A stretch of DNA of 64,000 nucleotides from Streptomyces sp. T12 (lineage in GTDB: Bacteria; Actinomycetota; Actinomycetes; Streptomycetales; Streptomycetaceae): contig NZ_CP117866.1 in NCBI RefSeq assembly GCF_028736035.1, positions 8,597,001-8,661,000 on the forward strand, given 5' to 3'. Below the pieces are notes generated by a model. It saw only the letters and a list, made by a program, of their open reading frames with translations. It was not told the DNA's origin and did not search any database. Position 1 is the first letter of the stretch; the number at the start of each line of letters is the position of its first letter. The translations under genes were made by a program, and so were the position numbers. Of this stretch, positions 1-64,000 are shown piece by piece.

Positions 1-86
1 GTCGGCACCGGCGCGGCGCAAGGCTATGACGTGCGTCGGCTTTCGACAAGGGGTTAGGAAAGGGGGTTTACGAAGTCCACCCGGTG

Positions 87-1352
<1,266 letters not shown>

Positions 1353-1448
1353 TCAAGGTGAGTGCGTGTGCGTTGACCCTCTCATTCGCGGGTGCCTACG
1401 GTAGAGACCGTTTTCTCCCACCAACTCACCGAGCCGGAGGCCACGTCC

Positions 1449-2465
1449 TTGACCCAGCGGCCGTACGCCATGTTCGCCATGTCCGCCGAGAACGTGCCGC
1501 AGGTCTTCCCGCCTCAGGTGCTGGCGCGGCTGCGGGAGTCGGTGGACATCGATCCGGCCCTGGTGGCCGAGGACTGCGAGCACTTCACGGACCCGCGCTT
1601 CAAGGACGCGCTCGCCCGCACCGAGATCCTCGTCACCGGCTGGGGCTGCCCCCGCCTCGACGCGGCCGTACTCGACGCCGCACCGAAGCTGCGCGCGGTG
1701 CTGCACTCGGCCGGCTCGGTCAAGGGCCTCGCCACGCCCGAGCTGTGGCGGCGCGGTATCGCGGTGAGCTCGGCGGCGGTGGCGAACGCCGTGCCGGTCG
1801 CCGAATACACGCTGGCCATGATCCTGCTCGCCGGGAAGGACCTCTTCGCCGCCCGCGACCGCCTGCGCACCGAACGCGCCTTCCCCGGCTGGGGGCTCGT
1901 CCCCGGCATCGGCAACCACGGCCGCCGGGTCGGCGTCATCGGGGCGTCACGCATCGGCCGCAAGGTGATCGAGCTGCTGCGCCCCTTCGACCTGGCCCTC
2001 AGCCTGACCGACCCGTACGTCGACGAGGCGGACGCCGCCGCGCTCGGCGTACCGCTGCTGCCGCTGGACGACCTCCTGCGCACGTCGGACATCGTCACCG
2101 TGCACGCCCCCGAGACCCCGCAGACACGCCACCTCATCGGCCCCCGCGAGCTGGCCCTGATGCCCGACGGAGCGGTCCTGATCAACACCGCGCGCGGGGC
2201 CCTGCTCGACCACGACGCCCTGACCGCCGAACTGCGCACCGGCCGCCTCTCCGCGATCCTCGACGTCACCGACCCCGAGCCCCTGCCCGCCGACTCCCCC
2301 CTGTACGACCTGCCGAACGCCTTCATCACCCCGCACCTGGCGGGTTCCCAGGGCAACGAGGCTGCCCGCCTGGGCCTGGCGGTCGCGGAGGAGGCCGAAC
2401 GCCTGCTGGCGGGTGGCGGGTTGGCGTACCCGGTCGACCCGGCGGCGCTGGAGCGGGAGGCGTAA
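1449..2465 (+). CDS. D-isomer-specific 2-hydroxyacid dehydrogenase
   Basis: NAD(P)-dependent oxidoreductase of the 2-hydroxyacid dehydrogenase family, probably reducing a 2-keto acid. The Rossmann segment VGVIGASRIGRK carries a GxSxxG variant of the dinucleotide loop. The catalytic Arg lies in NTARGALLD, the Glu in DVTDPEPL and the His in ITPHLAGS, so the Arg/Glu/His triad is complete. I place the start at TTG 1449 because GGAGG at 1436-1440 sits 8 nt upstream; the GTG at 1392 gives 19 extra residues but has no good ribosome site. The protein is then 338 residues, normal for the family. It is divergent from the alditol oxidase; the substrate cannot be named from sequence. Confidence 0.85.
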   Translation: MTQRPYAMFAMSAENVPQVFPPQVLARLRESVDIDPALVAEDCEHFTDPRFKDALARTEILVTGWGCPRLDAAVLDAAPKLRAVLHSAGSVKGLATPELWRRGIAVSSAAVANAVPVAEYTLAMILLAGKDLFAARDRLRTERAFPGWGLVPGIGNHGRRVGVIGASRIGRKVIELLRPFDLALSLTDPYVDEADAAALGVPLLPLDDLLRTSDIVTVHAPETPQTRHLIGPRELALMPDGAVLINTARGALLDHDALTAELRTGRLSAILDVTDPEPLPADSPLYDLPNAFITPHLAGSQGNEAARLGLAVAEEAERLLAGGGLAYPVDPAALEREA

Positions 2466-2661
2466 GCGTCCGCGGGGCCGCCGCCACAGCCGGCGCGACC
2501 CGCGCGACCGGCACCGCACTGCGCGGCTCCACCGACGGTGGGCTGACCTGGACCGACGCGCACACCTGACACGTTCGTCCCGGAGGGGACCCGATGCGGC
2601 CCGGGCTCAGGCAGGGGCATACCGTGAGGAGTCGTACGCCTGAGCCGGGAGGAGATTACGG

Positions 2662-3996
2662 ATGGGCAGCCGCACCGCACTGGTCGAGGACCTGATGGAG
2701 CGATTCCCGCACGTTCCGCGGGAAGCCGTCTTCAAGGAGGATCTGCTCCGGGGCGGGGTGGCCTTCGACCCCTCCGCGCTGAGCGACAACGAGGACGGCG
2801 AGGTCAAGCCGAAGTCGTACTTCATCTTCTCCTTCGACCACGGCACCCTGCCCGAGCTCGGCGAGGCCGCGCTGCGCCGCCCGCCGGAGGAGATCATCCT
2901 GACCGGCGGGCCGTACGACCTGCGGCGCACCGTCGTCTCCGTGCGCGTGAACCCGACCTCGCCGTACCGGGTGGCCGCCGACGAGGAGGGCGTGCTCGGG
3001 CTCTACCTCGACGGCAAGCGGATCGCCGACGTCGGCGTGCCCCCGATGCCGGAGTACTACCGGCACACCCTCGCGAGCGGGAAGTCGGTGATGGAGGTCG
3101 CCCCGACCATCCAGTGGGGCTACCTGATCTACCTCACCGTCTTCCGGGTCTGCCAGTACTTCGGCGCGAAGGAGGAGTGCCAGTACTGCGACATCAACCA
3201 CAACTGGCGCCAGCACAAGGCGGCCGGGCGCCCCTACACCGGGGTGAAGGACGTCGAGGAGGTCCTCGAAGCCCTGGAGATCATCGACCGGTACGACACC
3301 GCCAAGGCCTCCACCGCCTACACGCTCACCGGCGGCGCGATCACCAAGACCGTCTCCGGACGGGACGAGGCCGACTTCTACGGGCACTACGCCAAGGCCA
3401 TCGAGGAACGCTTCCCGGGGCGCTGGATCGGCAAGGTCGTCGCCCAGGCGCTGCCGCGCGACGACGTGCAGCGCTTCAAGGACTACGGCGTGCAGATCTA
3501 CCACCCCAACTACGAGGTGTGGGACGAGTACCTCTTCAAGATGTACTGCCCGGGCAAGGAGCGCTACGTCGGCCGCGACGAGTGGCACAAGCGCATCCTC
3601 GACTCGGCCGACGTCTTCGGCGCGCGCAACGTCATCCCCAACTTCGTGGCCGGCGTCGAGATGGCGGAGCCCTTCGGCTTCACGACCGTCGACGAGGCCA
3701 TCGCGTCCACCACCGAGGGCCTGCGCTTCTTCATGTCGCACGGCATCACGCCCCGGTTCACCACCTGGTGCCCCGAGCCGACGACCCCGCTCGGCAAGGC
3801 CAACCCGCAGGGCGCGCCGCTGGAGTACCACATCCGCCTGCTGGAGGCCTACCGCGCCACCATGGACGACTTCGGCCTGTCCTCGCCCCCCGGCTACGGC
3901 CCGCCCGGTCCCGGGCGTGCGGTGTTCTCGGTGAGCTCCTTCATGGACAGCCTTCCGGAGCGGGAGCCCGCGGTGGAGGATTCCACGACGGTGTAG
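2662..3996 (+). CDS. Radical SAM protein with CX8CX2C cluster motif
   Basis: 444-residue protein with radical-SAM character. Cysteines 164, 173 and 176 (segment CQYFGAKEECQYC) form a CX8CX2C motif rather than the canonical CX3CX2C, with an aromatic residue before the last Cys as in many radical-SAM enzymes. TLTGGAI about 45 residues later resembles the GGE-type SAM-binding strand, and the C-terminal half keeps TIM-barrel-like alternation. A conserved-looking N-terminal extension of about 150 residues precedes the motif. The ribosome site is GGGAGGAG upstream of ATG 2662. It stands alone in the same direction as its neighbours, with 196 bp before and about 190 bp after, so context gives no substrate. 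It could be a methyltransferase-like or peptide-modifying enzyme; function unknown. Confidence 0.7.
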   Translation: MGSRTALVEDLMERFPHVPREAVFKEDLLRGGVAFDPSALSDNEDGEVKPKSYFIFSFDHGTLPELGEAALRRPPEEIILTGGPYDLRRTVVSVRVNPTSPYRVAADEEGVLGLYLDGKRIADVGVPPMPEYYRHTLASGKSVMEVAPTIQWGYLIYLTVFRVCQYFGAKEECQYCDINHNWRQHKAAGRPYTGVKDVEEVLEALEIIDRYDTAKASTAYTLTGGAITKTVSGRDEADFYGHYAKAIEERFPGRWIGKVVAQALPRDDVQRFKDYGVQIYHPNYEVWDEYLFKMYCPGKERYVGRDEWHKRILDSADVFGARNVIPNFVAGVEMAEPFGFTTVDEAIASTTEGLRFFMSHGITPRFTTWCPEPTTPLGKANPQGAPLEYHIRLLEAYRATMDDFGLSSPPGYGPPGPGRAVFSVSSFMDSLPEREPAVEDSTTV

Positions 3997-4185
3997 GTGA
4001 GACAGACGGGGCCCGCGTCCGTACAAGTGGCTGGAGTTGTAGGGGCGCGCGGCCTGTCATGACAATTGAACACGGCGCTTGTCAGTTGTGTTGAATACGT
4101 GAAAGGCTCATGTCCTGCCGCGAGGTTCCCCCCAACTCCATTGCCAATATGGCGAGTTGACCTCGCATGTGGATGCAGGAGACCC

Positions 4186-5670
4186 ATGCCCGACCTGCCG
4201 ACTCCCCAGGACGCCTCCGAGGCCGCGCTGTTCTCCGAGTGCTGGGACGCCGTGCTGTCGTACGCCGACCTGTGTACGGCCGGCTCCGCCGCTGCCAACC
4301 AGCTGGCGGCCGAGGCGTTTTCGACCGGCATACGCGAGGCCCGCGAGGCCGAGACCGGGACCTTCAGAAGTGCGGGCCGCCGCCCGGCCCGCCTGCCCCG
4401 AATCCCCCTGCTGCTGACCGCCGTACGCACCACGGCGGCCGCCTGGGAGGAGAGCGGGCAGGGCCACAAGCTCGACCCCGATCTGCGCCTGTGGCTCAAC
4501 TCCGACAAGGCCGCCCGCTACACCGGGCCCCCGCTGCAGCGCCCGATCGCGCTGCGCGGACTGCGTGACATGCAGGAACCGGACGCGGCCCTGCTGTGGC
4601 TGAGCGAGGTGGAGGCGCTGCCGCTGCAGGTGGTGGCCCGCCGGCTCGGCCTCGACCCGGCCACCGTCTCCGAGGAACTCATCCAGGTCCGGGGCCTGTT
4701 CAGGGACCGCTGCCACCGCAACCACCTCGACACGCCGATGGACGCGCAGTGCCGCAGCTACGCGCGCCTCCTCGACGCGGTCACCCGCTCCACCGCGGCC
4801 GACACCCCGGACGACCTCTCCCGCCACCTCGCGACGTGCGTGCAGTGCGCCGAGGCCGCCGCCTGTCTGCGGCTGCACGGCGGCGGGCTGCCCGGGGCCC
4901 TCGCCGGGGGCGTGATCGGCTGGGGCGGTCTCGCCTATCTGGAGCGGCGCCGCAGAGCCGCCGAGGTGCGCCTCGGTGCCGGACGCCCCGACCCGGTGGA
5001 CGCGGACGCCGGCCCGCCGAACTCCGGTGCGCACAAGGCGCGCGTCGTGCGCAACGGCCTCCTCGTCGCCGCCGTCCTCGTCTCCGCGCTCGCCCTCGCG
5101 GTGTCGATGATGCCCGCCGGCCCCACCGGCGACGGCGGCACCGCGGGCGGCGACCCGTCCGACCGCCAGCCGGTGGCCGACCCCGGGTTCTCCCTACCGG
5201 TCACAGCCGCCACGCGGCCCTCCTCGGGCTCCCCGGAGCCGTCGGAGAGCGGCACGAAGGGTGACGACTCGCCCGGGCCGACGAACCCCGCCCCGGGACC
5301 GCAGGGCACCACGTCGTCCACGGCCGGCGAGGACGACCCGGACCCCTCCGCGAGCGAACCGGAGACCTGCAGCGTCGAGTACGACCTCGTCAACGAATGG
5401 CCCGACGGCTTCCAGGCCACCGTCACCGTCACCACCGAACGGGCCCTCGACGACTGGCGCGTCGCCTGGTCCTTCCGGGACGGCCAGAAGGTCGGCCAGA
5501 TGTGGGACGCGAGCTTCGCCCAGAACGGCTCCCGCGTCACGGCCGAGGCCGCCGACTACAACAGGACGGTTCCCGCCGACGGCGAGCTCGCCTTCGGGTT
5601 CCTGGCGTCGTGGGAGGGCAAGAACTCGCCGGGGTACGACTTCACGTTGAACGGGCACGACTGCGCCTGA
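4186..5670 (+). CDS. Sigma-like/zinc-finger membrane protein with extracellular CBM2 domain
   Basis: 494 residues from ATG 4186 (GGAG 5 nt upstream; the frame is open further 5' without a ribosome site). Residues 1-200 resemble an RNA-polymerase sigma-type protein: LSEVEALPLQVVARRLGL (about 139-156) looks like a sigma region-4 helix-turn-helix. HLATCVQC (His214, Cys218, Cys221) is the HX3CX2C zinc motif of anti-sigma factors. A membrane helix follows at about 288-309, then a Pro/Ser/Thr-rich linker, and the last 100 residues, bounded by two cysteines, form a family-2 cellulose-binding module with conserved Trp residues (DDWRVAW, SWEGKNSPG). This suggests a sensor with a DNA- or sigma-interacting inside and a polysaccharide-binding outside. 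Neither enzymatic nor regulatory function is proven. Confidence 0.75.
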   Translation: MPDLPTPQDASEAALFSECWDAVLSYADLCTAGSAAANQLAAEAFSTGIREAREAETGTFRSAGRRPARLPRIPLLLTAVRTTAAAWEESGQGHKLDPDLRLWLNSDKAARYTGPPLQRPIALRGLRDMQEPDAALLWLSEVEALPLQVVARRLGLDPATVSEELIQVRGLFRDRCHRNHLDTPMDAQCRSYARLLDAVTRSTAADTPDDLSRHLATCVQCAEAAACLRLHGGGLPGALAGGVIGWGGLAYLERRRRAAEVRLGAGRPDPVDADAGPPNSGAHKARVVRNGLLVAAVLVSALALAVSMMPAGPTGDGGTAGGDPSDRQPVADPGFSLPVTAATRPSSGSPEPSESGTKGDDSPGPTNPAPGPQGTTSSTAGEDDPDPSASEPETCSVEYDLVNEWPDGFQATVTVTTERALDDWRVAWSFRDGQKVGQMWDASFAQNGSRVTAEAADYNRTVPADGELAFGFLASWEGKNSPGYDFTLNGHDCA

Positions 5671-5677
5671 AAACCGG

Positions 5678-5708
5678 TTGACGGGACTTCGTGGGGCCGG
5701 GCTAGAGT
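5678..5708 (+). promoter_or_regulatory. Candidate HrdB-type promoter before the leader ORF and rsgA
   Basis: TTGACG at 5678-5683 and TAGAGT at 5703-5708 match Streptomyces vegetative -35 and -10 elements. The spacer is 19 nt, slightly long. It starts just after the stop codon of the CBM2 gene and leaves a leader of about 200 nt before rsgA. Confidence 0.5.
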
Positions 5709-5777
5709 GACGGCGGATCAGGGCGGTGGCCGGTGGCCGCCGCCGTCGAGTGGATGTGAACGAGGAGGTGTCGACCG

Positions 5778-5849
5778 ATGGCTGTCTTTGCGATGTGCGT
5801 TGCCCGCACTCAGGAATCCATCAAGTCCACCTCCGTGGCCACCGGCTGA
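5778..5849 (+). CDS. Small leader peptide, 23 residues
   Basis: ATG 5778 to TGA 5849 encodes MAVFAMCVARTQESIKSTSV plus ATG at the C-terminus. AGGAGG at 5763-5768 lies 9 nt upstream, one of the best ribosome sites in the window, and a vegetative-like promoter sits about 70 nt further up. The ORF ends 63 nt before the TTG start of rsgA. A strong ribosome site on a tiny ORF in front of a weakly initiated gene suggests either a regulatory leader for rsgA or an independent small protein. I do not recognise the peptide. Confidence 0.5.
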   Translation: MAVFAMCVARTQESIKSTSVATG

Positions 5850-5912
5850 CACACCCACTCCTTCCGCGCCCGTGCGCGCGACGGCCGGGGCCGCCCTTGT
5901 GAAGGGTCACCC

Positions 5913-7016
5913 TTGACTTCCAGCTCCGCTGCTTCATCCGTTTTCTCCGCTCTCGCTCCCTACGGCTGGGACGAGGCATGGGCGGACGAGTTCGCCCCCT
6001 ACGAGCCCGACGGGCTCCTTCCCGGACGTGTGATCCGGGTCGACCGCGGGCAGTGCGACGTCGTCACCGCCGACGGGGTCGTACGGGCCGACACGGCGTT
6101 CGTCACCCCGCACGATCCGATGCGGGTCGTGTGCACGGGCGACTGGGTCGCCGTCGAACCGGCCGGACACCCGCAGTACGTACGCGCGTATCTGCCGCGC
6201 CGTACCGCCTTCGTGCGCTCCACCTCCTCCGAGCGGTCCGAGGGGCAGATCCTCGCCGCCAACATCGACCACGCGATCATCGCCGTCTCGCTGGCCGTCG
6301 AGCTCGACCTCGGCCGTATCGAGCGCTTCCTCGCCCTGGGGTGGGAGTCGGGCGCCCAGCCGGTCGTGGTCCTCACCAAGGCCGACCTGGTGCCGGACCC
6401 GGTGACGCTCTCCCATCTCGTCCAGGACGTGGAGACGGCGGCGCCGAGTGTGCCGGTGCTGACCGTCAGCGCGGCGCTGGGGGAGGGGCTCGACGTCCTC
6501 GCCGCGGTCGTCGGCGGTGGCACGTCCGTGCTGCTCGGGCAGTCCGGCGCGGGCAAGTCGACGCTCGCGAACGCCCTGCTCGGCGAGGACGTGATGGAGG
6601 TCCAGGCCGCGCGCGACGTCGACGGCAAGGGCCGCCACACGACCACCACGCGCAACCTCCTCGCCCTGCCGGGCGGCGGTGTACTGATCGACACGCCGGG
6701 GCTGCGCGGCGTCGGGCTCTGGGACGCCGGGACCGGGGTCGGGCAGGTCTTCTCCGAGATCGAGGCGCTGGCCGAGCGGTGCCGTTTCCATGACTGCGCG
6801 CACGAGAGCGAGCCGGGGTGCGCGGTGCTCGATGCCATCGACACCGGTGAGCTGCCGCAGCGGCGGCTGGAGAGCTATCGGAAGCTGCTGCGGGAGAACC
6901 AGCGGATCGTGGCCAAGACCGATGCGCGGCTTCGGGCCGAGATCCGCAAGGACTGGAAGCGCAAGGGGGCCGAGGGGCGGGCGGCCATGGAGGCGAAGCG
7001 GGGCCGTCGGGGGTAG
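5913..7016 (+). CDS. rsgA: Ribosome small subunit-dependent GTPase RsgA
   Basis: 367-residue circularly permuted GTPase that checks the decoding centre of the maturing 30S subunit. An N-terminal OB-fold (to about residue 95) is followed by the permuted G-domain: TKAD (G4), then GQSGAGKS (G1), then DTPG (G3). The C-terminal zinc module CRFHDCAHESEPGC has the expected Cys and His ligands, and the tail is basic. The start is TTG 5913 with AAGGG 6 nt upstream. It may be co-transcribed with the upstream leader ORF, and the ada-alkA fusion follows 63 bp downstream. Confidence 0.93.
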   Translation: MTSSSAASSVFSALAPYGWDEAWADEFAPYEPDGLLPGRVIRVDRGQCDVVTADGVVRADTAFVTPHDPMRVVCTGDWVAVEPAGHPQYVRAYLPRRTAFVRSTSSERSEGQILAANIDHAIIAVSLAVELDLGRIERFLALGWESGAQPVVVLTKADLVPDPVTLSHLVQDVETAAPSVPVLTVSAALGEGLDVLAAVVGGGTSVLLGQSGAGKSTLANALLGEDVMEVQAARDVDGKGRHTTTTRNLLALPGGGVLIDTPGLRGVGLWDAGTGVGQVFSEIEALAERCRFHDCAHESEPGCAVLDAIDTGELPQRRLESYRKLLRENQRIVAKTDARLRAEIRKDWKRKGAEGRAAMEAKRGRRG

Positions 7017-7079
7017 CGCAGCGTCACGTCCGATTTCCGCCAGCCGCACCTTCCGCACTGGCGGAGACTGGAGGGCGTG

Positions 7080-8636
7080 ATGGACGAAGACACCAGGTAC
7101 GAAGCGGTCCGCAGTGGGGACGCCCGGTTCGACGGCGAGTTCTTCTTCGCCGTCGAGACCACCGGCATCTACTGCCGCCCCAGCTGCCCGGCCGTCACGC
7201 CGAAGCGGCGCAACGTGCGGTTCTTCGCGACGGCCGCAGCCGCGCAGGGCTCGGGCTTCCGGGCCTGCCGGCGGTGCCGTCCGGACGCCGTGCCGGGCTC
7301 CGCCGAGTGGAACGTACGGGCCGATGTCGTCGGGCGGGCCATGCGGCTCATCGGCGACGGCATCGTCGACCGGGAGGGCGTCGCCGGGCTCGCCGCGCGG
7401 CTGGGATACAGCGCGCGGCAGGTCCAGCGGCAGCTCACCGCCGAGCTCGGCGCCGGTCCGGTCGCGCTGGCCCGGGCCCAGCGGGCGCACACCGCCCGGG
7501 TGCTCCTGCAGACCACCGAGCTGCCGATCACCGAGATCGCGTTCGCGGCCGGGTTCGCCAGCGTGCGGCAGTTCAACGACACGATGCGGGAGGTGTACGC
7601 GTCCACGCCGAGCGAGCTGCGGGCCGCCGCCGCACCGAGGGGCGGGCGTGGCGCCCGGCGTGCGGACACCCCGTCGGCGGGGATACCGCTACGGCTCGCG
7701 TACCGCGGGCCGTACCAGGCCGGCCTCGTCTTCGACCTGCTGGAGCGCGAGGCCGTGCCCGGCGTCGAGGACCTCGCCGGGCCGCCCGGACGCCGGACGT
7801 ACCGGCGCACCCTCCGGCTGCCGCACGGCACCGCCATCGTGGCGGTGGAGGAGCGGCTGGGCGGCGCCGGGAGGCGGGCATCCGCGGCCCCGAGGGCGGC
7901 GTCCCTGGCGTCGGCACCCGTCGTGGATCCCGGCACGTCGGTCCTGCGGTCGGCGCCGGATGCGGCCCCGGGCGCACCGGACCCGTCGGCCGCCCCCGCC
8001 ACCCCGGCGGCGTCATCCCGGGCCGCCCCCGCCTGCGCCACCCACCCCGGCGGCTGGCTCGACGCCCGCCTCCACCTCACCGACCCGCGCGACCTGACCA
8101 CCGCCGTGCAGCGGCTGCGGCGCCTGTTCGACCTCGACGCCGATCCGTACGCCGTCGACGAGCGGCTCGGCGCCGATCCCCGGCTCGGCCCCCTGGTCGC
8201 CGCCCGGCCGGGGCTGCGGTCGCCCGGTGCCGCCGACGCGGAGGAGCTGGCGGTGCGGGCACTGGTCGGGCCGGTGGAGGCCGAGCGGCTGGTGCGGCGG
8301 TACGGCAAGGCGCTCGACGCGCCCTGCGGCAGCCTCACCCACCTGTTCCCCGAACCGGCCGTCCTCGCCGAGGCCGAGCCCGACGGCCCCCTCGGCGCGC
8401 TCACCGCCGCCCTCGCCGACGGTGCCGTACGGCTGGACCCGGGCGCCGACCGGGACGAGGCGTACGACGCGCTGCTCGGCCTGCCCGGCCTGGACGCCCG
8501 TACCGTCGCCGTCATCCGCAGCCGCGCCCTCGGCGACCCGGACGTCGGCCCGCCCGGCGTCGACGCCCCCGACAGCTGGCGCCCCTGGCGCTCTTACGCC
8601 TCGCAACACCTGCGTGCAGCAGGGGAGTTGGAGTAA
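7080..8636 (+). CDS. Ada/AlkA fusion: alkylation-response activator with DNA glycosylase domain
   Basis: 518 residues from ATG 7080 (GGAGGG 4 nt upstream; a GTG one codon earlier is possible). The order is: Ada zinc domain with GIYCRPSC and FRACRRC (four Cys, including the methyl-phosphotriester acceptor), AraC-type helix-turn-helix (AARLGYSARQVQRQL and EIAFAAGFASVRQF), an Ala/Pro-rich linker, an AlkA N-terminal-like domain, and a helix-hairpin-helix glycosylase domain (LGLPGLDARTVAVIRSRAL). It should sense methylated DNA, activate repair genes and excise 3-methyladenine. The C-terminus is odd: the stretch between the post-hairpin aspartates and the conserved RPWRSYA is far shorter than in E. 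coli AlkA, so glycosylase activity is uncertain. ogt starts 2 nt after its stop, so the two are one operon. Confidence 0.88.
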   Translation: MDEDTRYEAVRSGDARFDGEFFFAVETTGIYCRPSCPAVTPKRRNVRFFATAAAAQGSGFRACRRCRPDAVPGSAEWNVRADVVGRAMRLIGDGIVDREGVAGLAARLGYSARQVQRQLTAELGAGPVALARAQRAHTARVLLQTTELPITEIAFAAGFASVRQFNDTMREVYASTPSELRAAAAPRGGRGARRADTPSAGIPLRLAYRGPYQAGLVFDLLEREAVPGVEDLAGPPGRRTYRRTLRLPHGTAIVAVEERLGGAGRRASAAPRAASLASAPVVDPGTSVLRSAPDAAPGAPDPSAAPATPAASSRAAPACATHPGGWLDARLHLTDPRDLTTAVQRLRRLFDLDADPYAVDERLGADPRLGPLVAARPGLRSPGAADAEELAVRALVGPVEAERLVRRYGKALDAPCGSLTHLFPEPAVLAEAEPDGPLGALTAALADGAVRLDPGADRDEAYDALLGLPGLDARTVAVIRSRALGDPDVGPPGVDAPDSWRPWRSYASQHLRAAGELE

Positions 8637-8638
8637 CC

Positions 8639-9136
8639 ATGACCACCCCGACCCCGACCCACTGGACCGAGCTCGACAGTCCGCTCGGCCCCCTCCTCCT
8701 GACCGCCGACCCCGCCACAGGCGCCCTGACCTCCCTCTCCGTGCCCGGTCAGAAGGGCGGCCGTACCGTCCAGGAGGGGTGGCGGCGCGACCCCGCGCTC
8801 TTCCGCGCGGCAGAGGAGCAGCTCGCCGCCTACTTCGCGGGCGAACTCAAGGAGTTCCGGCTGGAGTTGAGCACGGCCGGCAGCGAGTTCCGGGAGAAGG
8901 TCTGGGCCGCCCTCGACGATGTTCCCTACGGGGCCACGACGACGTACGGCGAGATCGCCGCCCGGATCGGCGCCTCCCGGGCCGCCGTACGCGCCGTCGG
9001 CGGCGCGATCGGCGCCAACCCGTTGCTGGTCGTCCGCCCGTGCCACCGCGTGATCGGGGCCGACGGGTCGCTGACCGGGTACGCGGGCGGCCTCGACCGC
9101 AAGGTGCGGCTGCTCACCTTGGAGGGCAGGCTCTAG
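8639..9136 (+). CDS. ogt: Methylated-DNA--[protein]-cysteine S-methyltransferase
   Basis: 165-residue suicide enzyme that removes alkyl groups from O6 of guanine. It has the active-site PCHRV with the acceptor Cys, the preceding helix-turn-helix DNA-binding segment (TTYGEIAARIG) and the Asn hinge (GANPLLVV). The start ATG 8639 lies 2 nt after the stop of the ada-alkA gene and uses a GGAG inside its end. The stop codon TAG (9134-9136) is part of the CTAG at which the IS481 element is inserted, so the gene is intact although an IS abuts it. Confidence 0.93.
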   Translation: MTTPTPTHWTELDSPLGPLLLTADPATGALTSLSVPGQKGGRTVQEGWRRDPALFRAAEEQLAAYFAGELKEFRLELSTAGSEFREKVWAALDDVPYGATTTYGEIAARIGASRAAVRAVGGAIGANPLLVVRPCHRVIGADGSLTGYAGGLDRKVRLLTLEGRL

Positions 9137-10190
9137 GTGTATTGATCACGAGCGTTGTTAACGCTGGCCGGGCTTGATCATGGCGAAGACCTCCGGTGTG
9201 GTGGAGCTGTCTAGGACTGCACCGCATGGAGGTCTTCGTGTCCCACCGTAATGCCCGGCTGACCGTTCACGGCAGGCGGCTGCTGGTCGAACGTGTCTGC
9301 GCCGGTCGCCCGGTCGCCCATGTCGCAGCCGAGATGGGCATCTCCCGCGTCACGGCCCATAAGTGGATCCGCCGCTGGCGGGCCGAGGGCGAGCAGGGGC
9401 TGCACGACCGCTCCAGCCGGCCGATGACGACACCGCACCGCACGGCGGCCGCAGTCGAAGCCCGAGTGTGCCGACTGCGCCAGGACCGTAAGCTCGGTCC
9501 CGCCCGTCTCGGCCCGATCCTGGGCCTGCCCGCCTCGACCGTGCACCGTGTCCTGGCCCGGCACGGCCTGAACCGGCTGGCGTTCATGGACCGGCCCACC
9601 GGGCAGGTCATCCGCCGCTACGAACGCGCCCGCCCCGGCGAGCTGGTCCACGTCGACGTCAAGAAGCTCGGCCGGATCCCGGACGGCGGCGGCCACAAGA
9701 CGCTGGGCCGTCAGGCCGGCCGGGCCACCCGCAGCGGCATGGGGTTCGACTACATCCATTCCGCCGTCGACGATCACTCCCGCCTCGCCTACAGCGAGAT
9801 CCACCCCGACGAGAAGGTCGCCACCTGCGCGGGCTTCCTCACCCGCGTGGCCGCGTTCTTCCACGCGCACGGCATCACCCGCATCGAGCGCGTACTCACC
9901 GACAACGCCTGGGCCTACCGCAAGGGCCTGGCCTGGAAACACGCCCTCGCCCAGATCGGCGCCACCGGCAAACTGACCCGCATCTACCGGCCCCAGACCA
10001 ACGGCAAGGTCGAACGCTTCCACCGCACCCTGCTCGAGGAATGGGCCTACCAGCGGCCCTACACCAGCAACGACGACCGCACCGCAGCCCTCGACAACTT
10101 CCTGCACACCTACAACCACCACCGCTGCCACACCGCACTCGGCGGCCAGCCACCCATCACCCGCGTCAACAACCCTGCGGGTCAATACAC
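9137..10190 (+). mobile_element. IS481-family insertion sequence, about 1.05 kb
   Basis: The ends GTGTATTGA (9137-9145) and TCAATACAC (10182-10190) are perfect inverted repeats. Each is flanked outside by CTAG (9133-9136 and 10191-10194), fitting the NCTAGN target preference described for IS481-type elements. One complete DDE transposase fills the element. Both CTAG copies supply stop codons: the left one ends ogt and the right one ends the transposase. Confidence 0.88.
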
Positions 10191-10194
10191 CTAG
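9238..10194 (+). CDS. IS481 family transposase
   Basis: 318 residues from GTG 9238, which has GGAGG at 9228-9232; an in-frame ATG at 9226 is possible. The N-terminal helix-turn-helix (HVAAEMGISRVTAHKWIRRW) and linker (DRSSRP) are typical of the family. The DDE/integrase core has Asp in HVDVKKLG, Asp in VLTDNAWAY and Glu in GKVERFHRTL, followed by the YNHHRCHTALGGQPP signature. All catalytic residues are present and the frame is intact, so the element may be active. The stop codon TAG lies in the flanking CTAG, outside the inverted repeat. Confidence 0.93.
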   Translation: MSHRNARLTVHGRRLLVERVCAGRPVAHVAAEMGISRVTAHKWIRRWRAEGEQGLHDRSSRPMTTPHRTAAAVEARVCRLRQDRKLGPARLGPILGLPASTVHRVLARHGLNRLAFMDRPTGQVIRRYERARPGELVHVDVKKLGRIPDGGGHKTLGRQAGRATRSGMGFDYIHSAVDDHSRLAYSEIHPDEKVATCAGFLTRVAAFFHAHGITRIERVLTDNAWAYRKGLAWKHALAQIGATGKLTRIYRPQTNGKVERFHRTLLEEWAYQRPYTSNDDRTAALDNFLHTYNHHRCHTALGGQPPITRVNNPAGQYT

Positions 10195-10249
10195 GCCCTG
10201 TCGTCAATTTCCCGCCTGCTGCGCGGCGCCTGAACCGCCCACGTGGCTC

Positions 10250-10301
10250 CTCCCCCACGCTCGAACCGAGCTTCGCCCGGCTCGCGTGGGGGCACCCCCA
10301 T
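10250..10301. repeat. Dispersed hairpin repeat, copy 1
   Basis: Begins CTCCCCCACGCTCGAAC and ends GTGGGGGCACCCCCAT, with CCCCCACGC pairing with GCGTGGGGG around an inner GAGC/GCTC stem. Close copies occur at 10334-10374 and inside the amine oxidase pseudogene at 37607-37656. Confidence 0.75.
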
Positions 10302-10333
10302 CGAGGGCGGCTCCGGCGCCTTGCGATCGCACG

Positions 10334-10374
10334 CTCCCCCACGCTCGAACAACCTCGCGCGGGGGGACCCCCAT
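10334..10374. repeat. Dispersed hairpin repeat, copy 2 (shortened)
   Basis: Same start CTCCCCCACGCTCGAAC and same GGGGGACCCCCAT-type end as copy 1 but about 11 nt shorter in the loop. It lies within the MITE-like element. Confidence 0.7.
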
Positions 10375-10493
10375 GACGCCGCGCAGCCCGTCCTCCGGGC
10401 GGACGACGGGAATTTGACGACAGGGCCTAGCGGTCGCCCTGTCCCCGCTCCGCCGGGAGCCCCCAGCGCGGGGTCTCCCGGCGGCCGGATGTA

Positions 10494-10976
10494 TCAGCCC
10501 CAGATCACTGCCCCCAGCCACGCCCCCGCGATCAGCTGGCACGTGAACAGCTCCGTCAGCACGCTCGACCCTCCCGCCCGCATCGCCGTCCGCAGCGCGA
10601 CCCTCGCCTCGCCGTGGCGGCCGAGCCGCAGCCGTGCCTCCAGGTACACGCCTGCCATGAAGCCGGGGATCGAGCCGAGCACGGGGATCAGGAAGAAGCC
10701 CAGGAACGAGCCCACGCCGGCGTACACCGTCATGCGTCGGCTCGCCCAGTTCGGGCGCAGCCGGCGGGGTGGGAGTGCCCAGCGCACCACCTGGGAGAGG
10801 AACAGCGCGACGGTGGCCCCGACGAGCACCCACCACGCGACCGGCTGGGGGTCCTTCAGCGCCCACCACATGACCGCGGCCCACACCAGCCAGGACCCAG
10901 GCACCCCGGGCACCAGCACTCCGCAGAGGCCGAGCAGGAGGACCAGGCCGACCAGCACTAGGTCCCACACTCCCAT
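10494..10976 (-). CDS. DUF456 family membrane protein
   Basis: 160-residue integral membrane protein with about four or five hydrophobic helices. The glycine-rich turns LCGVLVPGVPGSWLVW and GFFLIPVLGSIPGFMAGVYL, about 90 residues apart, are the repeated half of the DUF456 family. There is no signal peptide or catalytic motif; function unknown. It is transcribed leftward, 65 bp downstream of the HTH regulator on the same strand, so the two may share a transcript. Confidence 0.8.
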   Translation of the reverse strand: MGVWDLVLVGLVLLLGLCGVLVPGVPGSWLVWAAVMWWALKDPQPVAWWVLVGATVALFLSQVVRWALPPRRLRPNWASRRMTVYAGVGSFLGFFLIPVLGSIPGFMAGVYLEARLRLGRHGEARVALRTAMRAGGSSVLTELFTCQLIAGAWLGAVIWG

Positions 10977-11041
10977 CTGACCAGAGTGCCGGAGCTCGCG
11001 AGAACGCGCAGATCAGCCTTGTCGCCGCAGGTGCGCCCCGG

Positions 11042-12031
11042 TCACCCGTGCCGCTCCCGCGCCACCCACCCCCGCTCATACGCGTGCCACCCCAGCTGCA
11101 GCCGTGTCGTCACCCCGGTCAGCTCCATCAGCCGCTTCACCCGGCGCTGCACGGTCCGCAGCCCCAGGTCCAGGTGCTTGGCCACGCTCGCGTCGGTCAG
11201 CCCGGCCAGCAGCAGGGAGAGCACCTCCAGGTCGGTGTCGTCGGGCCCGTCCGGCTGCTGCTCGGTGACGCCGGACGGCCCGAGGCGTACCGGCAGCGCC
11301 TCCCGCCACACCGACTCGAACAGGCCGGAGAGCAGCTCCAGGAGCCCGCTCGCGTGGACGACCAGGGCGGCCGGCTCCGACGTGCGCGAGGTGAGCGGCA
11401 CCAGGGCGAGGGACCCGTCGGCGATCACCAGCTTGGTCGGGACCCGGTCCACGATCCGCACCTGCTCCTCGCGGCCGAGAGCGGCGGACAGCTCGGTGAT
11501 GCCGTGCGGCTGGTCGAGGACCGAGCGCTCCAGGACCACGCGGTAGCGGACGCCTCGGTCGGCGGCCTGCTCCTCCGCGTCGTTCTCCACGCCGGTGACG
11601 GCGACGGGACTGCCGGTGACCAGGGCGCACACCTCCTTGCTCGCCCCGAGCTGGAGCTGCAGGAAGCGCTGCGAGACCGCAGCCGCGCCGATCACCACCT
11701 CGACCAGGTCGTGCACGGCGGGCTCGGCGATCCCCGCCCGGTACTCCTCGGCGAGCATCGCGGCCGCCAGCTCGGCCTTCTCCAGCTCGTGGCGCTGCTG
11801 GGTGAGCAGCGCGCCCAGCGCCACCCCGGGCGGCGCGGCGACCCAGCGGCCGGGCCGGGCCGAGGACTGCGCCGCGAGCCCGTGCCGCTCCAGACGGCGC
11901 AGGGCGCGCTCGGTGTCGTACTCGCCGAGCGTGAGCCGCCGAGCGAGATCGGGTACGTCGGCCGCGCCCACGGACACCAGGGCCCGGTACGCCGACTCGT
12001 GCGTCTCGTCGAGACCAATCACTCCCAGCAT
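11042..12031 (-). CDS. TrmB/LuxR-type transcriptional regulator
   Basis: 329 residues from ATG 12031, which has GGGGAGGGG 9 nt upstream; the frame is open 22 codons further without a ribosome site. The N-terminus is a winged-helix TrmB-like domain (ESAYRALVSVGAADVPDLARRL...ALRRLERHGLA), the middle a ligand-binding or phospholipase-D-like region, and the C-terminus a LuxR/GerE helix-turn-helix (DTDLEVLSLLLAGLTDASVA then GLRTVQRRVKRLM). Streptomyces carry many such orphan regulators. It is divergent from the PP2C-like gene across a 500-bp region holding a perfect 20-bp palindrome that could be its operator. The ligand is unknown. Confidence 0.8.
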   Translation of the reverse strand: MLGVIGLDETHESAYRALVSVGAADVPDLARRLTLGEYDTERALRRLERHGLAAQSSARPGRWVAAPPGVALGALLTQQRHELEKAELAAAMLAEEYRAGIAEPAVHDLVEVVIGAAAVSQRFLQLQLGASKEVCALVTGSPVAVTGVENDAEEQAADRGVRYRVVLERSVLDQPHGITELSAALGREEQVRIVDRVPTKLVIADGSLALVPLTSRTSEPAALVVHASGLLELLSGLFESVWREALPVRLGPSGVTEQQPDGPDDTDLEVLSLLLAGLTDASVAKHLDLGLRTVQRRVKRLMELTGVTTRLQLGWHAYERGWVARERHG

Positions 12032-12320
12032 CGGGCCGTGCCCCTCCCCAAATGAACACCGGTGTTCGGTCCGTGGCGGAAAACGGCCACGGCGCAAATC
12101 CGCCTCGGCACATCATCGCCGCACCACCCGTCACTCTGCCAAGGTGTCGCCACCGCAGCATCAACCATGGCCCGCTTTGCCCTACTTGGACCGTCTTGGC
12201 CTGCGCTTTCGCGCCCGAGGGCAGGCGGCAGGGCATACCAATGGCGTTCCTGCGGTACACGTCGCCGGAGGACAGACCGAAGACGCTCCCGCCGCGAACG
12301 TCGCCTCGGTCACCCAGATC

Positions 12321-12340
12321 GTGACCCGGGCCCGGGTCAC
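12321..12340. promoter_or_regulatory. Perfect 20-bp palindrome, operator candidate
   Basis: GTGACCCGGGCCCGGGTCAC is perfectly self-complementary with no loop. That geometry favours a dimeric DNA-binding protein over an RNA terminator. It sits about 290 bp upstream of the HTH regulator start and 190 bp upstream of the PP2C-like gene. Confidence 0.45.
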
Positions 12341-12346
12341 TCGGCA

Positions 12347-12390
12347 GTCGCCGGGCGGTTCTCCCGTGGGGGGTGGGACCGCCCGGCGAC
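12347..12390. other. 13-bp stem hairpin
   Basis: GTCGCCGGGCGGT at 12347-12359 pairs perfectly with ACCGCCCGGCGAC at 12378-12390 around an 18-nt loop. It is 6 nt from the palindrome at 12321-12340 and could be a terminator-like or attenuating structure in the leader of the PP2C-like gene. Confidence 0.5.
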
Positions 12391-12531
12391 GTGTTTCGGC
12401 GCTTGTCGCGCCTGGTGTATCGCAAGACTGTTCAACACCTCACTCCACAACGCCTTTTCGAGCCGCCTCACCGGGTCGGATTTTCCGGATGCCCCGTTTT
12501 CATCCGGCCCGTGCGGTGGACAATTGAGGGC

Positions 12532-13917
12532 ATGAGCCAGCAGGGGGGAAGGCCCACCGGTCACGAGGACGACTGGTGGGGGCAGCTGTACGGTGACGCC
12601 ACCGAGGACACGGGCCCCACAGCGGCGCCCGACTCACTGGACGACCGGTTCGCCTCGGCATCGGGGACGGTGAACCAGCGGTCGGGCTCGGGGGCGGGGG
12701 CGTCAGGGACCGGGGTGTCCGGGGCGGGCGCCACGGTTCTGCCGCCGAGGGACGGCGCGCACGACACGGATGCCGCCCCGGGCCCGTCGACCTTCCCGGC
12801 GGGTCTGCCGAAGCCGCCGGGATTCACCGTGGAGGCACCCGAAGAGGCACCCGAAGAGGCACCCGAGGAGGCACCCAAGGAGCGCGCGACGCCGGCGAGT
12901 GACGACGAGCCCCGGACGGCGACCCAGGTGGACCTCCCCACCCTCCCCCCGGACCCCCTCGACTACGTGGGCAACGGCCCTCCGACCTACGCCCCCGACC
13001 CCACCGCCCTCCCACCCGCGGACCCCGACGACCTCGACGACCTGGTCGCCGACACCGTCCTCGACGGCGCCCACTACGGCGCCTGCACCCTCCGGGCCGT
13101 CTCCCTGCGCGGGGACTCCGCCCGCTACCGGGGTGAACCGCGCCGCGACTCCCTCCTCACCGCCCGCTTCGGCAGCGGCGACCACGCCCTGGTCCTCGTG
13201 GCGATGGCGACCGGCGCCCGGGCCACCCCCAATGCCCACCGCGCCGCCGCCGAGGCCTGTCACTGGATCGGCCGGGCCGTCGGCCGCAGCCATCCGAGGC
13301 TCGCGGAGGACATCAGGGCCGCACGGCGCGGCGACCTGAAGTCCGGCCTGCACCGCCTCACCGACCGCAGCCTCGGCAAACTCCGCGCCAGCGCCGCCGA
13401 ACAGGGCATCGAACCGGAGGAGTACGCGGCGACGCTGCGCTGCCTCCTCCTGCCCGCCGACCCCGAGTGCCGTACACGTGTCTTCTTCGGCGTCGGCGGG
13501 GGCGGGCTCTTCCGGCTGCGGGACGGCGAATGGCAGGACATAGAGCCCCGCGTCACCGACGCCGCCGGCGAACCCGTCGTCGGCTTCGGCTCGTTGCCGG
13601 CCGAGACGCCCGAGGGCGACCGCCTCACCATGGACCTCGGCATCACCACACCCCCGAGCCCCTACGACCCGGCCCCCGAGACGCCCCGCGAACCCTTCCG
13701 CTTCCGCGCCTCGGTGGCCCGCCCGGGAGACACGCTCCTGATGTGCACCGGCGGCCTCGCCGACCCGCTGCGCGGCGAACCCGAACTCGCCGCCCACCTG
13801 ACCGCACGCTGGTCCGGCCCCGAGCCGCCCGGCCTCGCCGCCTTCCTCGCCGACACCCAGGTCCGGGTCAAGGGGTACGCCGACGACCGTACGGCCGCCG
13901 GTGTATGGGAGGCGTAG
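12532..13917 (+). CDS. PP2C-like protein lacking canonical metal-site residues
   Basis: 461 residues from ATG 12532 (TTGAGGG just upstream). The first 175 residues are low-complexity and acidic/proline-rich and include four tandem EAPEE-type units. The rest resembles a protein phosphatase 2C fold. At the usual DGMGG position it has VLVAMATG, and at the usual TDGL position CTGGLADP (Gly407), so two metal-binding aspartates appear replaced; the final D-N is D-D. This points to a pseudophosphatase or a protein-binding role. It converges on the membrane HTH gene with 21 bp between stop codons. The cytoplasmic location is inferred from the lack of signal or membrane segments. Confidence 0.65.
   Translation: MSQQGGRPTGHEDDWWGQLYGDATEDTGPTAAPDSLDDRFASASGTVNQRSGSGAGASGTGVSGAGATVLPPRDGAHDTDAAPGPSTFPAGLPKPPGFTVEAPEEAPEEAPEEAPKERATPASDDEPRTATQVDLPTLPPDPLDYVGNGPPTYAPDPTALPPADPDDLDDLVADTVLDGAHYGACTLRAVSLRGDSARYRGEPRRDSLLTARFGSGDHALVLVAMATGARATPNAHRAAAEACHWIGRAVGRSHPRLAEDIRAARRGDLKSGLHRLTDRSLGKLRASAAEQGIEPEEYAATLRCLLLPADPECRTRVFFGVGGGGLFRLRDGEWQDIEPRVTDAAGEPVVGFGSLPAETPEGDRLTMDLGITTPPSPYDPAPETPREPFRFRASVARPGDTLLMCTGGLADPLRGEPELAAHLTARWSGPEPPGLAAFLADTQVRVKGYADDRTAAGVWEA
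12835..12882 (+). repeat. 12-nt coding repeat (four units)
   Basis: Four near-identical 12-nt units of the GAGGCACCCGAA type encode EAPE/EAPK repeats in the linker of the PP2C-like protein. The unit length is a multiple of 3, so changes in copy number stay in frame. Confidence 0.7.
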
Positions 13918-13938
13918 CCCTGCCCCCGGCGGTGCGTC

Positions 13939-15237
13939 TCAGGTGTACGGCACCCACGTGCGGGCCGAGGTGTCGTACGCGTAGTTCGGCAGTCCCTTGA
14001 CGCTCGTCGTACGGAACGGGCGGCCGTGGTCATCGATGCGGATCGTGCCGGTGCGGCCCTGGGAGGACCAGTCCAGTTCGAGGTACCAGCTGCAGTCGCA
14101 GCTCTCCGTCTGCGCGTCGACCAGCAGCACCTCCGGGTCCTCGGCCGACACCCGGTACGGCAGCTTCATCGCCGGGATCGGGGTGCCCGTGTCGTTGCCG
14201 TCGACCGGGCGGGCGATGGGCCGGTCCTTGTCCAGGTCGACATCGAAGTAGCGGGGCGTCAGCGCACCGCCGCAGCCGTGGTCCATGGCGTACGAGATGC
14301 CCTCGACGGGTGCCGAGCGGCCGACGACCCGCACGCGGAGCGCGTCCAGGACGACGGCCGTCGACGTCCGCCCCTGCACGGCGATCTCCACCATGGTCTG
14401 CCGCCCGTGCACCGCGTTCTGGGTCGCCGCCCAGGTCCTGGCGTCCTGCGGGGCCGGAGGCGGGGGCACCTGCTCCGGGGACTTGGCGATGACGTAGTCG
14501 TGGCCGCAGCCGGCCTGCCAGACGTGGGAGTTGGCGCTCCAGGTGAGGGGGACGCCGGCCGGCGGTTCCTGCCGGCCGGCTTCCTTGGGGGGCTTGGCGG
14601 CGGATTCGGTGGGCTTGGCGGAGGACTTCTTCGACGCGTCGGCCGAGGATGACGCGGCGGTCGGGGTGGGGCTCGTCGACCTGGTCGACTTCGGGCGCGG
14701 AGTGCCCGCGTCGGTCGTACGGGTCGGATCGGCGCCCTGGACGGAGTCGCTCGCCCGCGGGTGGTCGTCGTCCGGCAGGGCGGAGAGGCTGCCGAGCGTG
14801 GCGAGGAGTGCCGTCGCCACAGCCGCGGAGACCAGGAGGCGTCGGCGGCGGTACCAGGGGCGGTGGGCAGGCTTGGCCGGTGCCGGCTCTTCGGGCACCT
14901 CCGAGGCGGAGTGGGCCGGGGAACTGTCCGCAGAGGAGGGGGCGTTCGGCGCCGCCGGGGGACTCGCCGTCCGTGCCCGCTGTCGTGCCGCCACCGCCAG
15001 GATCCACCGCCGGTGCAGCTCCAGCCGCTCCTCCGGCGTCGCCTGGCACAGGGCGGCGAAGCGCTCCACGGGCGCGAAGTCGAGGGGGACCGCGTCGCCG
15101 GCGCAGTAGCGGTGCAGCGTGGAGGTGTTCATGTTCAGGCGGCGGGCCAGCTGACCGTAGCTGCGGTCGGTGCGCTCCTTCAGACGTCTGAGTAACGCCG
15201 CGAACTCCCGGACGTCGTCGCCCTGTACTTCCGACAT
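13939..15237 (-). CDS. Membrane-anchored HTH protein with extracytoplasmic domain
   Basis: 432 residues. The N-terminal 80 residues form an XRE-like helix-turn-helix (LARRLNMNTSTLHRYCAG is the recognition region). A Pro/Ala-rich stretch follows, then basic RPWYRRRR and one membrane helix (about 135-153), a Ser/Thr/Lys/Pro-rich wall-spanning linker to about 230, and a C-terminal extracytoplasmic domain of about 200 residues with several cysteines (QAGCGHDYV, DHGCGGAL, ESCDCSWYLEL). The topology places DNA binding inside and a sensory domain outside. No enzymatic motif is visible. It is divergent from the small secreted protein at 15491 and convergent with the PP2C-like gene. Confidence 0.75.
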   Translation of the reverse strand: MSEVQGDDVREFAALLRRLKERTDRSYGQLARRLNMNTSTLHRYCAGDAVPLDFAPVERFAALCQATPEERLELHRRWILAVAARQRARTASPPAAPNAPSSADSSPAHSASEVPEEPAPAKPAHRPWYRRRRLLVSAAVATALLATLGSLSALPDDDHPRASDSVQGADPTRTTDAGTPRPKSTRSTSPTPTAASSSADASKKSSAKPTESAAKPPKEAGRQEPPAGVPLTWSANSHVWQAGCGHDYVIAKSPEQVPPPPAPQDARTWAATQNAVHGRQTMVEIAVQGRTSTAVVLDALRVRVVGRSAPVEGISYAMDHGCGGALTPRYFDVDLDKDRPIARPVDGNDTGTPIPAMKLPYRVSAEDPEVLLVDAQTESCDCSWYLELDWSSQGRTGTIRIDDHGRPFRTTSVKGLPNYAYDTSARTWVPYT

Positions 15238-15490
15238 TGTTCCCCCGCGTGCTCCCCGTCCCGGGACGGCATCCCAGGCACTCCATATACCTGCACGTCA
15301 GAAGGGCTGGGATGGTTCCACCGTCGCGGATCGGGCGGCGGCGGTTGCGCCCGACGACTGTGACGGCTGATGCTCTTGGTGTCGCACCGACCAGGCCGAC
15401 AGGGCCCAGGGGGGCCGGACGGACCATCCGGCGTCGGTGACGACCGACTTCTGATCGTTCACGCACTCATCTCACTCACGGGGGACACCC

Positions 15491-16108
15491 ATGCCCAAGC
15501 GCACCCGAGCCGGCGTGCTCGCCGCACTCGCCGTCGCGGGCCTCACCGCAGGCGCCGCACTCAACGCCGCACCGGCCGGCGCCGCGACGAAGGCGCCCGC
15601 ACCGAAGTTCCTGTCGGCGTCCGAACTCCCGCCGCACCCCTCCTCCGCCTGGACCGCGGACAAGGTCACCGACGGCATCCCGGAGGAGATGCAGGGCTGC
15701 CTCGGCGACGCCCTGCTCGCCTACGACTCCCGCCACCGCACCTTCCGCACCGAGCTCGAGACCAGTGCCCAGCAGCTCAACGTCGTCGTCGGCGACAACG
15801 CCAAGGCCAAGGCCCTCGCCACCCGCCTCAACAAGGAGATCCGGACCTGCGCCCTGCGCAGCGACGCCGACCCGGAGATCGAGGCCGAGTACAGGAGCTA
15901 CGGCAGCCTGCCGGTCGAGGAGGGCGCCCGCGTCCACGGCGTGCACACCCGCGCCTCGTGGGGCGCCATGGACATCCACCTCCTCTCCGTCGGCCGCGAC
16001 GGCGGCACCGTCACCGTCGTGCAGTGGGGGCAGATGGGCGACTTCACGAGCGCGCCGGTGAAGGCCTTCAAGAAGACGACCACCACGGCGGTCAACAAGC
16101 TCTACTGA
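15491..16108 (+). CDS. Secreted protein of unknown function
   Basis: 205 residues. There is a clear Sec signal peptide: basic KRTR, a hydrophobic stretch to about residue 28 and an AGA-A cleavage region near 32. The mature part has two well-spaced cysteines (MQGCLGDAL and EIRTCALR) that could form a disulfide, and a C-terminal beta-rich segment (ASWGAMDIHLLSVGRDGGTV) reminiscent of PknH-like or sensor extracellular domains, though I would not assign it. Start ATG 15491 follows GGGGGAC. It is followed by a strong terminator. It is divergent from the membrane HTH protein and may share its regulation. Confidence 0.75.
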   Translation: MPKRTRAGVLAALAVAGLTAGAALNAAPAGAATKAPAPKFLSASELPPHPSSAWTADKVTDGIPEEMQGCLGDALLAYDSRHRTFRTELETSAQQLNVVVGDNAKAKALATRLNKEIRTCALRSDADPEIEAEYRSYGSLPVEEGARVHGVHTRASWGAMDIHLLSVGRDGGTVTVVQWGQMGDFTSAPVKAFKKTTTTAVNKLY

Positions 16109-16153
16109 CCGACGCCGACCGACGCACCACCGAACCACCGGACCACCACATCA

Positions 16154-16196
16154 GCGGGGCCGCCCTCCCGGACGGGGGTCGGGCGGGCGGCCCCGC
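16154..16196 (+). terminator. Terminator after the secreted protein gene
   Basis: GCGGGGCCGCCC (16154-16165) pairs perfectly with GGGCGGCCCCGC (16185-16196), a 12-bp GC stem starting 46 nt after the stop codon. There is no T-run, as is usual in Streptomyces. Confidence 0.75.
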
Positions 16197-16197
16197 A

Positions 16198-16732
16198 CCG
16201 TGAACTACGTCGGAACCAAAGGCGTGGACGGCAGCTGAGGCAGCGAATTCCGGCCAGTTTCGCCGGCTGCGGGCATCGGCTCCGACAGCGCCCCGACGTC
16301 AAGCCCCGACAGCCACGCGTCTGCCTCGGGTACGTCCGGATCCGCAGGGCGCAATCGGTGGATGGGCCGACCTCTTGCGGTCCGCACGCCCCTGGGGCAG
16401 TCGGCACCCAGTCGTGCAGGACTGCCCTGGTCGGCCGCCCCTCCAGGAGCGGATCGAACCGCCTCGCCTCCTCCCTCCCGAAGCCTGCCTCCGGCCCGGA
16501 AGCCGGGCCCGCCGCCGGTGGCCGACACGGTTCGGTCCTCGCGCAGGGTGGCTTCCGGGCGGCCGACGGGTGACGTTCCGGGTTTCCTGCACCGGCACGG
16601 GCTGCCGCAACGTTGGCCGAACACCTGGTCGTTGACGATTCGACATGACTGCCGCCGGTCCGACTGGGAAATGGTTCCCGTGAACGTGTTCGAGCCAGGA
16701 GGGGAACCGACATCGGCACGCGGGCGGGGGTC
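16198..16732. other. 535-bp stretch without a supportable gene
   Basis: Open frames exist on both strands (the longest about 200 codons on the minus strand), but they are Arg/Pro/Gly-rich without recognisable motifs or good ribosome sites. It may be decayed sequence plus the promoter of the HATPase gene. I cannot name anything in it. Confidence 0.5.
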
Positions 16733-17215
16733 ATGAAGAGGCAGGCACGGGGAGGCGGTCCCATCACGGTAGGGGCCTCCTCGGCGGAGGCAGTGGAGGA
16801 CAGGGCCGCGAGCGCCGGGGAACACGCGCAGACGCCTCAGCTCAGGCGCAGACTCGGCAGGGCGGACCTGCGGGCCGTACCGGAGGCACGCAGGGCTCTG
16901 CGCGAGCTGTTACGGCACTGGGGCAGGCCCGGACGATCGGACATAGCCGAACTGCTCACCAGCGAGCTCGTGACCAACGCGCTCGTCCACACCGACCGTG
17001 AAGCGGTCCTGACGGCGACCGTCGGACCGGGCGGACTCAGAGTGGAGGTGCGGGACTTCGTGGCCCGCAGGCCCAGACTGCGCGTACCGAACGCCGACAA
17101 CGGTACGAACGGCAGAGGTCTGATCCTGGTGCAGTCCCTCGCGGACGCCTGGGGTGTGCGGTCACATGGCGTGGGGAAGGCGGTGTGGTTCGAACTCGAC
17201 GCGGGCGCCGTGTGA
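16733..17215 (+). CDS. ATP-binding protein (HATPase_c, anti-sigma-factor kinase type)
   Basis: 160 residues. After a 45-residue variable N-terminus comes a GHKL ATPase fold like RsbW/SpoIIAB: the N-box is ELLTSELVTNALVHT, the G1-like loop VEVRDFVARRP has DFV where DxSxx is usual, and the G2 box is NGRGLILVQSLADAWGV. Such proteins bind ATP and hold a sigma factor or phosphorylate an anti-anti-sigma partner, and they are abundant in Streptomyces. No sigma or STAS gene is adjacent, so the partner is unknown. It ends at a strong bidirectional terminator shared with the DUF2637 gene. Confidence 0.85.
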   Translation: MKRQARGGGPITVGASSAEAVEDRAASAGEHAQTPQLRRRLGRADLRAVPEARRALRELLRHWGRPGRSDIAELLTSELVTNALVHTDREAVLTATVGPGGLRVEVRDFVARRPRLRVPNADNGTNGRGLILVQSLADAWGVRSHGVGKAVWFELDAGAV

Positions 17216-17235
17216 CGACGGCTGCCGTATGACAA

Positions 17236-17278
17236 CGGGAAGGGGCGCGACCCGAGCTTCGGGTCGCGCCCCTTCCCG
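17236..17278. terminator. Bidirectional terminator, 19-bp perfect stem
   Basis: A 19-nt arm at 17236-17254 (beginning CGGGAAGGGG) pairs perfectly with 17260-17278 around the 5-nt loop AGCTT. It lies between two convergent genes and begins 21 nt after the HATPase stop codon. Confidence 0.9.
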
Positions 17279-17294
17279 TCGATGAGAGGCGTTC

Positions 17295-18338
17295 TCAGCC
17301 GAACTGCTGCTCAAGATCCTTGAGCTTGCGCTCCAGGGAGTCGAGCCGTGGCAGCGCCATTGTGTCGTCCTCCGCGGTGAGGTCGACCGCGACCGGGTCA
17401 GAACCGGTGCGTACGGGCTGCAGGGAGGGACGTGAGCGTACGGGCAGTTGCTCCGGCGCGGATATGGCAGGCTCCGCGGAGACTTGGGCCGAGGCACGCT
17501 CCAGGGCCGCCTGCGGCTCCACCTGCCGTCCGCCGCCACGGCCGACGAAGCCGCGGTGGCCCCGGCTGATGGCCTTCAGCTGGGCACGCTCCATGCGCTG
17601 CTGTTCGCGTCGGCGCAGGCGGGCCGACTCCTTCTGCCGCATGTCCTCGCGAACCTCGTCGACCGCCTCGTCCAGGCTGCGCACGCCCTCCAGGAGCATC
17701 AGCGACCAGGCCTTGTACGTCTCGCGGGGAGCCCGCAGCCAGCGGACGATCCGGATCTGCGGGAGAGGCCTCGGCACCAGACCCTGCTCGCGCAGGGCGG
17801 CCCGGCGGGTCTGCTTCAGCGCCCGGTCGAACAGCACCGCCGCGGACAGGGACATGCCGGCGAAGAAGTGCGGGGCGCCGTCGTGGCCGATGCCCCTGGG
17901 CGCGTGCACCCAGTTGAACCAGGCTGCGGCGGCCGCGAACGTCCATACGAGTATCCGGGAGCCGAGCGCCGCGTCACCGTGGCTGGCCTCGCGCACCGCG
18001 AGGACGGAACAGAACATCGCGGCGCCGTCCAGGCCGAACGGCACGAGGTACTGCCAGCCGTTGTGGAGGCCGAGGTTCTGTTCGCCGAAGCCGACCAGGC
18101 CGTGGAAGGAGAGGGCGGCGGCCACGGCCGCGCAGCAGAACAGCAGCACATAGGAGGCGGTGCCGTATATGGCCTCCTTGCGCCTACGGCGCTCTTCGCT
18201 GCGCTCCCACGAGTCGTCCGCGACTGCGTCCTTCCCCGGGGTCTTCCCGCGCCGGAGCACCGCTATCGCCGCCAGCAGGCCCAGGAGCAGGACGGCGCCC
18301 GGAAGCAACCAGTTCAGCGATATGTCGGTCAATCTCAT
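17295..18338 (-). CDS. DUF2637 (SpdB-like) membrane protein
   Basis: 347 residues from ATG 18338 (AAGGGA 7 nt upstream; the frame is open 19 codons further). There is a membrane helix at residues 9-27, a charged loop (ERSEERRRRKEA), then four hydrophobic helices between about 55 and 185 forming the DUF2637 domain with GLDGAAMFCSVLAVREA and FNWVHAPRG. A long charged cytoplasmic tail follows, rich in Arg/Glu and predicted coiled coil (EVREDMRQKESARLRRREQQ). DUF2637 proteins resemble Spd (spread) proteins of Streptomyces conjugative plasmids, and chromosomal copies like this are common. No transfer genes are near, so plasmid origin is not supported. Confidence 0.75.
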   Translation of the reverse strand: MRLTDISLNWLLPGAVLLLGLLAAIAVLRRGKTPGKDAVADDSWERSEERRRRKEAIYGTASYVLLFCCAAVAAALSFHGLVGFGEQNLGLHNGWQYLVPFGLDGAAMFCSVLAVREASHGDAALGSRILVWTFAAAAAWFNWVHAPRGIGHDGAPHFFAGMSLSAAVLFDRALKQTRRAALREQGLVPRPLPQIRIVRWLRAPRETYKAWSLMLLEGVRSLDEAVDEVREDMRQKESARLRRREQQRMERAQLKAISRGHRGFVGRGGGRQVEPQAALERASAQVSAEPAISAPEQLPVRSRPSLQPVRTGSDPVAVDLTAEDDTMALPRLDSLERKLKDLEQQFG

Positions 18339-18642
18339 CTGGGGTCCCTTGCATTGGGATAGGGCGTAACGCCCGCCATAGTGGCCCAATCCCAACGGCC
18401 CTCAGGGGGTTTCGGGGCAAGAGGCCGCCAAGGAAGTGCAAGGGGATGCCCAGGGCGGCGTTCTGCTCGAACTGCCGCTTGAGGGGCGGGAGTTGAGTTC
18501 GAACAACACTACCCGTGCGGGTGGTTCCACGGAAAGTTCCTGCGCGAAGTGAGGAATTTGTGAAACGCCTGTAACCGTAACGGGTGTCCTGCTCGCGGGT
18601 GATCTTACGGCACGGCGGCTTACGCCCGTGTCTGAGGGTGCC
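18339..18642. other. 304-bp intergenic region
   Basis: This holds the upstream region of the DUF2637 gene and the 3' flank of the FhuF-like gene. I see no gene and no clear operator; the part around 18500-18600 is less GC-rich than average, in keeping with a promoter. Confidence 0.5.
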
Positions 18643-19494
18643 TCAACTGGCGGTGGCCAGAAGCTTGGTGACCCGGTCCGCGTCGCAGGTGCGCGGGCAG
18701 GTGGTGCAGGTGTCCTCGGGGCGCAGCGTGTAGAACATGCAGCAGCTCGCCCGGTCCCGGGTGGGCAGTGGCGCGCCGTCCGGTCCGGTGAGTTCGCGGA
18801 AGGCGGCCGAGCCGACGTACGGCTGCGTCGCGCCCGGCAGCAGCAGCTCCAGCTCGTGCCGCGCCCGGTCCTGCTCGCCGTCGCCGAACAGGTGGGCGAC
18901 GTACCACAGGCCCTCGACCAGTTCGTCGGTCGCCATGCCCCACAGTGCGCGTCCGCGCCGCCGCATGCGCGGCCCGAAGCCGGTGAGCACGGGTTCCAGG
19001 TGCTCGGCGACGGCGGCCCGTACCTCCGCGCGCAACGCCTCCTCGTCGGGGACGACCCGGGCGCCGGGCAGGGTGGCCGCCGGGTCGCCGGGCAGGCAGG
19101 CGAAGGTGGTGGGGCGGGCGGCCAGGCGGCCTAGGGCGAGGCCGGGGGCCGTACGGTCGTACGAGACTTGCGTCACGGGGAAGCGGGGGACGCGGCGGAG
19201 CAGGAACCACGGCACGGTGATCAGCAGGCAGACGGGCCAGGCGTACCGGTGCAGACCGAAGCCGGCGACGACATCGGGGCGGGCGGGCTGTCCGTAGTCG
19301 CGCAGTACCTGCGCGTCGTCCCAGGCCAGGAACGCGTCGAGGCCGGTGCCGCCGTCCGCGAGCGAGGCGGCGGTGATCCAGCCGCCGCGGCTGGGGAGCT
19401 GTTCGTCGGTGGACGGCTGGGTGATGTCGAGCCCCGGGAAGACCTCGGTGAGACGGGTGTAGGCGTCTGCGAGGGCTATGGGGGGCACGGACAT
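18643..19494 (-). CDS. FhuF-like ferric siderophore reductase, (2Fe-2S) protein
   Basis: 283 residues. The C-terminus contains SCCMFYTLRPEDTCTTC, a C-C-X10-C-X2-C arrangement that binds the [2Fe-2S] cluster in FhuF-type reductases. The N-terminal 200 residues resemble the IucA/FhuF family. It is expected to reduce iron in imported siderophores in the cytoplasm so that it can be released. An iron box lies just upstream (19520-19539), so transcription should be repressed by an IdeR/DmdR-type regulator when iron is plentiful. It stands alone, divergent from the GntR gene. Confidence 0.85.
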   Translation of the reverse strand: MSVPPIALADAYTRLTEVFPGLDITQPSTDEQLPSRGGWITAASLADGGTGLDAFLAWDDAQVLRDYGQPARPDVVAGFGLHRYAWPVCLLITVPWFLLRRVPRFPVTQVSYDRTAPGLALGRLAARPTTFACLPGDPAATLPGARVVPDEEALRAEVRAAVAEHLEPVLTGFGPRMRRRGRALWGMATDELVEGLWYVAHLFGDGEQDRARHELELLLPGATQPYVGSAAFRELTGPDGAPLPTRDRASCCMFYTLRPEDTCTTCPRTCDADRVTKLLATAS

Positions 19495-19519
19495 GGAGGC
19501 CGCCGATCCGTGAGACTTT

Positions 19520-19539
19520 GAAGGTAAGGCTTACCTTAC
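19520..19539. promoter_or_regulatory. Iron box (IdeR/DmdR-type operator)
   Basis: GAAGGTAAGGCTTACCTTAC is a near-perfect inverted repeat closely matching the DmdR/IdeR consensus (TTAGGTTAGGCTAACCTAA type). It begins 26 bp upstream of the FhuF-like start codon, in the divergent region with the GntR gene. Confidence 0.88.
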
Positions 19540-19648
19540 CCAAGATCGCTGCGGTTTGAACTGTCGAGTTCTGCGCCTATGGTGCTTGACGGGCGAGTAA
19601 CAACCCGCCGTAATGACCCCAAGTACTGACACGTCCGGAGGAGGACCC

Positions 19649-20497
19649 GTGAAGCAGGGCGCGCAGGGCTCCGCGGCTACGGGGATTCCGCCGGTCTCTC
19701 AGGTGCCGGGGGGCTCAGGGGCGCCGCAGGTGCCGCGGGTGCCGCCGCAGGGCCGGGCCCCGGGCGTGGACCTGGGCGTGGACCTGGATCGGGAGCGGGG
19801 TGCCGGTGCCTCGGCGCCGACGGCTCGGGGTGAGCACACCCACAGTGAGCAGCCGATCCCGCGGCCGCGTCCGGTCGTCCAGCGGGCCTCGGTGCGGGGG
19901 CAGATCCTCGACGCCCTGCGTACCGCGCTCGTCGCCGGTGAGCTGACTCCCGGCGCGGTCTACTCGGCCCCCGCACTCGGCGAACGCTTCGGTGTCTCCG
20001 CCACGCCGGTGCGCGAGGCCATGCAGCAGCTCGCGCTGGAGGGCGCCGTCGAGGTCGTCCCCAACCGGGGGTTCCGGGTGGTCGAACGCGGCGCCCGGGA
20101 ACTGGCCGAGCTGGCCGAGGTCCGGGCGCTGATCGAGGTCCCGGTGATGCTCCGGCTCGCTCGCACCGTCCCTGTCGAACGCTGGGCGGAACTACGCCCG
20201 TTGGCGGAGGCGACGGTCCGGGCGGCCTCGACCGGCTGCCGGGCCACGTACGCGGAGACCGATCGCACCTTCCACCGCGCCGTGCTCTCCCTCTGCGGCA
20301 ACGAACAACTCGTCCAGATCGCCGACGACCTCCACCGGCGCGCCCAGTGGCCCCTGGTCAGCGCCGTCCTCTCGTCCGGCCGGGGTCACGCCGACCTCAT
20401 CGCCGACGCGGCCGAACACATGGCACTGCTGGACGCGTTGATCGCCGGGGATCTGGATGGGGTGCGGTCGCTGGTGGGGGAGCACTTCGCGGGGTAG
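19649..20497 (+). CDS. GntR family (FadR-type, FCD domain) regulator
   Basis: 282 residues from GTG 19649, which has GGAGGAGG 4 nt upstream; an ATG at 19613 is in frame but has no good ribosome site. The first 80 residues are low-complexity Gly/Pro. A GntR winged helix follows (QILDALRTALVAGELTPGAVYS, LGERFGVSATPVREAMQQL) and then an all-helical FCD effector domain (EVRALIEVPVMLRLAR, TDRTFHRAVLSLCGNEQL, DLIADAAEHMALLDA) with Asp and His residues that bind metal in such domains. It lies 3.2 kb before the purine genes and could regulate them, but this is only positional. It is convergent with the TPR gene. Confidence 0.85.
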   Translation: MKQGAQGSAATGIPPVSQVPGGSGAPQVPRVPPQGRAPGVDLGVDLDRERGAGASAPTARGEHTHSEQPIPRPRPVVQRASVRGQILDALRTALVAGELTPGAVYSAPALGERFGVSATPVREAMQQLALEGAVEVVPNRGFRVVERGARELAELAEVRALIEVPVMLRLARTVPVERWAELRPLAEATVRAASTGCRATYAETDRTFHRAVLSLCGNEQLVQIADDLHRRAQWPLVSAVLSSGRGHADLIADAAEHMALLDALIAGDLDGVRSLVGEHFAG

Positions 20498-20608
20498 CGT
20501 CCGCCGGTTGGGCCGGGGTACCTGCGGCGGCCTGTGCGGGTGGAGTGGGGGTGCGCGTAGCGCGGGCGGGTGTGTTGTGGGTCGGGGCCGTGCGCGGCTG
20601 TGGGTGCG

Positions 20609-20668
20609 TCCGCCCCAGCCGCGGGCAGTCGTGCCGCTGGGGCGGCACGGGTGGGCGCGGGCGGCACC
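20609..20668. repeat. Conserved Streptomyces intergenic hairpin, possible bidirectional terminator
   Basis: CGTGCCGC (20630-20637) pairs with GCGGCACG (20642-20649) across a TGGG loop, flanked by CCGCCCCAGCCGCGGG and GGGTGGGCGCGGGCGGC. I recognise this as a sequence type often seen between convergent Streptomyces genes, and here it lies between the convergent gntR and TPR genes. Confidence 0.6.
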
Positions 20669-20720
20669 CAGTCCAACCCGCAAAGCGAACGGCACCTGTG
20701 ACTCGGCCCAGCCGACGCAG

Positions 20721-21494
20721 TCACGCCGTGGCCGCTCCCGTCGTCGGCGGGGTGGGGGCCAACTGGCGGGCCAGCCAGGTCGGTACGCCGCCCAGGAGGC
20801 GGAACAGGCGGCGGGCCTCCTCGCGCAGCCGTGCGGCCTCCGGTTCGGTCTCCGCGTCGGCGAGAGACGCCAGGGCGGGGGCCGTGCCCACGAGGTAGCC
20901 CAACTCCTCGCGGATGCGGAGGGATTCGGCGAAGCCGTGCCGGGCCTCCGCCAACTCGCCGTCCCGCAGGGCGAGTCCGGCCAAGTGGCGCCAGGTGAAG
21001 GAGAGCAGGAGCGGGTCGCCGTGTGCTGTCGCGCCCGCGTGTGCGCGGCGGTAGGCCGCCCGCGCCGCCTGCGGGGAGCGCGTCAGGTTCTCCGCCAGGA
21101 GCCCCCGGCGGAAGTCGAGCAGAGCCCTGCCCGCCGCCCCCGGAGGGATCAGCGCCGCCGCCCGCCCCAGCGCGGCCCGCGCCTCGTCGGCCCGGTCGCG
21201 CACTCCGTGCAGTGTCGACGCGTAGGCAAGTTGCCCGCGTTCACAAGCGGCCGCGCCCCGCTCGTCGTCACCGTGCGCGAGCGCCTCGGCCGTGCGGAGC
21301 GCGTCCTCGGCCTCCTCCCAGCCCTGCTCGGTGTAGAGACAGCGCTCCACCAGCAGCGACGCCCGCTGCAGCGCGGTCTGCGCGGTCACCGGCTGTAGCA
21401 GGGCCGCCGCGTCCGCCCAGCAAGCGCGTGAGCGCAGCCGCCATACCGCGGTCTGGAGTGGATCGTCACCGGCGGTCGTTCCGTTACCAGACAT
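20721..21494 (-). CDS. TPR-like helical repeat protein
   Basis: 257 residues from ATG 21494 (the frame extends 11 codons upstream). It is almost all alpha-helical with alternating Ala/Leu/Arg pattern typical of tetratricopeptide repeats, for example EQGWEEAEDALRTAEALAHG, RADEARAALGRAAALIP and DGELAEARHGFAESLRIRE. No catalytic, membrane or DNA-binding segment is visible. It probably mediates protein contacts. It is upstream-adjacent to pucR on the same strand across a 178-bp gap and convergent with the GntR gene. I cannot assign a partner. Confidence 0.7.
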   Translation of the reverse strand: MSGNGTTAGDDPLQTAVWRLRSRACWADAAALLQPVTAQTALQRASLLVERCLYTEQGWEEAEDALRTAEALAHGDDERGAAACERGQLAYASTLHGVRDRADEARAALGRAAALIPPGAAGRALLDFRRGLLAENLTRSPQAARAAYRRAHAGATAHGDPLLLSFTWRHLAGLALRDGELAEARHGFAESLRIREELGYLVGTAPALASLADAETEPEAARLREEARRLFRLLGGVPTWLARQLAPTPPTTGAATA

Positions 21495-21672
21495 GGCGGT
21501 ATACGCCACCTCGCCCTCCCCGAGCACGCCATCGAGCTGTTGAGTGGTGGCGGCATCTCAGCACGAATCCGCTCGCCCGGCCAAGGGGGTGGGTGAAGGA
21601 TTTCACAAAGTCGTGGGACAGCGGCGGCACTTGGTGCCATCCGCACGAGGGCTCGGGAGGGCTCGCGCGGGC

Positions 21673-23346
21673 TCAACTCATCCGCAATGCCAAGAAGAAA
21701 TCCAGCTTGTCCTCCAGGCGGGAGAGGTCCCGGCTCGTCAACTGCTCGATCCGCCCTACCCGGTAGCGCAGTGTGTTGACGTGCAGGTGCAGCCGGGTCG
21801 CGCAGCGGGTCCAGGAGCCGTCGCAGTCGAGGAAGGCTTCCAGGGTGGGGATCAGTTCGGCGCGGTGGCGGCGGTCGTAGTCGCGCAGGGGGTCCAGGAG
21901 GCGGGCCGTGAAGGCTCGGCGTACGTCGTCCGGCACGAAGGGGAGCAGGAGGACGTGGGAGGCCAGCTCCTGGTGGCCTGCGGCGCAGACACGGCCCGTG
22001 CGGGCCGCCGCCACCCGGCGGGCATGCCGGGCCTCCTCCAGGGCGCCGCGCAGGCCCTCCGCCGAGTGCACCGCCGCGCTCACGCCGAGGGTGACCCGGC
22101 CGTCGCCGTCCAGGCCCGCCGACAGCGCCTCCCGGATCGAGTCGAGGAGGGCGTCCGCGTGGATCCCCGCTTCGGAGCCGTCGTGCTCCGACGGCACCGC
22201 CGGGAGGGGGACGAGCGCGATGGCCTCGTCGCCGGTGTGGGCCACGGCGATGCGGTCGGACGGCTCGGGGCCGGTCGCGAGCGGGTCGACCAGGATCTCC
22301 TCCAGGAGGGACTGGGCGATCGGGCCGGGCTCGGTGTCCCCGCCCTCCCACTCGACGCGGGCCACCACCACCTGCCAGTGGGGGGCCGCGCCCAGGCCGG
22401 GCAGCAGCACCGGCGCCGCCACCCGCAGGCGCGCGGCGATCTCGGCCGGCGCCGCGCCCGTCTGGACCAGCTCCAGGACCTCCTGGGCGAGGCGGCGGCG
22501 GACCGTGCGGGCTGCGTCCCTGCGGTCCCGTTCCACCGCGATCAGCTGTGTGACGCCCTGGAGCAGGTCGAGCCGCTCCTCGGGCCAGTCGCTCGCGTCC
22601 GCCTCCACGGCCAGCAGCCAGTCCGACAGCACCGTCTCGCGCACGTCCCGCGAGGCCCGCGGGGAGCGGCCGCTGCTGCGGATCGGGAAGAGGGAGTACG
22701 GCGTGCTGCCTATGGCCATGCGGTGGGGGCCGCGACGGCCCGTGCGGGCGGCCGACAGGTGCTCCGCCGCCAGCTTCGCGCACATGTCCGCGGGCAGCGC
22801 CGGGCCACCCTCCTTCGAGCCCGCGATGAGCCGCCCGGTCGGTGACAGCACCCACGCCCGCAGGTCCAGGTCCGAGCCCAGGAGGTCGAGGACGACGTCC
22901 GGACCGCCGCCCGCCGGGCCCGACGTCATCATCCGGCGGTGGCGGTCGACGACGGCCGCGAGGTCCCCGGCCCGCTCGCCGCTGACCTGCCGTACGACAT
23001 GCTCGGTGATCGTCGCGAACGCCACCGACTCGTGCACCGCGAAGAGCGGCAGACGGTGCCGGGTGCAGGCCAGCACCAGGTCGTCGGGGATGTCGCCCAT
23101 CTCGGCCTCACCCGCCGCCAGCGCGGCCACGCCGGCCTGCACCAGCAGGCGGACGAAAGGCTCGGAGTCCGCGGCGTTCCTGCGCCAGGCCAGCCCGGTG
23201 AGCACCAGCTCACCGCCCGAGAGATAGCGGCTGGGGTCCCTGAGGTCGGTGGTCATCACACCGCGCACGGTGCGGTCCAGCTCTTCCTCGCCGCCGAGCA
23301 GCTTGAGGCCCAGCGCGTCGGTGTCCAGCAGTGCGCGCAGCCGCAT
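21673..23346 (-). CDS. pucR: PucR family transcriptional regulator
   Basis: 557 residues. The N-terminal purine-catabolism-regulator-like domain (LLDTDALGLKLLGGEEELDRTVRGV...MTTDLRDPSRYLSGGELVLTG) is followed by a central CdaR/GGDEF-like domain (about 290-420) and the C-terminal PucR helix-turn-helix (TLEAFLDCDGSWTRCATRLHL, VNTLRYRVGRIEQLT). In Bacillus and actinomycetes this family responds to purine breakdown products. Here it is divergent from the xanthine dehydrogenase genes, with 377 bp between, and is the obvious regulator of that operon. Length is normal. Confidence 0.9.
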   Translation of the reverse strand: MRLRALLDTDALGLKLLGGEEELDRTVRGVMTTDLRDPSRYLSGGELVLTGLAWRRNAADSEPFVRLLVQAGVAALAAGEAEMGDIPDDLVLACTRHRLPLFAVHESVAFATITEHVVRQVSGERAGDLAAVVDRHRRMMTSGPAGGGPDVVLDLLGSDLDLRAWVLSPTGRLIAGSKEGGPALPADMCAKLAAEHLSAARTGRRGPHRMAIGSTPYSLFPIRSSGRSPRASRDVRETVLSDWLLAVEADASDWPEERLDLLQGVTQLIAVERDRRDAARTVRRRLAQEVLELVQTGAAPAEIAARLRVAAPVLLPGLGAAPHWQVVVARVEWEGGDTEPGPIAQSLLEEILVDPLATGPEPSDRIAVAHTGDEAIALVPLPAVPSEHDGSEAGIHADALLDSIREALSAGLDGDGRVTLGVSAAVHSAEGLRGALEEARHARRVAAARTGRVCAAGHQELASHVLLLPFVPDDVRRAFTARLLDPLRDYDRRHRAELIPTLEAFLDCDGSWTRCATRLHLHVNTLRYRVGRIEQLTSRDLSRLEDKLDFFLALRMS

Positions 23347-23723
23347 TCTCGTCGCCGCCGTTCTTTGTCTCGAAATCTACGATGGATCCAGGAGGGTCGT
23401 GTGGTGAGCGGCCCGTCCGGCGGGCCGGTCCATGGTGACCGGCGTCTCCCGAGCTGTGTCCCGGCTGTGTCCCTGGTCACAAGGGCTGTGTCTCACGTTT
23501 CCACGGGAAAACCAGGAGGTTACTGGTGACCTCCGTTCATACGAATCTACAAGATGCCCGCCCTGGCCAGCCAACTCCTTCATGGTTTCCGTGACTGACC
23601 GCGGTGGAGCACGGCGCTGTGTACTGACGTCAATGCGCGTTAACAGCACATGAACGAGCCGGACCTGCCGCACCTGATCTGGCTCAAACCGTACGACCCA
23701 CGAGACGAAGAAGAGAGCCGGTC
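23347..23723. other. 377-bp divergent pucR/xanthine dehydrogenase region
   Basis: No gene is seen. Two similar blocks, CGAAATCTACGATGG (from 23371) and ACGAATCTACAAGATG (from 23541), could be PucR-binding half sites, the first close to the pucR start. The dehydrogenase promoter must also lie here. This is weak evidence from repeat alone. Confidence 0.4.
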
Positions 23724-24613
23724 ATGGACTTCCTTCGCCCCGCCAGCTGGGAGGAGGCGCTCGCCGCTAAGGCAGAGCACCCCACCGCTGTGCCGATTGC
23801 GGGTGGCACCGATGTGATGGTCGAGATCAACTTCGACCACCGCCGGCCCGAGTACCTCCTCGACCTGAACCGCATCGGCGACCTCTACGAGTGGGAGGTC
23901 GGCGAGGACAGCGTGCGGCTCGGCGCCTCCGTCCCGTACACCCACATCATGGAGAACCTGCGCGCCGAGCTGCCGGGCCTCGCCCTCGCCTCGCACACGG
24001 TCGCCTCCCCGCAGATCCGCAACCGCGGCGGCGTCGGCGGCAACCTCGGCACCGCCTCCCCGGCCGGCGACGCCCACCCCGCCCTGCTCGCGGCAGGCGC
24101 CGAGGTCGAGGTCGAGTCGGTGCGCGGCAGCCGCCGTATCCCGATCGACGAGTTCTACACCGGCGTGAAGCGCAACGCGCTGGCAGCGGATGAGCTCATC
24201 CGGGCCGTGCACATCAAGAAGGCCGACGGGCCCCAGCAGTACTCCAAGGTCGGCACGCGCAACGCGATGGTCATCGCCGTGTGCGCCTTCGGGCTGGCCC
24301 TGCATCCCGAGTCGCGGACCGTTCGTACGGGGATCGGTTCTGCCGCTCCCACGCCCGTGCGGGCCAAGGCCGCCGAGGAGTTCCTGAACGCGGCGCTCGA
24401 AGAGGGCGGCTTCTGGGACAACGGCAAGATCATCACCCCGTCGGTCGCCAAGCAGTTCGCGGAGCTGTGCTCCGGCGCCTGCAACCCGATCGACGACGTC
24501 CGGGGCACGGCGAGCTACCGCCGCCACGCGGTCGGCATCATGGCCCGCCGCACGCTGACCTGGACCTGGGAGTCGTACCGCGGCACCGCCGCCCGCACGG
24601 AGGGAGTCGCCTG

Positions 24614-24614
<1 letters not shown>
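23724..24614 (+). CDS. Xanthine dehydrogenase, FAD-binding subunit
   Basis: 296 residues. Middle subunit of a three-polypeptide molybdenum hydroxylase that converts hypoxanthine to xanthine and urate. FAD contacts are visible in PIAGGTDVMVEINF near the N-terminus and IRNRGGVGGNLGTASPAGDAHPAL around residues 95-115; the C-terminal CO-dehydrogenase-flavoprotein domain follows. The TGA stop overlaps the ATG of the iron-sulfur subunit (24612-24616), so the two are translationally coupled. It is the first gene of the operon, divergent from pucR. Confidence 0.93.
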
Positions 24615-25225
<611 letters not shown>

Positions 25226-25230
25226 AGAAC

Positions 25231-27615
25231 ATGCCTACCAATGGCGCTCCCACGAAGATCACCCAGGGGTCCCAGACCAAGGGCGGCATCGGTGAGTCGA
25301 CGCTCCGCCCGGACGGCACCCTCAAGGTCACCGGCGAGTTCGCGTACTCGTCCGACATGTGGCACGAGGACATGCTCTGGGGCCAGATCCTGCGCTCCAC
25401 CGTCGCGCACGCCGAGATCGTGTCCATCGACACGAGCGAGGCCCTCGCCATGGCGGGCGTCTACGCCGTCATGACGTACGACGACCTGCCGACCGACGTG
25501 AAGAACTACGGCCTGGAGATCCAGGACACCCCGGTCCTCGCGCACGGCAAGGTACGCCACCACGGTGAGCCGGTCGCGATCGTCGCCGCCGACCACCCGG
25601 AGACCGCGCGCCGCGCCGCCGCCAAGATCAAGGTCGAGTACCGCGAACTGCCCGTCATCACCGACGAGGCCTCCGCGACCGCCCCGGACGCGATCCTCAT
25701 CCACGAGGGCCGCGACGACCACCACAGCGGCCACGTCCCGCACCCGAACATCGTGCACCGCCAGCCGATCTTCCGCGGCGACGCGGCACAGGCCGCCAAG
25801 CGGGCCGACGTGATCGTCAAGGGCGAGTACACCTTCGGCATGCAGGACCAGGCCTTCCTCGGCCCGGAGTCCGGCCTCGCCGTGCCGGACGAGGACGGCG
25901 GCGTCCACCTCTACATCGCCACCCAGTGGCTGCACTCCGACCTGCGCCAGATCGCGCCCGTCCTCGGCCTGCCCGAGAGCAAGGTCCGGATGACGCTGTC
26001 CGGCGTGGGCGGGGCCTTCGGCGGCCGCGAGGACCTGTCGATGCAGATCCACGCCTGCCTGCTGGCGCTGCGGACCGGGAAGCCCGTAAAGATCGTTTAC
26101 AACCGGTTCGAGTCCTTCTTCGGGCACGTCCACCGCCACCCCGCCAAGCTCTACTACGAGCACGGCGCCACGAAGGACGGCAAGCTCACCCACGTCAAGT
26201 GCCGAATCGTGCTGGACGGCGGAGCGTACGCCTCCGCGTCCCCCGCGGTCGTCGGCAACGCCTCCTCGCTCAGCATCGGCCCGTACGTCGTCGAGGACGT
26301 CGACATCGAGGCCATCGCCCTCTACACCAACAACCCGCCCTGCGGCGCGATGCGCGGCTTCGGCGCGGTCCAGGCGTGCTTCGCCTACGAGGCGCAGATG
26401 GACAAGGTGGCCCAGCAGCTCGGCATGGACCCGATCAGGTTCCGGCAGCTGAACGCCATGGAGCAGGGGACCATCATGCCGACCGGGCAGCCGGTCGACT
26501 CCCCGGCGCCGGTCGCCGAACTCCTGCGCCGCGTCAAGGCGATGCCGCTCCCGCCGGAGCGCCAGTGGGAGAGCAGCGAGGGCGCGGACGTACGGCAGCT
26601 GCCGGGCGGTCTGTCCAACACCACGCACGGTGAAGGCGTCGTACGTGGCATCGGCTACGCGGTCGGCATCAAGAACGTCGGCTTCTCCGAGGGCTTCGAC
26701 GACTACTCCACCGCCAAGGTGCGCATGGAGGTCGTCGGCGGCGAGCCCGTCGCGACCGTGCACACGGCCATGGCGGAGGTCGGCCAGGGCGGTGTCACCG
26801 TCCACGCGCAGATCGCCCGCACCGAGCTGGGCGTCGCGCAGGTGACGATCCACCCGGCGGACACGCAGGTGGGCAGCGCCGGTTCGACGTCCGCGTCGCG
26901 GCAGACGTACGTCACCGGCGGCGCCGTCAAGAACTCCTGCGAGCTGGTCCGCGAGAAGGTCCTGGAGATCGGGCGCCGCAAGTTCGGCTCCTACCACCCG
27001 GCTTGGGCGACGGCGGAGCTGTTGCTCGAGGGCGGCAAGGTCGTCACCGACGGCGGCGAAGTGCTCGCCGACCTGGTGGACGTCCTCGAAGGCGAGACCG
27101 TCGAGATCGAGGCCGAGTGGCGGCACCGTCCGACCGAGGCTTTCGACCTGCGCACCGGCCAGGGCTTCGGCCACGTCCAGTACTCCTTCGCCGCGCACCG
27201 CGCCGTCGTCGAGGTGGACACCGAGCTCGGCCTGGTGAAGGTGATCGAGCTGGCCTGCGCCCAGGACGTCGGCAAGGCGCTCAACCCGCTGTCCGTCATC
27301 GGCCAGATCCAGGGCGGTACGACCCAGGGGCTCGGCGTGGCGGTCATGGAGGAGATCATCGTCGACCCCAAGACCGCGAAGGTGCGCAACCCCTCCTTCA
27401 CGGACTACCTCATCCCCACGATCCTCGACACGCCGACCATCCCCGTCGACGTGCTCGAACTCGCCGACGACCACGCCCCCTACGGGCTGCGCGGCATCGG
27501 CGAGGCCCCCACCCTGTCGTCGACCCCGGCCGTCCTCGCGGCGATCCGGAACGCGACGGGGCTGGAGCTGAACCGGACGCCGGTACGGCCGGAACACCTC
27601 ACCGGCACGGCGTAA
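25231..27615 (+). CDS. Xanthine dehydrogenase, molybdopterin-binding subunit
   Basis: 794 residues, ATG 25231, starting 5 nt after the iron-sulfur subunit stop. Catalytic subunit of the xanthine dehydrogenase family. Molybdenum-cofactor contacts are in GVGGAFGGREDLS, AMRGFGAVQACFAYE and VGQGGVTVHAQIA; the glutamate expected to act as base is in GLRGIGEAPTLS near the C-terminus. The N-terminal aldehyde-oxidase a/b hammerhead domain (about 30-140) is intact. The order FAD, 2Fe-2S, Mo subunit is the common actinobacterial arrangement. An inverted-repeat terminator follows, so the permease has its own promoter or reads through. Confidence 0.94.
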   Translation: MPTNGAPTKITQGSQTKGGIGESTLRPDGTLKVTGEFAYSSDMWHEDMLWGQILRSTVAHAEIVSIDTSEALAMAGVYAVMTYDDLPTDVKNYGLEIQDTPVLAHGKVRHHGEPVAIVAADHPETARRAAAKIKVEYRELPVITDEASATAPDAILIHEGRDDHHSGHVPHPNIVHRQPIFRGDAAQAAKRADVIVKGEYTFGMQDQAFLGPESGLAVPDEDGGVHLYIATQWLHSDLRQIAPVLGLPESKVRMTLSGVGGAFGGREDLSMQIHACLLALRTGKPVKIVYNRFESFFGHVHRHPAKLYYEHGATKDGKLTHVKCRIVLDGGAYASASPAVVGNASSLSIGPYVVEDVDIEAIALYTNNPPCGAMRGFGAVQACFAYEAQMDKVAQQLGMDPIRFRQLNAMEQGTIMPTGQPVDSPAPVAELLRRVKAMPLPPERQWESSEGADVRQLPGGLSNTTHGEGVVRGIGYAVGIKNVGFSEGFDDYSTAKVRMEVVGGEPVATVHTAMAEVGQGGVTVHAQIARTELGVAQVTIHPADTQVGSAGSTSASRQTYVTGGAVKNSCELVREKVLEIGRRKFGSYHPAWATAELLLEGGKVVTDGGEVLADLVDVLEGETVEIEAEWRHRPTEAFDLRTGQGFGHVQYSFAAHRAVVEVDTELGLVKVIELACAQDVGKALNPLSVIGQIQGGTTQGLGVAVMEEIIVDPKTAKVRNPSFTDYLIPTILDTPTIPVDVLELADDHAPYGLRGIGEAPTLSSTPAVLAAIRNATGLELNRTPVRPEHLTGTA

Positions 27616-27632
27616 GGAAATCCCGCAAGTCC

Positions 27633-27677
27633 CTCCGGGCGGCGCACGGAACGTCACACACTCCGCGCCGCCCGGAG
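27633..27677 (+). terminator. Terminator after the xanthine dehydrogenase genes
   Basis: CTCCGGGCGGCGC (27633-27645) pairs perfectly with GCGCCGCCCGGAG (27665-27677), a 13-bp stem with a 19-nt loop, beginning 18 nt after the stop codon. Confidence 0.75.
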
Positions 27678-27801
27678 TAACCAGATCGTTCGTCTCGGGC
27701 CGTCCCCCGGGTCGTGCGGCCGAAGCACCTTCCCAAAACCCGTAGCCGCCGCCGGCGGTTCCCCATACGGGTGTCCCTATGAACCTTGGGAGTAGGCCCA
27801 C

Positions 27802-29259
27802 ATGACCCAGCAGTCACTGGAGCCGGCGACCACAGCCGAAGACGCGGGAGAAGGCACCCGCGTCCCGGCCGGCAGGTCCTGGCTCGACCGGTACTTCCAC
27901 ATAACCAAGAGAGAATCCACGATCGCGCGCGAGGTGCGCGGCGGCATCACCACCTTCATGGCGATGGCGTACATCCTCCTGCTCAACCCGCTGATCCTGT
28001 CCGGCAAGGACGCGGCGGGGGACACCCTCGCCCAGAAGGCCCTGATCACCGCGACCGCGTTCGCGGCGGCCTTCACCACGCTGCTGATGGGCTTCTTCGG
28101 CAAGGTGCCGCTGGCCCTCGCCGCCGGCCTCTCCGTCTCCGGCGTCCTCGCCTCGCAGGTCGCCCCGCAGATGACCTGGCCGCAGGCCATGGGCATGTGC
28201 GTGATGTACGGCGTGGTCATCATGCTGCTGGTCGTCACCGGCCTGCGCGAGATGATCATGAACGCGATCCCGCTCGCGCTGAAGCACGCGATCACCATGG
28301 GCATCGGCCTGTTCGTCGCCCTGATCGGCCTGGTGAAGGCCGGCTTCGTGCACCAGGGCGAGGCGACCCCGGTCACCCTGGGCCCGGCCGGTGAACTGGC
28401 CGGCTGGCCCGTCCTGCTCTTCGCCGTCACCCTGCTCGCGATCTTCATGCTCCAGGCGCGCGGCATCCCCGGCGCGATCCTGATCGGCATCGTCGGCGGC
28501 ACCGTGCTCGCCGTCACCCTCAACGCGCTCGACGTCATCGACCCCAAGCAGTGGGCCAGCGGCGCCCCCGAACTGCACGGCAGCGCCGTCTCCATGCCGG
28601 ACTTCTCGATCTTCGGCAACGTCGAGTTCGGCGGCTGGGGCGAGGTCGGCGCCATGACGGTCGGCATGATCGTGTTCACGCTCGTGCTCGCCGGGTTCTT
28701 CGACGCGATGGCGACGATCATCGGCGTCGGCACCGAGGCCAAGCTCGCCGACGACAAGGGCCGGATGCCGGGCCTGTCCAAGGCGCTGTTCATCGACGGT
28801 GCGGGCGGTGCGATCGGCGGTGTGGCCGGCGCCTCGGGTCAGACGGTGTTCGTCGAGTCGGCGACCGGCGTGGGCGAGGGTGCCCGCACGGGCCTCTCCT
28901 CGGTCGTCACCGGCCTGTTCTTCGCGGCCTGCCTCTTCTTCACCCCGCTGACGGCGATCGTGCCGGGCGAGGTCGCGGCGGCCGCTCTGGTGGTGATCGG
29001 TGCCATGATGATGATGAACGCGCGGCATGTGGACTGGGCCGACCGGGCCACCGCGATCCCGGTGTTCCTCACGGTCGTGATCATGCCGTTCACGTACTCG
29101 ATCACGGCGGGTGTCGCCGCCGGTGTCATCTCGTACGTCGCGATCAAGGTCGCGCAGGGCAAGGTACGGGAGATCGGGGCGTTCATGTGGGCCCTGACAG
29201 GCATCTTCGTGGTCTATTTCGCCCTCAATCCCATTGAGAGCTGGATGGGCGTGCACTAG
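27802..29259 (+). CDS. NCS2/AzgA-type purine permease
   Basis: 485-residue membrane protein with about 12-13 hydrophobic helices. It belongs to the nucleobase-cation symporter-2 group, AzgA-like branch (hypoxanthine/guanine/adenine): MAMAYILLLNPLILS after the first cytoplasmic segment, GLFVALIGLVKAGFV, the GTEAKLADDKGRMPGLSKALFIDGAGGAIGG region of the substrate path, and ASGQTVFVESATGVGEGARTGLSS. It should import purines for the adjacent dehydrogenase. It lies between the dehydrogenase large subunit and XdhC on the same strand. Confidence 0.92.
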   Translation: MTQQSLEPATTAEDAGEGTRVPAGRSWLDRYFHITKRESTIAREVRGGITTFMAMAYILLLNPLILSGKDAAGDTLAQKALITATAFAAAFTTLLMGFFGKVPLALAAGLSVSGVLASQVAPQMTWPQAMGMCVMYGVVIMLLVVTGLREMIMNAIPLALKHAITMGIGLFVALIGLVKAGFVHQGEATPVTLGPAGELAGWPVLLFAVTLLAIFMLQARGIPGAILIGIVGGTVLAVTLNALDVIDPKQWASGAPELHGSAVSMPDFSIFGNVEFGGWGEVGAMTVGMIVFTLVLAGFFDAMATIIGVGTEAKLADDKGRMPGLSKALFIDGAGGAIGGVAGASGQTVFVESATGVGEGARTGLSSVVTGLFFAACLFFTPLTAIVPGEVAAAALVVIGAMMMMNARHVDWADRATAIPVFLTVVIMPFTYSITAGVAAGVISYVAIKVAQGKVREIGAFMWALTGIFVVYFALNPIESWMGVH

Positions 29260-29308
29260 CCGGTGCAGTGATCCGCCCTCCACACAACCGCTTTAAGGAG
29301 ACCGACAG

Positions 29309-30490
29309 ATGCTGGACATCGCCGAAGAGCTGCACCGGTGGGTCGAGCAGGGACGTGACTTCGCCGTGGCCACCGTGGTGGCGGTCGGCGGCAGCGCACC
29401 CCGCCAGCCCGGCGCCGCGCTCGCGGTGGACGCCGACGGCACGGCGATCGGCTCGGTCTCCGGCGGATGTGTGGAGGGCGCGGTGTACGAGCTGTGCCAA
29501 CAGGCGCTGCAGGACGGCGAGACGGTCCTGGAGCGCTTCGGCTACAGCGACGAGGACGCCTTCGCGGTCGGCCTGACGTGCGGGGGCGTCATCGACATCC
29601 TCGTCACGCCGGTACGGGCCGGGGACCCGGCCCGCCCGGTGCTCGCGGCCGCGCTGCGGGCGGCCGCGGCCGGGGAGGCGGCGGCGGTGGCGCGGATCGT
29701 GTCGGGGCCGCGGGAGCTGATGGGCCGGGCGCTGCTGATCCAGCCGGACGGCGGTGCCGGATACGACGCAGGCCTCGGACACGCCGGCGGCTTCGGCGCC
29801 CACCCCGAGCTGGACCGCACGGTCGCGGCGGAGGCCGGCGCGTTCCTGGACGCGGGCCGCACCGGCACCCTGGAGATCGGCGAACAGGGCTCGCGCTGCG
29901 GAGCCCCGCTCACGGTGCTGGTCGAGTCCTCGGTCCCGCCGCCCCGGATGATCGTCTTCGGCGCGATCGACTTCGCGTCGGCGCTGGTGCGGATCGGCAA
30001 GTTCCTGAACTACCACGTGACGGTGTGCGATGCCCGCCCCGTCTTCGCGACGAAGGCCCGCTTCCCGGATGCCGACGAGATCGTCGTGGAGTGGCCGCAC
30101 ACGTACCTGGAACGGACCTCCGTGGACGCCCGTACCGTCCTGTGCGTCCTCACCCACGACGCCAAGTTCGACGTACCGCTGCTGCAGCTGGCGCTGCGCC
30201 TGCCGGTGGCGTACGTCGGCGCGATGGGCTCCCGCCGCACCCACCTGGACCGCAATGAGCGGCTGCGCGAAGTCGGCGTCACCGAGCTGGAGTTGGCGCG
30301 GCTGCGCTCTCCCATCGGGCTGGACCTCGGCGCCCGTACGCCCGAGGAGACGGCCCTGTCGATCGCCTCGGAGATCGTCGCGGGCCGGCGTGGCGGGAGC
30401 GGGGTCTCACTGACGGGCGCGCACACGCCGATCCATCACGACGCGGCGTCCACGTCCACGCCTGCCGGGCGGATCGGCTCGGTGGCCTGA
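29309..30490 (+). CDS. xdhC: XdhC/CoxF family molybdenum-cofactor protein
   Basis: 393 residues. The N-terminal XdhC_CoxI domain (VATVVAVGGSAPRQPGAALAV, SVSGGCVEGAVYELCQQAL) and C-terminal Rossmann-type domain (MIVFGAIDFASALVRIGKFL, AYVGAMGSRRT) are complete. The family binds and sulfurates the molybdenum cofactor and delivers it to xanthine dehydrogenase. AAGGAGA lies 8-14 nt before the start. The last 55 nt overlap the end of the LanC-like gene on the opposite strand. It completes the purine module: enzyme, importer and maturation factor. Confidence 0.92.
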   Translation: MLDIAEELHRWVEQGRDFAVATVVAVGGSAPRQPGAALAVDADGTAIGSVSGGCVEGAVYELCQQALQDGETVLERFGYSDEDAFAVGLTCGGVIDILVTPVRAGDPARPVLAAALRAAAAGEAAAVARIVSGPRELMGRALLIQPDGGAGYDAGLGHAGGFGAHPELDRTVAAEAGAFLDAGRTGTLEIGEQGSRCGAPLTVLVESSVPPPRMIVFGAIDFASALVRIGKFLNYHVTVCDARPVFATKARFPDADEIVVEWPHTYLERTSVDARTVLCVLTHDAKFDVPLLQLALRLPVAYVGAMGSRRTHLDRNERLREVGVTELELARLRSPIGLDLGARTPEETALSIASEIVAGRRGGSGVSLTGAHTPIHHDAASTSTPAGRIGSVA

Positions 30491-31755
30491 GCCCGGGGTG
30501 CCGGCTGGTCGGGCCAGGCGAAGGCGTAGGCGGGGTCACCGCCCCGGCCGATCCTGACGTAGCGCAGGAGTTCGCGGACGATCCCCGCGTTGCCCTGGGC
30601 CCAGCCGGGCTCCGGTTCGAGATCGCTCGGGGTGTTGCGGTACTCGACGTTGGACCAGCGCGCGCCGTCGGCGTCCCGGATGGAGTGGGCGGCGATGTCG
30701 GCGACGAGCACCCGGGCGAAGTCGGGGGAGTCGCCCTGCTCGGCGATCCGGTCGCAGGCCAGCGCCAGCACACCCGCCGTGCCGCAGCAGCGGGCGTTGT
30801 TGTCCCAGAAGCCGGGGCGCAGCCGGCGCGGCAGTCCGCAGTGGGTCACGGTGTGCCAGCAGCGGTCGGCCAGGGCAGCCCAGGCGGGGTCGGCGGTGAG
30901 GTCCCGCAGCAGCCGGAAGACGTGGGCGTCGCCGGCCGGTCCGTGGCACCAGCCGTAGCTGTGGCGCTCGATCAGGTCGGGGCGGCGCTGCGGATCGGAG
31001 TGCGGCGCGAGGAAACCGTCCGGACCGCCCTCGTCGCGGGCCACGACGTCCGCGACCCCGGCCTGCCCCAGCTCGACGAACTCCGTGCGGCCGGTCGCCG
31101 CGCCCACTGCGGCCAACGCGTAGGCGATCCCGAGCGTGCCGTGCGACATGTGATGCAGCCGCTCCTCCACACCCCGCCGCCACTCCCAGGTGACACCCGC
31201 CGCGGTCGCCTCCGCCGTCCGCACGTACGGCTCCAGCGCGAGTACGGCCAGATCGGCGTCGCCCGCCGTCAACGCGCCCAGCCCGATACCAGCGTTGCCG
31301 CCCATCAGCTCGAACAGGTCACCCCAGCGTGTCCCGTCGAACCGCGACCGCACGCGGTCCAGGGCCCGATCTGCCGCCAAGTCGGCGTCGGCGTATCCGA
31401 GTTCACGATGGACGGTCCGCAGCACGAGCGCGATCCCGGTGAGGCCGAAGTAGAGCGAGTCGTCCGGGTACGCGTCGACCACGTCCACGAGGGAGCGGGC
31501 CGCGCGCAGCGCCCGGTCGGCATACGCGTCGTCCCCGAAGTGCCGCCACGCCTCCAACAGCACGGGCACGACCCCGGCCGTACCGTTGTAGAACCTCGGG
31601 TCGACATCGTCGTCCGACTCCCTGACGGGCCAGCCGAGTCCCCCGCTCCCGGTCTCCCGCGCGGCCGAGAGCATCCACCGCAGCCCGTCCACCGCCAGCG
31701 CCTCGACTTCGTCCGGTGCCATGCCCGTTGCCCCCGTCTCCGCCGTGTGACCCAC
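30436..31755 (-). CDS. LanC-like protein with CCG zinc motif
   Basis: About 439 residues (GTG 31755, or ATG 31722 twelve codons in). It has the alpha-toroid repeat pattern of lanthionine cyclases: seven similar blocks with GTAGVVPVLLEAW, GLTGIALVLRTVH, GNAGIGLGAL, HGTLGIAYAL, WCHGPAGDAHVFRLL, CCGTAGVLALAC and GNAGIVRELL. The zinc ligands would be Cys270 (GWCHG) plus Cys323 and Cys324 (ARCCGTAG), the three-Cys arrangement rather than the classical Cys/Cys/His. No precursor peptide, dehydratase or transporter is nearby, so either it acts on a distant substrate or is a stand-alone LanC-like protein. It overlaps xdhC by 55 nt tail to tail. Confidence 0.8.
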   Translation of the reverse strand: MGHTAETGATGMAPDEVEALAVDGLRWMLSAARETGSGGLGWPVRESDDDVDPRFYNGTAGVVPVLLEAWRHFGDDAYADRALRAARSLVDVVDAYPDDSLYFGLTGIALVLRTVHRELGYADADLAADRALDRVRSRFDGTRWGDLFELMGGNAGIGLGALTAGDADLAVLALEPYVRTAEATAAGVTWEWRRGVEERLHHMSHGTLGIAYALAAVGAATGRTEFVELGQAGVADVVARDEGGPDGFLAPHSDPQRRPDLIERHSYGWCHGPAGDAHVFRLLRDLTADPAWAALADRCWHTVTHCGLPRRLRPGFWDNNARCCGTAGVLALACDRIAEQGDSPDFARVLVADIAAHSIRDADGARWSNVEYRNTPSDLEPEPGWAQGNAGIVRELLRYVRIGRGGDPAYAFAWPDQPAPRAQATEPIRPAGVDVDAAS

Positions 31756-31779
31756 TCCGGCATGTTCGCTGTGCAGGGC

Positions 31780-32358
31780 TCAGACGCGCAGCGCGAAACA
31801 CCGCACCCCGCCCGCATCGAGGTCGTACCACTCACCCCGACCCCACCCCTCCGTCACGACCGCCACGTCCTCGGCCGTCACCCCGATGTACCGCCGCTCC
31901 CGCGGGAGCCGGTCCGCGAGCGGCGTCGTCACCACCCACGTCCCGCCCGGCGCCAGCAGCCCCCGCACCCGTTCCGCGACCGCCCTCTTGTCCGCCATGA
32001 AGGCGAGGACCAGCCGCATCGTCACGAGGTCGAAGCCGGCCCGGGGCAGGCGCGTCGCGACCTCGGTGGCGTCCTCGAAGTCCAGGCGGCACACGCGCAG
32101 GCGAGGCTCCAGATCCGCGTACCGGTCACGGGTCGCCGCCACTGCCGCCTCCGCCCAGTCGACGGCGAGCGTGCTGTAGCCGAGGCCCGCGAGTGCGGCG
32201 GCGTGGGTACCGAGCCCGCAGCCGATGTCCAGGGCCCGGGCGCCGGCGCGTGGCCGCACGGCCTCGCGGAGCAGCCGCAGTTCCCGCTCCCCGACGCCCC
32301 GAAAGCCTCGTCCCCGCGCGAAGTGCTCCTCCCAGCGAGCCCGCGCGACCTGTGTCAT
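31780..32358 (-). CDS. Class I SAM-dependent methyltransferase
   Basis: 192 residues from ATG 32358. SAM-binding motif I is ALDIGCGLGTHAAALAGLGY, with acidic residue VDWAE in motif II, RLDFED in motif III and DLVTMRLVLAFM in the post-I region; GGTWVVTTPLADR completes the fold. It is a small standard methyltransferase with no substrate-specific domain. Its ATG overlaps the stop of the SRPBCC gene (ATGA), so the two are translationally coupled and may act on the same small molecule. The frame runs on upstream but that is only a shadow. Confidence 0.8.
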   Translation of the reverse strand: MTQVARARWEEHFARGRGFRGVGERELRLLREAVRPRAGARALDIGCGLGTHAAALAGLGYSTLAVDWAEAAVAATRDRYADLEPRLRVCRLDFEDATEVATRLPRAGFDLVTMRLVLAFMADKRAVAERVRGLLAPGGTWVVTTPLADRLPRERRYIGVTAEDVAVVTEGWGRGEWYDLDAGGVRCFALRV

Positions 32359-32795
32359 GCCTGTCTCAGGAGCCGGTTCACCGCGCGCCCGAACACATAC
32401 CGCGCCGCCCGCTCCAGTACGCCGTCGAACAGCCCCGGCAGCAGGCGCACCCGTAGCTCCTCGCGCCACAGCACCCGTGCCCGTCCGCCCGGCCCCGGCC
32501 GTACCTCGATCTCGGCCCAGCCCGTCACCACCCTGCCCCGTTTCTCCAGTCGGCACAGACCAGGGTTGCCCGCATCCGGCGGCTGCCACACCATGACCTC
32601 CATCGGGTCGTCGAAGGCGAGCGGGCCGATTCCGGAGCGGGCCACGAAACGGGAGCCCAAGCGGGTCGGCGGGGGCGTGGTGACCGTGACCCGGGTCAGC
32701 GGGACCACCTCGCCGTGCCGGGGCCACTCCGTCAGGCGGCGCCACGCCTCGTCGAGGGGGAGCGGAACCGTGCGTTCGAGGAGGATCGTGACCAC
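32355..32795 (-). CDS. SRPBCC/polyketide-cyclase fold protein
   Basis: 146 residues. Helix-grip fold of the START/SRPBCC superfamily: N-terminal strand TILLERTVPLPLDEAWRRLTEWPRH, the GSRFVARSGIGPLAFDDPMEV region and a C-terminal helix LPGLFDGVLERAARYVFGRAVN that would line a hydrophobic cavity. Such proteins bind or modify lipophilic molecules. It is the first gene of a two-gene unit with the methyltransferase. The ligand is unknown. Confidence 0.75.
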   Translation of the reverse strand: MVTILLERTVPLPLDEAWRRLTEWPRHGEVVPLTRVTVTTPPPTRLGSRFVARSGIGPLAFDDPMEVMVWQPPDAGNPGLCRLEKRGRVVTGWAEIEVRPGPGGRARVLWREELRVRLLPGLFDGVLERAARYVFGRAVNRLLRQA

Positions 32796-32966
32796 GGAGC
32801 GATCTTAGGGAATCGGAGCTGGTCATCGGCGTGGTCGTATACGGGTCACGCATGTGGCCCAGCGGGACCGGGGTCGGCGGTGGGCATCGGCGGTCGCTAT
32901 GTGACCGCCGATGCCCACCGCCCCCCCGTGCCGGCTGCGCCTCACCTGGTGAGACGCCTCACCGCC

Positions 32967-34415
32967 TCACTGGGCGTAGAACGTGGCGTCCGCCCGGTCC
33001 GTCGCCGTGCTGAGTGCCTGCACCTGCAGCAGGTACTCGTAGTGCCTGATGTAGCGCCCGGCGTAGTTGTACGACTCGTAGGAGACCCCGGCGGAGTCGG
33101 CGAGCCCGGCCCGCTTGTAGAAGCTGGCGTCGGACGCGAACGACGCCGTGCCGTCGTTCTTCTCCACCCACACCTCGAAGTTCTTGTGCCGCAGGTAGTA
33201 GCCGGGGAAGTTGGCCGACTCCAGCGAGACCGTCCCGCTGCCGGCCAGGCCGGTCACGACGCGGAACTGGGAGTCCGCGAGCGGGGAGACGTTGGCCTCG
33301 ATCTTGGCGCGGTACTCCCAGTGCCGGATGAACCGGTCCGCGAAGTTGTACGACGAGAAGCGCTGCGGCGTGACTCCGTCGGCCACCGGGATGCCGAAGT
33401 CGGGGGTGCCGTCGGCCTTCCAGTACACCTTCTGCACGCGGGTGCGGCGGTTGGGGTCGTTGAGCGGGTCGCCGGTGATGTTCTTGTAGCTGCGGTCGTG
33501 GTAGACGAGGATGTCGGACTTGCCGTCCTCGGAGACGGTGAAGGAGTTGTGGCCCGGGCCGTACTGCGAGGTCGCGTCGCTGGACTTGAAGACCGGCTGC
33601 GTACCCTTCGTCCAGGACGCCGGGTTGGTCAGATCGGCGCTCGCCGACGCGGTCAGCATGCCCAGGCAGTAGTTGGCGTCGGTCGCGCTCGCCGAGTAGG
33701 TCATGAAGACCTTGCCGCCGTGCTGGATCACCGCCGGGCCCTCGTTGACCTTGTAGCCGACCGTCTCCCAGGACAGTGTGGGCTGCGAGATCTCCGCCGG
33801 GGTACCGGTGATCGTCCAGGGGTTGGCCATCTTGGCGATGAACAGGCTGGTGTTGTTGTTCTCGGACGGGTTGCGCTGGGCCCAGGACAGGTAGCGGACA
33901 CCGTTCACGACGAAGGTCGTGGCGTCGAGCGAGAAGCTCTCCCACGTCGTCTTGATCTGCCCCTTCTCCGCCCAGGTGGCGGTCAGCGGGTTGGCGCCCG
34001 TGCCCTCCAGGACGTACATCCGGATCGCCCACACGTCACTGGTGGAGCCGGCGGCGAAGTACACGTACCACTTGCCGTCGATGAAGTGGATCTCCGGCGC
34101 CCAGATGTGCGCGCCCATCACGCCGCTGGCGTGCTTGGTCCAGATCGTGGTCTCGGGCGCGGTCGACAGACCCTGGATGGTGGTCGCCCGGCGCAGCACG
34201 ATGCGGTCGTACTCGGGGACGGTCGCGGTGAAGTAGTAGTAGCCGTCGGTGTGTTTGAAGATGTGCGGGTCGGCCCGCTTCTCCGCGATCGGGTTGGTGT
34301 AGGTCACGGCGGGGGAGTCGGGGACGGCGGCCTGGGCGGCGGGGGCCGGCCCGGTGAGGCAGGCCGCCAGGGCGACGAGGACGGCCATGAGCAGCCGTAC
34401 GGCTATGCGTCTCAA
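32967..34415 (-). CDS. Secreted GH43 exo-arabinanase/arabinofuranosidase with CBM42
   Basis: 482 residues from TTG 34415 (GGAG 7 nt upstream). It has a Sec signal peptide (residues 1-29, AQA-A). The five-bladed GH43 catalytic domain has Asp49 (base), Asp164 (pKa modulator) and Glu225 (acid, VNEGPAV). Its C-terminal 150 residues form a CBM42/AbfB arabinofuranose-binding module (SSYNFADRFIRHWEYRA, SANFPGYYLRHKNFEVW, YNYAGRYIRHYEYLL). The family (GH43 subfamily 26 type) releases arabinose from arabinan side chains outside the cell. The unusual 5' region of phased GATCAG repeats precedes the start. It follows a second GH43 gene on the same strand. Confidence 0.92.
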   Translation of the reverse strand: MRRIAVRLLMAVLVALAACLTGPAPAAQAAVPDSPAVTYTNPIAEKRADPHIFKHTDGYYYFTATVPEYDRIVLRRATTIQGLSTAPETTIWTKHASGVMGAHIWAPEIHFIDGKWYVYFAAGSTSDVWAIRMYVLEGTGANPLTATWAEKGQIKTTWESFSLDATTFVVNGVRYLSWAQRNPSENNNTSLFIAKMANPWTITGTPAEISQPTLSWETVGYKVNEGPAVIQHGGKVFMTYSASATDANYCLGMLTASASADLTNPASWTKGTQPVFKSSDATSQYGPGHNSFTVSEDGKSDILVYHDRSYKNITGDPLNDPNRRTRVQKVYWKADGTPDFGIPVADGVTPQRFSSYNFADRFIRHWEYRAKIEANVSPLADSQFRVVTGLAGSGTVSLESANFPGYYLRHKNFEVWVEKNDGTASFASDASFYKRAGLADSAGVSYESYNYAGRYIRHYEYLLQVQALSTATDRADATFYAQ

Positions 34416-34427
34416 GGGAGTTCTCCG

Positions 34428-34493
34428 GATCAGAGAGGTGATCAGAGGGGGATCAGTGGGGGATCAGTGGGGGATCAGCGGGGGGGTGATCAG
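34428..34493 (-). repeat. Phased GATCAG repeat upstream of the CBM42 enzyme gene
   Basis: GATCAG begins at 34428, 34440, 34451, 34462, 34473 and 34488, with spacings of 12, 11, 11, 11 and 15 nt; the 11-nt units read GATCAGNGGGG. The block starts 13 nt upstream of the TTG start and runs across the end of the next gene. Near-helical phasing would put all copies on one face of DNA. Confidence 0.7.
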
Positions 34494-35998
34494 GTGGTGG
34501 GGACGAGCTTCCACTGCTGGCAGTTGTTGTTCAGCCACGCCCACTGCCGTACGTCGGCGCCGTTCGCGGTGGAGCAGTCGGCGACGTCGGCGACCTTGCC
34601 GGTGGACTCGTTGACGATCCGCACGTAGTCGCCGCTCGCGGTGAAGACGAGGCGGTAGCGCTGGCACTTGTTGTTCAGCCAGGACCACTGCCGGATGTCG
34701 GCGCCGTCGGAGGCGGAGCACTCGGCGGTGTCCATCACCTTGCCGGTGGCGACGTTGACCAGCCGGTTGGTGTCGTCACCGAGGTCCTCCAGCTTCCACT
34801 TCTGGTTGGCGCCGCCGGTGCAGCTCCACTGGAAGATGTTGGTGCCGTCGGCCGTGTTGCCGCCGTTCACGTCGAGGCACTTGCCGCTGTTGCGGTTGAC
34901 GAGGGTGTACGACGTCGGCGTCGCCGCCGTCTCGCCGGACGGGCCGGGGAGCGTGGTGCCGAGGGCGACGGGGGTGCCGAAGTTGGGGGTGCCGTCGGCG
35001 TTCCAGGTGAACTCCTGGGCGCGGGTGGTGCGTCCGTTGCCGCAGCCGCCGTTGGACGCGGAGTTGGCGTGGTAGACGATCCAGTTCTCGGTGCCGTCGG
35101 GCGAGGTGAAGAAGCCGTTGTGACCGGGGCCGTAGACGCTGTTGGCATCACTGCGCTGGAAGACGGGGGTCTGCTTCTTCGTCCAGGACGCCGGGTTCAG
35201 CGGGTCGGAGCCGGTCAGCTCCAGCTGGCCGAGCTTGTAGTCGGCGGTCTGGCAGGAGCTCGCGGAGTACGTCAGGAAGGTGCGGCCGTTGTGGTAGAGC
35301 GGCTCGGGGCCCTCGTTGACGGGGTTGCCGGAGCGCTCCCAGTCCAGGGTCGGGCTGGAGATGATGGTGAAGGTGTTGCTTGCGAGGGTGTAGGGATTGC
35401 TCAGCGGCGCGATGACCAGGCTCTGCGTGCTGCCGTTGATGAACCCGCTGCCCATCAGGTACAGCTTGTTGTTGGCCTGCAGCACACTCGCGTCGATCAG
35501 CCAGCCGCCCGGGGTGAGATTGGAGCCGGTGAGCGAACCCTTGTAGGTGTACGGCCCCATGGGATCGGTGCCGGCGCTCTCCAGGACATGGGTCCGCTGC
35601 GAGTCACAGCAGGCGACACCGCTCTGCCCGGCCGAGTAGTAGACGTACCAGTGGCCGTTGAACAGGTGCATCTCCGGCGCCCAGAAGTTGGTGTTGCGCG
35701 TCGACGTGGTGTCCGCGTAGACCTGCACGTTGGGCGCGGTGGCGAGGCCCGCAAGAGTCGGCGACTTGCGGATGCCGAGGATGCCGGTGAACGTCGTGGT
35801 GATCAGGTAGTAGTTGCCGTCGTGGTACTGCAGCCAGGGGTCGGCGCCCTTGAACGACTTCAGCGGGTTGGTATACGGGCGGCCGTCCGCCGCGGACGCC
35901 GGCTGTGTGGTCGCCACCAGGGCAAGGAGGGCCGCGAGTACGCAGAGGATCAGCGATCTGCGGCGCTTCCTGAGCGGCGGGTGAGACATCCGGGGCAT
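34490..35998 (-). CDS. Secreted GH43 arabinan-active enzyme with ricin-type CBM13
   Basis: 502 residues from ATG 35998 (AGGGA 9 nt upstream; the frame is open 45 codons further). It has the signal peptide [27 protein letters not shown]. The GH43 catalytic domain (about 40-330) has Asp53, Asp169 and Glu229 (VNEGPEPLY). A 130-residue CBM13 beta-trefoil at the C-terminus follows, with QxW repeats (IFQWSC, IRQWSW, VRQWAW and QKWKLE, QQWKLV). It probably cleaves arabinofuranose linkages in hemicellulose or pectin. Paired with the CBM42 enzyme downstream, 75 bp away, it gives two binding modes on arabinose-rich polymers. The upstream GTTCG inverted repeat is a likely operator. Confidence 0.9.
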
Positions 35999-36012
35999 AC
36001 GAGACCGTCCCT

Positions 36013-36047
36013 GTTCGTAATTTCGAACGGAGTTCGTGATTCCGATC
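36013..36047 (-). promoter_or_regulatory. Repeated operator-like element upstream of the GH43/CBM13 gene
   Basis: GTTCGTAATTTCGAAC (36013-36028) is an inverted repeat (GTTCG/CGAAC), and a diverged copy, GTTCGTGATTCCGATC, starts 19 bp later at 36032. Both lie 15-50 bp upstream of the ATG at 35998, where a repressor would block transcription. Confidence 0.5.
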
Positions 36048-36227
36048 GTGATGGGGACAGCAACATAAAAGTGGGCCATCCTCGCGTCAACGGTTTCGTC
36101 ACACGCGCTTTGCAAACCCGCGTGCGGACGCACACCCGGCGCAGGTGCGTGATGATGCGCTTGCCCGTTCAGGTGATGAACTGGCCGATGGGCGCCGCAC
36201 TCTCAACTTCCCCCGTATCCCGGGCAC

Positions 36228-38134
36228 ATGGACAGCCACCGTGCCCCTGTCGGTCCGACCTCCCTCTCCCGGCGGCAGTTCACGACAGCCTCCGCCACCA
36301 CAGCCGCGCTGGCCGCGTTGACTCCCGCGTCGGCGGCCGCTGCCGCCGCACCCGCCGTCCCCCGACGGGCCCCGCAGCGAGCACGCTCCACCGCCGACTG
36401 GGACACGTGCCTGACGGTCGCCCGCGCCCTGCTGGTGGTCGACGAGCACGACCAGCCGCTCGTACCGACGTACCGGAAGATCCTCGACTCCGGGCTGCCG
36501 TGTGCGAAGACGAAGACCGCGAAGAGAATCCTCGTCGTCGGCGCCGGTCCCGCCGGTCTGCTCGCCGCCTGGCTGCTGAAGCGGGCCGGGCACCATGTCA
36601 CGCTCGTCGAGGCCAACGGCAATCGCGTCGGCGGCCGGATCAAGACCTTCCGTACCGGCGGGCACGAGCAGGCGGCGCAGGCCTTCGCCGACCCGGCGCA
36701 GTGCGCGGAGGCGGGCGCCATGCGCATCCCCGGCAGCCATCCGCTGGTGATGAGCCTGATCGACCAACTCGGCGTCAAACGCCGCCGGTTCCACCTCGTC
36801 GACGTCGACGGCGACGGCAAACCCGTCAACAACGCCTGGCTCCACGTCAACGGCGTCCGCGTGCGCCGCTCCGAGTACGCGAAGGCGCCCCGCAGGATCA
36901 ACGAGTCCTTCGGCGTCCCCCGCGAGTACCGGGACACCCCCTCCTCGACCATCCTGCGCCCGCCGGCTTCGACGAGCGGACCATCGACCTGATCGGCACT
37001 CTGGAGAACCTCACCTCACGGCTGCCGCTGTCGTTCATCCACAGCTTCATCAGCCAGTCCCTGATCAGCCCCGACACCGAGTTCTGGGAGCTGGTGGGCG
37101 GCACCGCGACCCTGCCGGACGCGCTGCTGAAGCAGGTCGCCGACGTCCTGCGCCTCGACCGGCGCGCGACGCACATCGAGTACTGGGCCCCCGGCCGGCC
37201 CGGCGCCGACGACACCTCCCACGTCGACGCCAAGGGCCCGCACGTCTGGATCGAGACCGTCTCCGAGGGCCGCGACGGAATGGTCGTGCGCGAGCAGTTC
37301 ACCGGTGACCTCGCGATCGTCACCGTGCCGTTCTCGGGGCTCAGGCAGGTGCAGGTCAGCCCGCTGATGTCGGACAAGAAGCGGCGCGCGGTCGCCGAGC
37401 TGCACTACGACAGCGCGACCAAGGTGCTGCTCGAATTCGGCCTGCGCTGGTGGGAGTTCACCGAGGCCGACTGGAAGCGGGAGCTCGACGCCGTACGGCC
37501 CGGGCTCTACGACGACTACCGCAAGGGCAAGGCGCCCGCCGACGGCAGCCTCCTCGGCAGCCATCCCTCCGTCCCCGAAGGCCACATCAGCGACGCCCAG
37601 CGCGCCCTCCCCCACGCTCGAACCGGCTTCGCTCGGCTCGCGCGGGGCACCCCCATCGCCGCCAACCGCTGGGCCACCCGCGACCAGCCCGAGGCGGCGC
37701 ACATCATCGGCGGCGGGTCCGTCTCCGACAACTCCAACCGCTTCATGATCAACCCCTCCCACCCGATCGACGGCAGCAAGGGCGGCGTCGTCCTCGCCTC
37801 CTACAGCTGGGCCGACGACGCCTCCCGCTGGGACTCCCTCGACGAGGACGCCCGCTACCCGCACGCGCTGCGGGGACTGCAACAGGTCTACGGCCAGCGC
37901 GTCGAGGTCTTCAACACGGGGGCCGGGCGGACCCAGAGCTGGTTGCGCGATCCGTACGCGTACGGGGAGGCGTCCGTCCTCCTTCCCGGTCAGCACGCCG
38001 AGCTCCTCGCCGCCATCCGCGCGTCCGAGGGCCCGCTGTACTTCGCCGGGGACCACACCTCGGTCAAGCCGTCGTGGATCGAGGGCGCCCTTGAATCGGG
38101 GGTGCGGGCGGCACTGGAGGCGCACGGGGGCTGA
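36228..38134 (+). pseudogene. Flavin monoamine/L-amino-acid oxidase, broken by internal deletion
   Basis: The first part (36228-36992) has a Tat-type signal (SLSRRQF), a GxGxxG FAD-binding segment ([19 protein letters not shown]) and family sequence up to DTPSSTILR. Reading then runs to a stop in the wrong frame, while family sequence resumes in another frame as [17 protein letters not shown] and continues to the normal end with [17 protein letters not shown] and [17 protein letters not shown]. By comparison with remembered homologues, about 45-50 residues plus a frame are missing near 36955-36970, so the gene cannot make the full enzyme. A dispersed hairpin repeat also sits in frame at 37607-37656, replacing a few residues by [18 protein letters not shown]. 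Confidence 0.85.
37607..37656 (+). repeat. Dispersed hairpin repeat, copy 3, within the oxidase pseudogene
   Basis: The sequence starts CTCCCCCACGCTCGAAC and ends GGGGCACCCCCAT, matching the copy at 10250-10301 except for a few bases in the loop and a 2-nt length difference. Confidence 0.8.
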
Positions 38135-38150
38135 CCCGCCGCGGGGTCAG
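38131..38150. terminator. Short hairpin between convergent genes
   Basis: CTGACCC (38131-38137) pairs with GGGTCAG (38144-38150) around a 6-nt loop. The arms contain the stop codons of both the oxidase pseudogene and the SpoIIE-type gene. This is a modest candidate for a bidirectional terminator. Confidence 0.45.
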
Positions 38151-40825
38151 GCAGGGCCGTCGGCGAGGGGCTGCTCCGTCCAGATCACCTTGCCGTCCGC
38201 GGTGTACCGCGTGCCCCACCGCTCGGCGAACTGCGCCACCAGGAACAGGCCCCGTCCACCCTCGTCCGTCGTGGCCGCGCTGCGCAGATGCGGGGCGGTG
38301 CTGCTGCCGTCGGCGACCTCGCAGATCAGGGCGCGGTCGCGGATCAGGCGGACGTGGATGGGGCCGGTGGCGTGGCGGAGGGCGTTCGTGACCAGCTCGC
38401 TGAGGATCAGCTCGGTCGTGAACGCCTCCTCCGCCAGCCCCCACTCGTCCAGCGTCCTGGTGGCCGCCGCCCGGACCCGGGCCACGGCCGCGGGGTCGTC
38501 CGGGACGTCCCAGGACGCCGTGCGGTCGGCGGGGAGCATCCGCGTCCGCGCGACGACGAGGGCGACGTCGTCGCGCGGCCGCTCGGGCAGCAGGGTCTCC
38601 AGTACCGCCTTGCACGTCTCCTCCGGCGTCCGGCCGTGTGTCGGCGGCGCCGCGGCGAGCGCCCCGCGCAGCAGCTCCAGCCCCTCGTCGATGTCCCGCC
38701 GCTGGTCCTCGACCAGCCCGTCCGTGTACAGCACGAGACCGCTGCCCTCGGACAGGTGCAGCTCGGTCGCCTCGAAGGGCAGGCTGCCGCCCAGGCCCAG
38801 CGGGGGCCCGCCGGGGACGGCGGGGAACTCGACGCGGCCGTCGGGGTGGACGAGGGCCGGTTCGAGGTGGCCGGCGCGGGAGAGGGCGCACAGCCCGGAG
38901 GTCGGGTCGTACACGGCGTACAGGCAGGTGGCCCCGGTGACCGGCGCGGCCTCGCCGTCGCCCTCGTCCTGGTCGATGCGGACCACCAGCTCGTCCAGAT
39001 GGCCGAGGAGTTCGTCGGGCGGCAGGTCCAGGGTGGAGAAGTTGTGGACCGCCGTACGGAGCCGTCCCATCGTGGCCGCCGCGTGCAGCCCGTGCCCGAC
39101 GACGTCCCCGACGACCAGCGCCACCCTCGCGCCCGGCAGCGGGATGACGTCGAACCAGTCCCCGCCGACCCCGCCCTGCGCCGCGTGCGCGGGCAGATAG
39201 CGGTAGGCGACGTCGAGGCCGCTCTGGGCGGGCAGGGCCCGGGGCAGCAGGCTGCGCTGGAGCGTGACCGACAGGGTGTGCTCGCGGGTGTAGCGGCGGG
39301 CGTTGTCGATGCTGACGGCGGCCCGGGCCACCAGCTCCTCGGCCATCGAGACGTCGTCCTGCTCGAAGGGCTCGGGCCGGTCGGCGCGCCAGAAGGTGGC
39401 CATGCCCATGATGACGCCGCGGGCGCGCAACGGGACCGTGAGCATCGCGTGGATCCCGAAATCCACGAGCCTGCGGGCGTTGTCGGGATCCTGCTCCTGC
39501 CAGCCGGAGAAGGCGGGCATGTCCGCCTCCAGCACGGTCTGGCCGGTGCCGAAGCCGAAGGCCTGCGGGGTGGCCGGGGCGAAGTGGATCAGCTTCCCGA
39601 TCGGATAGAGCGGGCTGCCCTCCCGCACACCCCGGAACGCGACCCGGCGCATGTCCGTGCGGCCCAGCTTCGGCTCCCCGCCGCGCAGCACCGGATCCGC
39701 CAGGTCGATGCTGACGAAGTCGGCGAACCGCGGCACCGCGAAGTCGGCCAGCTCCTGCGAGGTGCGCGTGACATCGAGGGTGGTGCCGATCTCCAGCCCC
39801 GCGTCGTACAGCAGCTTCAGCCGCTCCTGCGCCACGTCCGCCCTGCCGGTCATCGTCCGCAGCTCGGTGGTGTCCCGCAGCGTGGCCACGCTGCCGGGCG
39901 GCCCGCCGGCCCGGTCGGTCGAGCGCTGGCTGACGGCCAGCAGCCGGCCCCGCGCCAGGTGCACCTCGTCGGTGGCGTCCCGCCCGGAGGCGAACAGTGC
40001 GGCCAGGTCGCTTCCGATGCCGAGGTCGAGGCAGAGCCGCCCTTCCGCGTCGGCGGCCAGCCCGAGCAGTCGGCGCGCCTCGTCGTTCGCCAGCGCCAGC
40101 CGCCGCCGCCCGTCCAGGATCAGCACCCCCTCCCGTACGGAGTGCAGAACGGCGTCGTGATGCTCGTACATCCGCGTCATCTCGGCGGGCCCCAGCCCGT
40201 GCGTCTGCCGCAGCAGCCGCCGGCTGACCAGCGCGGTCCCGCCGGTGGCGAGGGCGAACGCGGCCGCCGCCGAGCCGAGCAGCACCGGCAGCTGGTGATC
40301 CACGACCCCGCCCACGCTGGCCAGCGTCACCCCGGCGGCCACCAGACCGACGACCTCGCCGTCGCCGTCGGTCACGGGGACCACGGCCCGCACGGACGGC
40401 CCCAGGGTTCCGGTGTACGTCTCCCGTACGACCCCGCCCGCCGCGGCCGGTGCGATGGTGCCGACGAAGTGCTTGCCGATCCGGTCGGGGTTGGGATGCG
40501 TGTAGCGGATCCCGTCCCTGGTCATCACGACGATGAAGTCCACGCCGGTCGCCTCGCGCGCCGCCTCGGCACGCGGCTGGAGCAGCGTGGTCGGATCCGG
40601 ATCGGCCAGGGCCTCGACGACGCCCGGCGCGTTCGCGAAGGACTCGGCGACGGCGAGGGACCTGTTGCGGGCCTCCCGCTCGGTGTCGTTGCGGACCTGC
40701 AGCACCAGGGCCGCCACCGCGGCGGCGACGAGGAGCAGCACGATCGCCGCCTGCAGCACGAAGACCTGCCGGGCGACGGTGCGCGCGCTCAACAGGGAGC
40801 GCAGGCGGCCGAGGATTCCGGCCAT
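38147..40825 (-). CDS. Membrane sensor SpoIIE-type phosphatase with HATPase domain
   Basis: 892 residues. It has a membrane helix at about 23-43, a Cache/CitA-like extracellular sensor to about 175, a second helix, PAS (LHSVREGVLILDGRRRLALAN), GAF (DAGLEIGTTLDVTRTSQELADFA...) and a SpoIIE/PP2C phosphatase with GGDWFDVIPL and VGDVVGHGLHAAATMG and a DGLVED end. The C-terminal GHKL ATPase carries ELVTNALRHATG and DEGGRGLFLVAQFAERWG. It should sense an external signal and dephosphorylate an anti-anti-sigma factor, while the kinase domain can act in the opposite direction. Four such genes lie together here; the target STAS protein is not in the window. Confidence 0.9.
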   Translation of the reverse strand: MAGILGRLRSLLSARTVARQVFVLQAAIVLLLVAAAVAALVLQVRNDTEREARNRSLAVAESFANAPGVVEALADPDPTTLLQPRAEAAREATGVDFIVVMTRDGIRYTHPNPDRIGKHFVGTIAPAAAGGVVRETYTGTLGPSVRAVVPVTDGDGEVVGLVAAGVTLASVGGVVDHQLPVLLGSAAAAFALATGGTALVSRRLLRQTHGLGPAEMTRMYEHHDAVLHSVREGVLILDGRRRLALANDEARRLLGLAADAEGRLCLDLGIGSDLAALFASGRDATDEVHLARGRLLAVSQRSTDRAGGPPGSVATLRDTTELRTMTGRADVAQERLKLLYDAGLEIGTTLDVTRTSQELADFAVPRFADFVSIDLADPVLRGGEPKLGRTDMRRVAFRGVREGSPLYPIGKLIHFAPATPQAFGFGTGQTVLEADMPAFSGWQEQDPDNARRLVDFGIHAMLTVPLRARGVIMGMATFWRADRPEPFEQDDVSMAEELVARAAVSIDNARRYTREHTLSVTLQRSLLPRALPAQSGLDVAYRYLPAHAAQGGVGGDWFDVIPLPGARVALVVGDVVGHGLHAAATMGRLRTAVHNFSTLDLPPDELLGHLDELVVRIDQDEGDGEAAPVTGATCLYAVYDPTSGLCALSRAGHLEPALVHPDGRVEFPAVPGGPPLGLGGSLPFEATELHLSEGSGLVLYTDGLVEDQRRDIDEGLELLRGALAAAPPTHGRTPEETCKAVLETLLPERPRDDVALVVARTRMLPADRTASWDVPDDPAAVARVRAAATRTLDEWGLAEEAFTTELILSELVTNALRHATGPIHVRLIRDRALICEVADGSSTAPHLRSAATTDEGGRGLFLVAQFAERWGTRYTADGKVIWTEQPLADGPA

Positions 40826-40893
40826 GCCTCTTTTCTAGCACCGTTCGGTGGGGCGGGCACGGTGCCGGTGCGCTCCGCGGGAATGGCCGGGCG

Positions 40894-42066
40894 CTACGGC
40901 GAGCACGAGCCGATGCGCCCGGCGTCGGACGCTGCCGGGGCCGCGGGCGGCTCGGGGGCGACCGGGATGCGGAGCAGCAGCAGGGCCGCGTCGTCGTGCA
41001 GTCGGCCGCCCACGTGGGCCAGCAGTTCGTCGTGGAGTGCGGTGACCGTGCGGGCCGGCTCCTCGGACGCGTGCCGCGCCAGCCCCTCGGCGAGCGGGTA
41101 GAACTCACGGCCGTGGTTGCGGGCCTCGGTGACGCCGTCGGTGTAGAGCAGCAGCTGGTCCCCGTCGGTGAAGGGCAGCACCTGCAGAGCGGGGGTCTCG
41201 CCGGAGAGGGTGCGCAGCCCGAGGGGCGGTGCCGGAAGGTCCGGCTCGACCGGCACGACGACGGACTCGCGCACCAGCAGCGGCGGCGCGTGACCGCAGT
41301 TGACCACTTCCAGCTGGCCCGCCCGCGGGTACCCGGCGACCACGGCGGTGACGAAGTCGTCGCTGCCCAGGTTGCGGGCCAGGCTCCGCTCGATCCGCGC
41401 GACGACGGCGAGGAGATCGGGCTCGTCGTAGGCGGCCTCGCGGAAGACACCGAGCACCAGAGCGGCCGTCCCCACGGCCGGCAGTCCCTTGCCGCGCACA
41501 TCGCCGACGATCAGCCTGACGCCGTAGGGCGTGGACACGAGCGCGTAGAGGTCACCGCCGATCCGGGCCTCCGCCGCGGCCGCGCTGTAGCGGACGGCCA
41601 CCTGGAACGGCCCCACCGTCGCCGGTACGGGCTGCAGCAGCGCGTGCTGAGCGGCCTCGGCGACGGAGCGGACGGCCGCCAGCACCCGCTCGCGCCGCCC
41701 GCGCAGCGCGCTGGCCAGGACACTCGCCAGGGTGACGGCCAGCAGGGCGGCCAGCACGACCGCCAGCTCGCGGCCCTGTCCGCCGTCCCGGATCCCGAGG
41801 GTCGCGCCCAGGGCGGCGGCGAGCAGTCCCACGCACAGGACCCCGCGCGGCCCGTTCGTGGTCGCGGCGAGCGCGGGACCCACGGCGAGCAGCGGCACCG
41901 AGGTCATCCCCGACCCGCAGATGAGGTCGACGACCACGATGGCGAAGACGATCAGGATCGGCAGTACGGGTGTAGCGGCGACCAGTCGCCTCGGCATGTG
42001 GTCACGACCGTGGTGCGGGGCCTTGCTCATGTCTTGTCGGCTGTCCTCACCTGTGCGCGCGGGCAT
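40894..42066 (-). CDS. Membrane-bound SpoIIE/PP2C phosphatase
   Basis: 390 residues, or 378 from an alternative ATG at 42030. Three or four hydrophobic helices occupy about 25-115 (VLPILIVFAIVVVDLICG, ALAATTNGPRGVLCVGLLAAALGA, LAVVLAALLAVTLASVLASAL). The phosphatase domain then has ARIGGDLYALV, VGDVRGKGLPAVG and LYTDGVTEARN, all the metal-site aspartates expected. No PAS, GAF or HATPase part is present, so it is the simplest of the four phosphatases in the cluster. It is transcribed leftward, 68 bp upstream of the 892-residue sensor, and likely belongs to the same signalling set. Confidence 0.87.
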   Translation of the reverse strand: MPARTGEDSRQDMSKAPHHGRDHMPRRLVAATPVLPILIVFAIVVVDLICGSGMTSVPLLAVGPALAATTNGPRGVLCVGLLAAALGATLGIRDGGQGRELAVVLAALLAVTLASVLASALRGRRERVLAAVRSVAEAAQHALLQPVPATVGPFQVAVRYSAAAAEARIGGDLYALVSTPYGVRLIVGDVRGKGLPAVGTAALVLGVFREAAYDEPDLLAVVARIERSLARNLGSDDFVTAVVAGYPRAGQLEVVNCGHAPPLLVRESVVVPVEPDLPAPPLGLRTLSGETPALQVLPFTDGDQLLLYTDGVTEARNHGREFYPLAEGLARHASEEPARTVTALHDELLAHVGGRLHDDAALLLLRIPVAPEPPAAPAASDAGRIGSCSP

Positions 42067-42132
42067 GCGCCCATGAAATGTCCGTTTCGTCTAGGAAATA
42101 GGTTCGACGAGGGTGGGACAAGGACAGCATTT

Positions 42133-42891
42133 TCAGATAGTGAGCGAGAGGCCTCTCGTCACGCGGCTCGCGGCCGGGAGCAGCCGCGCCGTGATCTCCT
42201 CCAGCCGGGAGCGCCGGTCGGCCCGCAGCGAGACACCGAGCGAGCCGAGGGTGTTCCCGCTGTACACCGGCACCGCGACACAGACCGTGCCGAGGGCGTA
42301 CTCCTCCAGGTCCGTGACGGCCGGGGCCATCGGCGAGGAGTCGAGCCGCCGGAGCAGTTCCGGTGTGTCGGTGATCGTCCTGGGGGTGAGGTCGGCGAGC
42401 GCATGCCGGGACAGGTAGTCCTTGCGCGCCTCGTCGTCCAGCTCGCGCAGGACGGACTTGCCCAGCGCCGTGGCGTGTCCGGCGTCCTCGAACCCCACCC
42501 ACAGGTCGACGCGGGGAGTGCGGGGACCGTCGACGATCTCGGCGACCCGGATCTCCCCCTCCTCGTAGAAGGTGAGGTAGGCGGCGGTCGACAGTTCGTC
42601 CCGCAGCGCGGCGAGCGTGGGGCGGATCCGGCTGAGCAGCGCCTGCGCCCGGCCCGTCGTGTGCAGCATCTGGAGCCGTTCGCCCAGGATGAACCCGCCG
42701 TCGTCGAGCTTGCGGACGTACCCGTCGTGGACCAGCGTCCGCAGCAGGTGGTACGCGGTGGCCAGGGGCAGGCCCGTCTCGCGTGCCAGCTGCTTCGCCG
42801 GCGCGCCGTTCTCGTGCGCGCTGACTGCCTCCAGCAGGCGGAAGGCCCGCTGGACAGAGCTGATCAGCGTCGGGCCGTCACGAGCACCCAT
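42133..42891 (-). CDS. IclR family transcriptional regulator
   Basis: 252 residues. The N-terminal winged helix (SVQRAFRLLEAVSAHENGAPAKQLARETGLPLATAYHLLRTLVHDGYV) is standard, followed by the IclR effector-binding domain (GRAQALLSRIRPTLAALRDELSTAAYLTFY, GHATALGKSVLREL, AVPVYSGNTLGSLGVSL). It probably represses or activates metabolic genes in response to a small ligand. It lies between two phosphatase genes on the same strand. No metabolic gene adjoins it, so the target is unknown. Confidence 0.88.
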   Translation of the reverse strand: MGARDGPTLISSVQRAFRLLEAVSAHENGAPAKQLARETGLPLATAYHLLRTLVHDGYVRKLDDGGFILGERLQMLHTTGRAQALLSRIRPTLAALRDELSTAAYLTFYEEGEIRVAEIVDGPRTPRVDLWVGFEDAGHATALGKSVLRELDDEARKDYLSRHALADLTPRTITDTPELLRRLDSSPMAPAVTDLEEYALGTVCVAVPVYSGNTLGSLGVSLRADRRSRLEEITARLLPAASRVTRGLSLTI

Positions 42892-42959
42892 ACCAACAGC
42901 GTGCGCCGGGCGTGCCGCGCGGGCAAGGCGGACGTGAGCGACGGAGCGGGCTGCCGGGT

Positions 42960-45026
42960 CTACAGCACCCGCGCGACGAGAAGGGCGACGTCGTCGTGGT
43001 CGTCGGGATGGCGCAGGCCGTACAGCAGCAGGTCGCAGGTCTCCTCAAGGGGACGGAGAGGTTCGTCGAGGAAGCCGAGCAGGACGTCAAGGCGCTCGTC
43101 GATGGGGTGGAGCCGGGTCTCGACGAGGCCGTCGGTGTACAGGACCAGCAGATCGCCGGGGCCGAGGCCGACCGTGGTGGTCCCGAAGGGGATGCCGCCG
43201 ACGCCGAGCGGGGCGCCCGTGGGCAGTTCGAGCAGTTCGGGGGCGCACCCGGGGCGGGCCAGCGCGGGCGGCATGTGTCCCGCGTTGGCGATACGGCACT
43301 GCCTCGTGCGGGGGTCGTACACCGCGTAGAGGCAGGTGACGATGTAGTGCTCCAGATCGCAGGTGATCTTGTCCAGGTGCTGGAGCACGGCGCCGGGATC
43401 GAGGTCGAGGTCCGCGTAGGCGCAGGTGGCGGTGCGCAGCCGGCCCATGGTGGCGGCGGCGTCGATGCCGTTGCCCATGACGTCGCCGACGACCAGGGCG
43501 GTCTTGTCGTCGGTCAGCGGGATGACGTCGTACCAGTCGCCGCCGACCTCGCTGGTGGCCTGGGCGGGCTGGTAGCGGGAGGCGAGCTCCAGGCCGGTCT
43601 GGTGCGGCGCATGGTCGGGCAGCAGGCTGCGCTGGAGGGTGAGGGCGGTGTTGCGCACGCTCTGGAACCAGCGGGCGTTGTCGATGGCCACGGCGGCCCG
43701 GCTGGCCAGCTCACCGGCGAGGACGACGTCGTCCTGGTCGAACGGCACCGGATTGCGGGTGCGCTTGAGGTCGAGGGCGCCCAGCACCTCGCCGTGCGCG
43801 ATCAACGGCACGGCGAGATAGGAGTGGACGCCGGCGCGGGCCAGCAGGGAGGTGGCCTCGTCGTCCCGGGCGATGCGCCGCAGGTCGTGCTCGCCGACAT
43901 GGCGCACCAGCACCGGCCGGGCGGTGTGGACGCACAGGGTGACGAGGCGGTCTCCGTCGTAGGCGGCGAGATCACCGGGCGGGTCGGCGGCACGCAGGGC
44001 CACGCTGGGGTAGGACGCTTTCAGGGCGAGGGCGCGGAAGAGCTCGGGGCCGTTGTCCGGTTTGCGCATCCGGCGGCAGGCCAGGGCCGAGTCCAGGACG
44101 TCCACGGCGACCACGTCGGCCAGCTCGGGCGCGGCGATGTCGGCCAGCTCGCGGGCGGTCTGTTCGACCTCCAGCGTGGTGCCGACCCGGGTGGAGGCGT
44201 CGGCGACCAGGGCCAGGCGCCGCCGGGCCCGGTCGGCCTCGGCGGCCGCACGGTGCCGCTCGGTGACGTCGACGAACGAGATGGCCGCGCCCAGGACCCG
44301 CCCGCTGGAGTCGTCCAGCCGGTAGAAGGACAGGGACCAGGCGTGCTCGTGGTCGGGGTCGGCCGGTGGTCGGCCCACGTGGTACTGGTCGAGCAGCGGG
44401 GTGCCCGTGGTGAGCACCTGACGCAGGGCGGACTCGATGGTGTCGATGTCGGGCAGGGGCAGGGTCTCCCGCAGCCGACGGCCGACGTGGTCCTCGGCCG
44501 GTGTGGCGTCGATGCGCTCCAGTGCCGGGTTGACCAGCAGATAGTGCAGGTCGGGGTCGAGGAGGGCGATCCCGATCGGGGACTGGTTGATCAGCCGCTC
44601 GCACAGCGCCAGGTCGGTCTCCACGCGCTGGAGCAGCGAGTGGTCGGCCGCGATGCCCAGGGCGTACACGTCCCCGAGATCGTCCAGCAGCCGCATGTTG
44701 CGGAACTCCGTCAGGACGGTGCTGCCGTCCTTGTGCCGCACGGGGAAGGCGCCCGCCCAGCTCCGGCCGGTCTCCAGCACCTCGGCGAACAGCTTCGCGA
44801 CGGCCGGCAGGTGCTCGGGGTGGATGAACAGCCGCGCCGCGTATGTGCCGAGAGCCTCCTCGGAGGTGTAGCCGAAGAGGTCCTCGGCCTGCGGGGTCCA
44901 GAACACGATGCGGCCGTCGGCGTCGACGACCACCGCGGCCACGCTCAGGACATCCAGCAGGCCGGTCGGCCGGGGCGGCTCGCGCTCGTACCCGCCACCG
45001 TCGGACTCGAAGGATTCGGCTCTCAT
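42960..45026 (-). CDS. PAS-PAS-GAF-SpoIIE phosphatase
   Basis: 688 residues from ATG 45026 (GGAG 6 nt upstream). There is no membrane segment. Two PAS domains (VLSVAAVVVDADGRIVFWTPQAEDLFG; INQSPIGIALLDPDLHYLLVN) are followed by GAF (DASTRVGTTLEVEQTARELADIA) and SpoIIE/PP2C with VGGDWYDVIPL, VGDVMGNGIDAAATMG and LYTDGLVETR. The protein ends with the phosphatase, so unlike its neighbours it lacks a HATPase domain. It is divergent from the 823-residue paralogue across 234 bp. Confidence 0.9.
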   Translation of the reverse strand: MRAESFESDGGGYEREPPRPTGLLDVLSVAAVVVDADGRIVFWTPQAEDLFGYTSEEALGTYAARLFIHPEHLPAVAKLFAEVLETGRSWAGAFPVRHKDGSTVLTEFRNMRLLDDLGDVYALGIAADHSLLQRVETDLALCERLINQSPIGIALLDPDLHYLLVNPALERIDATPAEDHVGRRLRETLPLPDIDTIESALRQVLTTGTPLLDQYHVGRPPADPDHEHAWSLSFYRLDDSSGRVLGAAISFVDVTERHRAAAEADRARRRLALVADASTRVGTTLEVEQTARELADIAAPELADVVAVDVLDSALACRRMRKPDNGPELFRALALKASYPSVALRAADPPGDLAAYDGDRLVTLCVHTARPVLVRHVGEHDLRRIARDDEATSLLARAGVHSYLAVPLIAHGEVLGALDLKRTRNPVPFDQDDVVLAGELASRAAVAIDNARWFQSVRNTALTLQRSLLPDHAPHQTGLELASRYQPAQATSEVGGDWYDVIPLTDDKTALVVGDVMGNGIDAAATMGRLRTATCAYADLDLDPGAVLQHLDKITCDLEHYIVTCLYAVYDPRTRQCRIANAGHMPPALARPGCAPELLELPTGAPLGVGGIPFGTTTVGLGPGDLLVLYTDGLVETRLHPIDERLDVLLGFLDEPLRPLEETCDLLLYGLRHPDDHDDVALLVARVL

Positions 45027-45238
45027 CCCAGCTCCTGCGCCACCGGCCGGCAGAGACTGCCGGCCTCCGTCACAGCCGGGTACCACGGCTGAGACGACCG
45101 GCACCTCCATGCTCCCTCCACCCCGCCGCCTTGCCCAGCCCGGGCCGGCCTGGCGAGCTCTCGTGCACGGGCCGGGTGCCGCCCGGCCCGTGCACATCGG
45201 GCGGACAAGCAGGAACATGGTCGTGTGAGGACGGGACC

Positions 45239-45281
45239 CATGGACGCTGCGTGAGGACCCATGGATGCTCCGCGAGATGAC
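45239..45281 (+). repeat. 21-nt direct repeat at the start of the PAS-SpoIIE-HATPase gene
   Basis: GACCCATGGACGCTGCGTGAG is followed immediately by GACCCATGGATGCTCCGCGAG with three mismatches. Both copies contain an ATGGA start-like sequence, but only the second is in frame with the gene. It looks like a local tandem duplication. Confidence 0.6.
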
Positions 45282-47732
45282 CCGGACGCGCGCACGTCCA
45301 CGGGCGCGCGTGCTCTCCTCGACGCGTCCTCCGACGCGGCGGCGGTGGTGTCCGGGCGCGGTGTCGTGCTCGGCTGGACCCGGGCCGCGGAGGAACTCCT
45401 CGGCCACCCGGCGGCAGAGATCGTCGGCGGCTCGGCCGCACGGCTGCTGGCGATGCCCGGTGATCCGGTGCGGGTGGCCGGTGTCGTGGAACGCTGCCGG
45501 GCCGGCATGGGATGGAGCGGCCTCATCCCCGTACGGCGGCGCGACGGCCGCCGTATCGACGTGGACCTGCGCGTCTCCGCGTCCTTCCGGATCGGCGCCG
45601 ACGAGTGCTTTCTGCTCTCGGCGCGGGAGCGGCGGCAGCAGTGGGAGGTGGGCCAGTCCGTCCTCGACGGGTTCCTGACCCGCTCGCCGGTCGGCATGGC
45701 CGTGATGGACACACAGCTGCGCTACGTCTGGCTGAACGACACCCTGGAGCGCTTCGGCGGAGTGCCCCGTGAGCAGCGGCTCGGCCGTCGGCTGAGCGAA
45801 CTGCTGCCCGGGCTGCAGGCGGAGGCCATCGAGGGGCTGATGCGCAAGGTCCTCGACACCGGCGTCCCGGTCACCGACTACGAGTACGTGGGCTGGAGCT
45901 GGGCCGATCCGCACCGCCGGCACGCCTACTCCACCTCCTTCTTCCCCCTCGTGGACGCCGCCGACTCGATCACCGGCGTCTGCTACATGGTCTCCGACGT
46001 CACCGAGCGGTGGACCGCCCGCCAGCTGTTGTCGCTGGTCAACGAGGCCGGGACGCGCATCGGTACGACCCTGGACGTGCTGCGGACGGCTCAGGAACTC
46101 GCCGACTTCGCCGTGCCCCGGTTCGCGGACTTCGTCGTCGTGGACCTGCTGGAGCCCGTGCTCAGCACCGAGGGGCACGGGGCGTGGCTCACCGACGCGG
46201 GACCGGCACCCGCCAAGCCGATCATGCGCCGGGCCGGAATGAACTCGGTGCGCGAGGGCTGCCCCGAGGCGGTGGCGCAGGTCGGGGACCGGGTCGACTT
46301 CGTGCCCCCGCCGCACGACGCGCATCTGCTCATCGACGGCGATCCGATCCTCATCCCGGCCCTCGACCCGTCCGACGAGCTGTGGGCCACCGAACAGCCC
46401 GAGCGGGCGGCCAGCATGCGCGAGTTCGGCCTGCACTCCCTCATCTCCGTGCCGATGCGGGCGCGCAACACCGCCCTGGGCCTCACCACGTTCATCCGCT
46501 CCCTCAATCCCGTCTCCTTCCAGCCCGACGACGTCCTGGTCGCCCGGGAGCTGGTGGCGCGAGCGGCGCTGTGCGTCGACAACGCCCGCCGCTACACCCG
46601 CGAACACACGGCGGCGGTCACCCTGCAGCGCAGTCTGCTGCCGCAGGCCCTGACGGGCGGTACGGCGCTGGAGGTGGCCTCCACCTATCTGCCGGCGGAC
46701 CCGTCGGGCGGAGTCGGCGGCGACTGGTTCGACGTGATCCAGCTGTCCGGCGCCCGGGTGGGCCTGGTCGTCGGCGACGTGGTCGGCCACGGCATCACCG
46801 CCGCGGCGACCATGGGCCGACTGCGCACCGCCGTACAGACCCTCGCCGACATGGAGATGCCGCCCGACGAACTGCTGGCCCACCTCGACGACCTCGTGCT
46901 GCGCCTGAGCGAGGAGCATCCCGACGGCGAGGCGGCCGAGGCGACCCGTCAGAGCAGGACCGCCTTCCTCGGCGCGACCTGTCTGTACGCCGTCTACGAC
47001 CCGGTCACCAGGCGCTGCACGATGGCCCGCGCCGGACATCCGCCCCCGGTCGTCGTCGCACCCGACGGGCAGGTCTCCTTCCCGGAGCCCCCGGCCGGGC
47101 CGCCGCTCGGGCTGGGCGGGATCGCGTTCGAGTCCTGCGAGATCGAGCTCGCCGAGAACAGCCTGTTCGGTCTCTACACCGACGGCCTCGTCGAGGCTGC
47201 CGACCACGACATGGAACGGGGCATGGTCCGGCTCGGCGACCTGCTGTCCCGGCACGACCTCGACCTCGACGCCCTGTGCTCGTCCGTGGTGCGCCGGCTC
47301 GTGCCCGTGCCGCAACCCGACGACATCGCCCTGCTCCTGACGCGCACCCACGCCCTGGGCGCCGAGCACGTCGTCTCCTGGGGCGTGCCCGTGGACCCGG
47401 CCGCCGTCGCCGACATCCGGGCCCGGGCGACCCGCCAGGTGGAGGCCTGGGGCTTCGGGGAACTGGCCATGACGACGGAGCTGGTCGTGAGCGAGCTGGT
47501 CACCAACGCGATCCGCTACGCCGAACCCCCCATCCGCCTACGACTGCTCCGGGACTCCCGCCTGACCTGCGAGGTCTCCGACGCGAGCAGCACCGCCCCG
47601 CGGCTGCGGCACGCCCGGAGCATGGACGAGGGCGGCCGCGGCCTGTTCCTGGTGGCCCAGCTCGCCCATCGCTGGGGCGCCCGCTATACGGCCGACGGAA
47701 AGATCATCTGGGCCGAACAGGAGATCCCGTGA
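45261..47732 (+). CDS. PAS-PAS-GAF-SpoIIE-HATPase regulator
   Basis: 823 residues from ATG 45261 (GAGGA just upstream). The order is PAS (LLDASSDAAAVVSGRGVVLGW), PAS (LTRSPVGMAVMDTQLRYVWLN), GAF (EAGTRIGTTLDVLRTAQELADFA), SpoIIE phosphatase (GGVGGDWFDVIQL, VGDVVGHGITAAATMG, LYTDGLVEAAD) and C-terminal GHKL ATPase (ELVVSELVTNAIRYAEP, DEGGRGLFLVAQLAHRWG). The phosphatase/GAF parts are close paralogues of the 892- and 688-residue proteins, suggesting local duplication. It should act in the cytoplasm on an anti-anti-sigma protein. Confidence 0.9.
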   Translation: MDAPRDDPDARTSTGARALLDASSDAAAVVSGRGVVLGWTRAAEELLGHPAAEIVGGSAARLLAMPGDPVRVAGVVERCRAGMGWSGLIPVRRRDGRRIDVDLRVSASFRIGADECFLLSARERRQQWEVGQSVLDGFLTRSPVGMAVMDTQLRYVWLNDTLERFGGVPREQRLGRRLSELLPGLQAEAIEGLMRKVLDTGVPVTDYEYVGWSWADPHRRHAYSTSFFPLVDAADSITGVCYMVSDVTERWTARQLLSLVNEAGTRIGTTLDVLRTAQELADFAVPRFADFVVVDLLEPVLSTEGHGAWLTDAGPAPAKPIMRRAGMNSVREGCPEAVAQVGDRVDFVPPPHDAHLLIDGDPILIPALDPSDELWATEQPERAASMREFGLHSLISVPMRARNTALGLTTFIRSLNPVSFQPDDVLVARELVARAALCVDNARRYTREHTAAVTLQRSLLPQALTGGTALEVASTYLPADPSGGVGGDWFDVIQLSGARVGLVVGDVVGHGITAAATMGRLRTAVQTLADMEMPPDELLAHLDDLVLRLSEEHPDGEAAEATRQSRTAFLGATCLYAVYDPVTRRCTMARAGHPPPVVVAPDGQVSFPEPPAGPPLGLGGIAFESCEIELAENSLFGLYTDGLVEAADHDMERGMVRLGDLLSRHDLDLDALCSSVVRRLVPVPQPDDIALLLTRTHALGAEHVVSWGVPVDPAAVADIRARATRQVEAWGFGELAMTTELVVSELVTNAIRYAEPPIRLRLLRDSRLTCEVSDASSTAPRLRHARSMDEGGRGLFLVAQLAHRWGARYTADGKIIWAEQEIP

Positions 47733-47744
47733 GCGCACCGGTCC

Positions 47745-49337
47745 TCAGTGGCGGGCCGCCGCGGGAGTCCTCCGTACGCCGGCCACGGCCACCACGGCGC
47801 CGACGACGCACAGCACACCGGCGACCAGCGCGGAGGTGTGCACGCCGTTCATGAAGGCCTGGTGGCTTCCCTCGACGACGGCGGACTCGAGCCGGCCGGG
47901 CATGTCACCGGAGACCGGAGCGACGCCCATGGCCACCGCGTCCTTCGCCTCGCTCAGGCCCTGCGCCGTCTGTGCGGGCACGCCGGCAGAGGTCAGTTCG
48001 CCGGTCAGGGTGGCGCCGACCCGGCTGCTGATGAGGGACACCAGCACGGAGGTGCCGAGCGCGCCGCCGATCTGCAGCGCGGTCGCCTGCAGGCCGCCCG
48101 CCACGCCGCCGTCCTTCACCGGAGCGTTGCCCACGATCGCGTCGGACGAGGAGGACATCACCATGCCGACACCCAGGCCGAGCGCGATGAACGGCGGCCA
48201 CATGGTGGCGTACGACGAGTCCGCGCTCCAGCTGAGCATCGTGAAGCAGGCGACGGCCTGGAGCGCCATGCCCAGCGGCATGGTGAGGCGCGGCCCGAAC
48301 CGGTCCGTGAGCGCCGCGCCCAGCGGGGACGCCACGACCGAGGCGAGGCTCAGCGGCAGGGTGCGCACCCCGGCCTCGACGGGACTGAAGCCGCGCACGT
48401 TCTGCAGGTACAGCATGACGAAGAAGATCACGCCGAGCAGCACGAAGAAGTTCAGCGCGGTGATGACCGTGCCGATGGCCAGCGCCGGGTTGCGGAACAG
48501 GCGCATGGGCAGCAGAGGAGCGGCGACCCGGGTCTCGTACCAGCCGAAGAGCAGCAGGATCGCCACGCCCGCCGCCATCGCGCCCAGCGTGCCGCCCGAA
48601 GTCCAGCCCCACGTCTCGCCCTTGACCACGCCGAACACGACGGCGAGCAGACCGACCGCCAGCAGGACGACGCCGACGATGTCGAACTTCTCGTCCGCGG
48701 CGGCGGTGTTCTTGCTCTGCGGCAGGACGACGGCGCTGAAGACGAGCGCGACGACGCCGATGGGGGCGTTGATGTAGAAGACGGACTCCCAGCTGACGTG
48801 CTGCACGAGCAGGCCGCCCACGATGGGGCCGAGGGCGGTGGAGACCGAGGAGACCATGGCCCAGATGCCGACCGCCATGCCGAACTTCCGCGGCGGGAAC
48901 ACCGCACGCAGCATGCCGAGCGTGTTGGGCATCAGCAGGGCACCGAAGAAGCCCTGGAGCGCGCGGAAGACGATGACGCCCGTGATGGACCCGGAAAGGC
49001 CGATGGCGACGGACGCGGCGGTGAACCCCGCGACGCCGACCAGGTAGAAGGTACGGCGCCCGAACCGGTCGCCGAGCTTGCCGCCGAGGATCAGGGCGGC
49101 GGCGAGGGCCAGCAGGTAGGAGTTGGTGACCCACTGGAGGTCGGCCGTGGAGGCGTTCAGGTCCCGGCCGATCTCGGGGTTGGCGATCGAGACGACCGAG
49201 CCGTCGAGGCCGACCATGAACAGGCCGAAGGCGACGGCGATCAGCGTCAGCCAGGGGTTGGCGCGCGGGCCGCGCGGCTGGTCGGCGGGCGGGGCGGAGG
49301 CGGGCAGGGTGGAGGAGCCGGTGGTCACGGAGGGCAT
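47745..49337 (-). CDS. EmrB/QacA-type (DHA2) MFS drug efflux transporter
   Basis: 530 residues with 14 predicted membrane helices. There is a DHA2 motif D1/C region: LFMVGLDGSVVSIANPEIGRDL near the N-terminus, GGKLGDRFGRRTFYL (motif A), LNTLG-type loops and GIGLPL-like GPIVGGLLVQHVSWESVFYINAPIG (motif C). It exports drugs or other toxic compounds using proton exchange. It lies 46 bp downstream of a marR gene on the same strand, so it is probably autoregulated by that repressor. Its end converges on the PAS-SpoIIE gene. Confidence 0.92.
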   Translation of the reverse strand: MPSVTTGSSTLPASAPPADQPRGPRANPWLTLIAVAFGLFMVGLDGSVVSIANPEIGRDLNASTADLQWVTNSYLLALAAALILGGKLGDRFGRRTFYLVGVAGFTAASVAIGLSGSITGVIVFRALQGFFGALLMPNTLGMLRAVFPPRKFGMAVGIWAMVSSVSTALGPIVGGLLVQHVSWESVFYINAPIGVVALVFSAVVLPQSKNTAAADEKFDIVGVVLLAVGLLAVVFGVVKGETWGWTSGGTLGAMAAGVAILLLFGWYETRVAAPLLPMRLFRNPALAIGTVITALNFFVLLGVIFFVMLYLQNVRGFSPVEAGVRTLPLSLASVVASPLGAALTDRFGPRLTMPLGMALQAVACFTMLSWSADSSYATMWPPFIALGLGVGMVMSSSSDAIVGNAPVKDGGVAGGLQATALQIGGALGTSVLVSLISSRVGATLTGELTSAGVPAQTAQGLSEAKDAVAMGVAPVSGDMPGRLESAVVEGSHQAFMNGVHTSALVAGVLCVVGAVVAVAGVRRTPAAARH

Positions 49338-49383
49338 GGGTGTGCCTGTCCTTCGTCAAGTCTTGGATACCGAGGTGCGCGGA

Positions 49384-49857
49384 TCAGCGCGCGGGGCGGT
49401 GAAGGCGCTCGGTGAGCGCGTTGAGCGCACTGAGCGCGGAACCGAGGGCGTCCAGTTCGCCGTCGGTCAGGGCGCGCAGCGCCCGCGCGAGATGGGCACT
49501 CATCAGGTCCGAGACCTCGGCGAGCCGCTGCCGTGAGGTCGCGGTGAGGTGCAGGTGCGCGACCCGCTTGTCGGCGGGGTCCGGTCGGCGTTCCAGCAGC
49601 CCCTGCTCGGTCATCTGCGTGACCAGCGTGCTGACGTTGTTGGGCTTCATCAGCAATGCCTCGGCCGCTTCCCGCACGGTGACCCCGTCATGGGCCTCGA
49701 CATGCCGCAGCAGCGCGAGCTGGGCCTCGGGGGGCTTGGGGTGCGGGAACTCCTGACCGACCTGCCGGTCGAGGGCCCGGTGCAGCGCGGGCAGGCACGC
49801 CACGAGGACCTCGGCCACGTGGTCGAGGTCCTGGGCGGACGCGCTGTGCTGGGGCAT
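49384..49857 (-). CDS. MarR family transcriptional regulator
   Basis: 157 residues. Helical dimerisation N- and C-termini flank a winged helix with LALLRHVEAHDGVTVREAAEALLMKPNNVSTLVTQMTEQGLLERRPDPADKRV in the recognition region. It should repress the adjacent efflux pump and itself and release DNA when a phenolic or drug ligand binds. A well-formed inverted repeat (49868-49887) covers the start region, and 13-nt tandem repeats extend upstream. Confidence 0.9.
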   Translation of the reverse strand: MPQHSASAQDLDHVAEVLVACLPALHRALDRQVGQEFPHPKPPEAQLALLRHVEAHDGVTVREAAEALLMKPNNVSTLVTQMTEQGLLERRPDPADKRVAHLHLTATSRQRLAEVSDLMSAHLARALRALTDGELDALGSALSALNALTERLHRPAR

Positions 49858-49867
49858 GCCACAACTT

Positions 49868-49887
49868 TAGGTATGCAGAGATACCTA
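49868..49887. promoter_or_regulatory. MarR-type operator candidate
   Basis: TAGGTATGCAGAGATACCTA is a perfect inverted repeat (TAGGTAT, 6-nt centre, ATACCTA) lying 10 bp upstream of the marR start codon. The size and arrangement fit binding of a MarR dimer. Confidence 0.75.
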
Positions 49888-49894
49888 TGTCAAA

Positions 49895-49940
49895 AGACCT
49901 ATGACCAAGACCTATGACCAAGACCTTTGGCAAAGACCCA
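49895..49940 (-). repeat. 13-nt direct repeats upstream of marR
   Basis: AGACCTATGACCA starts at 49895 and 49908, with diverged units at 49921 and 49934 (AGACCTTTGGCAA, AGACCC). The copies have an exact 13-nt period and fill the gap between marR and the CoA-transferase beta gene. Confidence 0.75.
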
Positions 49941-50591
49941 TCAGCAGGCCGAAGTGGCCGAGTCCAGCAGCAGCGGGGCACCCGTACGCGCCGCGACGTC
50001 GTCCACGGTGACTCCGGGGGCGGTCTCGACGAGGGCGAGGCCGTCGGGCGTGACGTCGAGGACGCCGAGGTCGGTGATGACGCGGTGCACGCAGCGTTCG
50101 CCGGTGAGCGGCAGGGTGCACTCCGCGACCAGCTTGGGGGAGCCGTCCTTGGCGGTGTGCTCCATCAGCACGACGACGCGACGGGCGCCGTGGACCAGGT
50201 CCATCGCCCCGCCCATGCCTTTGACCATCTTCCCGGGGATCATCCAGTTGGCCAGGTCACCGCGTGCCGACACCTGCATGGCCCCGAGCACGGCGGTGTC
50301 GATGTGCCCGCCGCGGATCATGCCGAAGGACAGGGCCGAGTCGAAGAAGGAGGCGCCCGGCAGGACGGTGACGGTCTCCTTGCCGGCGTTGATGAGGTCC
50401 GGGTCGACCTGGCGGGCGGTCGGGTAGGGGCCGGTGCCGAGGATGCCGTTCTCGGAGTGCAGGACGACATGGACGCCGGGTGGCAGGTGGTCCGGGATGA
50501 GGGTGGGCAGGCCGATGCCGAGGTTCACGTAGGAGCCGTCGGTGAGTTCGGCGGCCGCGCGGGCGGCCATCTGGTCGCGGGTCCAGGTCAT
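49941..50591 (-). CDS. scoB: 3-oxoacid CoA-transferase, subunit B
   Basis: 216 residues from ATG 50591. Family I CoA-transferase beta subunit: [12 protein letters not shown] carries the catalytic glutamate of the SENG motif, and [23 protein letters not shown] and [15 protein letters not shown] are conserved. It transfers CoA from succinyl-CoA to a 3-oxoacid such as 3-oxoadipate or acetoacetate, forming the complex with the alpha subunit. Its start codon overlaps the alpha stop by one base. It is the last gene of the catabolic operon and should activate the ring-cleavage product. Confidence 0.9.
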
Positions 50592-51346
50592 CAGGAACGT
50601 ACCGATACTTTCTCGATGTGCTTGTCGGCTGCCTCTTCGCGCGTCAGCCGCACCACCCGCTGGACGAAGATTCCGGGCAGATGAACCTCGTCGGGGCCGA
50701 GTTCGCCCGGCTCCACCAGCTCCTCCACCTCGGCGACGGTGACCCGCCCGGCCATCGCCGCGAGGGGGTTGAAGTTGGCCGACGCCTTGCGGAAGACCAG
50801 GTTGCCGTGGCGGTCGCCGCGCCAGGCCCGTACGAGCGCGAAGTCCGCGGTGATGGCGTGCTCCAGGACGTGCGGGCGGCCGTCGAAGGCGCGGATCTCC
50901 TTGGCCGGGGACGCCACCGCCACCGAGCCGTCGGACGCGTACCGCCACGGCAGCCCCCCGTTCGCGACCTGGGTGCCGACCCCGGCCGGCGTGAAGAACG
51001 CCGGGATGCCCGCGCCGCCCGCGCGCAGCCGCTCGGCCAGCGTGCCCTGCGGCACGAGCTCCACCTCCAGTTCCCCGGACAGGTACTGGCGGGCGAACTC
51101 CTTGTTCTCGCCCACATAGGAGCCGGTGACCCGGGCGATCCGGCCCGCCGCGAGCAGCACGCCCAGACCCCGACCGTCCACGCCGCAGTTGTTCGACACG
51201 ACCCTCAGGCCGCTCGCGCCCTGTGCGTGCAACGCCTCGACGAGGACCGCCGGGATGCCGCTGAGGCCGAAGCCGCCGACGGCCAGCGACGCGCCGTCCG
51301 GGATGTCGGCGACCGCCTCGGCGGCGCTCTCACAGACCTTGTTCAC
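50591..51346 (-). CDS. scoA: 3-oxoacid CoA-transferase, subunit A
   Basis: 251 residues. The alpha subunit has the glycine-rich CoA-binding region [21 protein letters not shown], then [70 protein letters not shown] and [31 protein letters not shown]. All landmarks of this family are intact. TGATG couples it to the beta subunit, and it is 25 bp after the SDR gene on the same transcript. Confidence 0.92.
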
Positions 51347-51371
51347 ACAGGTGCCTTTCTGGGGTGACGGC

Positions 51372-52115
51372 TCACGAACGCAGCGCGTCCGAGAGGGACT
51401 TGACGCCGCCGTGTGCGGTGAGACCTCCGTCTACGGGGATCTCGGCGCCGGTGATGAAGGACGCCTCGGCGCAGAGCAGGAACACCACGAGCGGGGTGAT
51501 CTCGTCCACGGTGCCGGTGCGGCCGAGCGGCGTCTCGCGGATGTTCGCCTCGCGGAAGGCGGGGGCCGCGGAGGCGGTCATCTCGGTCTCGATGTAGCCG
51601 GGGTGGATGGTGTTGACGCGGATGCCGCGCGGGCCGAGTTCGGTCGCCGCCGCCTTCGACAGGCCCCGCAGCGCCCACTTGCTGGCCGTGTAGGCGATCG
51701 GGTAGTGGCCGGTGAGTGCGGCCGTCGAGCCGACGTTGACGATGGACGAGCCCGGCGCCATCAACGGGGCGAGGTGCTGGATGCCGAGCAGCGGCCCGGT
51801 GACGTTGACGGCGTGGACACGGTCGAAGTCCTCCGGGCGTACGTCGCCGAGGCGGGCGCGCCAGGTGATGCCCGCGTTGTTGACCAGGCCGTGGACACCG
51901 CCGTACGACTCCCGTAGCTCGGCGGCGAGTTCGGACCACTCCTTGTCGCTGGTGACGTCGAGGCGGCGACAGCCGGGTGCGTCCGTCACGTCGGTGGCGA
52001 TCACCCGGGCGCCCTCGCGGGTCAGTGCCTCGGCCTCGGCGGCGCCCTGGCCGCGTGCCGCGCCCGTGACCACGACGACCTTGCCGAGGAGCCTTTTGGG
52101 ACGCAGGTCGCTCAC
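51372..52115 (-). CDS. Short-chain dehydrogenase/reductase
   Basis: 247 residues of the classical SDR family. NAD(P)-binding TGAARGQG near the N-terminus, NNAGI at about residue 82, the catalytic Ser in IVNVGSTAALTG, and Tyr/Lys in YTASK are all present, followed by PLGRTGTVDEI, common in the branch acting on small ring or hydroxy acids. In the operon it could oxidise or reduce a ring-cleavage intermediate. Its start overlaps the end of the FAH-fold gene by four bases. Confidence 0.9.
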   Translation of the reverse strand: MSDLRPKRLLGKVVVVTGAARGQGAAEAEALTREGARVIATDVTDAPGCRRLDVTSDKEWSELAAELRESYGGVHGLVNNAGITWRARLGDVRPEDFDRVHAVNVTGPLLGIQHLAPLMAPGSSIVNVGSTAALTGHYPIAYTASKWALRGLSKAAATELGPRGIRVNTIHPGYIETEMTASAAPAFREANIRETPLGRTGTVDEITPLVVFLLCAEASFITGAEIPVDGGLTAHGGVKSLSDALRS

Positions 52116-53038
52116 GGCCGCTCCCGGGGCCGACGTCGAGCGACCGGCACCGGCACCGGATCAGGGCCCGCCACCACGGTGTTGGACACGGAGCCGATGC
52201 CCTCGACGGTGAGCGTGACGGTGTCGCCGGGCTTCAGCGGCGCCGGGTCCCGCCGGCCGCGCACGCCCCACAGCTCGGCGAGGCAGCCGCCGTTGCCGCA
52301 GGTCCCGGAGCCGAGCACGTCTCCGGGACGTACCCACGTGCCGCGCGAGGCGTAGGCGACCATCTCCTCGAAGGTCCAGCTCATGTTGGACAGCAGGTCC
52401 TTGCCGACCACCTCGCCGTTGATCTCGGCGGTCAGCGCCAGCCGCAGGAAACCGTCGGTGTCCCGGTAGGGCTCCAGCTCGTCGGCGGTGACGAGGTAGG
52501 GGCCGAGGGTGGTGGCGGTGTCCTTGCCCTTGCAGGGGCCCAGGCCCACCTTCATCTCCGCCGACTGCAGGTCGCGGGCGGACCAGTCGTTGAAGATCGT
52601 GTAGCCGACGATGTGGTCGCGGGCCTGCTCCGGGGTGAGGTCGCGGCCTTCTCGGCCGATCACGGCGGCGACCTCCAGCTCGAAGTCGAGCACGGCCGAC
52701 CCCGGCGGCATCGGGATGTCGTCGTGCGGGCCGTACACCGCGTAGGGGTTGGTGAAGTAGAAGGTCGGGGCGGCGTACCACCGCTCCGGCACCCCGGCGG
52801 CCCCGTCCACGGAGCGCCGGACGCCTTCGACGTGCTCCTCGAAGGTGACGAAGTCCCGGACGGTCGGCGGCTCCAGCGGCGGCAGCAGGCGTACGTCGGA
52901 CAGCGGGACGGCGTCCCCTACAGGGCGGGTGCCGGCGGCGTTCAGGGGGGAGGTGCCGTCCGGCAGAGCCCGGACGGCGGTGCCCTCCACGACTCCGCAC
53001 CGACGGCGTCCCTCGTACAGGTAAGTGGCGATGCGCAA
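52112..53038 (-). CDS. Fumarylacetoacetate hydrolase family protein (second copy)
   Basis: 308 residues. An N-terminal 70-residue cap precedes the FAH fold. FELEVAAVIGREG carries the metal-binding Glu residues; DWSARDLQSAEMKVGLGPCKGKDTATTLGPYLV and NMSWTFEEMVAYASRGTWVRPGDVLGSGTCGNGG follow. The family hydrolyses or decarboxylates 2-oxo acids from aromatic cleavage (fumarylpyruvate, 2-hydroxymuconate and similar). It lies 13 bp after the dioxygenase gene and overlaps the SDR by four bases. Confidence 0.9.
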   Translation of the reverse strand: MRIATYLYEGRRRCGVVEGTAVRALPDGTSPLNAAGTRPVGDAVPLSDVRLLPPLEPPTVRDFVTFEEHVEGVRRSVDGAAGVPERWYAAPTFYFTNPYAVYGPHDDIPMPPGSAVLDFELEVAAVIGREGRDLTPEQARDHIVGYTIFNDWSARDLQSAEMKVGLGPCKGKDTATTLGPYLVTADELEPYRDTDGFLRLALTAEINGEVVGKDLLSNMSWTFEEMVAYASRGTWVRPGDVLGSGTCGNGGCLAELWGVRGRRDPAPLKPGDTVTLTVEGIGSVSNTVVAGPDPVPVPVARRRPRERP

Positions 53039-53051
53039 TGGTCGGCGCCCC

Positions 53052-53990
53052 TTACACCGGCGGGGCGACGAAGACGCCGCGGTCGACGTCGTTGAACGAC
53101 TCCTTGGTGACCAGTTCGTTCATGGGGTTGGCGGTGCCCCACTGGTCGGTGACCTCGGGCTTGGAGAAGTCGTAGACGTGGGGGTGCCAGGTGTCCTCGT
53201 CGAGGAGTTCCAGCTCGGTGGTGTACTCGACGGTGTTGCCGTGCGGGTCGAGGAAGTAGGTGAAGGTGTTGTCGCCCGCCATGTGCCGGCCCGGCCCCCA
53301 GATCTTCTTGGCGCCGGCGCGCATCACCCGGCCGGAGCCGCGCATGTACTCGTCGATGCCGCGCATCTCGAAGGAGATGTGGTGCAAGGAGGTGTGCGGG
53401 CCCTTGGCGATGGCCATCGAGTGGTGCTGGTTGCTGATCCGCATGAAGTGCATGACGTCGCCGATGTGCGGATGGCCGAGCGTGTCGGAGAGGCGGAAGC
53501 CGAGGTGGGTCTCGTACCACTCGCGGGTCTTGTCCAGGTCCGGCGAGTTGAGGACGACGTGCGACAGCTTGACCGGGATCGACTCCTTCTCCTCGATCTT
53601 GCGGTGCCGGCGCACCTCGACGTCCGCGGAGACCTCGATGGTGCGGCCGTCGACGTCGAAGAAGCGGAAGCCGTACCCGCCTCCGGGGGTGTCGACCTTC
53701 CCCGGCTGGGAGATCAACTGCACGCCCTGGGAGAGGAGTTGCTCGGCGAGGGTGTCCACGTCCGCCGCGCTCCCGGCGCCGTAGGAGACCAGGTCGAGGC
53801 GCTTCTCGTCGGCCTTGCGCAGCCGGACGACGTACTGCTCGGGGCTGCCCTCGGCGGCCAGGAAGGAGATGCCGGAGTCCTCGGCGACCTTGGTCAGGCC
53901 CCAGACGCCGGCGTAGAAGTCGAGCTGCTTGTCGTAGTCGGGTACGGCGAGGTCGACGTGGCGCAGGTGGGTGAGCAGGCGGTTGCTCAT
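53052..53990 (-). CDS. Extradiol ring-cleavage dioxygenase (VOC family)
   Basis: 312 residues in two vicinal-oxygen-chelate domains. In the C-terminal domain, His144 (LSHVVLNSPD), His203 or His204 (TSLHHISFEM) and Glu255 (NTVEYTTEL) are the iron ligands of type I extradiol dioxygenases, as in catechol 2,3-dioxygenase. It should open a 1,2-dihydroxy aromatic ring next to a hydroxyl. It is between the amidohydrolase and the second FAH-fold gene, each gap 13 bp. The exact ring substrate is unknown. Confidence 0.9.
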   Translation of the reverse strand: MSNRLLTHLRHVDLAVPDYDKQLDFYAGVWGLTKVAEDSGISFLAAEGSPEQYVVRLRKADEKRLDLVSYGAGSAADVDTLAEQLLSQGVQLISQPGKVDTPGGGYGFRFFDVDGRTIEVSADVEVRRHRKIEEKESIPVKLSHVVLNSPDLDKTREWYETHLGFRLSDTLGHPHIGDVMHFMRISNQHHSMAIAKGPHTSLHHISFEMRGIDEYMRGSGRVMRAGAKKIWGPGRHMAGDNTFTYFLDPHGNTVEYTTELELLDEDTWHPHVYDFSKPEVTDQWGTANPMNELVTKESFNDVDRGVFVAPPV

Positions 53991-54003
53991 GGGGGGTTCC
54001 TTT

Positions 54004-55032
54004 TCAGGCGAGGTTGAGCAGGGCGGCGGCGTTGCCGCCCCGCACCGCGTGGAAGTCGTGGTCGGGCAGGCCCGCTGCGCGCAGGGCGGCCAGCGGGTCG
54101 TCGGTGCCCATGTCGAAGGGGAAGTCGGAGCCGAGCAGGACGCGGTCGGCGCCGACGACGCGGATCAGCTCCCGCAGGACGTGCGGGTCGTGGACGAGCG
54201 AGTCGAAGTACAGCTGCTTCAGGTAGCTGCTCGGCTCCCGTGAGCAGGCCCGGGCGTCGGGGCGGGCCCGCCAGGCGTGGTCGGAGCGGCCGATGTGGGT
54301 GGGGAGGTAGCCGCCGCCGTGCGCGGCGAGCAGCTTCAGGCCCGGATGGCGGTCCAGGGCGCCGGAGAAGATCAGGTGGGAGAGGGCGACGGCGTTCTCG
54401 GTGGGCTGGCCGACGGTGTTGGACAGGTACCACTGGTCCAGGCGCTGGTCGAGGGTGCAGCCGAACGGGTGCAGGAAGACGACGGCGCCGGTCGCCTCCG
54501 CGCGTGCCCAGAAGGGCGCGAGCCGCGGGTCGGACAGCTCCACTTCCCGTGCGCCGCCCGGCCCCGGGGCGTGGGAGGAGATCTCCACGCCCCTCAGCCC
54601 CTGGTCCAGCGCGTGGTCGAGCAGGGTGACGGCGAGGTCGGGGTGCTGGAGGGGAACCATGCCCAGGCCATACAGCCGGTCGGGGGCCTTGGCGCAGTGC
54701 GCGGCGGTGCCCTCGTTGGCCAACCGGCAGATCCTGTCGGCCAGTTGGGCATCGGCCCAGTAGTGGTAGTGGCCCGGCGAGGGGCTTACCAGCTGCACGT
54801 CGACATCGGCCTCGTCCATCGTCGCCAGGCGCACGTCGGCGTCCGTCAGCTTCGGCACCCGCGCGCCCACCATGGGCCCGTTCACCGCGAGGGCCGCGGA
54901 GCCGTTGCGGCGGGCGTCGAGGTTACGGGCCTCGGCGAGGCCGGGGTGACCGGCGACGGCTTCCTCGATCTCCGGGAGCAGGAGGTGGGCGTGGACGTCG
55001 ATGGTCGGCGCGGAGGATGCGGTGGCGGTCAC
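54004..55032 (-). CDS. Amidohydrolase family decarboxylase/hydrolase (ACMSD-like)
   Basis: 342 residues from GTG 55032. Amidohydrolase-2 fold: metal-binding HXH in IDVHAHLLLPE, His in VVFLHPFGCTL, His in KLLAAHGGGYLP and Asp in VLLGSDFPFD. The layout matches ACMS decarboxylase and gamma-resorcylate decarboxylase, which remove CO2 from aromatic or muconate-semialdehyde acids without oxygen. The start overlaps the end of the monooxygenase gene by four bases (GTGA). In the pathway it could decarboxylate a ring-cleavage product or an aromatic acid. Confidence 0.85.
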   Translation of the reverse strand: MTATASSAPTIDVHAHLLLPEIEEAVAGHPGLAEARNLDARRNGSAALAVNGPMVGARVPKLTDADVRLATMDEADVDVQLVSPSPGHYHYWADAQLADRICRLANEGTAAHCAKAPDRLYGLGMVPLQHPDLAVTLLDHALDQGLRGVEISSHAPGPGGAREVELSDPRLAPFWARAEATGAVVFLHPFGCTLDQRLDQWYLSNTVGQPTENAVALSHLIFSGALDRHPGLKLLAAHGGGYLPTHIGRSDHAWRARPDARACSREPSSYLKQLYFDSLVHDPHVLRELIRVVGADRVLLGSDFPFDMGTDDPLAALRAAGLPDHDFHAVRGGNAAALLNLA

Positions 55033-56165
55033 GGGCGCTCCTTGAGGAGGTTCATGGTGCGGCCGACCAGCCCGGCGATGTCGGCGTCGCGCACGCCGTC
55101 CAGCTGCCACCGGCCGATCTGCACGGACGCCTCCACGACGGTGCGCACCCGGGGGATGCGGCGGTCGTGGTAGGCCTGCAACAGCTCGTCGTCCCAGTCC
55201 CGTCCGCCGGTCAGCAGCTCGGCGAGGACGGAGGCGTCCTCCAGGGACATGGCCGCGCCCTGGGCCAGGGTGGGCGGGCAGCAGTGGGCGGCGTCGCCGA
55301 CGAGCACGACCCGGCCCCGGTGCCAGGAGTCCTCGACCAGCAGACGGTCGAACCAGGTGTAGTTGACCTTCTTCGGGTCGGTGATGTGCTCGGTGATCTC
55401 CGGCCAGACGCCGCCGTAGCCCTGTGTCAGGCGGCGCATCTCGTCGGCGTAGGCGGCCGGGTCGATGGAGGCGCGGTCGCGGCAGGCTTCGACGACGTAC
55501 GCGTAGATGGTGTTCTCGCTGGTGGGGCAGTAGCCGGCGATGTAGGCGGGGCCGCCGTAGGCGAGGTCGGTGCGCGTCACGCTCGCGGGCCGTGGGGCGG
55601 CGATGCGCCAGATGGCCATGCCGGTGGGCTCGGGTTTGTCGGTGATGCCGATCGCGGCGCGGGTGGCGGAGTTGAGGCCGTCGGCGCCGATCACGAGGTC
55701 GTAGCGGCCTTCGCTGCCGTCGCTGAAGCGCACCGAGACGCCGTCGGCGTCCTGCTCCAGGGTCTCGGCGGTGGTGCCGAGACGCACACCGGCGCCGGAG
55801 GCGCGGACGGTGTCGATGAGGATCTGCTGGAGCTGGGGGCGCTGCATGCCGAGGGTGGCGGGCAGGTCCTCCCCACCGGTCTGGATGTCCTCGGCGACGA
55901 ACAGGACGGTGCCGTCCGGGGCGGTCACTCCCAGCGAGCCGAAGGCGTACCCGGAGGCTTCCACCTGTTCCCACACGCCCAGTTCGCGCAGGACCCGCAG
56001 GGCATTGCCCTGGAGGGTGATGCCGGAGCCGGTGGTGGCGTTCCAGTCGGGCCGGGCCTCGATCAGGTCGACGGCGATGCCGGCGCGGCGCAGCAGGATG
56101 GTGACGGCGTTGCCGGATGCGCCCCCGCCTATGACGAGGACGGAACGGGTGGGGCGGTCAGCCAT
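55029..56165 (-). CDS. FAD-dependent aromatic monooxygenase
   Basis: 378 residues from ATG 56165 (GGAGG about 10 nt upstream). Class A flavoprotein hydroxylase: GGGASGNAV in the N-terminal FAD-binding loop, YDLVIGADGLNSATRAAIG (DG motif) and GRVVLVGDAAHCCPPTLAQGAAMSLEDA (GD motif) are intact. It should add a hydroxyl group to an aromatic acid, preparing the diol for the extradiol dioxygenase. It follows the cyclase gene after 175 bp that include an attenuator-like hairpin, and it is coupled to the amidohydrolase by overlap. Confidence 0.9.
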   Translation of the reverse strand: MADRPTRSVLVIGGGASGNAVTILLRRAGIAVDLIEARPDWNATTGSGITLQGNALRVLRELGVWEQVEASGYAFGSLGVTAPDGTVLFVAEDIQTGGEDLPATLGMQRPQLQQILIDTVRASGAGVRLGTTAETLEQDADGVSVRFSDGSEGRYDLVIGADGLNSATRAAIGITDKPEPTGMAIWRIAAPRPASVTRTDLAYGGPAYIAGYCPTSENTIYAYVVEACRDRASIDPAAYADEMRRLTQGYGGVWPEITEHITDPKKVNYTWFDRLLVEDSWHRGRVVLVGDAAHCCPPTLAQGAAMSLEDASVLAELLTGGRDWDDELLQAYHDRRIPRVRTVVEASVQIGRWQLDGVRDADIAGLVGRTMNLLKERP

Positions 56166-56289
56166 GTCGGGGATACCTCCCGATTTCGGGCCGCGCGGCT
56201 TCGGGCGGCGGGGGTGCGGCTCGCCCGCTGGGAGCGCGGGCCAGAGGTGGGGACGGGGGTGGTGGGGACGGGGTGGGACGGGGCGCGGG

Positions 56290-56328
56290 CCGGATGCGCC
56301 GCTGCTGTCCGGGGAAGGGCGCATCCGG
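56290..56328 (-). terminator. Hairpin in the operon between cyclase and monooxygenase genes
   Basis: CCGGATGCGCC (56290-56300) pairs perfectly with GGCGCATCCGG (56318-56328), an 11-bp stem with a 17-nt loop, just after the cyclase stop codon. It could reduce transcription of the seven genes further down. Confidence 0.55.
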
Positions 56329-56340
56329 CAGCTGTGTGGG

Positions 56341-57303
56341 CTATTTGACGGCGACGGGGTTGACGGGGGAGCCGACGGCTCCGGTGATGGGCAAGGGCGC
56401 GGCGGTCAGCCAGAACTCGTACACGCCGTCCGCCGCGCAGTCCTCGGCGAGCGACTCCGGGTCCCACATCTCGCCGATCAGCAGCCCCATGTTGGGGATG
56501 ACGACCTGGTGCAACGGCTGGAAGGCGTTTTCGAACTCGTTGGGCCGCACCTCGAACCCCCACGTGTCGGTGGCGACCGCGGCGATCTCGGTACGGTGCA
56601 GCCAGCCCGCCGTGGTGAACGACAGCCCCGGCGCGGCCCCGCCGGCGTACTCGCCCCAGCCGTCGCGGCGGACCCGGGCCAGCTGCCCGGTCCGTACGAC
56701 GACGATGTCGCCGCGTCCGACGGACACCCCGTGGGCTTCGGCGGTCGCGGCCAGATGCTCCTCGGTGACGGCGAACCCGTCGGGCAACTCACCGCCCTCC
56801 CCGACGACCCGGCCCACGTCCAGCAGCACGCCACGCCCGGCGACGTACGGCGCCATGTGCTCGATGCCGGTGACGAGGTCGCCGTCGGAGGTGACGACCT
56901 TCTCGGCCGGCCGCCCGTTCCAGGCGTTGCCGTGGTCGAAGATGTGCCCGAGCCCGTCCCACTGCGTGGAGCACTGCAACGGCATCGCGATCACGTCGTC
57001 GGCGCCGCCGATGCCGTGCGGGAAGCCCTGGTTGCCCAGGGCCGCGTCGGTGCCGGTGTCGAGCATCGTGTGCACGGGGTTGGTGCGCCGGCGCCAGCCC
57101 TTCTGCGGCCCGTTCATGTCGAACCGCTGCGACAGCGAGAAGCTGACGCCCCGCCGTACGAGGGCGGCGCCCTCCCGGCGCTTGGCCTCGTCGAGGAAGT
57201 TCAGCGTGCCGAGCACGTCGTCCTCGCCCCAGCGCCCCCAGTTGGAGTACGCCTTGGCGGCCTCGGCGATCGCGCCCTCCGGGTCCTGCCGGTCCAGGCT
57301 CAT
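56341..57303 (-). CDS. Cyclase/kynurenine-formamidase-like hydrolase
   Basis: 320 residues. PF04199-type fold: the N-terminal WGRWGEDDVLGTLNFL, the metal-site region TQWDGLGHIFDHGNAWNG (with the family pattern of His/Asp residues), and VLLDVGR and VVVRTGQ strands. Known members hydrolyse N-formylkynurenine or act on cyclic intermediates. In this operon it may open a ring or remove a formyl group from a catabolic intermediate. Its start overlaps the first FAH-fold gene by four bases. Confidence 0.85.
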   Translation of the reverse strand: MSLDRQDPEGAIAEAAKAYSNWGRWGEDDVLGTLNFLDEAKRREGAALVRRGVSFSLSQRFDMNGPQKGWRRRTNPVHTMLDTGTDAALGNQGFPHGIGGADDVIAMPLQCSTQWDGLGHIFDHGNAWNGRPAEKVVTSDGDLVTGIEHMAPYVAGRGVLLDVGRVVGEGGELPDGFAVTEEHLAATAEAHGVSVGRGDIVVVRTGQLARVRRDGWGEYAGGAAPGLSFTTAGWLHRTEIAAVATDTWGFEVRPNEFENAFQPLHQVVIPNMGLLIGEMWDPESLAEDCAADGVYEFWLTAAPLPITGAVGSPVNPVAVK

Positions 57304-58280
57304 GAGGTCTCCTCCACACAGCGCGTGCGCTGCACGCCCAGCCCGGTGACCGACCCCTCCATGACGTCGCCGTCGCGCAGCAGCCGTCCCCAGTGGATGC
57401 CGTTGCCGGCGGGGCTGCCGGTCAACACGAGGTCTCCGGGCAGGAGTCGGGAGGTCTGCGAGATGTACGACACCAGCCGCGCGATGCCGAAGAGCATGTC
57501 CTTGGTGGACTCGTCCTGCATGGTCTCGCCGTTGAGCTTGAGGGTGACCCGCAGATCACCGGGATCGGCGATCGACTCGGCCGGCACGAGCCACGGGCCG
57601 AGCGGGGTGAAGCCCGGGGCGTTCTTGCAGCGCAGCCAGTCGGTGCCGATGGCCTTCATGTCCCGGCGGAAGACGGTGGCGCGATCGGTGAGGTCGTTGG
57701 CGATCGTGTACCCGGCGACGTACTCCATGGCCTCCTCGACGGAGACCCGGTGCGCGGGCTTGGCGATGACGGCGGCCAACTCCAGCTCCCAGTCCGGCTG
57801 TTCGGCCCAGGAGGGGAGTACGACGTCGTCGTACGGTCCGGCGATGGTGCTCGGCAGGCCGATGAAGACGTACGGCAGGTCCTCGGCGGCCCGCCGGTCC
57901 ATGACGGCGGCGATCTCGGCCCGCGCCTCCTCGACCGTGCGCGGGTCGTCGGGGGAGCGGTGGGCGACCTCCAGGTCGATCACGTGCTGCCGGTAGTTGG
58001 CGCCGGACTGGAAGATCTGCCGGGGCTCGACCGGGGCGTGCACCCGCAGGCCCGCCAGCGGCTGCCACTCCCGGGCGTCGTCGTCCGCCAGGGCGCGCAG
58101 CAGGGGGAGCGTGTCCTCCCACCGTTCCAGTACGGCACGTACGTCGGACGGTGCCGAGTCCAGGGCGCTGCCCAGGTCGAGCACCCGGTCCTCGGCCAGG
58201 AGACCGGGGAACGGCTCCCCGTCCGGGGTGGAGAACGTGCCGAGCGCGAACGGGCCGGCAGGTTGCGCGAGCGTTGCCAT
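57300..58280 (-). CDS. Fumarylacetoacetate hydrolase family protein (first copy)
   Basis: 326 residues from ATG 58280 (AGGAGG 7 nt upstream, the best ribosome site of the operon). FAH fold with WELELAAVIAKPAHRV and the GYTIANDLTDRATVFRRDMKAIGTDWLRCKN signature, ending in PGDLVLTGSPAGNGIHWGRLLRDGDVM. It is first in the nine-gene operon, divergent from lysR. The two FAH-family copies may act at different steps. Confidence 0.9.
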   Translation of the reverse strand: MATLAQPAGPFALGTFSTPDGEPFPGLLAEDRVLDLGSALDSAPSDVRAVLERWEDTLPLLRALADDDAREWQPLAGLRVHAPVEPRQIFQSGANYRQHVIDLEVAHRSPDDPRTVEEARAEIAAVMDRRAAEDLPYVFIGLPSTIAGPYDDVVLPSWAEQPDWELELAAVIAKPAHRVSVEEAMEYVAGYTIANDLTDRATVFRRDMKAIGTDWLRCKNAPGFTPLGPWLVPAESIADPGDLRVTLKLNGETMQDESTKDMLFGIARLVSYISQTSRLLPGDLVLTGSPAGNGIHWGRLLRDGDVMEGSVTGLGVQRTRCVEETS

Positions 58281-58346
58281 CAGATTTCCTCCTGCTGGGT
58301 TGCGGTCTACTCTGACCTCGATCGGCGAATCACGGAAATCAATCTT

Positions 58347-58374
58347 GTGGATGCGCCGAATCCACGACATGGAT
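58347..58374. promoter_or_regulatory. LysR-type operator candidate in the divergent region
   Basis: GTGGAT (58347-58352), ATCCAC (58360-58365) and TGGAT (58370-58374) form two overlapping inverted repeats. TCCACGACATGGA contains a T-N11-A core. The block lies between the first FAH-fold gene and lysR, about 27 bp before the lysR start. Confidence 0.6.
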
Positions 58375-58400
58375 GGCTTTCGCTTGCTAGGTGGTGCCCG

Positions 58401-59354
58401 GTGAACCTGTCCCGACTCGACCTCAACCTGGTCGTTGCTCTGCGCGCGCTGCTGGAGGAGCGCAACGTCACCCGGGCCGGCGAGCGCATCGGCCTCAGCC
58501 AGCCCGCCATGAGCGCGGCGCTGTCCCGCCTACGCCGGCATTTCGACGACGAATTGCTCGCCCGGACCGGGAACGCCTACGAACTGACCCCGCTCGGCGT
58601 CGCGTTGCGGGACCGCAGCGCCACCGCGTGCGACCTGCTGGAGCGCGTCTTCGCCAGCCAGGCCGAGTTCGACCCGACCGCCGAGGCCCGCGAGTTCACC
58701 CTGCTCGCCTCGGACTACGGCGCGGCCGTGTTCGGCGCCGCGCTCGCCCGCGCCGTGCACCACGAGGCGCCCGGCATCCGGCTCACCTTCCAGCACCCGG
58801 CGCCCTCCGTCGAGGAGAACACCGCCGCCCTGCTGAGCACCGTCGACGGACTGCTGATGCCGCACGGCGTCATCGACGGATTCCCCGCCGTCGACCTCTA
58901 CCAGGACCGCTGGCTGTGCATGATCGCCGACGACCACCCCGAGGTGGGCGACGCACTCACCCTCGACCACCTGGCCCGCCTGCCCTGGGCCGTCTACCAG
59001 CGGCCCTACGACGCCCCGGCCGCCCGCCAGTTGAGCATGCTCGGCATCAGCCCTCATGTGGAGGTCTCCGTCCAGACCTTCCAACTGCTGCCGTTCATGA
59101 TCGAGGGCACCCGTCGGGTCGCGATGATCCAGGAGCGGCTCGCCCGCGGGGCGGTGCGGTCGGCGGCGGTGCGTGTTCTGCCCTGCCCTTTCGAGGCCGT
59201 GCCGGTGCAGGTGGCGCTGTGGTGGCACCCGCTGCACGCGCAGGACGCGGCACACATCTGGCTGCGGCAGAAGGCGGCGGAGGTGGGGGCGTCGTTGCTG
59301 GAGGAGAACGGATGGAGGAGACCTGATGGAGGAGAGCTGATGGAAGAGAACTGA
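58401..59354 (+). CDS. LysR family transcriptional regulator
   Basis: 317 residues from GTG 58401 (AGGTGG upstream). N-terminal winged helix (RLDLNLVVALRALLEERNVTRAGERIGLSQPAMSAALSRLRRHF) of the NodD/LinR type; the effector-binding domain follows. It is divergent from the catabolic operon and probably activates it when a pathway compound binds. Its last codons run into 14-nt tandem repeats (59311-59366), which shift the frame with each copy, so the C-terminus could vary between strains. Confidence 0.9.
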   Translation: MNLSRLDLNLVVALRALLEERNVTRAGERIGLSQPAMSAALSRLRRHFDDELLARTGNAYELTPLGVALRDRSATACDLLERVFASQAEFDPTAEAREFTLLASDYGAAVFGAALARAVHHEAPGIRLTFQHPAPSVEENTAALLSTVDGLLMPHGVIDGFPAVDLYQDRWLCMIADDHPEVGDALTLDHLARLPWAVYQRPYDAPAARQLSMLGISPHVEVSVQTFQLLPFMIEGTRRVAMIQERLARGAVRSAAVRVLPCPFEAVPVQVALWWHPLHAQDAAHIWLRQKAAEVGASLLEENGWRRPDGGELMEEN

Positions 59355-59366
59355 TGGAAGAGAACT
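59311..59366 (+). repeat. 14-nt tandem repeat at the end of lysR
   Basis: Four units of the GATGGAGGAGACCT / GATGGAAGAGAACT type. The unit is not a multiple of three and each carries ATG, TGA and GGAG-like sequence. Changes in copy number would change the C-terminus or stop position of LysR. Confidence 0.75.
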
Positions 59367-59385
59367 GATGGGAGGCCGAGGTGAC

Positions 59386-60675
59386 CTACTGCGCGTGCCA
59401 CGACGGGTTGTCGTTCGGCTGCGGGCTACGTCGTGCCGGTGCGGCCGCCCACAACCCCGCAGCGACCAGCGCCGCAGCCACCCCCAGCATCCCCACCGCC
59501 CCCGCGAGGCTCCCGACCGCCGACTCACCGGCGAGCAGGACCAGCGGGCAGACGAACTCACCCCCGAAGAAGGCGGCCATCCACAGCCCCGTCCCGCGGC
59601 CGCGGTCCTCGAACGCCAGCCGGGACATGGCACTCGTCAGCAACGCGGGCAGCAGCATCCCCGTACCCAGGCAGTTGATCACCGCTCCGACCACCAGCAG
59701 CGGCGTGTTGCCCGCCAGGAACATCACCCCGAAACCGGCGGCGCAGACCGCGAAGACGGCGGGCAGCATGGGGTCCGGGGCGCGCTTCAGCCGGGCGAAG
59801 GTGATCGCGCCGCCCACGGTCGCGGCACTCGCGATCGCGGTGGCCAGGCCGATCACACCGGAGCTCGCCACGCCGAGGTCGTCGAGCAGGTACGCCATCT
59901 CCACCGGGACGGTGTAGAAGACCATCGCCCCGAAGAAGGTGAGGGCACAGATGCCCGCCAACTGCCGCCAGGGGAAGGGCCGGTGGACCTTGGGGCCCGC
60001 TGCCTCGGCCGGGGTCTCGTCGCCGGCCGCGTGGGCCGGTCGGGCCGCCGGGCCGGGCAGGGCGGAGGCCATCAGGGGAGCGAGGGCCAGGCTCACGGCG
60101 TAGATCCAGAAGGGCACGCGCCAGCCTGCCGACCCGGCGGCCCCGCCGATCACGAAGAAGACGGTGGCCGAGGCGGAGGCGCACATGGTCTGCAGGGCGA
60201 GGTATTTCACCCGCCGGTGTCCGCTGTAGTAGTCGCCGATCAGGGTGGTGCAGCAGGTCATGATCGCGGCCTCGGCGACACCGACCAGGGCGCGGCTCGC
60301 GATGACGGCGCCCAGCGAGTCCAGACAGAGCGGTGCCGTGCCGAACACGGCGTACAGCACGGTCGTGATGATCAGCAGGCGCTTGCGGCCCAGCCGGTCC
60401 ACGATCACCCCGGCGAACGGCGCCAGCAGCGCCAGCGACAGCGCCGGAACGGTCAGCGCGAGCGGGACGAGCGCCTTGGCGCCCGGGGTCGAGGCGAAGT
60501 GGTCCTGCATCTTCGGCAGCACCGGGGCGATCAGCACGGCCCCCAGGATCGGCAGACAGCTGCCTGCCATCAGCAGAGTCACCCGCAACAGATGGGCCGG
60601 GCCGGAAACGGGCACGGGCGACGCGGCGGCGTCATCGACATCGACCGCGGTGGGAGACGGGACGGAACCGGGCAT
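59386..60675 (-). CDS. MFS transporter, probably uptake of the catabolic substrate
   Basis: 429 residues from ATG 60675 (GGAG 7 nt upstream; the frame is open 22 codons further). 12 predicted membrane helices; motif A-like GVIVDRLGRKRLLI after helix 2; LIGDYYSGHRRVKYLALQTM in the central loop. It resembles DHA1-type carriers. It converges with lysR across 31 bp and so is not in the operon, but its place at the edge of the pathway genes makes import of an aromatic acid or export of an intermediate plausible. Confidence 0.8.
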   Translation of the reverse strand: MPGSVPSPTAVDVDDAAASPVPVSGPAHLLRVTLLMAGSCLPILGAVLIAPVLPKMQDHFASTPGAKALVPLALTVPALSLALLAPFAGVIVDRLGRKRLLIITTVLYAVFGTAPLCLDSLGAVIASRALVGVAEAAIMTCCTTLIGDYYSGHRRVKYLALQTMCASASATVFFVIGGAAGSAGWRVPFWIYAVSLALAPLMASALPGPAARPAHAAGDETPAEAAGPKVHRPFPWRQLAGICALTFFGAMVFYTVPVEMAYLLDDLGVASSGVIGLATAIASAATVGGAITFARLKRAPDPMLPAVFAVCAAGFGVMFLAGNTPLLVVGAVINCLGTGMLLPALLTSAMSRLAFEDRGRGTGLWMAAFFGGEFVCPLVLLAGESAVGSLAGAVGMLGVAAALVAAGLWAAAPARRSPQPNDNPSWHAQ

Positions 60676-60915
60676 GGCGACTCCAGGGGACGGGGTACGA
60701 GAGCGGGCATGCCTGTCACGGGCGCCTACGGCGCACGGCATGCGATGCAGGGCCGCACGTGGTTGCGGGTCCGGACGGCGGACGGCGGCGTGCGGGTAGG
60801 ACGACTATGAGCCGCCGGGCTCCCCGCCGCCATCCTCCGAGCGATCCGAATCCCGTATCCCGCTCATCCACGCGGTGGATGGAGCTGCTCGCCCGGCAGG
60901 CAGTCGGAGCGCGGA

Positions 60916-61260
60916 TCAGCCGGAGGTGGTCGCCGCGGCGATGCCGAAGCCGATCAGTACGACGCCCGTGGTCCGCCCGAGCGCACGGTGGACCCGTGGC
61001 TGGTGGAGGAGGGGCCGGCCTTGGACAGCAGGAGGACGTAGCTGCCCAGCCAGGTGAGGGTGCGGGCGGTGCGGCGGGGCGGTTCTGCCACAGTGCCTGC
61101 GCGCCGAGGAGTACGAGATGGTCGGCGCCCAGGAGCTTGAACGCCAGGCATGCCCTGGGTGAGGCTGCCGGCACGGCCGCGAGTCCGGCCACGGCCGTCG
61201 CACCCCAGACGATCAGCCCGGTCGCGATCCGGCCCACGGTACGCAGCGCGTCGCCGGGCC
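60916..61260 (-). pseudogene. LysE-type exporter remnant
   Basis: Recognisable pieces lie in three frames: GLIVWGATAVAGLAAVPAASPRACLAFKLLG, then TWLGSYVLLLSKAG and TGVVLIGFGIAAATTSG near the end. These are the order of segments in LysE/RhtB amino-acid exporters, but the helix containing the NPK motif is missing and there are frameshifts. No intact frame exists. Confidence 0.65.
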
Positions 61261-61263
61261 CGG

Positions 61264-61518
61264 CCATGCCGCAAGGCGGGCTTCGAACCCGACGTCCGGT
61301 TCGAGACCACCGACCTCCTGCTCCACCTCCGCCTCGTAGAGCAGAAGCACGCCGCGGCCTTTCTCCTCGACCTCGTCTGGAACGGACAGTCCCCGACGGT
61401 CCCTCGGCGGCGACTTCCACGCGGCGAGCGCACACGCCGCGTCTTCACCGTCGTACGCCGCGGCCGAGGCGGGCATCCCGCGATCCGGGCCCTCCGCGAC
61501 GCCCGGCTGCGCGACTGA
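61264..61518 (+). pseudogene. C-terminal fragment of a LysR family regulator
   Basis: The reading frame AGFEPDVRFETTDLLLHLRLVEQ ... RRVFTVVRRGRGGHPAIRALRDA resembles the end of a LysR effector domain. There is no helix-turn-helix or start upstream. It is divergent from the LysE remnant, the normal arrangement for a lysE/lysR pair. Confidence 0.65.
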
Positions 61519-61600
61519 CCGCACGGGTACGCCGGGCCCGGGTGCTTCACCGGGCCCGGCATTGTGGCTGCCCCTCGGGGTCAGCTCCTCCTTTTCCTGG

Positions 61601-63190
61601 TCACCCGTGATCCTTCTTCGGGTGCTTGGAGTGGTCGGTCTTCTTGGAGTGGTCGGGCTTCTTGGGGTCCGGCTTCTTGGGGTGGTCCGGCTTCTTGGGG
61701 TGTGCGGGGTAGGCGGGCTTGCTCGGGAGCTTGGGCTTGGCCGGGTAGGCCGGCTTGGCCGGGAGCTTGGGCTTGGCCGGAAGGGCTGGCTTCGCGGGGA
61801 GTGCGGGCTTGGCCGGAAGGGCTGGCTTCGCGGGGAGTGCGGGCTTGGCGGGGAGTGCTGGCTTGGCCGGGAGTGCGGGCTTGGCCGGGAGTGCGGGCTT
61901 GGCCGGAAGGGCTGGCTTCGCGGGGAGTGCGGGCTTGGCGGGGAGTGCGGGCTTGGCCGGGAGTGCTGGCTTGGCCGGGAGTGCGGGCTTGGCCGGAAGG
62001 GCTGGCTTCGCGGGGAGTGCGGGCTTGGCGGGGAGTGCGGGCTTGGCCGGGAGTGCGGGCTTCACCGGAAGGGCGGGCTTGGCGGGAAGGGCTGGCTTGG
62101 CCGGGAGTGCTGGCTTGGCCGGGAGTGCGGGCTTGGCCGGAAGGGCTGGCTTCGCCGGGAGTGCGGGCTTGGCGGGAAGGGCTGGCTTGGCCGGGAGCTT
62201 GGGCTTGGCCGGGAGCGCTGGCTTGGCCGGGAGTGCGGGCTTGGCCGGGAGCTTGGGCTTGGCCGGAAGGGCTGGCTTCGCGGGGAGCGCGGGCTTCGCG
62301 GGGAGTGCGGGCTTCGCGGGGAGTGCGGGCTTGGCCGGGAGTGCTGGCTTGGCCGGGAGTGCTGGCTTCACCGGAAGGGCGGGCTTGGCGGGAAGGGCTG
62401 GCTTGGCCGGGAGCTTGGGCTTGGCCGGGAGCGCTGGCTTGGCCGGGAGTGCGGGCTTGGCCGGGAGCTTGGGCTTGGCCGGAAGGGCTGGCTTCGCGGG
62501 GAGTGCGGGCTTGGCGGGGAGTGCGGGCTTGGCCGGGAGTGCGGGCTTCACCGGAAGGGCTGGCTTGGCCGGGAGCTTGGGCTTGGCCGGAAGGGCTGGC
62601 TTCGCGGGGAGCGCGGGCTTGGCCGGGAGCGCGGGCTTCACCGGAAGGGCTGGCTTGGCCGGGAGCTTGGGCTTGGCCGGAAGGGCTGGCTTCGCGGGGA
62701 GCGCGGGCTTGGCCGGGAGCGCGGGCTTGGTCGGGAGCGCGGGCTTGGTCGGAAGCTTCGGCTTGACCGGGTGGACGGGCTTGGCCGGGAGCTCGGGCTT
62801 GACCGGGTGGACGGGGTGCACCGGGTGGGCGGGCTTGGCCGGCAGTACGGGCTTGACCGGGTGTACCGGGAGCTCGGGCTTGACCGGGTGCTCGGGCTTC
62901 ACCGGGTATACCGGGTGCTCGGGCTTGACCGGGTATACCGGGTGCTCGGGCTTGACCGGGTGTACCGGGTGCTCGGGTTTGACCGGGTGCTCGGGCTTGA
63001 CCGGGTGTACCGGGTGGACCGGCTTGCTCCCGTGTGCCGGGTGGGCGGGCTTCGCCGGGTACGGCGGATGCGGGGTCTTGTGGTCGTCGTTGGCGTAGGC
63101 GGTTCCCGCGCTCGTCAGCGCGGCTGCGGCGAGCACGGCAGCCGTGGCGGCCGACGCCAGAACGGATCGCCATCTCGGCGATGTCGTCAT
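61601..63190 (-). CDS. Secreted KPALPA-repeat protein
   Basis: 529 residues from ATG 63190 (GAGGAG upstream; a GTG at 63199 is the alternative). Signal peptide SVLASAATAAVLAAAALTSAGTAYA. The N-terminal mature part has Pro/His/Lys repeats (HPVKPEHPV), then roughly 60 hexapeptides of the type KPALPA or KPKLPA run to about residue 490, and the end is Lys/His/Pro rich. The protein is strongly basic and should form an extended polyproline-type rod in the cell wall. The 18-nt DNA unit is recent-looking, with higher-order blocks. Function is not known. Confidence 0.8.
   Translation of the reverse strand: MTTSPRWRSVLASAATAAVLAAAALTSAGTAYANDDHKTPHPPYPAKPAHPAHGSKPVHPVHPVKPEHPVKPEHPVHPVKPEHPVYPVKPEHPVYPVKPEHPVKPELPVHPVKPVLPAKPAHPVHPVHPVKPELPAKPVHPVKPKLPTKPALPTKPALPAKPALPAKPALPAKPKLPAKPALPVKPALPAKPALPAKPALPAKPKLPAKPALPVKPALPAKPALPAKPALPAKPALPAKPKLPAKPALPAKPALPAKPKLPAKPALPAKPALPVKPALPAKPALPAKPALPAKPALPAKPALPAKPALPAKPKLPAKPALPAKPALPAKPKLPAKPALPAKPALPAKPALPAKPALPAKPALPAKPALPAKPALPVKPALPAKPALPAKPALPAKPALPAKPALPAKPALPAKPALPAKPALPAKPALPAKPALPAKPALPAKPALPAKPALPAKPALPAKPALPAKPALPAKPKLPAKPAYPAKPKLPSKPAYPAHPKKPDHPKKPDPKKPDHSKKTDHSKHPKKDHG
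61755..62760 (-). repeat. 18-nt coding tandem repeats
   Basis: Units of the type GGGAGTGCGGGCTTGGCC (plus-strand view), with higher-order blocks ending GGAAGGGCTGGCTTCGC. The multiple of 3 keeps the frame and also keeps several plus-strand frames open. Confidence 0.85.
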
Positions 63191-63399
63191 CTTCTCCACT
63201 CTCCTCGACTTGGTTCAGGGCCTCGTGACGGTTGGTCAGCACCAAGAGCCGGACAGTGGATGGATAGGAAATGGGTAGATATGAATAACGCCTCGACGGT
63301 CATTAGCCACCGGATGGTGTAGCGCGGCACACCAGTTGGCCCGTGCGGTGGGCCAACTGCCGTGAGACGACAACTGCCCGAAACGACCCACCGGTGTCC

Positions 63400-63690
63400 G
63401 ATGGGTCGGCGCGTCCGACCAGGGGCCAGGACCTGGCAGAGGAGGGCGCTCGCGACCAGCCCGGCGACGAAGAACGACCAGGTAGCCGGTGGCGGCGCTG
63501 GTGGAGAGGGTGTTGAGCAGCGCCGTGCCGAGGCCCGCCACGACGACGGGTGGCGAGGCCGCCGCCCTTGCCGCCAGCGGCAGCAGCGGGTGGGGCGAAC
63601 GGGTCTGCCACCACGTGCACACGGCGAGGAGGGCACCGCCCGCGAGCAGGAAGCCTCGGGTGGCGGCGGACCTCAGTGGCCAAAGCGGAC
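63400..63690 (-). pseudogene. MFS transporter fragment
   Basis: Minus-strand sequence like RGFLLAGGALLAVCTWWQT, then PLLPLAARAAASPPVVVAGLGTALLNTLSTSAATGYLVVL, matches the middle helices of EmrB/QacA-type transporters. There is no start, no N-terminal half, and the frame decays on both sides. Confidence 0.55.
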
Positions 63691-63770
63691 AAGGGGAGGC
63701 GAGAGGTGCGGGAAAGACGGGAGGCCGCGGCGGTCAGCCCTTCACGCGGGCCGGTCGGTCGTGATCGCCG

Positions 63771-64000
63771 GTGGTCGGCGAGGCTGCGCAGACCTTCGCA
63801 CGTGACTCCGACCCCCGTCGCGCGTTCCAACCCCCCGACCCCGACCCCGACCCCGGCTCGGTGACCCTCCCCTCCGACTTCCGCCTCACCTTCTACGACG
63901 CGGCAGGCCACGAGCTGGGTCGGTTCGGCGACGACAAGGCCCCGGGGCCGCGACTCCCCGCTACCGTAAGCCGGTTGCCGCAAGCGGACGGGCGGACGGG
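63771..64000 (+). CDS. Possible N-terminal part of a sensor histidine kinase (window edge)
   Basis: From GTG 63771 the frame is open to the end of the window. PDPDPDPGSVTLPSDFRLTFYDAAGHELGRFGDDKAPGPRLPATV resembles the sensor segment of Streptomyces histidine kinases, between the first and second membrane helices. The first membrane helix is not visible upstream, so this may be a fragment rather than a whole gene. Low certainty. Confidence 0.35.
   Translation, partial: MVGEAAQTFARDSDPRRAFQPPDPDPDPGSVTLPSDFRLTFYDAAGHELGRFGDDKAPGPRLPATVSRLPQADGRT

Follow-up and report, generated by a model that had tools for sequence, protein, structure and literature searches.

The pathways for breakdown of flavonoids through the A-ring that we found described are those of Proteobacteria; our search of the literature was limited, and an actinobacterial operon may already be in print. 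In the fde operon of Herbaspirillum seropedicae SmR1, which acts on naringenin, a class A FAD hydroxylase (FMO) and then a dioxygenase act on the A-ring, and T-N11-A boxes lie between the LysR regulator, FdeR, and the operon, as given in the accessible part of the source (PMC10799723). The ifc cluster of Variovorax sp. V35 acts on isoflavones. The accessible text on this system describes 8-hydroxylation by an FMO, cleavage of the A-ring leaving a residual pyranone, the cupins IfcD1/D2, an X2 to X3 step without an assigned gene, an alpha/beta hydrolase whose disruption did not stop daidzein degradation, and IfcA homologues reported only in Proteobacteria (PMC11069340). In Pseudomonas mandelii 7HK4, the three genes hcdABC encode an FMO, a VOC-superfamily extradiol dioxygenase, and an FAH-family hydrolase that act in series on 3-(2,4-dihydroxyphenyl)propionate, according to the accessible part of that report (PMC6222606). 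No list of the fde genes was found in the accessible portions of PMC4440368, PMC6548992, PMC3093359, and PMC11303751; fde is compared here through fde-like loci, so labeled from their gene content and from what one paper states about P. thivervalensis SC5.

The locus described here consists of nine minus-strand genes (49941–58280) in a 64,000-nucleotide stretch of DNA from Streptomyces sp. T12, referred to as the window (Table 1). Based on the gene families, their conservation, a shared hydroxylase subfamily, and parts interchangeable with those of fde-like clusters, the operon is probably, though far from certainly, an actinobacterial system that degrades a benzo-gamma-pyrone of the flavonoid type from its A-ring, the likeliest substrate being a 5,7-dihydroxy flavone or flavanone. 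A preliminary description of this DNA had recognized one aromatic catabolic operon of unassigned substrate, with nine genes, a LysR gene, and an MFS gene; all are present with the families named, and no close characterized relative assigns a substrate.

Table 1. Features of the operon and its surroundings (window positions)
Feature	Coordinates	Strand	Family or supporting match
FAH1, hydrolase with FAH fold, proposed to act on an acylpyruvate (2,4-diketo acid)	57300..58280	-	PF01557
CYC, cyclase-family hydrolase, proposed lactone hydrolase	56341..57303	-	PF04199, E 4.9e-21; motif TQWDGLGH
FMO, class A FAD hydroxylase, proposed to act at C8 of a flavonoid-type A-ring	55029..56165	-	NF005313 (PRK06847)
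AMH, amidohydrolase resembling ACMSD, proposed to decarboxylate the acid that FAH1 leaves	54004..55032	-	PF04909
VOC, type I extradiol dioxygenase (predicted)	53052..53990	-	PF00903
FAH2, FAH-fold hydrolase, proposed beta-diketone hydrolase yielding a benzoate and acetoacetate	52112..53038	-	PF01557, PF10370
SDR, short-chain dehydrogenase, proposed oxidation of side-chain alcohol	51372..52115	-	PF13561, E 2e-58
CoAT_A, 3-oxoacid CoA-transferase subunit A	50591..51346	-	TIGR02429, 244.5 bits (cut-off 128.5)
CoAT_B, 3-oxoacid CoA-transferase subunit B	49941..50591	-	TIGR02428, 335.8 bits (cut-off 243.55)
LysR-type regulator, divergent from FAH1	58401..59354	+	NCBIfam LysR-family matches, none above cut-off
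Putative operator-like inverted repeat ATCCA-N5-TGGAT	58360..58374		LysR/FAH1 gap
Second conserved block GATTGATTTCCGTGATT	58328..58344		LysR/FAH1 gap, aligned gaps
MFS transporter, proposed uptake, separate transcript	59386..60675	-	PF07690

With starts picked by ribosome-binding sites and conservation, on which the junction figures depend, neighboring genes overlap by four bases (FAH1/CYC, FMO/AMH, and FAH2/SDR) or one base (CoAT_A/CoAT_B) or are separated by 13 bp (AMH–VOC and VOC–FAH2) or 25 bp (SDR–CoAT_A). The earlier statement that most junctions are overlaps of 1–4 bases or lie within 25 bp holds for seven of eight but not for CYC–FMO, the sole wide junction (175 bp), where the FMO start at 56165 stands behind a GGGAGG sequence. 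The most likely start of FAH1 is 58280, to which it was moved from 58370, the start of the longer open reading frame, because of a conserved AGGAGG ribosome-binding site; GAGGA of this site is kept in 16 of 16 aligned gaps (window included). LysR is divergent from FAH1 in most syntenic loci as well. The MFS gene adjoins the operon, as described earlier, but is convergent with LysR and therefore lies outside the same run of genes. An MFS/MarR gene pair is located at 47745–49857. Seven of the 16 aligned gaps, counting that of the window, contain the ATCCA-N5-TGGAT repeat without mismatch. The repeat fits T-N11-A, a loose pattern, and may serve as the LysR operator.

A search for conserved gene neighborhoods, as suggested in the preliminary description, covered 24 other actinobacterial loci, selected mostly by AMH, and 16 of them share the core FAH1-CYC-FMO-AMH-VOC-FAH2. 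Beyond the copy described here, the host genome contains one further copy and part of a third. The presence of each part was scored by tblastn because a simple gene caller missed overlapping genes in the GC-rich DNA. Benzoate-type genes are observed five times within 10 kb of CYC loci against 0.17 expected, a partly post hoc count that could reflect a general clustering of aromatic genes.

The window FMO scores 465.6 bits against NF005313 (cut-off 372), and the eight FMOs examined from fde-like clusters, sphingomonad clusters, and actinobacterial sister clusters all exceed this cut-off too. In a tree of 73 of 151 FMO stretches or rows, made by a quick search with SH-aLRT support only, the window FMO and those of the fde-like, sphingomonad, and sister clusters form one 57-row assembly (SH-aLRT 99), with 16 of the 19 remaining class A FMOs falling outside it. 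The rows L086_905, L105_210, and L121_812, chosen as outgroup, land inside this assembly, and L143 and L045 are long branches. Thirteen NF005313 matches above cut-off were found in 148 genomes of the class, 12 of them in clusters of this kind; the subfamily is wider than these clusters, with a Bacillus subtilis member above cut-off and a member in genome G192 that stands alone. Identity between the window FMO and the fde-like enzymes is 32–41% (best per locus).

The ring-cleaving enzyme has a different placement. Conservation of the VOC residues H144, H204, and E255 is 97% or higher across an alignment of 33 rows that includes the window, and their counterparts in catechol 2,3-dioxygenase (1mpy) are His153, His214, and Glu265, which we take to be its iron ligands. 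These residues, which the preliminary description had picked out as His144, His203/204, and Glu255, are predicted to form a type I extradiol 2-His-1-Glu iron site. Identity to the VOCs of the compared fde-like loci is 29–35% over partial length, and no VOC of at least 38% was found in the 79 fde-like loci. An FdeC-like assignment is ruled out by the VOC tree, in which nine FdeC-type rows lie on the other side of a branch (SH-aLRT 100); this tree has long branches and unsure deep joins. Phylogenies of both enzymes had been proposed as a check, and they place the hydroxylase in the assembly that represents flavonoid A-ring catabolism and the dioxygenase outside the FdeC-type clade. The VOC family also occurs without this FMO, and the ring-cleaving enzyme is exchanged among clusters, with five types seen.

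FAH1 is proposed to be an acylpyruvate or 2,4-diketo-acid hydrolase. Its best PDB match is L-2,4-diketo-3-deoxyrhamnonate hydrolase (8gsr, E 4.3e-41), the acylpyruvase FAHD1 matches at E 2.4e-24, and its best NCBIfam match, NF053535, reaches 159.7 bits, under the cut-off of 500. E165, E167, and D196, presumably the E-x-E...D metal site of the FAH fold, are kept in 30 rows. The nearest solved structures of AMH are those of ACMSD (human enzyme, E 4.8e-52), compared with 4.4e-25 for gamma-resorcylate decarboxylase. Across 31 AMH rows, H14, H16, H188, H238, and D303 are each conserved at 97% or above, and R249 is conserved as well; these residues may correspond to the metal ligands and a substrate-binding arginine of ACMSD. 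No conserved arginine is found in the AMH rows at the first substrate-binding position of ACMSD, where the alignment is loose.

AMH accompanies FAH1 in two phyla. Among actinobacterial loci, 25 bear AMH, and 23 of these also have FAH1; of the seven with an alpha/beta hydrolase, one has FAH1, in a count where L144 and L181 share a single FAH1 gene. Six sister clusters (L176, L177, L181, L184, L185, and L186) combine FMO and CYC with an alpha/beta hydrolase in place of AMH, and the L177 hydrolase shares 47–52% identity with its counterparts in 71 of the 79 fde-like loci. The 29 CYC loci contain AMH only (21), the hydrolase only (six), or neither (two), never both; the corresponding chance figure, 5.9e-5, assumes independent loci, which they are not. 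In the betaproteobacterial fde-like loci L125 and L103, AMH (50–51%) lies near FAH1 (51%), and both loci also encode an FMO, an FAH, and a PF04199 protein. AMH and the hydrolase are found together in L103 and L061, and L189 encodes the hydrolase as well as a distantly related AMH (29%); the two are therefore not strict alternatives, and exclusion everywhere is ruled out by L103 and L061. A search of the host genome for the 385-residue alpha/beta hydrolase at E 1e-60 found none.

CYC is 68–92% identical in 28 other CYC loci; its best PDB relative is the uncharacterized 5ibz (E 3.3e-55), and no window-type CYC (E 1e-12) is found in the 79 fde-like loci. FAH2 matches 6iym (E 2.3e-22) and is present in all 16 full-core loci, SDR in seven of these at 50% identity or above; many syntenic loci are without SDR and CoAT. 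The MFS protein is 47% identical over 377 residues to that of the P. thivervalensis locus L118.

We infer the substrate and every reaction of the proposed A-ring pathway, the formulas of which balance by computation. FMO would hydroxylate C8, and VOC would cut the resulting 7,8-diol between C8 and C8a to give a lactone bearing an acylpyruvate side chain. FAH1 would remove pyruvate from this side chain, and AMH would decarboxylate the remaining acid. CYC would open the lactone, and SDR would oxidize an alcohol, a step required for flavanones and not for flavones. FAH2 would then split a 3,5-diketo acid into a benzoate and acetoacetate, the latter of which CoAT would activate by CoA transfer. 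We tentatively suggest that FAH1 and AMH act together as a portable module that strips off the cleaved A-ring as pyruvate and then CO2, performing for 5-hydroxy flavonoids a chain removal like that from X2 to X3 and replacing the alpha/beta hydrolase in actinobacteria, with a freely exchanged ring-cleaving enzyme and with benzoates and acetoacetate as end products.

In a rather unlikely pathway for orsellinate or alkylresorcinols, AMH would generate a resorcinol by decarboxylating a resorcylic acid, FMO would form the 2,3,5-triol, VOC would cleave it to a trioxo acid, an FAH would release pyruvate and a 3-oxo acid, and CoAT would activate the latter. The AMH family does take in resorcylate decarboxylases, the same VOC family lies beside an FAH and an acetoacetate-CoA ligase in Corynebacterium occultum, and HcdABC, in the accessible part of its description, performs comparable chemistry on a 2,3,5-triol (PMC6222606). 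However, the far better match of AMH to ACMSD argues against this substrate, CYC, the second FAH, and SDR would be without a clear role, and the fact that AMH and the fde-type alpha/beta hydrolase replace one another would go unexplained. The same chemistry on another benzo-gamma-pyrone (a xanthone, chromone, or isoflavone) is unlikely, although identical bonds would be cut. Arthrobacter breaks down xanthone via a coumarin to salicylate and gentisate, and gentisate-pathway homologues adjoin three clusters (L040, L134, and L177); 4-hydroxybenzoate 3-monooxygenase homologues and benzoyl-CoA genes adjoin other clusters, and flavones and flavanones therefore fit better.

Meta-cleavage of a simple hydroxybenzoate, with the pra pathway as comparison and AMH decarboxylating a carboxylated cleavage product, would suit an ACMSD-like protein, and FMO and VOC would be generic for it. 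It is very unlikely and was set aside: aldehyde dehydrogenase and tautomerase families are absent among the nine proteins, FAH1 resembles 2,4-diketo-acid hydrolases, and the match of FMO to hydroxybenzoate hydroxylases is far below its NF005313 score. Least probable, and also set aside, is catabolism of kynurenine, xanthurenate, or a quinoline acid. A cyclase-family (formamidase-like) protein, an FMO, a dioxygenase, and an ACMSD-like protein do co-occur, and the preliminary description likened their order to kynurenine catabolism; this likeness is superficial because FMO belongs to NF005313 with the fde-like hydroxylases and kynurenine monooxygenase structures match it weakly (approximately 64 bits, under the 84 bits of 6-hydroxynicotinate and tropone monooxygenases). 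As that description had itself pointed out, tryptophan dioxygenase and kynureninase are missing, and the dioxygenase is of the VOC rather than the cupin type; a domain scan of the operon proteins likewise finds neither enzyme, assigns the dioxygenase to PF00903, and shows no cupin domain in the nine proteins. The travel of AMH with FAH1 in two phyla also speaks against a kynurenine-type route.

If the reading of FAH1 and AMH as a module for A-ring removal is correct, flavonoid A-ring catabolism would span actinobacteria, reaching Streptomyces and other soil members, and the pair would be named candidates for a step such as that from X2 to X3. The pathway would be modular, with hydroxylase and trunk kept and the ring-cleaving enzyme swapped, and could supply C8-hydroxylases and enzymes for ring opening.

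The operon can be compared with each known system. Similar to fde-type clusters, the window has a divergent LysR gene with a putative T-N11-A-type operator, and, like the tested FMOs of fde-like clusters, its FMO belongs to the NF005313 subfamily, a shared and not exclusive trait. The differences from fde, viewed through the fde-like loci, are a VOC that belongs to a separate clade, the presence of AMH and FAH1 in place of the alpha/beta hydrolase, a CoA-transferase, and the actinobacterial host. The ifc system provides the model chemistry; its cupins and alpha/beta hydrolase are absent from the window operon. The hcdABC genes share the FMO–VOC–FAH series and differ in substrate and number, and ACMSD of the kynurenine pathway is related to AMH alone, without kynurenine genes in the operon. 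The plasmid cluster L013 of Novosphingobium sp. EMRT-2 has VOC (47%), FMO (40%), FAH1 (47%), AMH (45%), and a second FAH (30%), with an annotated MBL-fold hydrolase and neither a window-type CYC nor CoAT. Placement of both the dioxygenase and the hydroxylase inside clades of a well-described pathway with the same gene order would have counted against the preliminary description. This applies by half: the hydroxylase groups with a described pathway type, that of the flavonoid A-ring, but the dioxygenase does not, and the gene set and order of the window differ from it. The operon is best read as a predicted actinobacterial version of the A-ring flavonoid pathway type, built from a different gene set.

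Nine genes on the minus strand of the window (58280 → 49941) form a genuine catabolic operon that is widely conserved among actinobacteria; they run in the order FAH1, CYC, FMO, AMH, VOC, FAH2, SDR, CoAT_A, and CoAT_B. By Pfam and NCBIfam, two of the nine proteins belong to the FAA-hydrolase family (FAH1 and FAH2), CYC is a cyclase-family hydrolase, AMH is an Amidohydro_2 protein, VOC is a VOC dioxygenase, and a short-chain dehydrogenase (SDR) and a 3-oxoacid CoA-transferase pair are also assigned; the class A FAD hydroxylase, FMO, exceeds the NF005313 (PRK06847) cut-off of 372 bits. These assignments match all of the families named in the preliminary description, and its account of junctions that overlap by 1–4 bases or lie within 25 bp holds for seven of the eight, with CYC to FMO measuring 175 bp. 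Of 16 aligned LysR/FAH1 gaps, the window's among them, 7 have the inverted repeat without a mismatch.

Features flanking the operon (window positions)
Feature	Position	Strand	Remark
LysR	start 58401	+	divergent from FAH1
MFS	59386-60675	-	beyond LysR
inverted repeat ATCCA-N5-TGGAT	58360-58374		LysR/FAH1 gap
second conserved block	58328-58344		LysR/FAH1 gap
long MFS transporter (530 aa) and MarR-like regulator (157 aa)	47745-49857	-	adjoining operon 3' end; families by eye
PAS/GAF/PP2C-phosphatase-like sensor	45261-47732	+	by eye; overlaps next entry in ORF list
PAS/GAF/PP2C-phosphatase-like sensor	C-terminal part of ORF 42960-47369	-	by eye
532-aa protein, mostly Lys-Pro-Ala-Leu repeats (LPAKPA)	61601-63199	-	by eye

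Besides the window, 24 distinct loci were scored for the operon genes by tblastn. The full core, FAH1-CYC-FMO-AMH-VOC-FAH2, with a VOC of at least 76% identity, is present in 16 of them (L019, L040, L041, and L126–L138), seven of which have an SDR of at least 50%; L126–L145 were picked for their AMH match, so that AMH is present there by selection, as the other core genes are not. L042, L139, and L140 keep the remaining core with an unlike VOC (23–25%) upstream; L141, L142, and L144 retain CYC-AMH-FAH2 but lack FMO and/or VOC or have them set apart; L143 combines AMH-CYC-FAH2 with an FAH1 of 41% and has no window-type VOC; and the sole match in L145 is a 39% AMH. Among 296 genomes of the class, AMH is found at E 1e-60 or better in 19 and CYC at E 1e-100 or better in 22. 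Two further loci lie in the 11.46-Mb host genome itself: L019, a second operon copy, and L143, a partial third one. In L019 (G000:C1:514000-533900), SDR is absent and CoA-transferase similarity at ~14.1–15.4 kb is broken across several frames, as if decaying. In L143 (G000:C1:589000-608900), AMH-CYC-FAH2 is accompanied by a LigAB dioxygenase, a LigM/DesA-like O-demethylase, a P450 C-terminal fragment, and DoxX.

The hydroxylase links the operon to clusters of the A-ring flavonoid degradation type, as described for naringenin (fde) and isoflavones (ifc). Proteobacterial loci were taken as the best 80 of 396 confirmed loci in a search that used a Massilia cluster's VOC as the query, and the 79 of these exceeding 9 kb are called fde-like because they pair FMO with a VOC of glyoxalase type and an alpha/beta hydrolase, as in the Variovorax ifc cluster (PMC11069340), and because they include P. 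thivervalensis (L118), for whose strain SC5 relatives of naringenin genes are reported (PMC8515041). Within this set, 68 of 79 loci have an FMO matching over 250 residues or more, at 32–41% identity to the window FMO, and 71 of 79 have an alpha/beta hydrolase 47–52% identical to that of L177, an actinobacterial sister locus; a window-type CYC at E 1e-12 and a VOC of at least 38% identity are each found in 0 of 79. Sphingomonad plasmids likewise carry FMO-VOC pairs. All eight FMOs tested pass the NF005313 cut-off (L118, L105, L039, three Sphingomonadales clusters, and two actinobacterial sisters). The cut-off is passed by 13 matches in the 148 genomes of the class that were scanned, 12 of them in clusters of the types described in this analysis and one (G192) alone; in 14 control genomes, Bacillus subtilis likewise has one passing member. 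The 26 actinobacterial FMOs group together as a single clade (SH-aLRT 100) in a tree of 73 rows; this clade is nested in a 57-row assembly with 22 fde-like and 4 sphingomonad rows, a chosen subset (SH-aLRT 99), and the assembly is separate from 16 of the 19 remaining class A FMOs. In Streptomyces angustmyceticus (L045:8832-10945), an FMO and a window-family VOC lie near a type I polyketide synthase, perhaps for biosynthetic use. Plasmids of Massilia and Rhizobium share a second recurring unit, made up of an MhpA-like hydroxylase, an FAH, a VOC, and an amidohydrolase (L039:10991-15361 and L018:7943-12449).

Some of the other enzymes are exchanged between clusters. In the actinobacterial sisters L176, L177, L181, L184, L185, and L186, an alpha/beta hydrolase takes the place of AMH beside FMO, CYC, and SDR. 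L189 also has this hydrolase, together with a CYC of 47% and a distantly related AMH (29%). Compared directly, the L177 hydrolase is 47–51% identical to those of L039, L046, L118, L105, L017, and L016, and 23% identical to that of L043. Within 6 kb of 29 CYC loci, AMH is present at 21, the alpha/beta hydrolase at 6, neither at 2, and both at 0. Under less strict thresholds, 23 of the 25 actinobacterial loci with AMH also contain FAH1, versus 1 of 7 alpha/beta-hydrolase loci, the single case being a gene common to L144 and L181, which overlap on one contig. Among the fde-like loci (from the best 80 of 396), AMH is found in 4 of 79 (L061, L074, L103, and L125) and FAH1 in 3, each within those four. 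L125 (Janthinobacterium) and L103 (Massilia yuzhufengensis) both contain FAH1, AMH, an FdeC-type VOC, FMO, a PF04199 cyclase, and FAH, without the alpha/beta hydrolase in L125 and with it in L103; in L061, AMH, FAH1, and the hydrolase are scattered across 17 kb. Five ring-cleaving types are seen across the clusters: the window-type VOC, the FdeC type, a catechol-2,3-dioxygenase-like enzyme (L042, L139, L140, and L185), a BphC-like enzyme (L180, L190, and L191), and LigAB, which adjoins the L143 trunk.

In the Variovorax isoflavone work (PMC11069340), daidzein is converted to 8-hydroxydaidzein, a ring-cleaved X2, and X3, a 2-hydroxy-4-pyranone with the B-ring retained, and the X2 to X3 step has no assigned gene. 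For a 5-hydroxy A-ring, cleavage would give an acylpyruvate side chain. The nearest relative of FAH1 is a 2,4-diketo-acid hydrolase, and FAH1 could therefore release pyruvate; AMH, nearest to ACMSD, could then remove CO2, such that the two would together yield the same kind of pyranone as X3. CYC would open the lactone, SDR would oxidize the side-chain alcohol in flavanones, FAH2 would split the diketo acid, and CoAT would take acetoacetate into CoA transfer. For naringenin, the formulas close with 4-hydroxybenzoate, pyruvate, CO2, and acetoacetate, a balance that makes the route possible and says nothing on its actual use.

The proposed route predicts a benzoate product. Homologues of 4-hydroxybenzoate 3-monooxygenase lie 84 bp from CYC in L181 (40%) and barely within 10 kb in L186 (48%). 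In L040, L134, and L177, the genes beside the operon include homologues of 3-hydroxybenzoate 6-monooxygenase and of gentisate dioxygenase that score below curated cut-offs, and boxB, boxC, and benzoate-CoA ligase, all over curated cut-offs, adjoin L143; boxB was absent at E 1e-60 from the 24 other genomes searched. Of 47 such benzoate-type genes in 25 genomes, 5 lie no more than 10 kb from a CYC locus versus 0.17 expected, a figure that is partly post hoc because the gentisate and box genes were noticed before the prediction, unlike the 4-hydroxybenzoate monooxygenases, which were searched for after it. Aromatic genes tend to cluster.

The window operon is not filed as a member of fde or ifc because it lacks an FdeC/IfcB-type VOC, an alpha/beta hydrolase, and a cupin. 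It differs from the A-ring flavonoid pathways in that its dioxygenase belongs to a separate clade and its set of downstream enzymes is not the same. It is related to them through its hydroxylase and exchangeable downstream parts and, on this evidence, probably works like an fde/ifc pathway.
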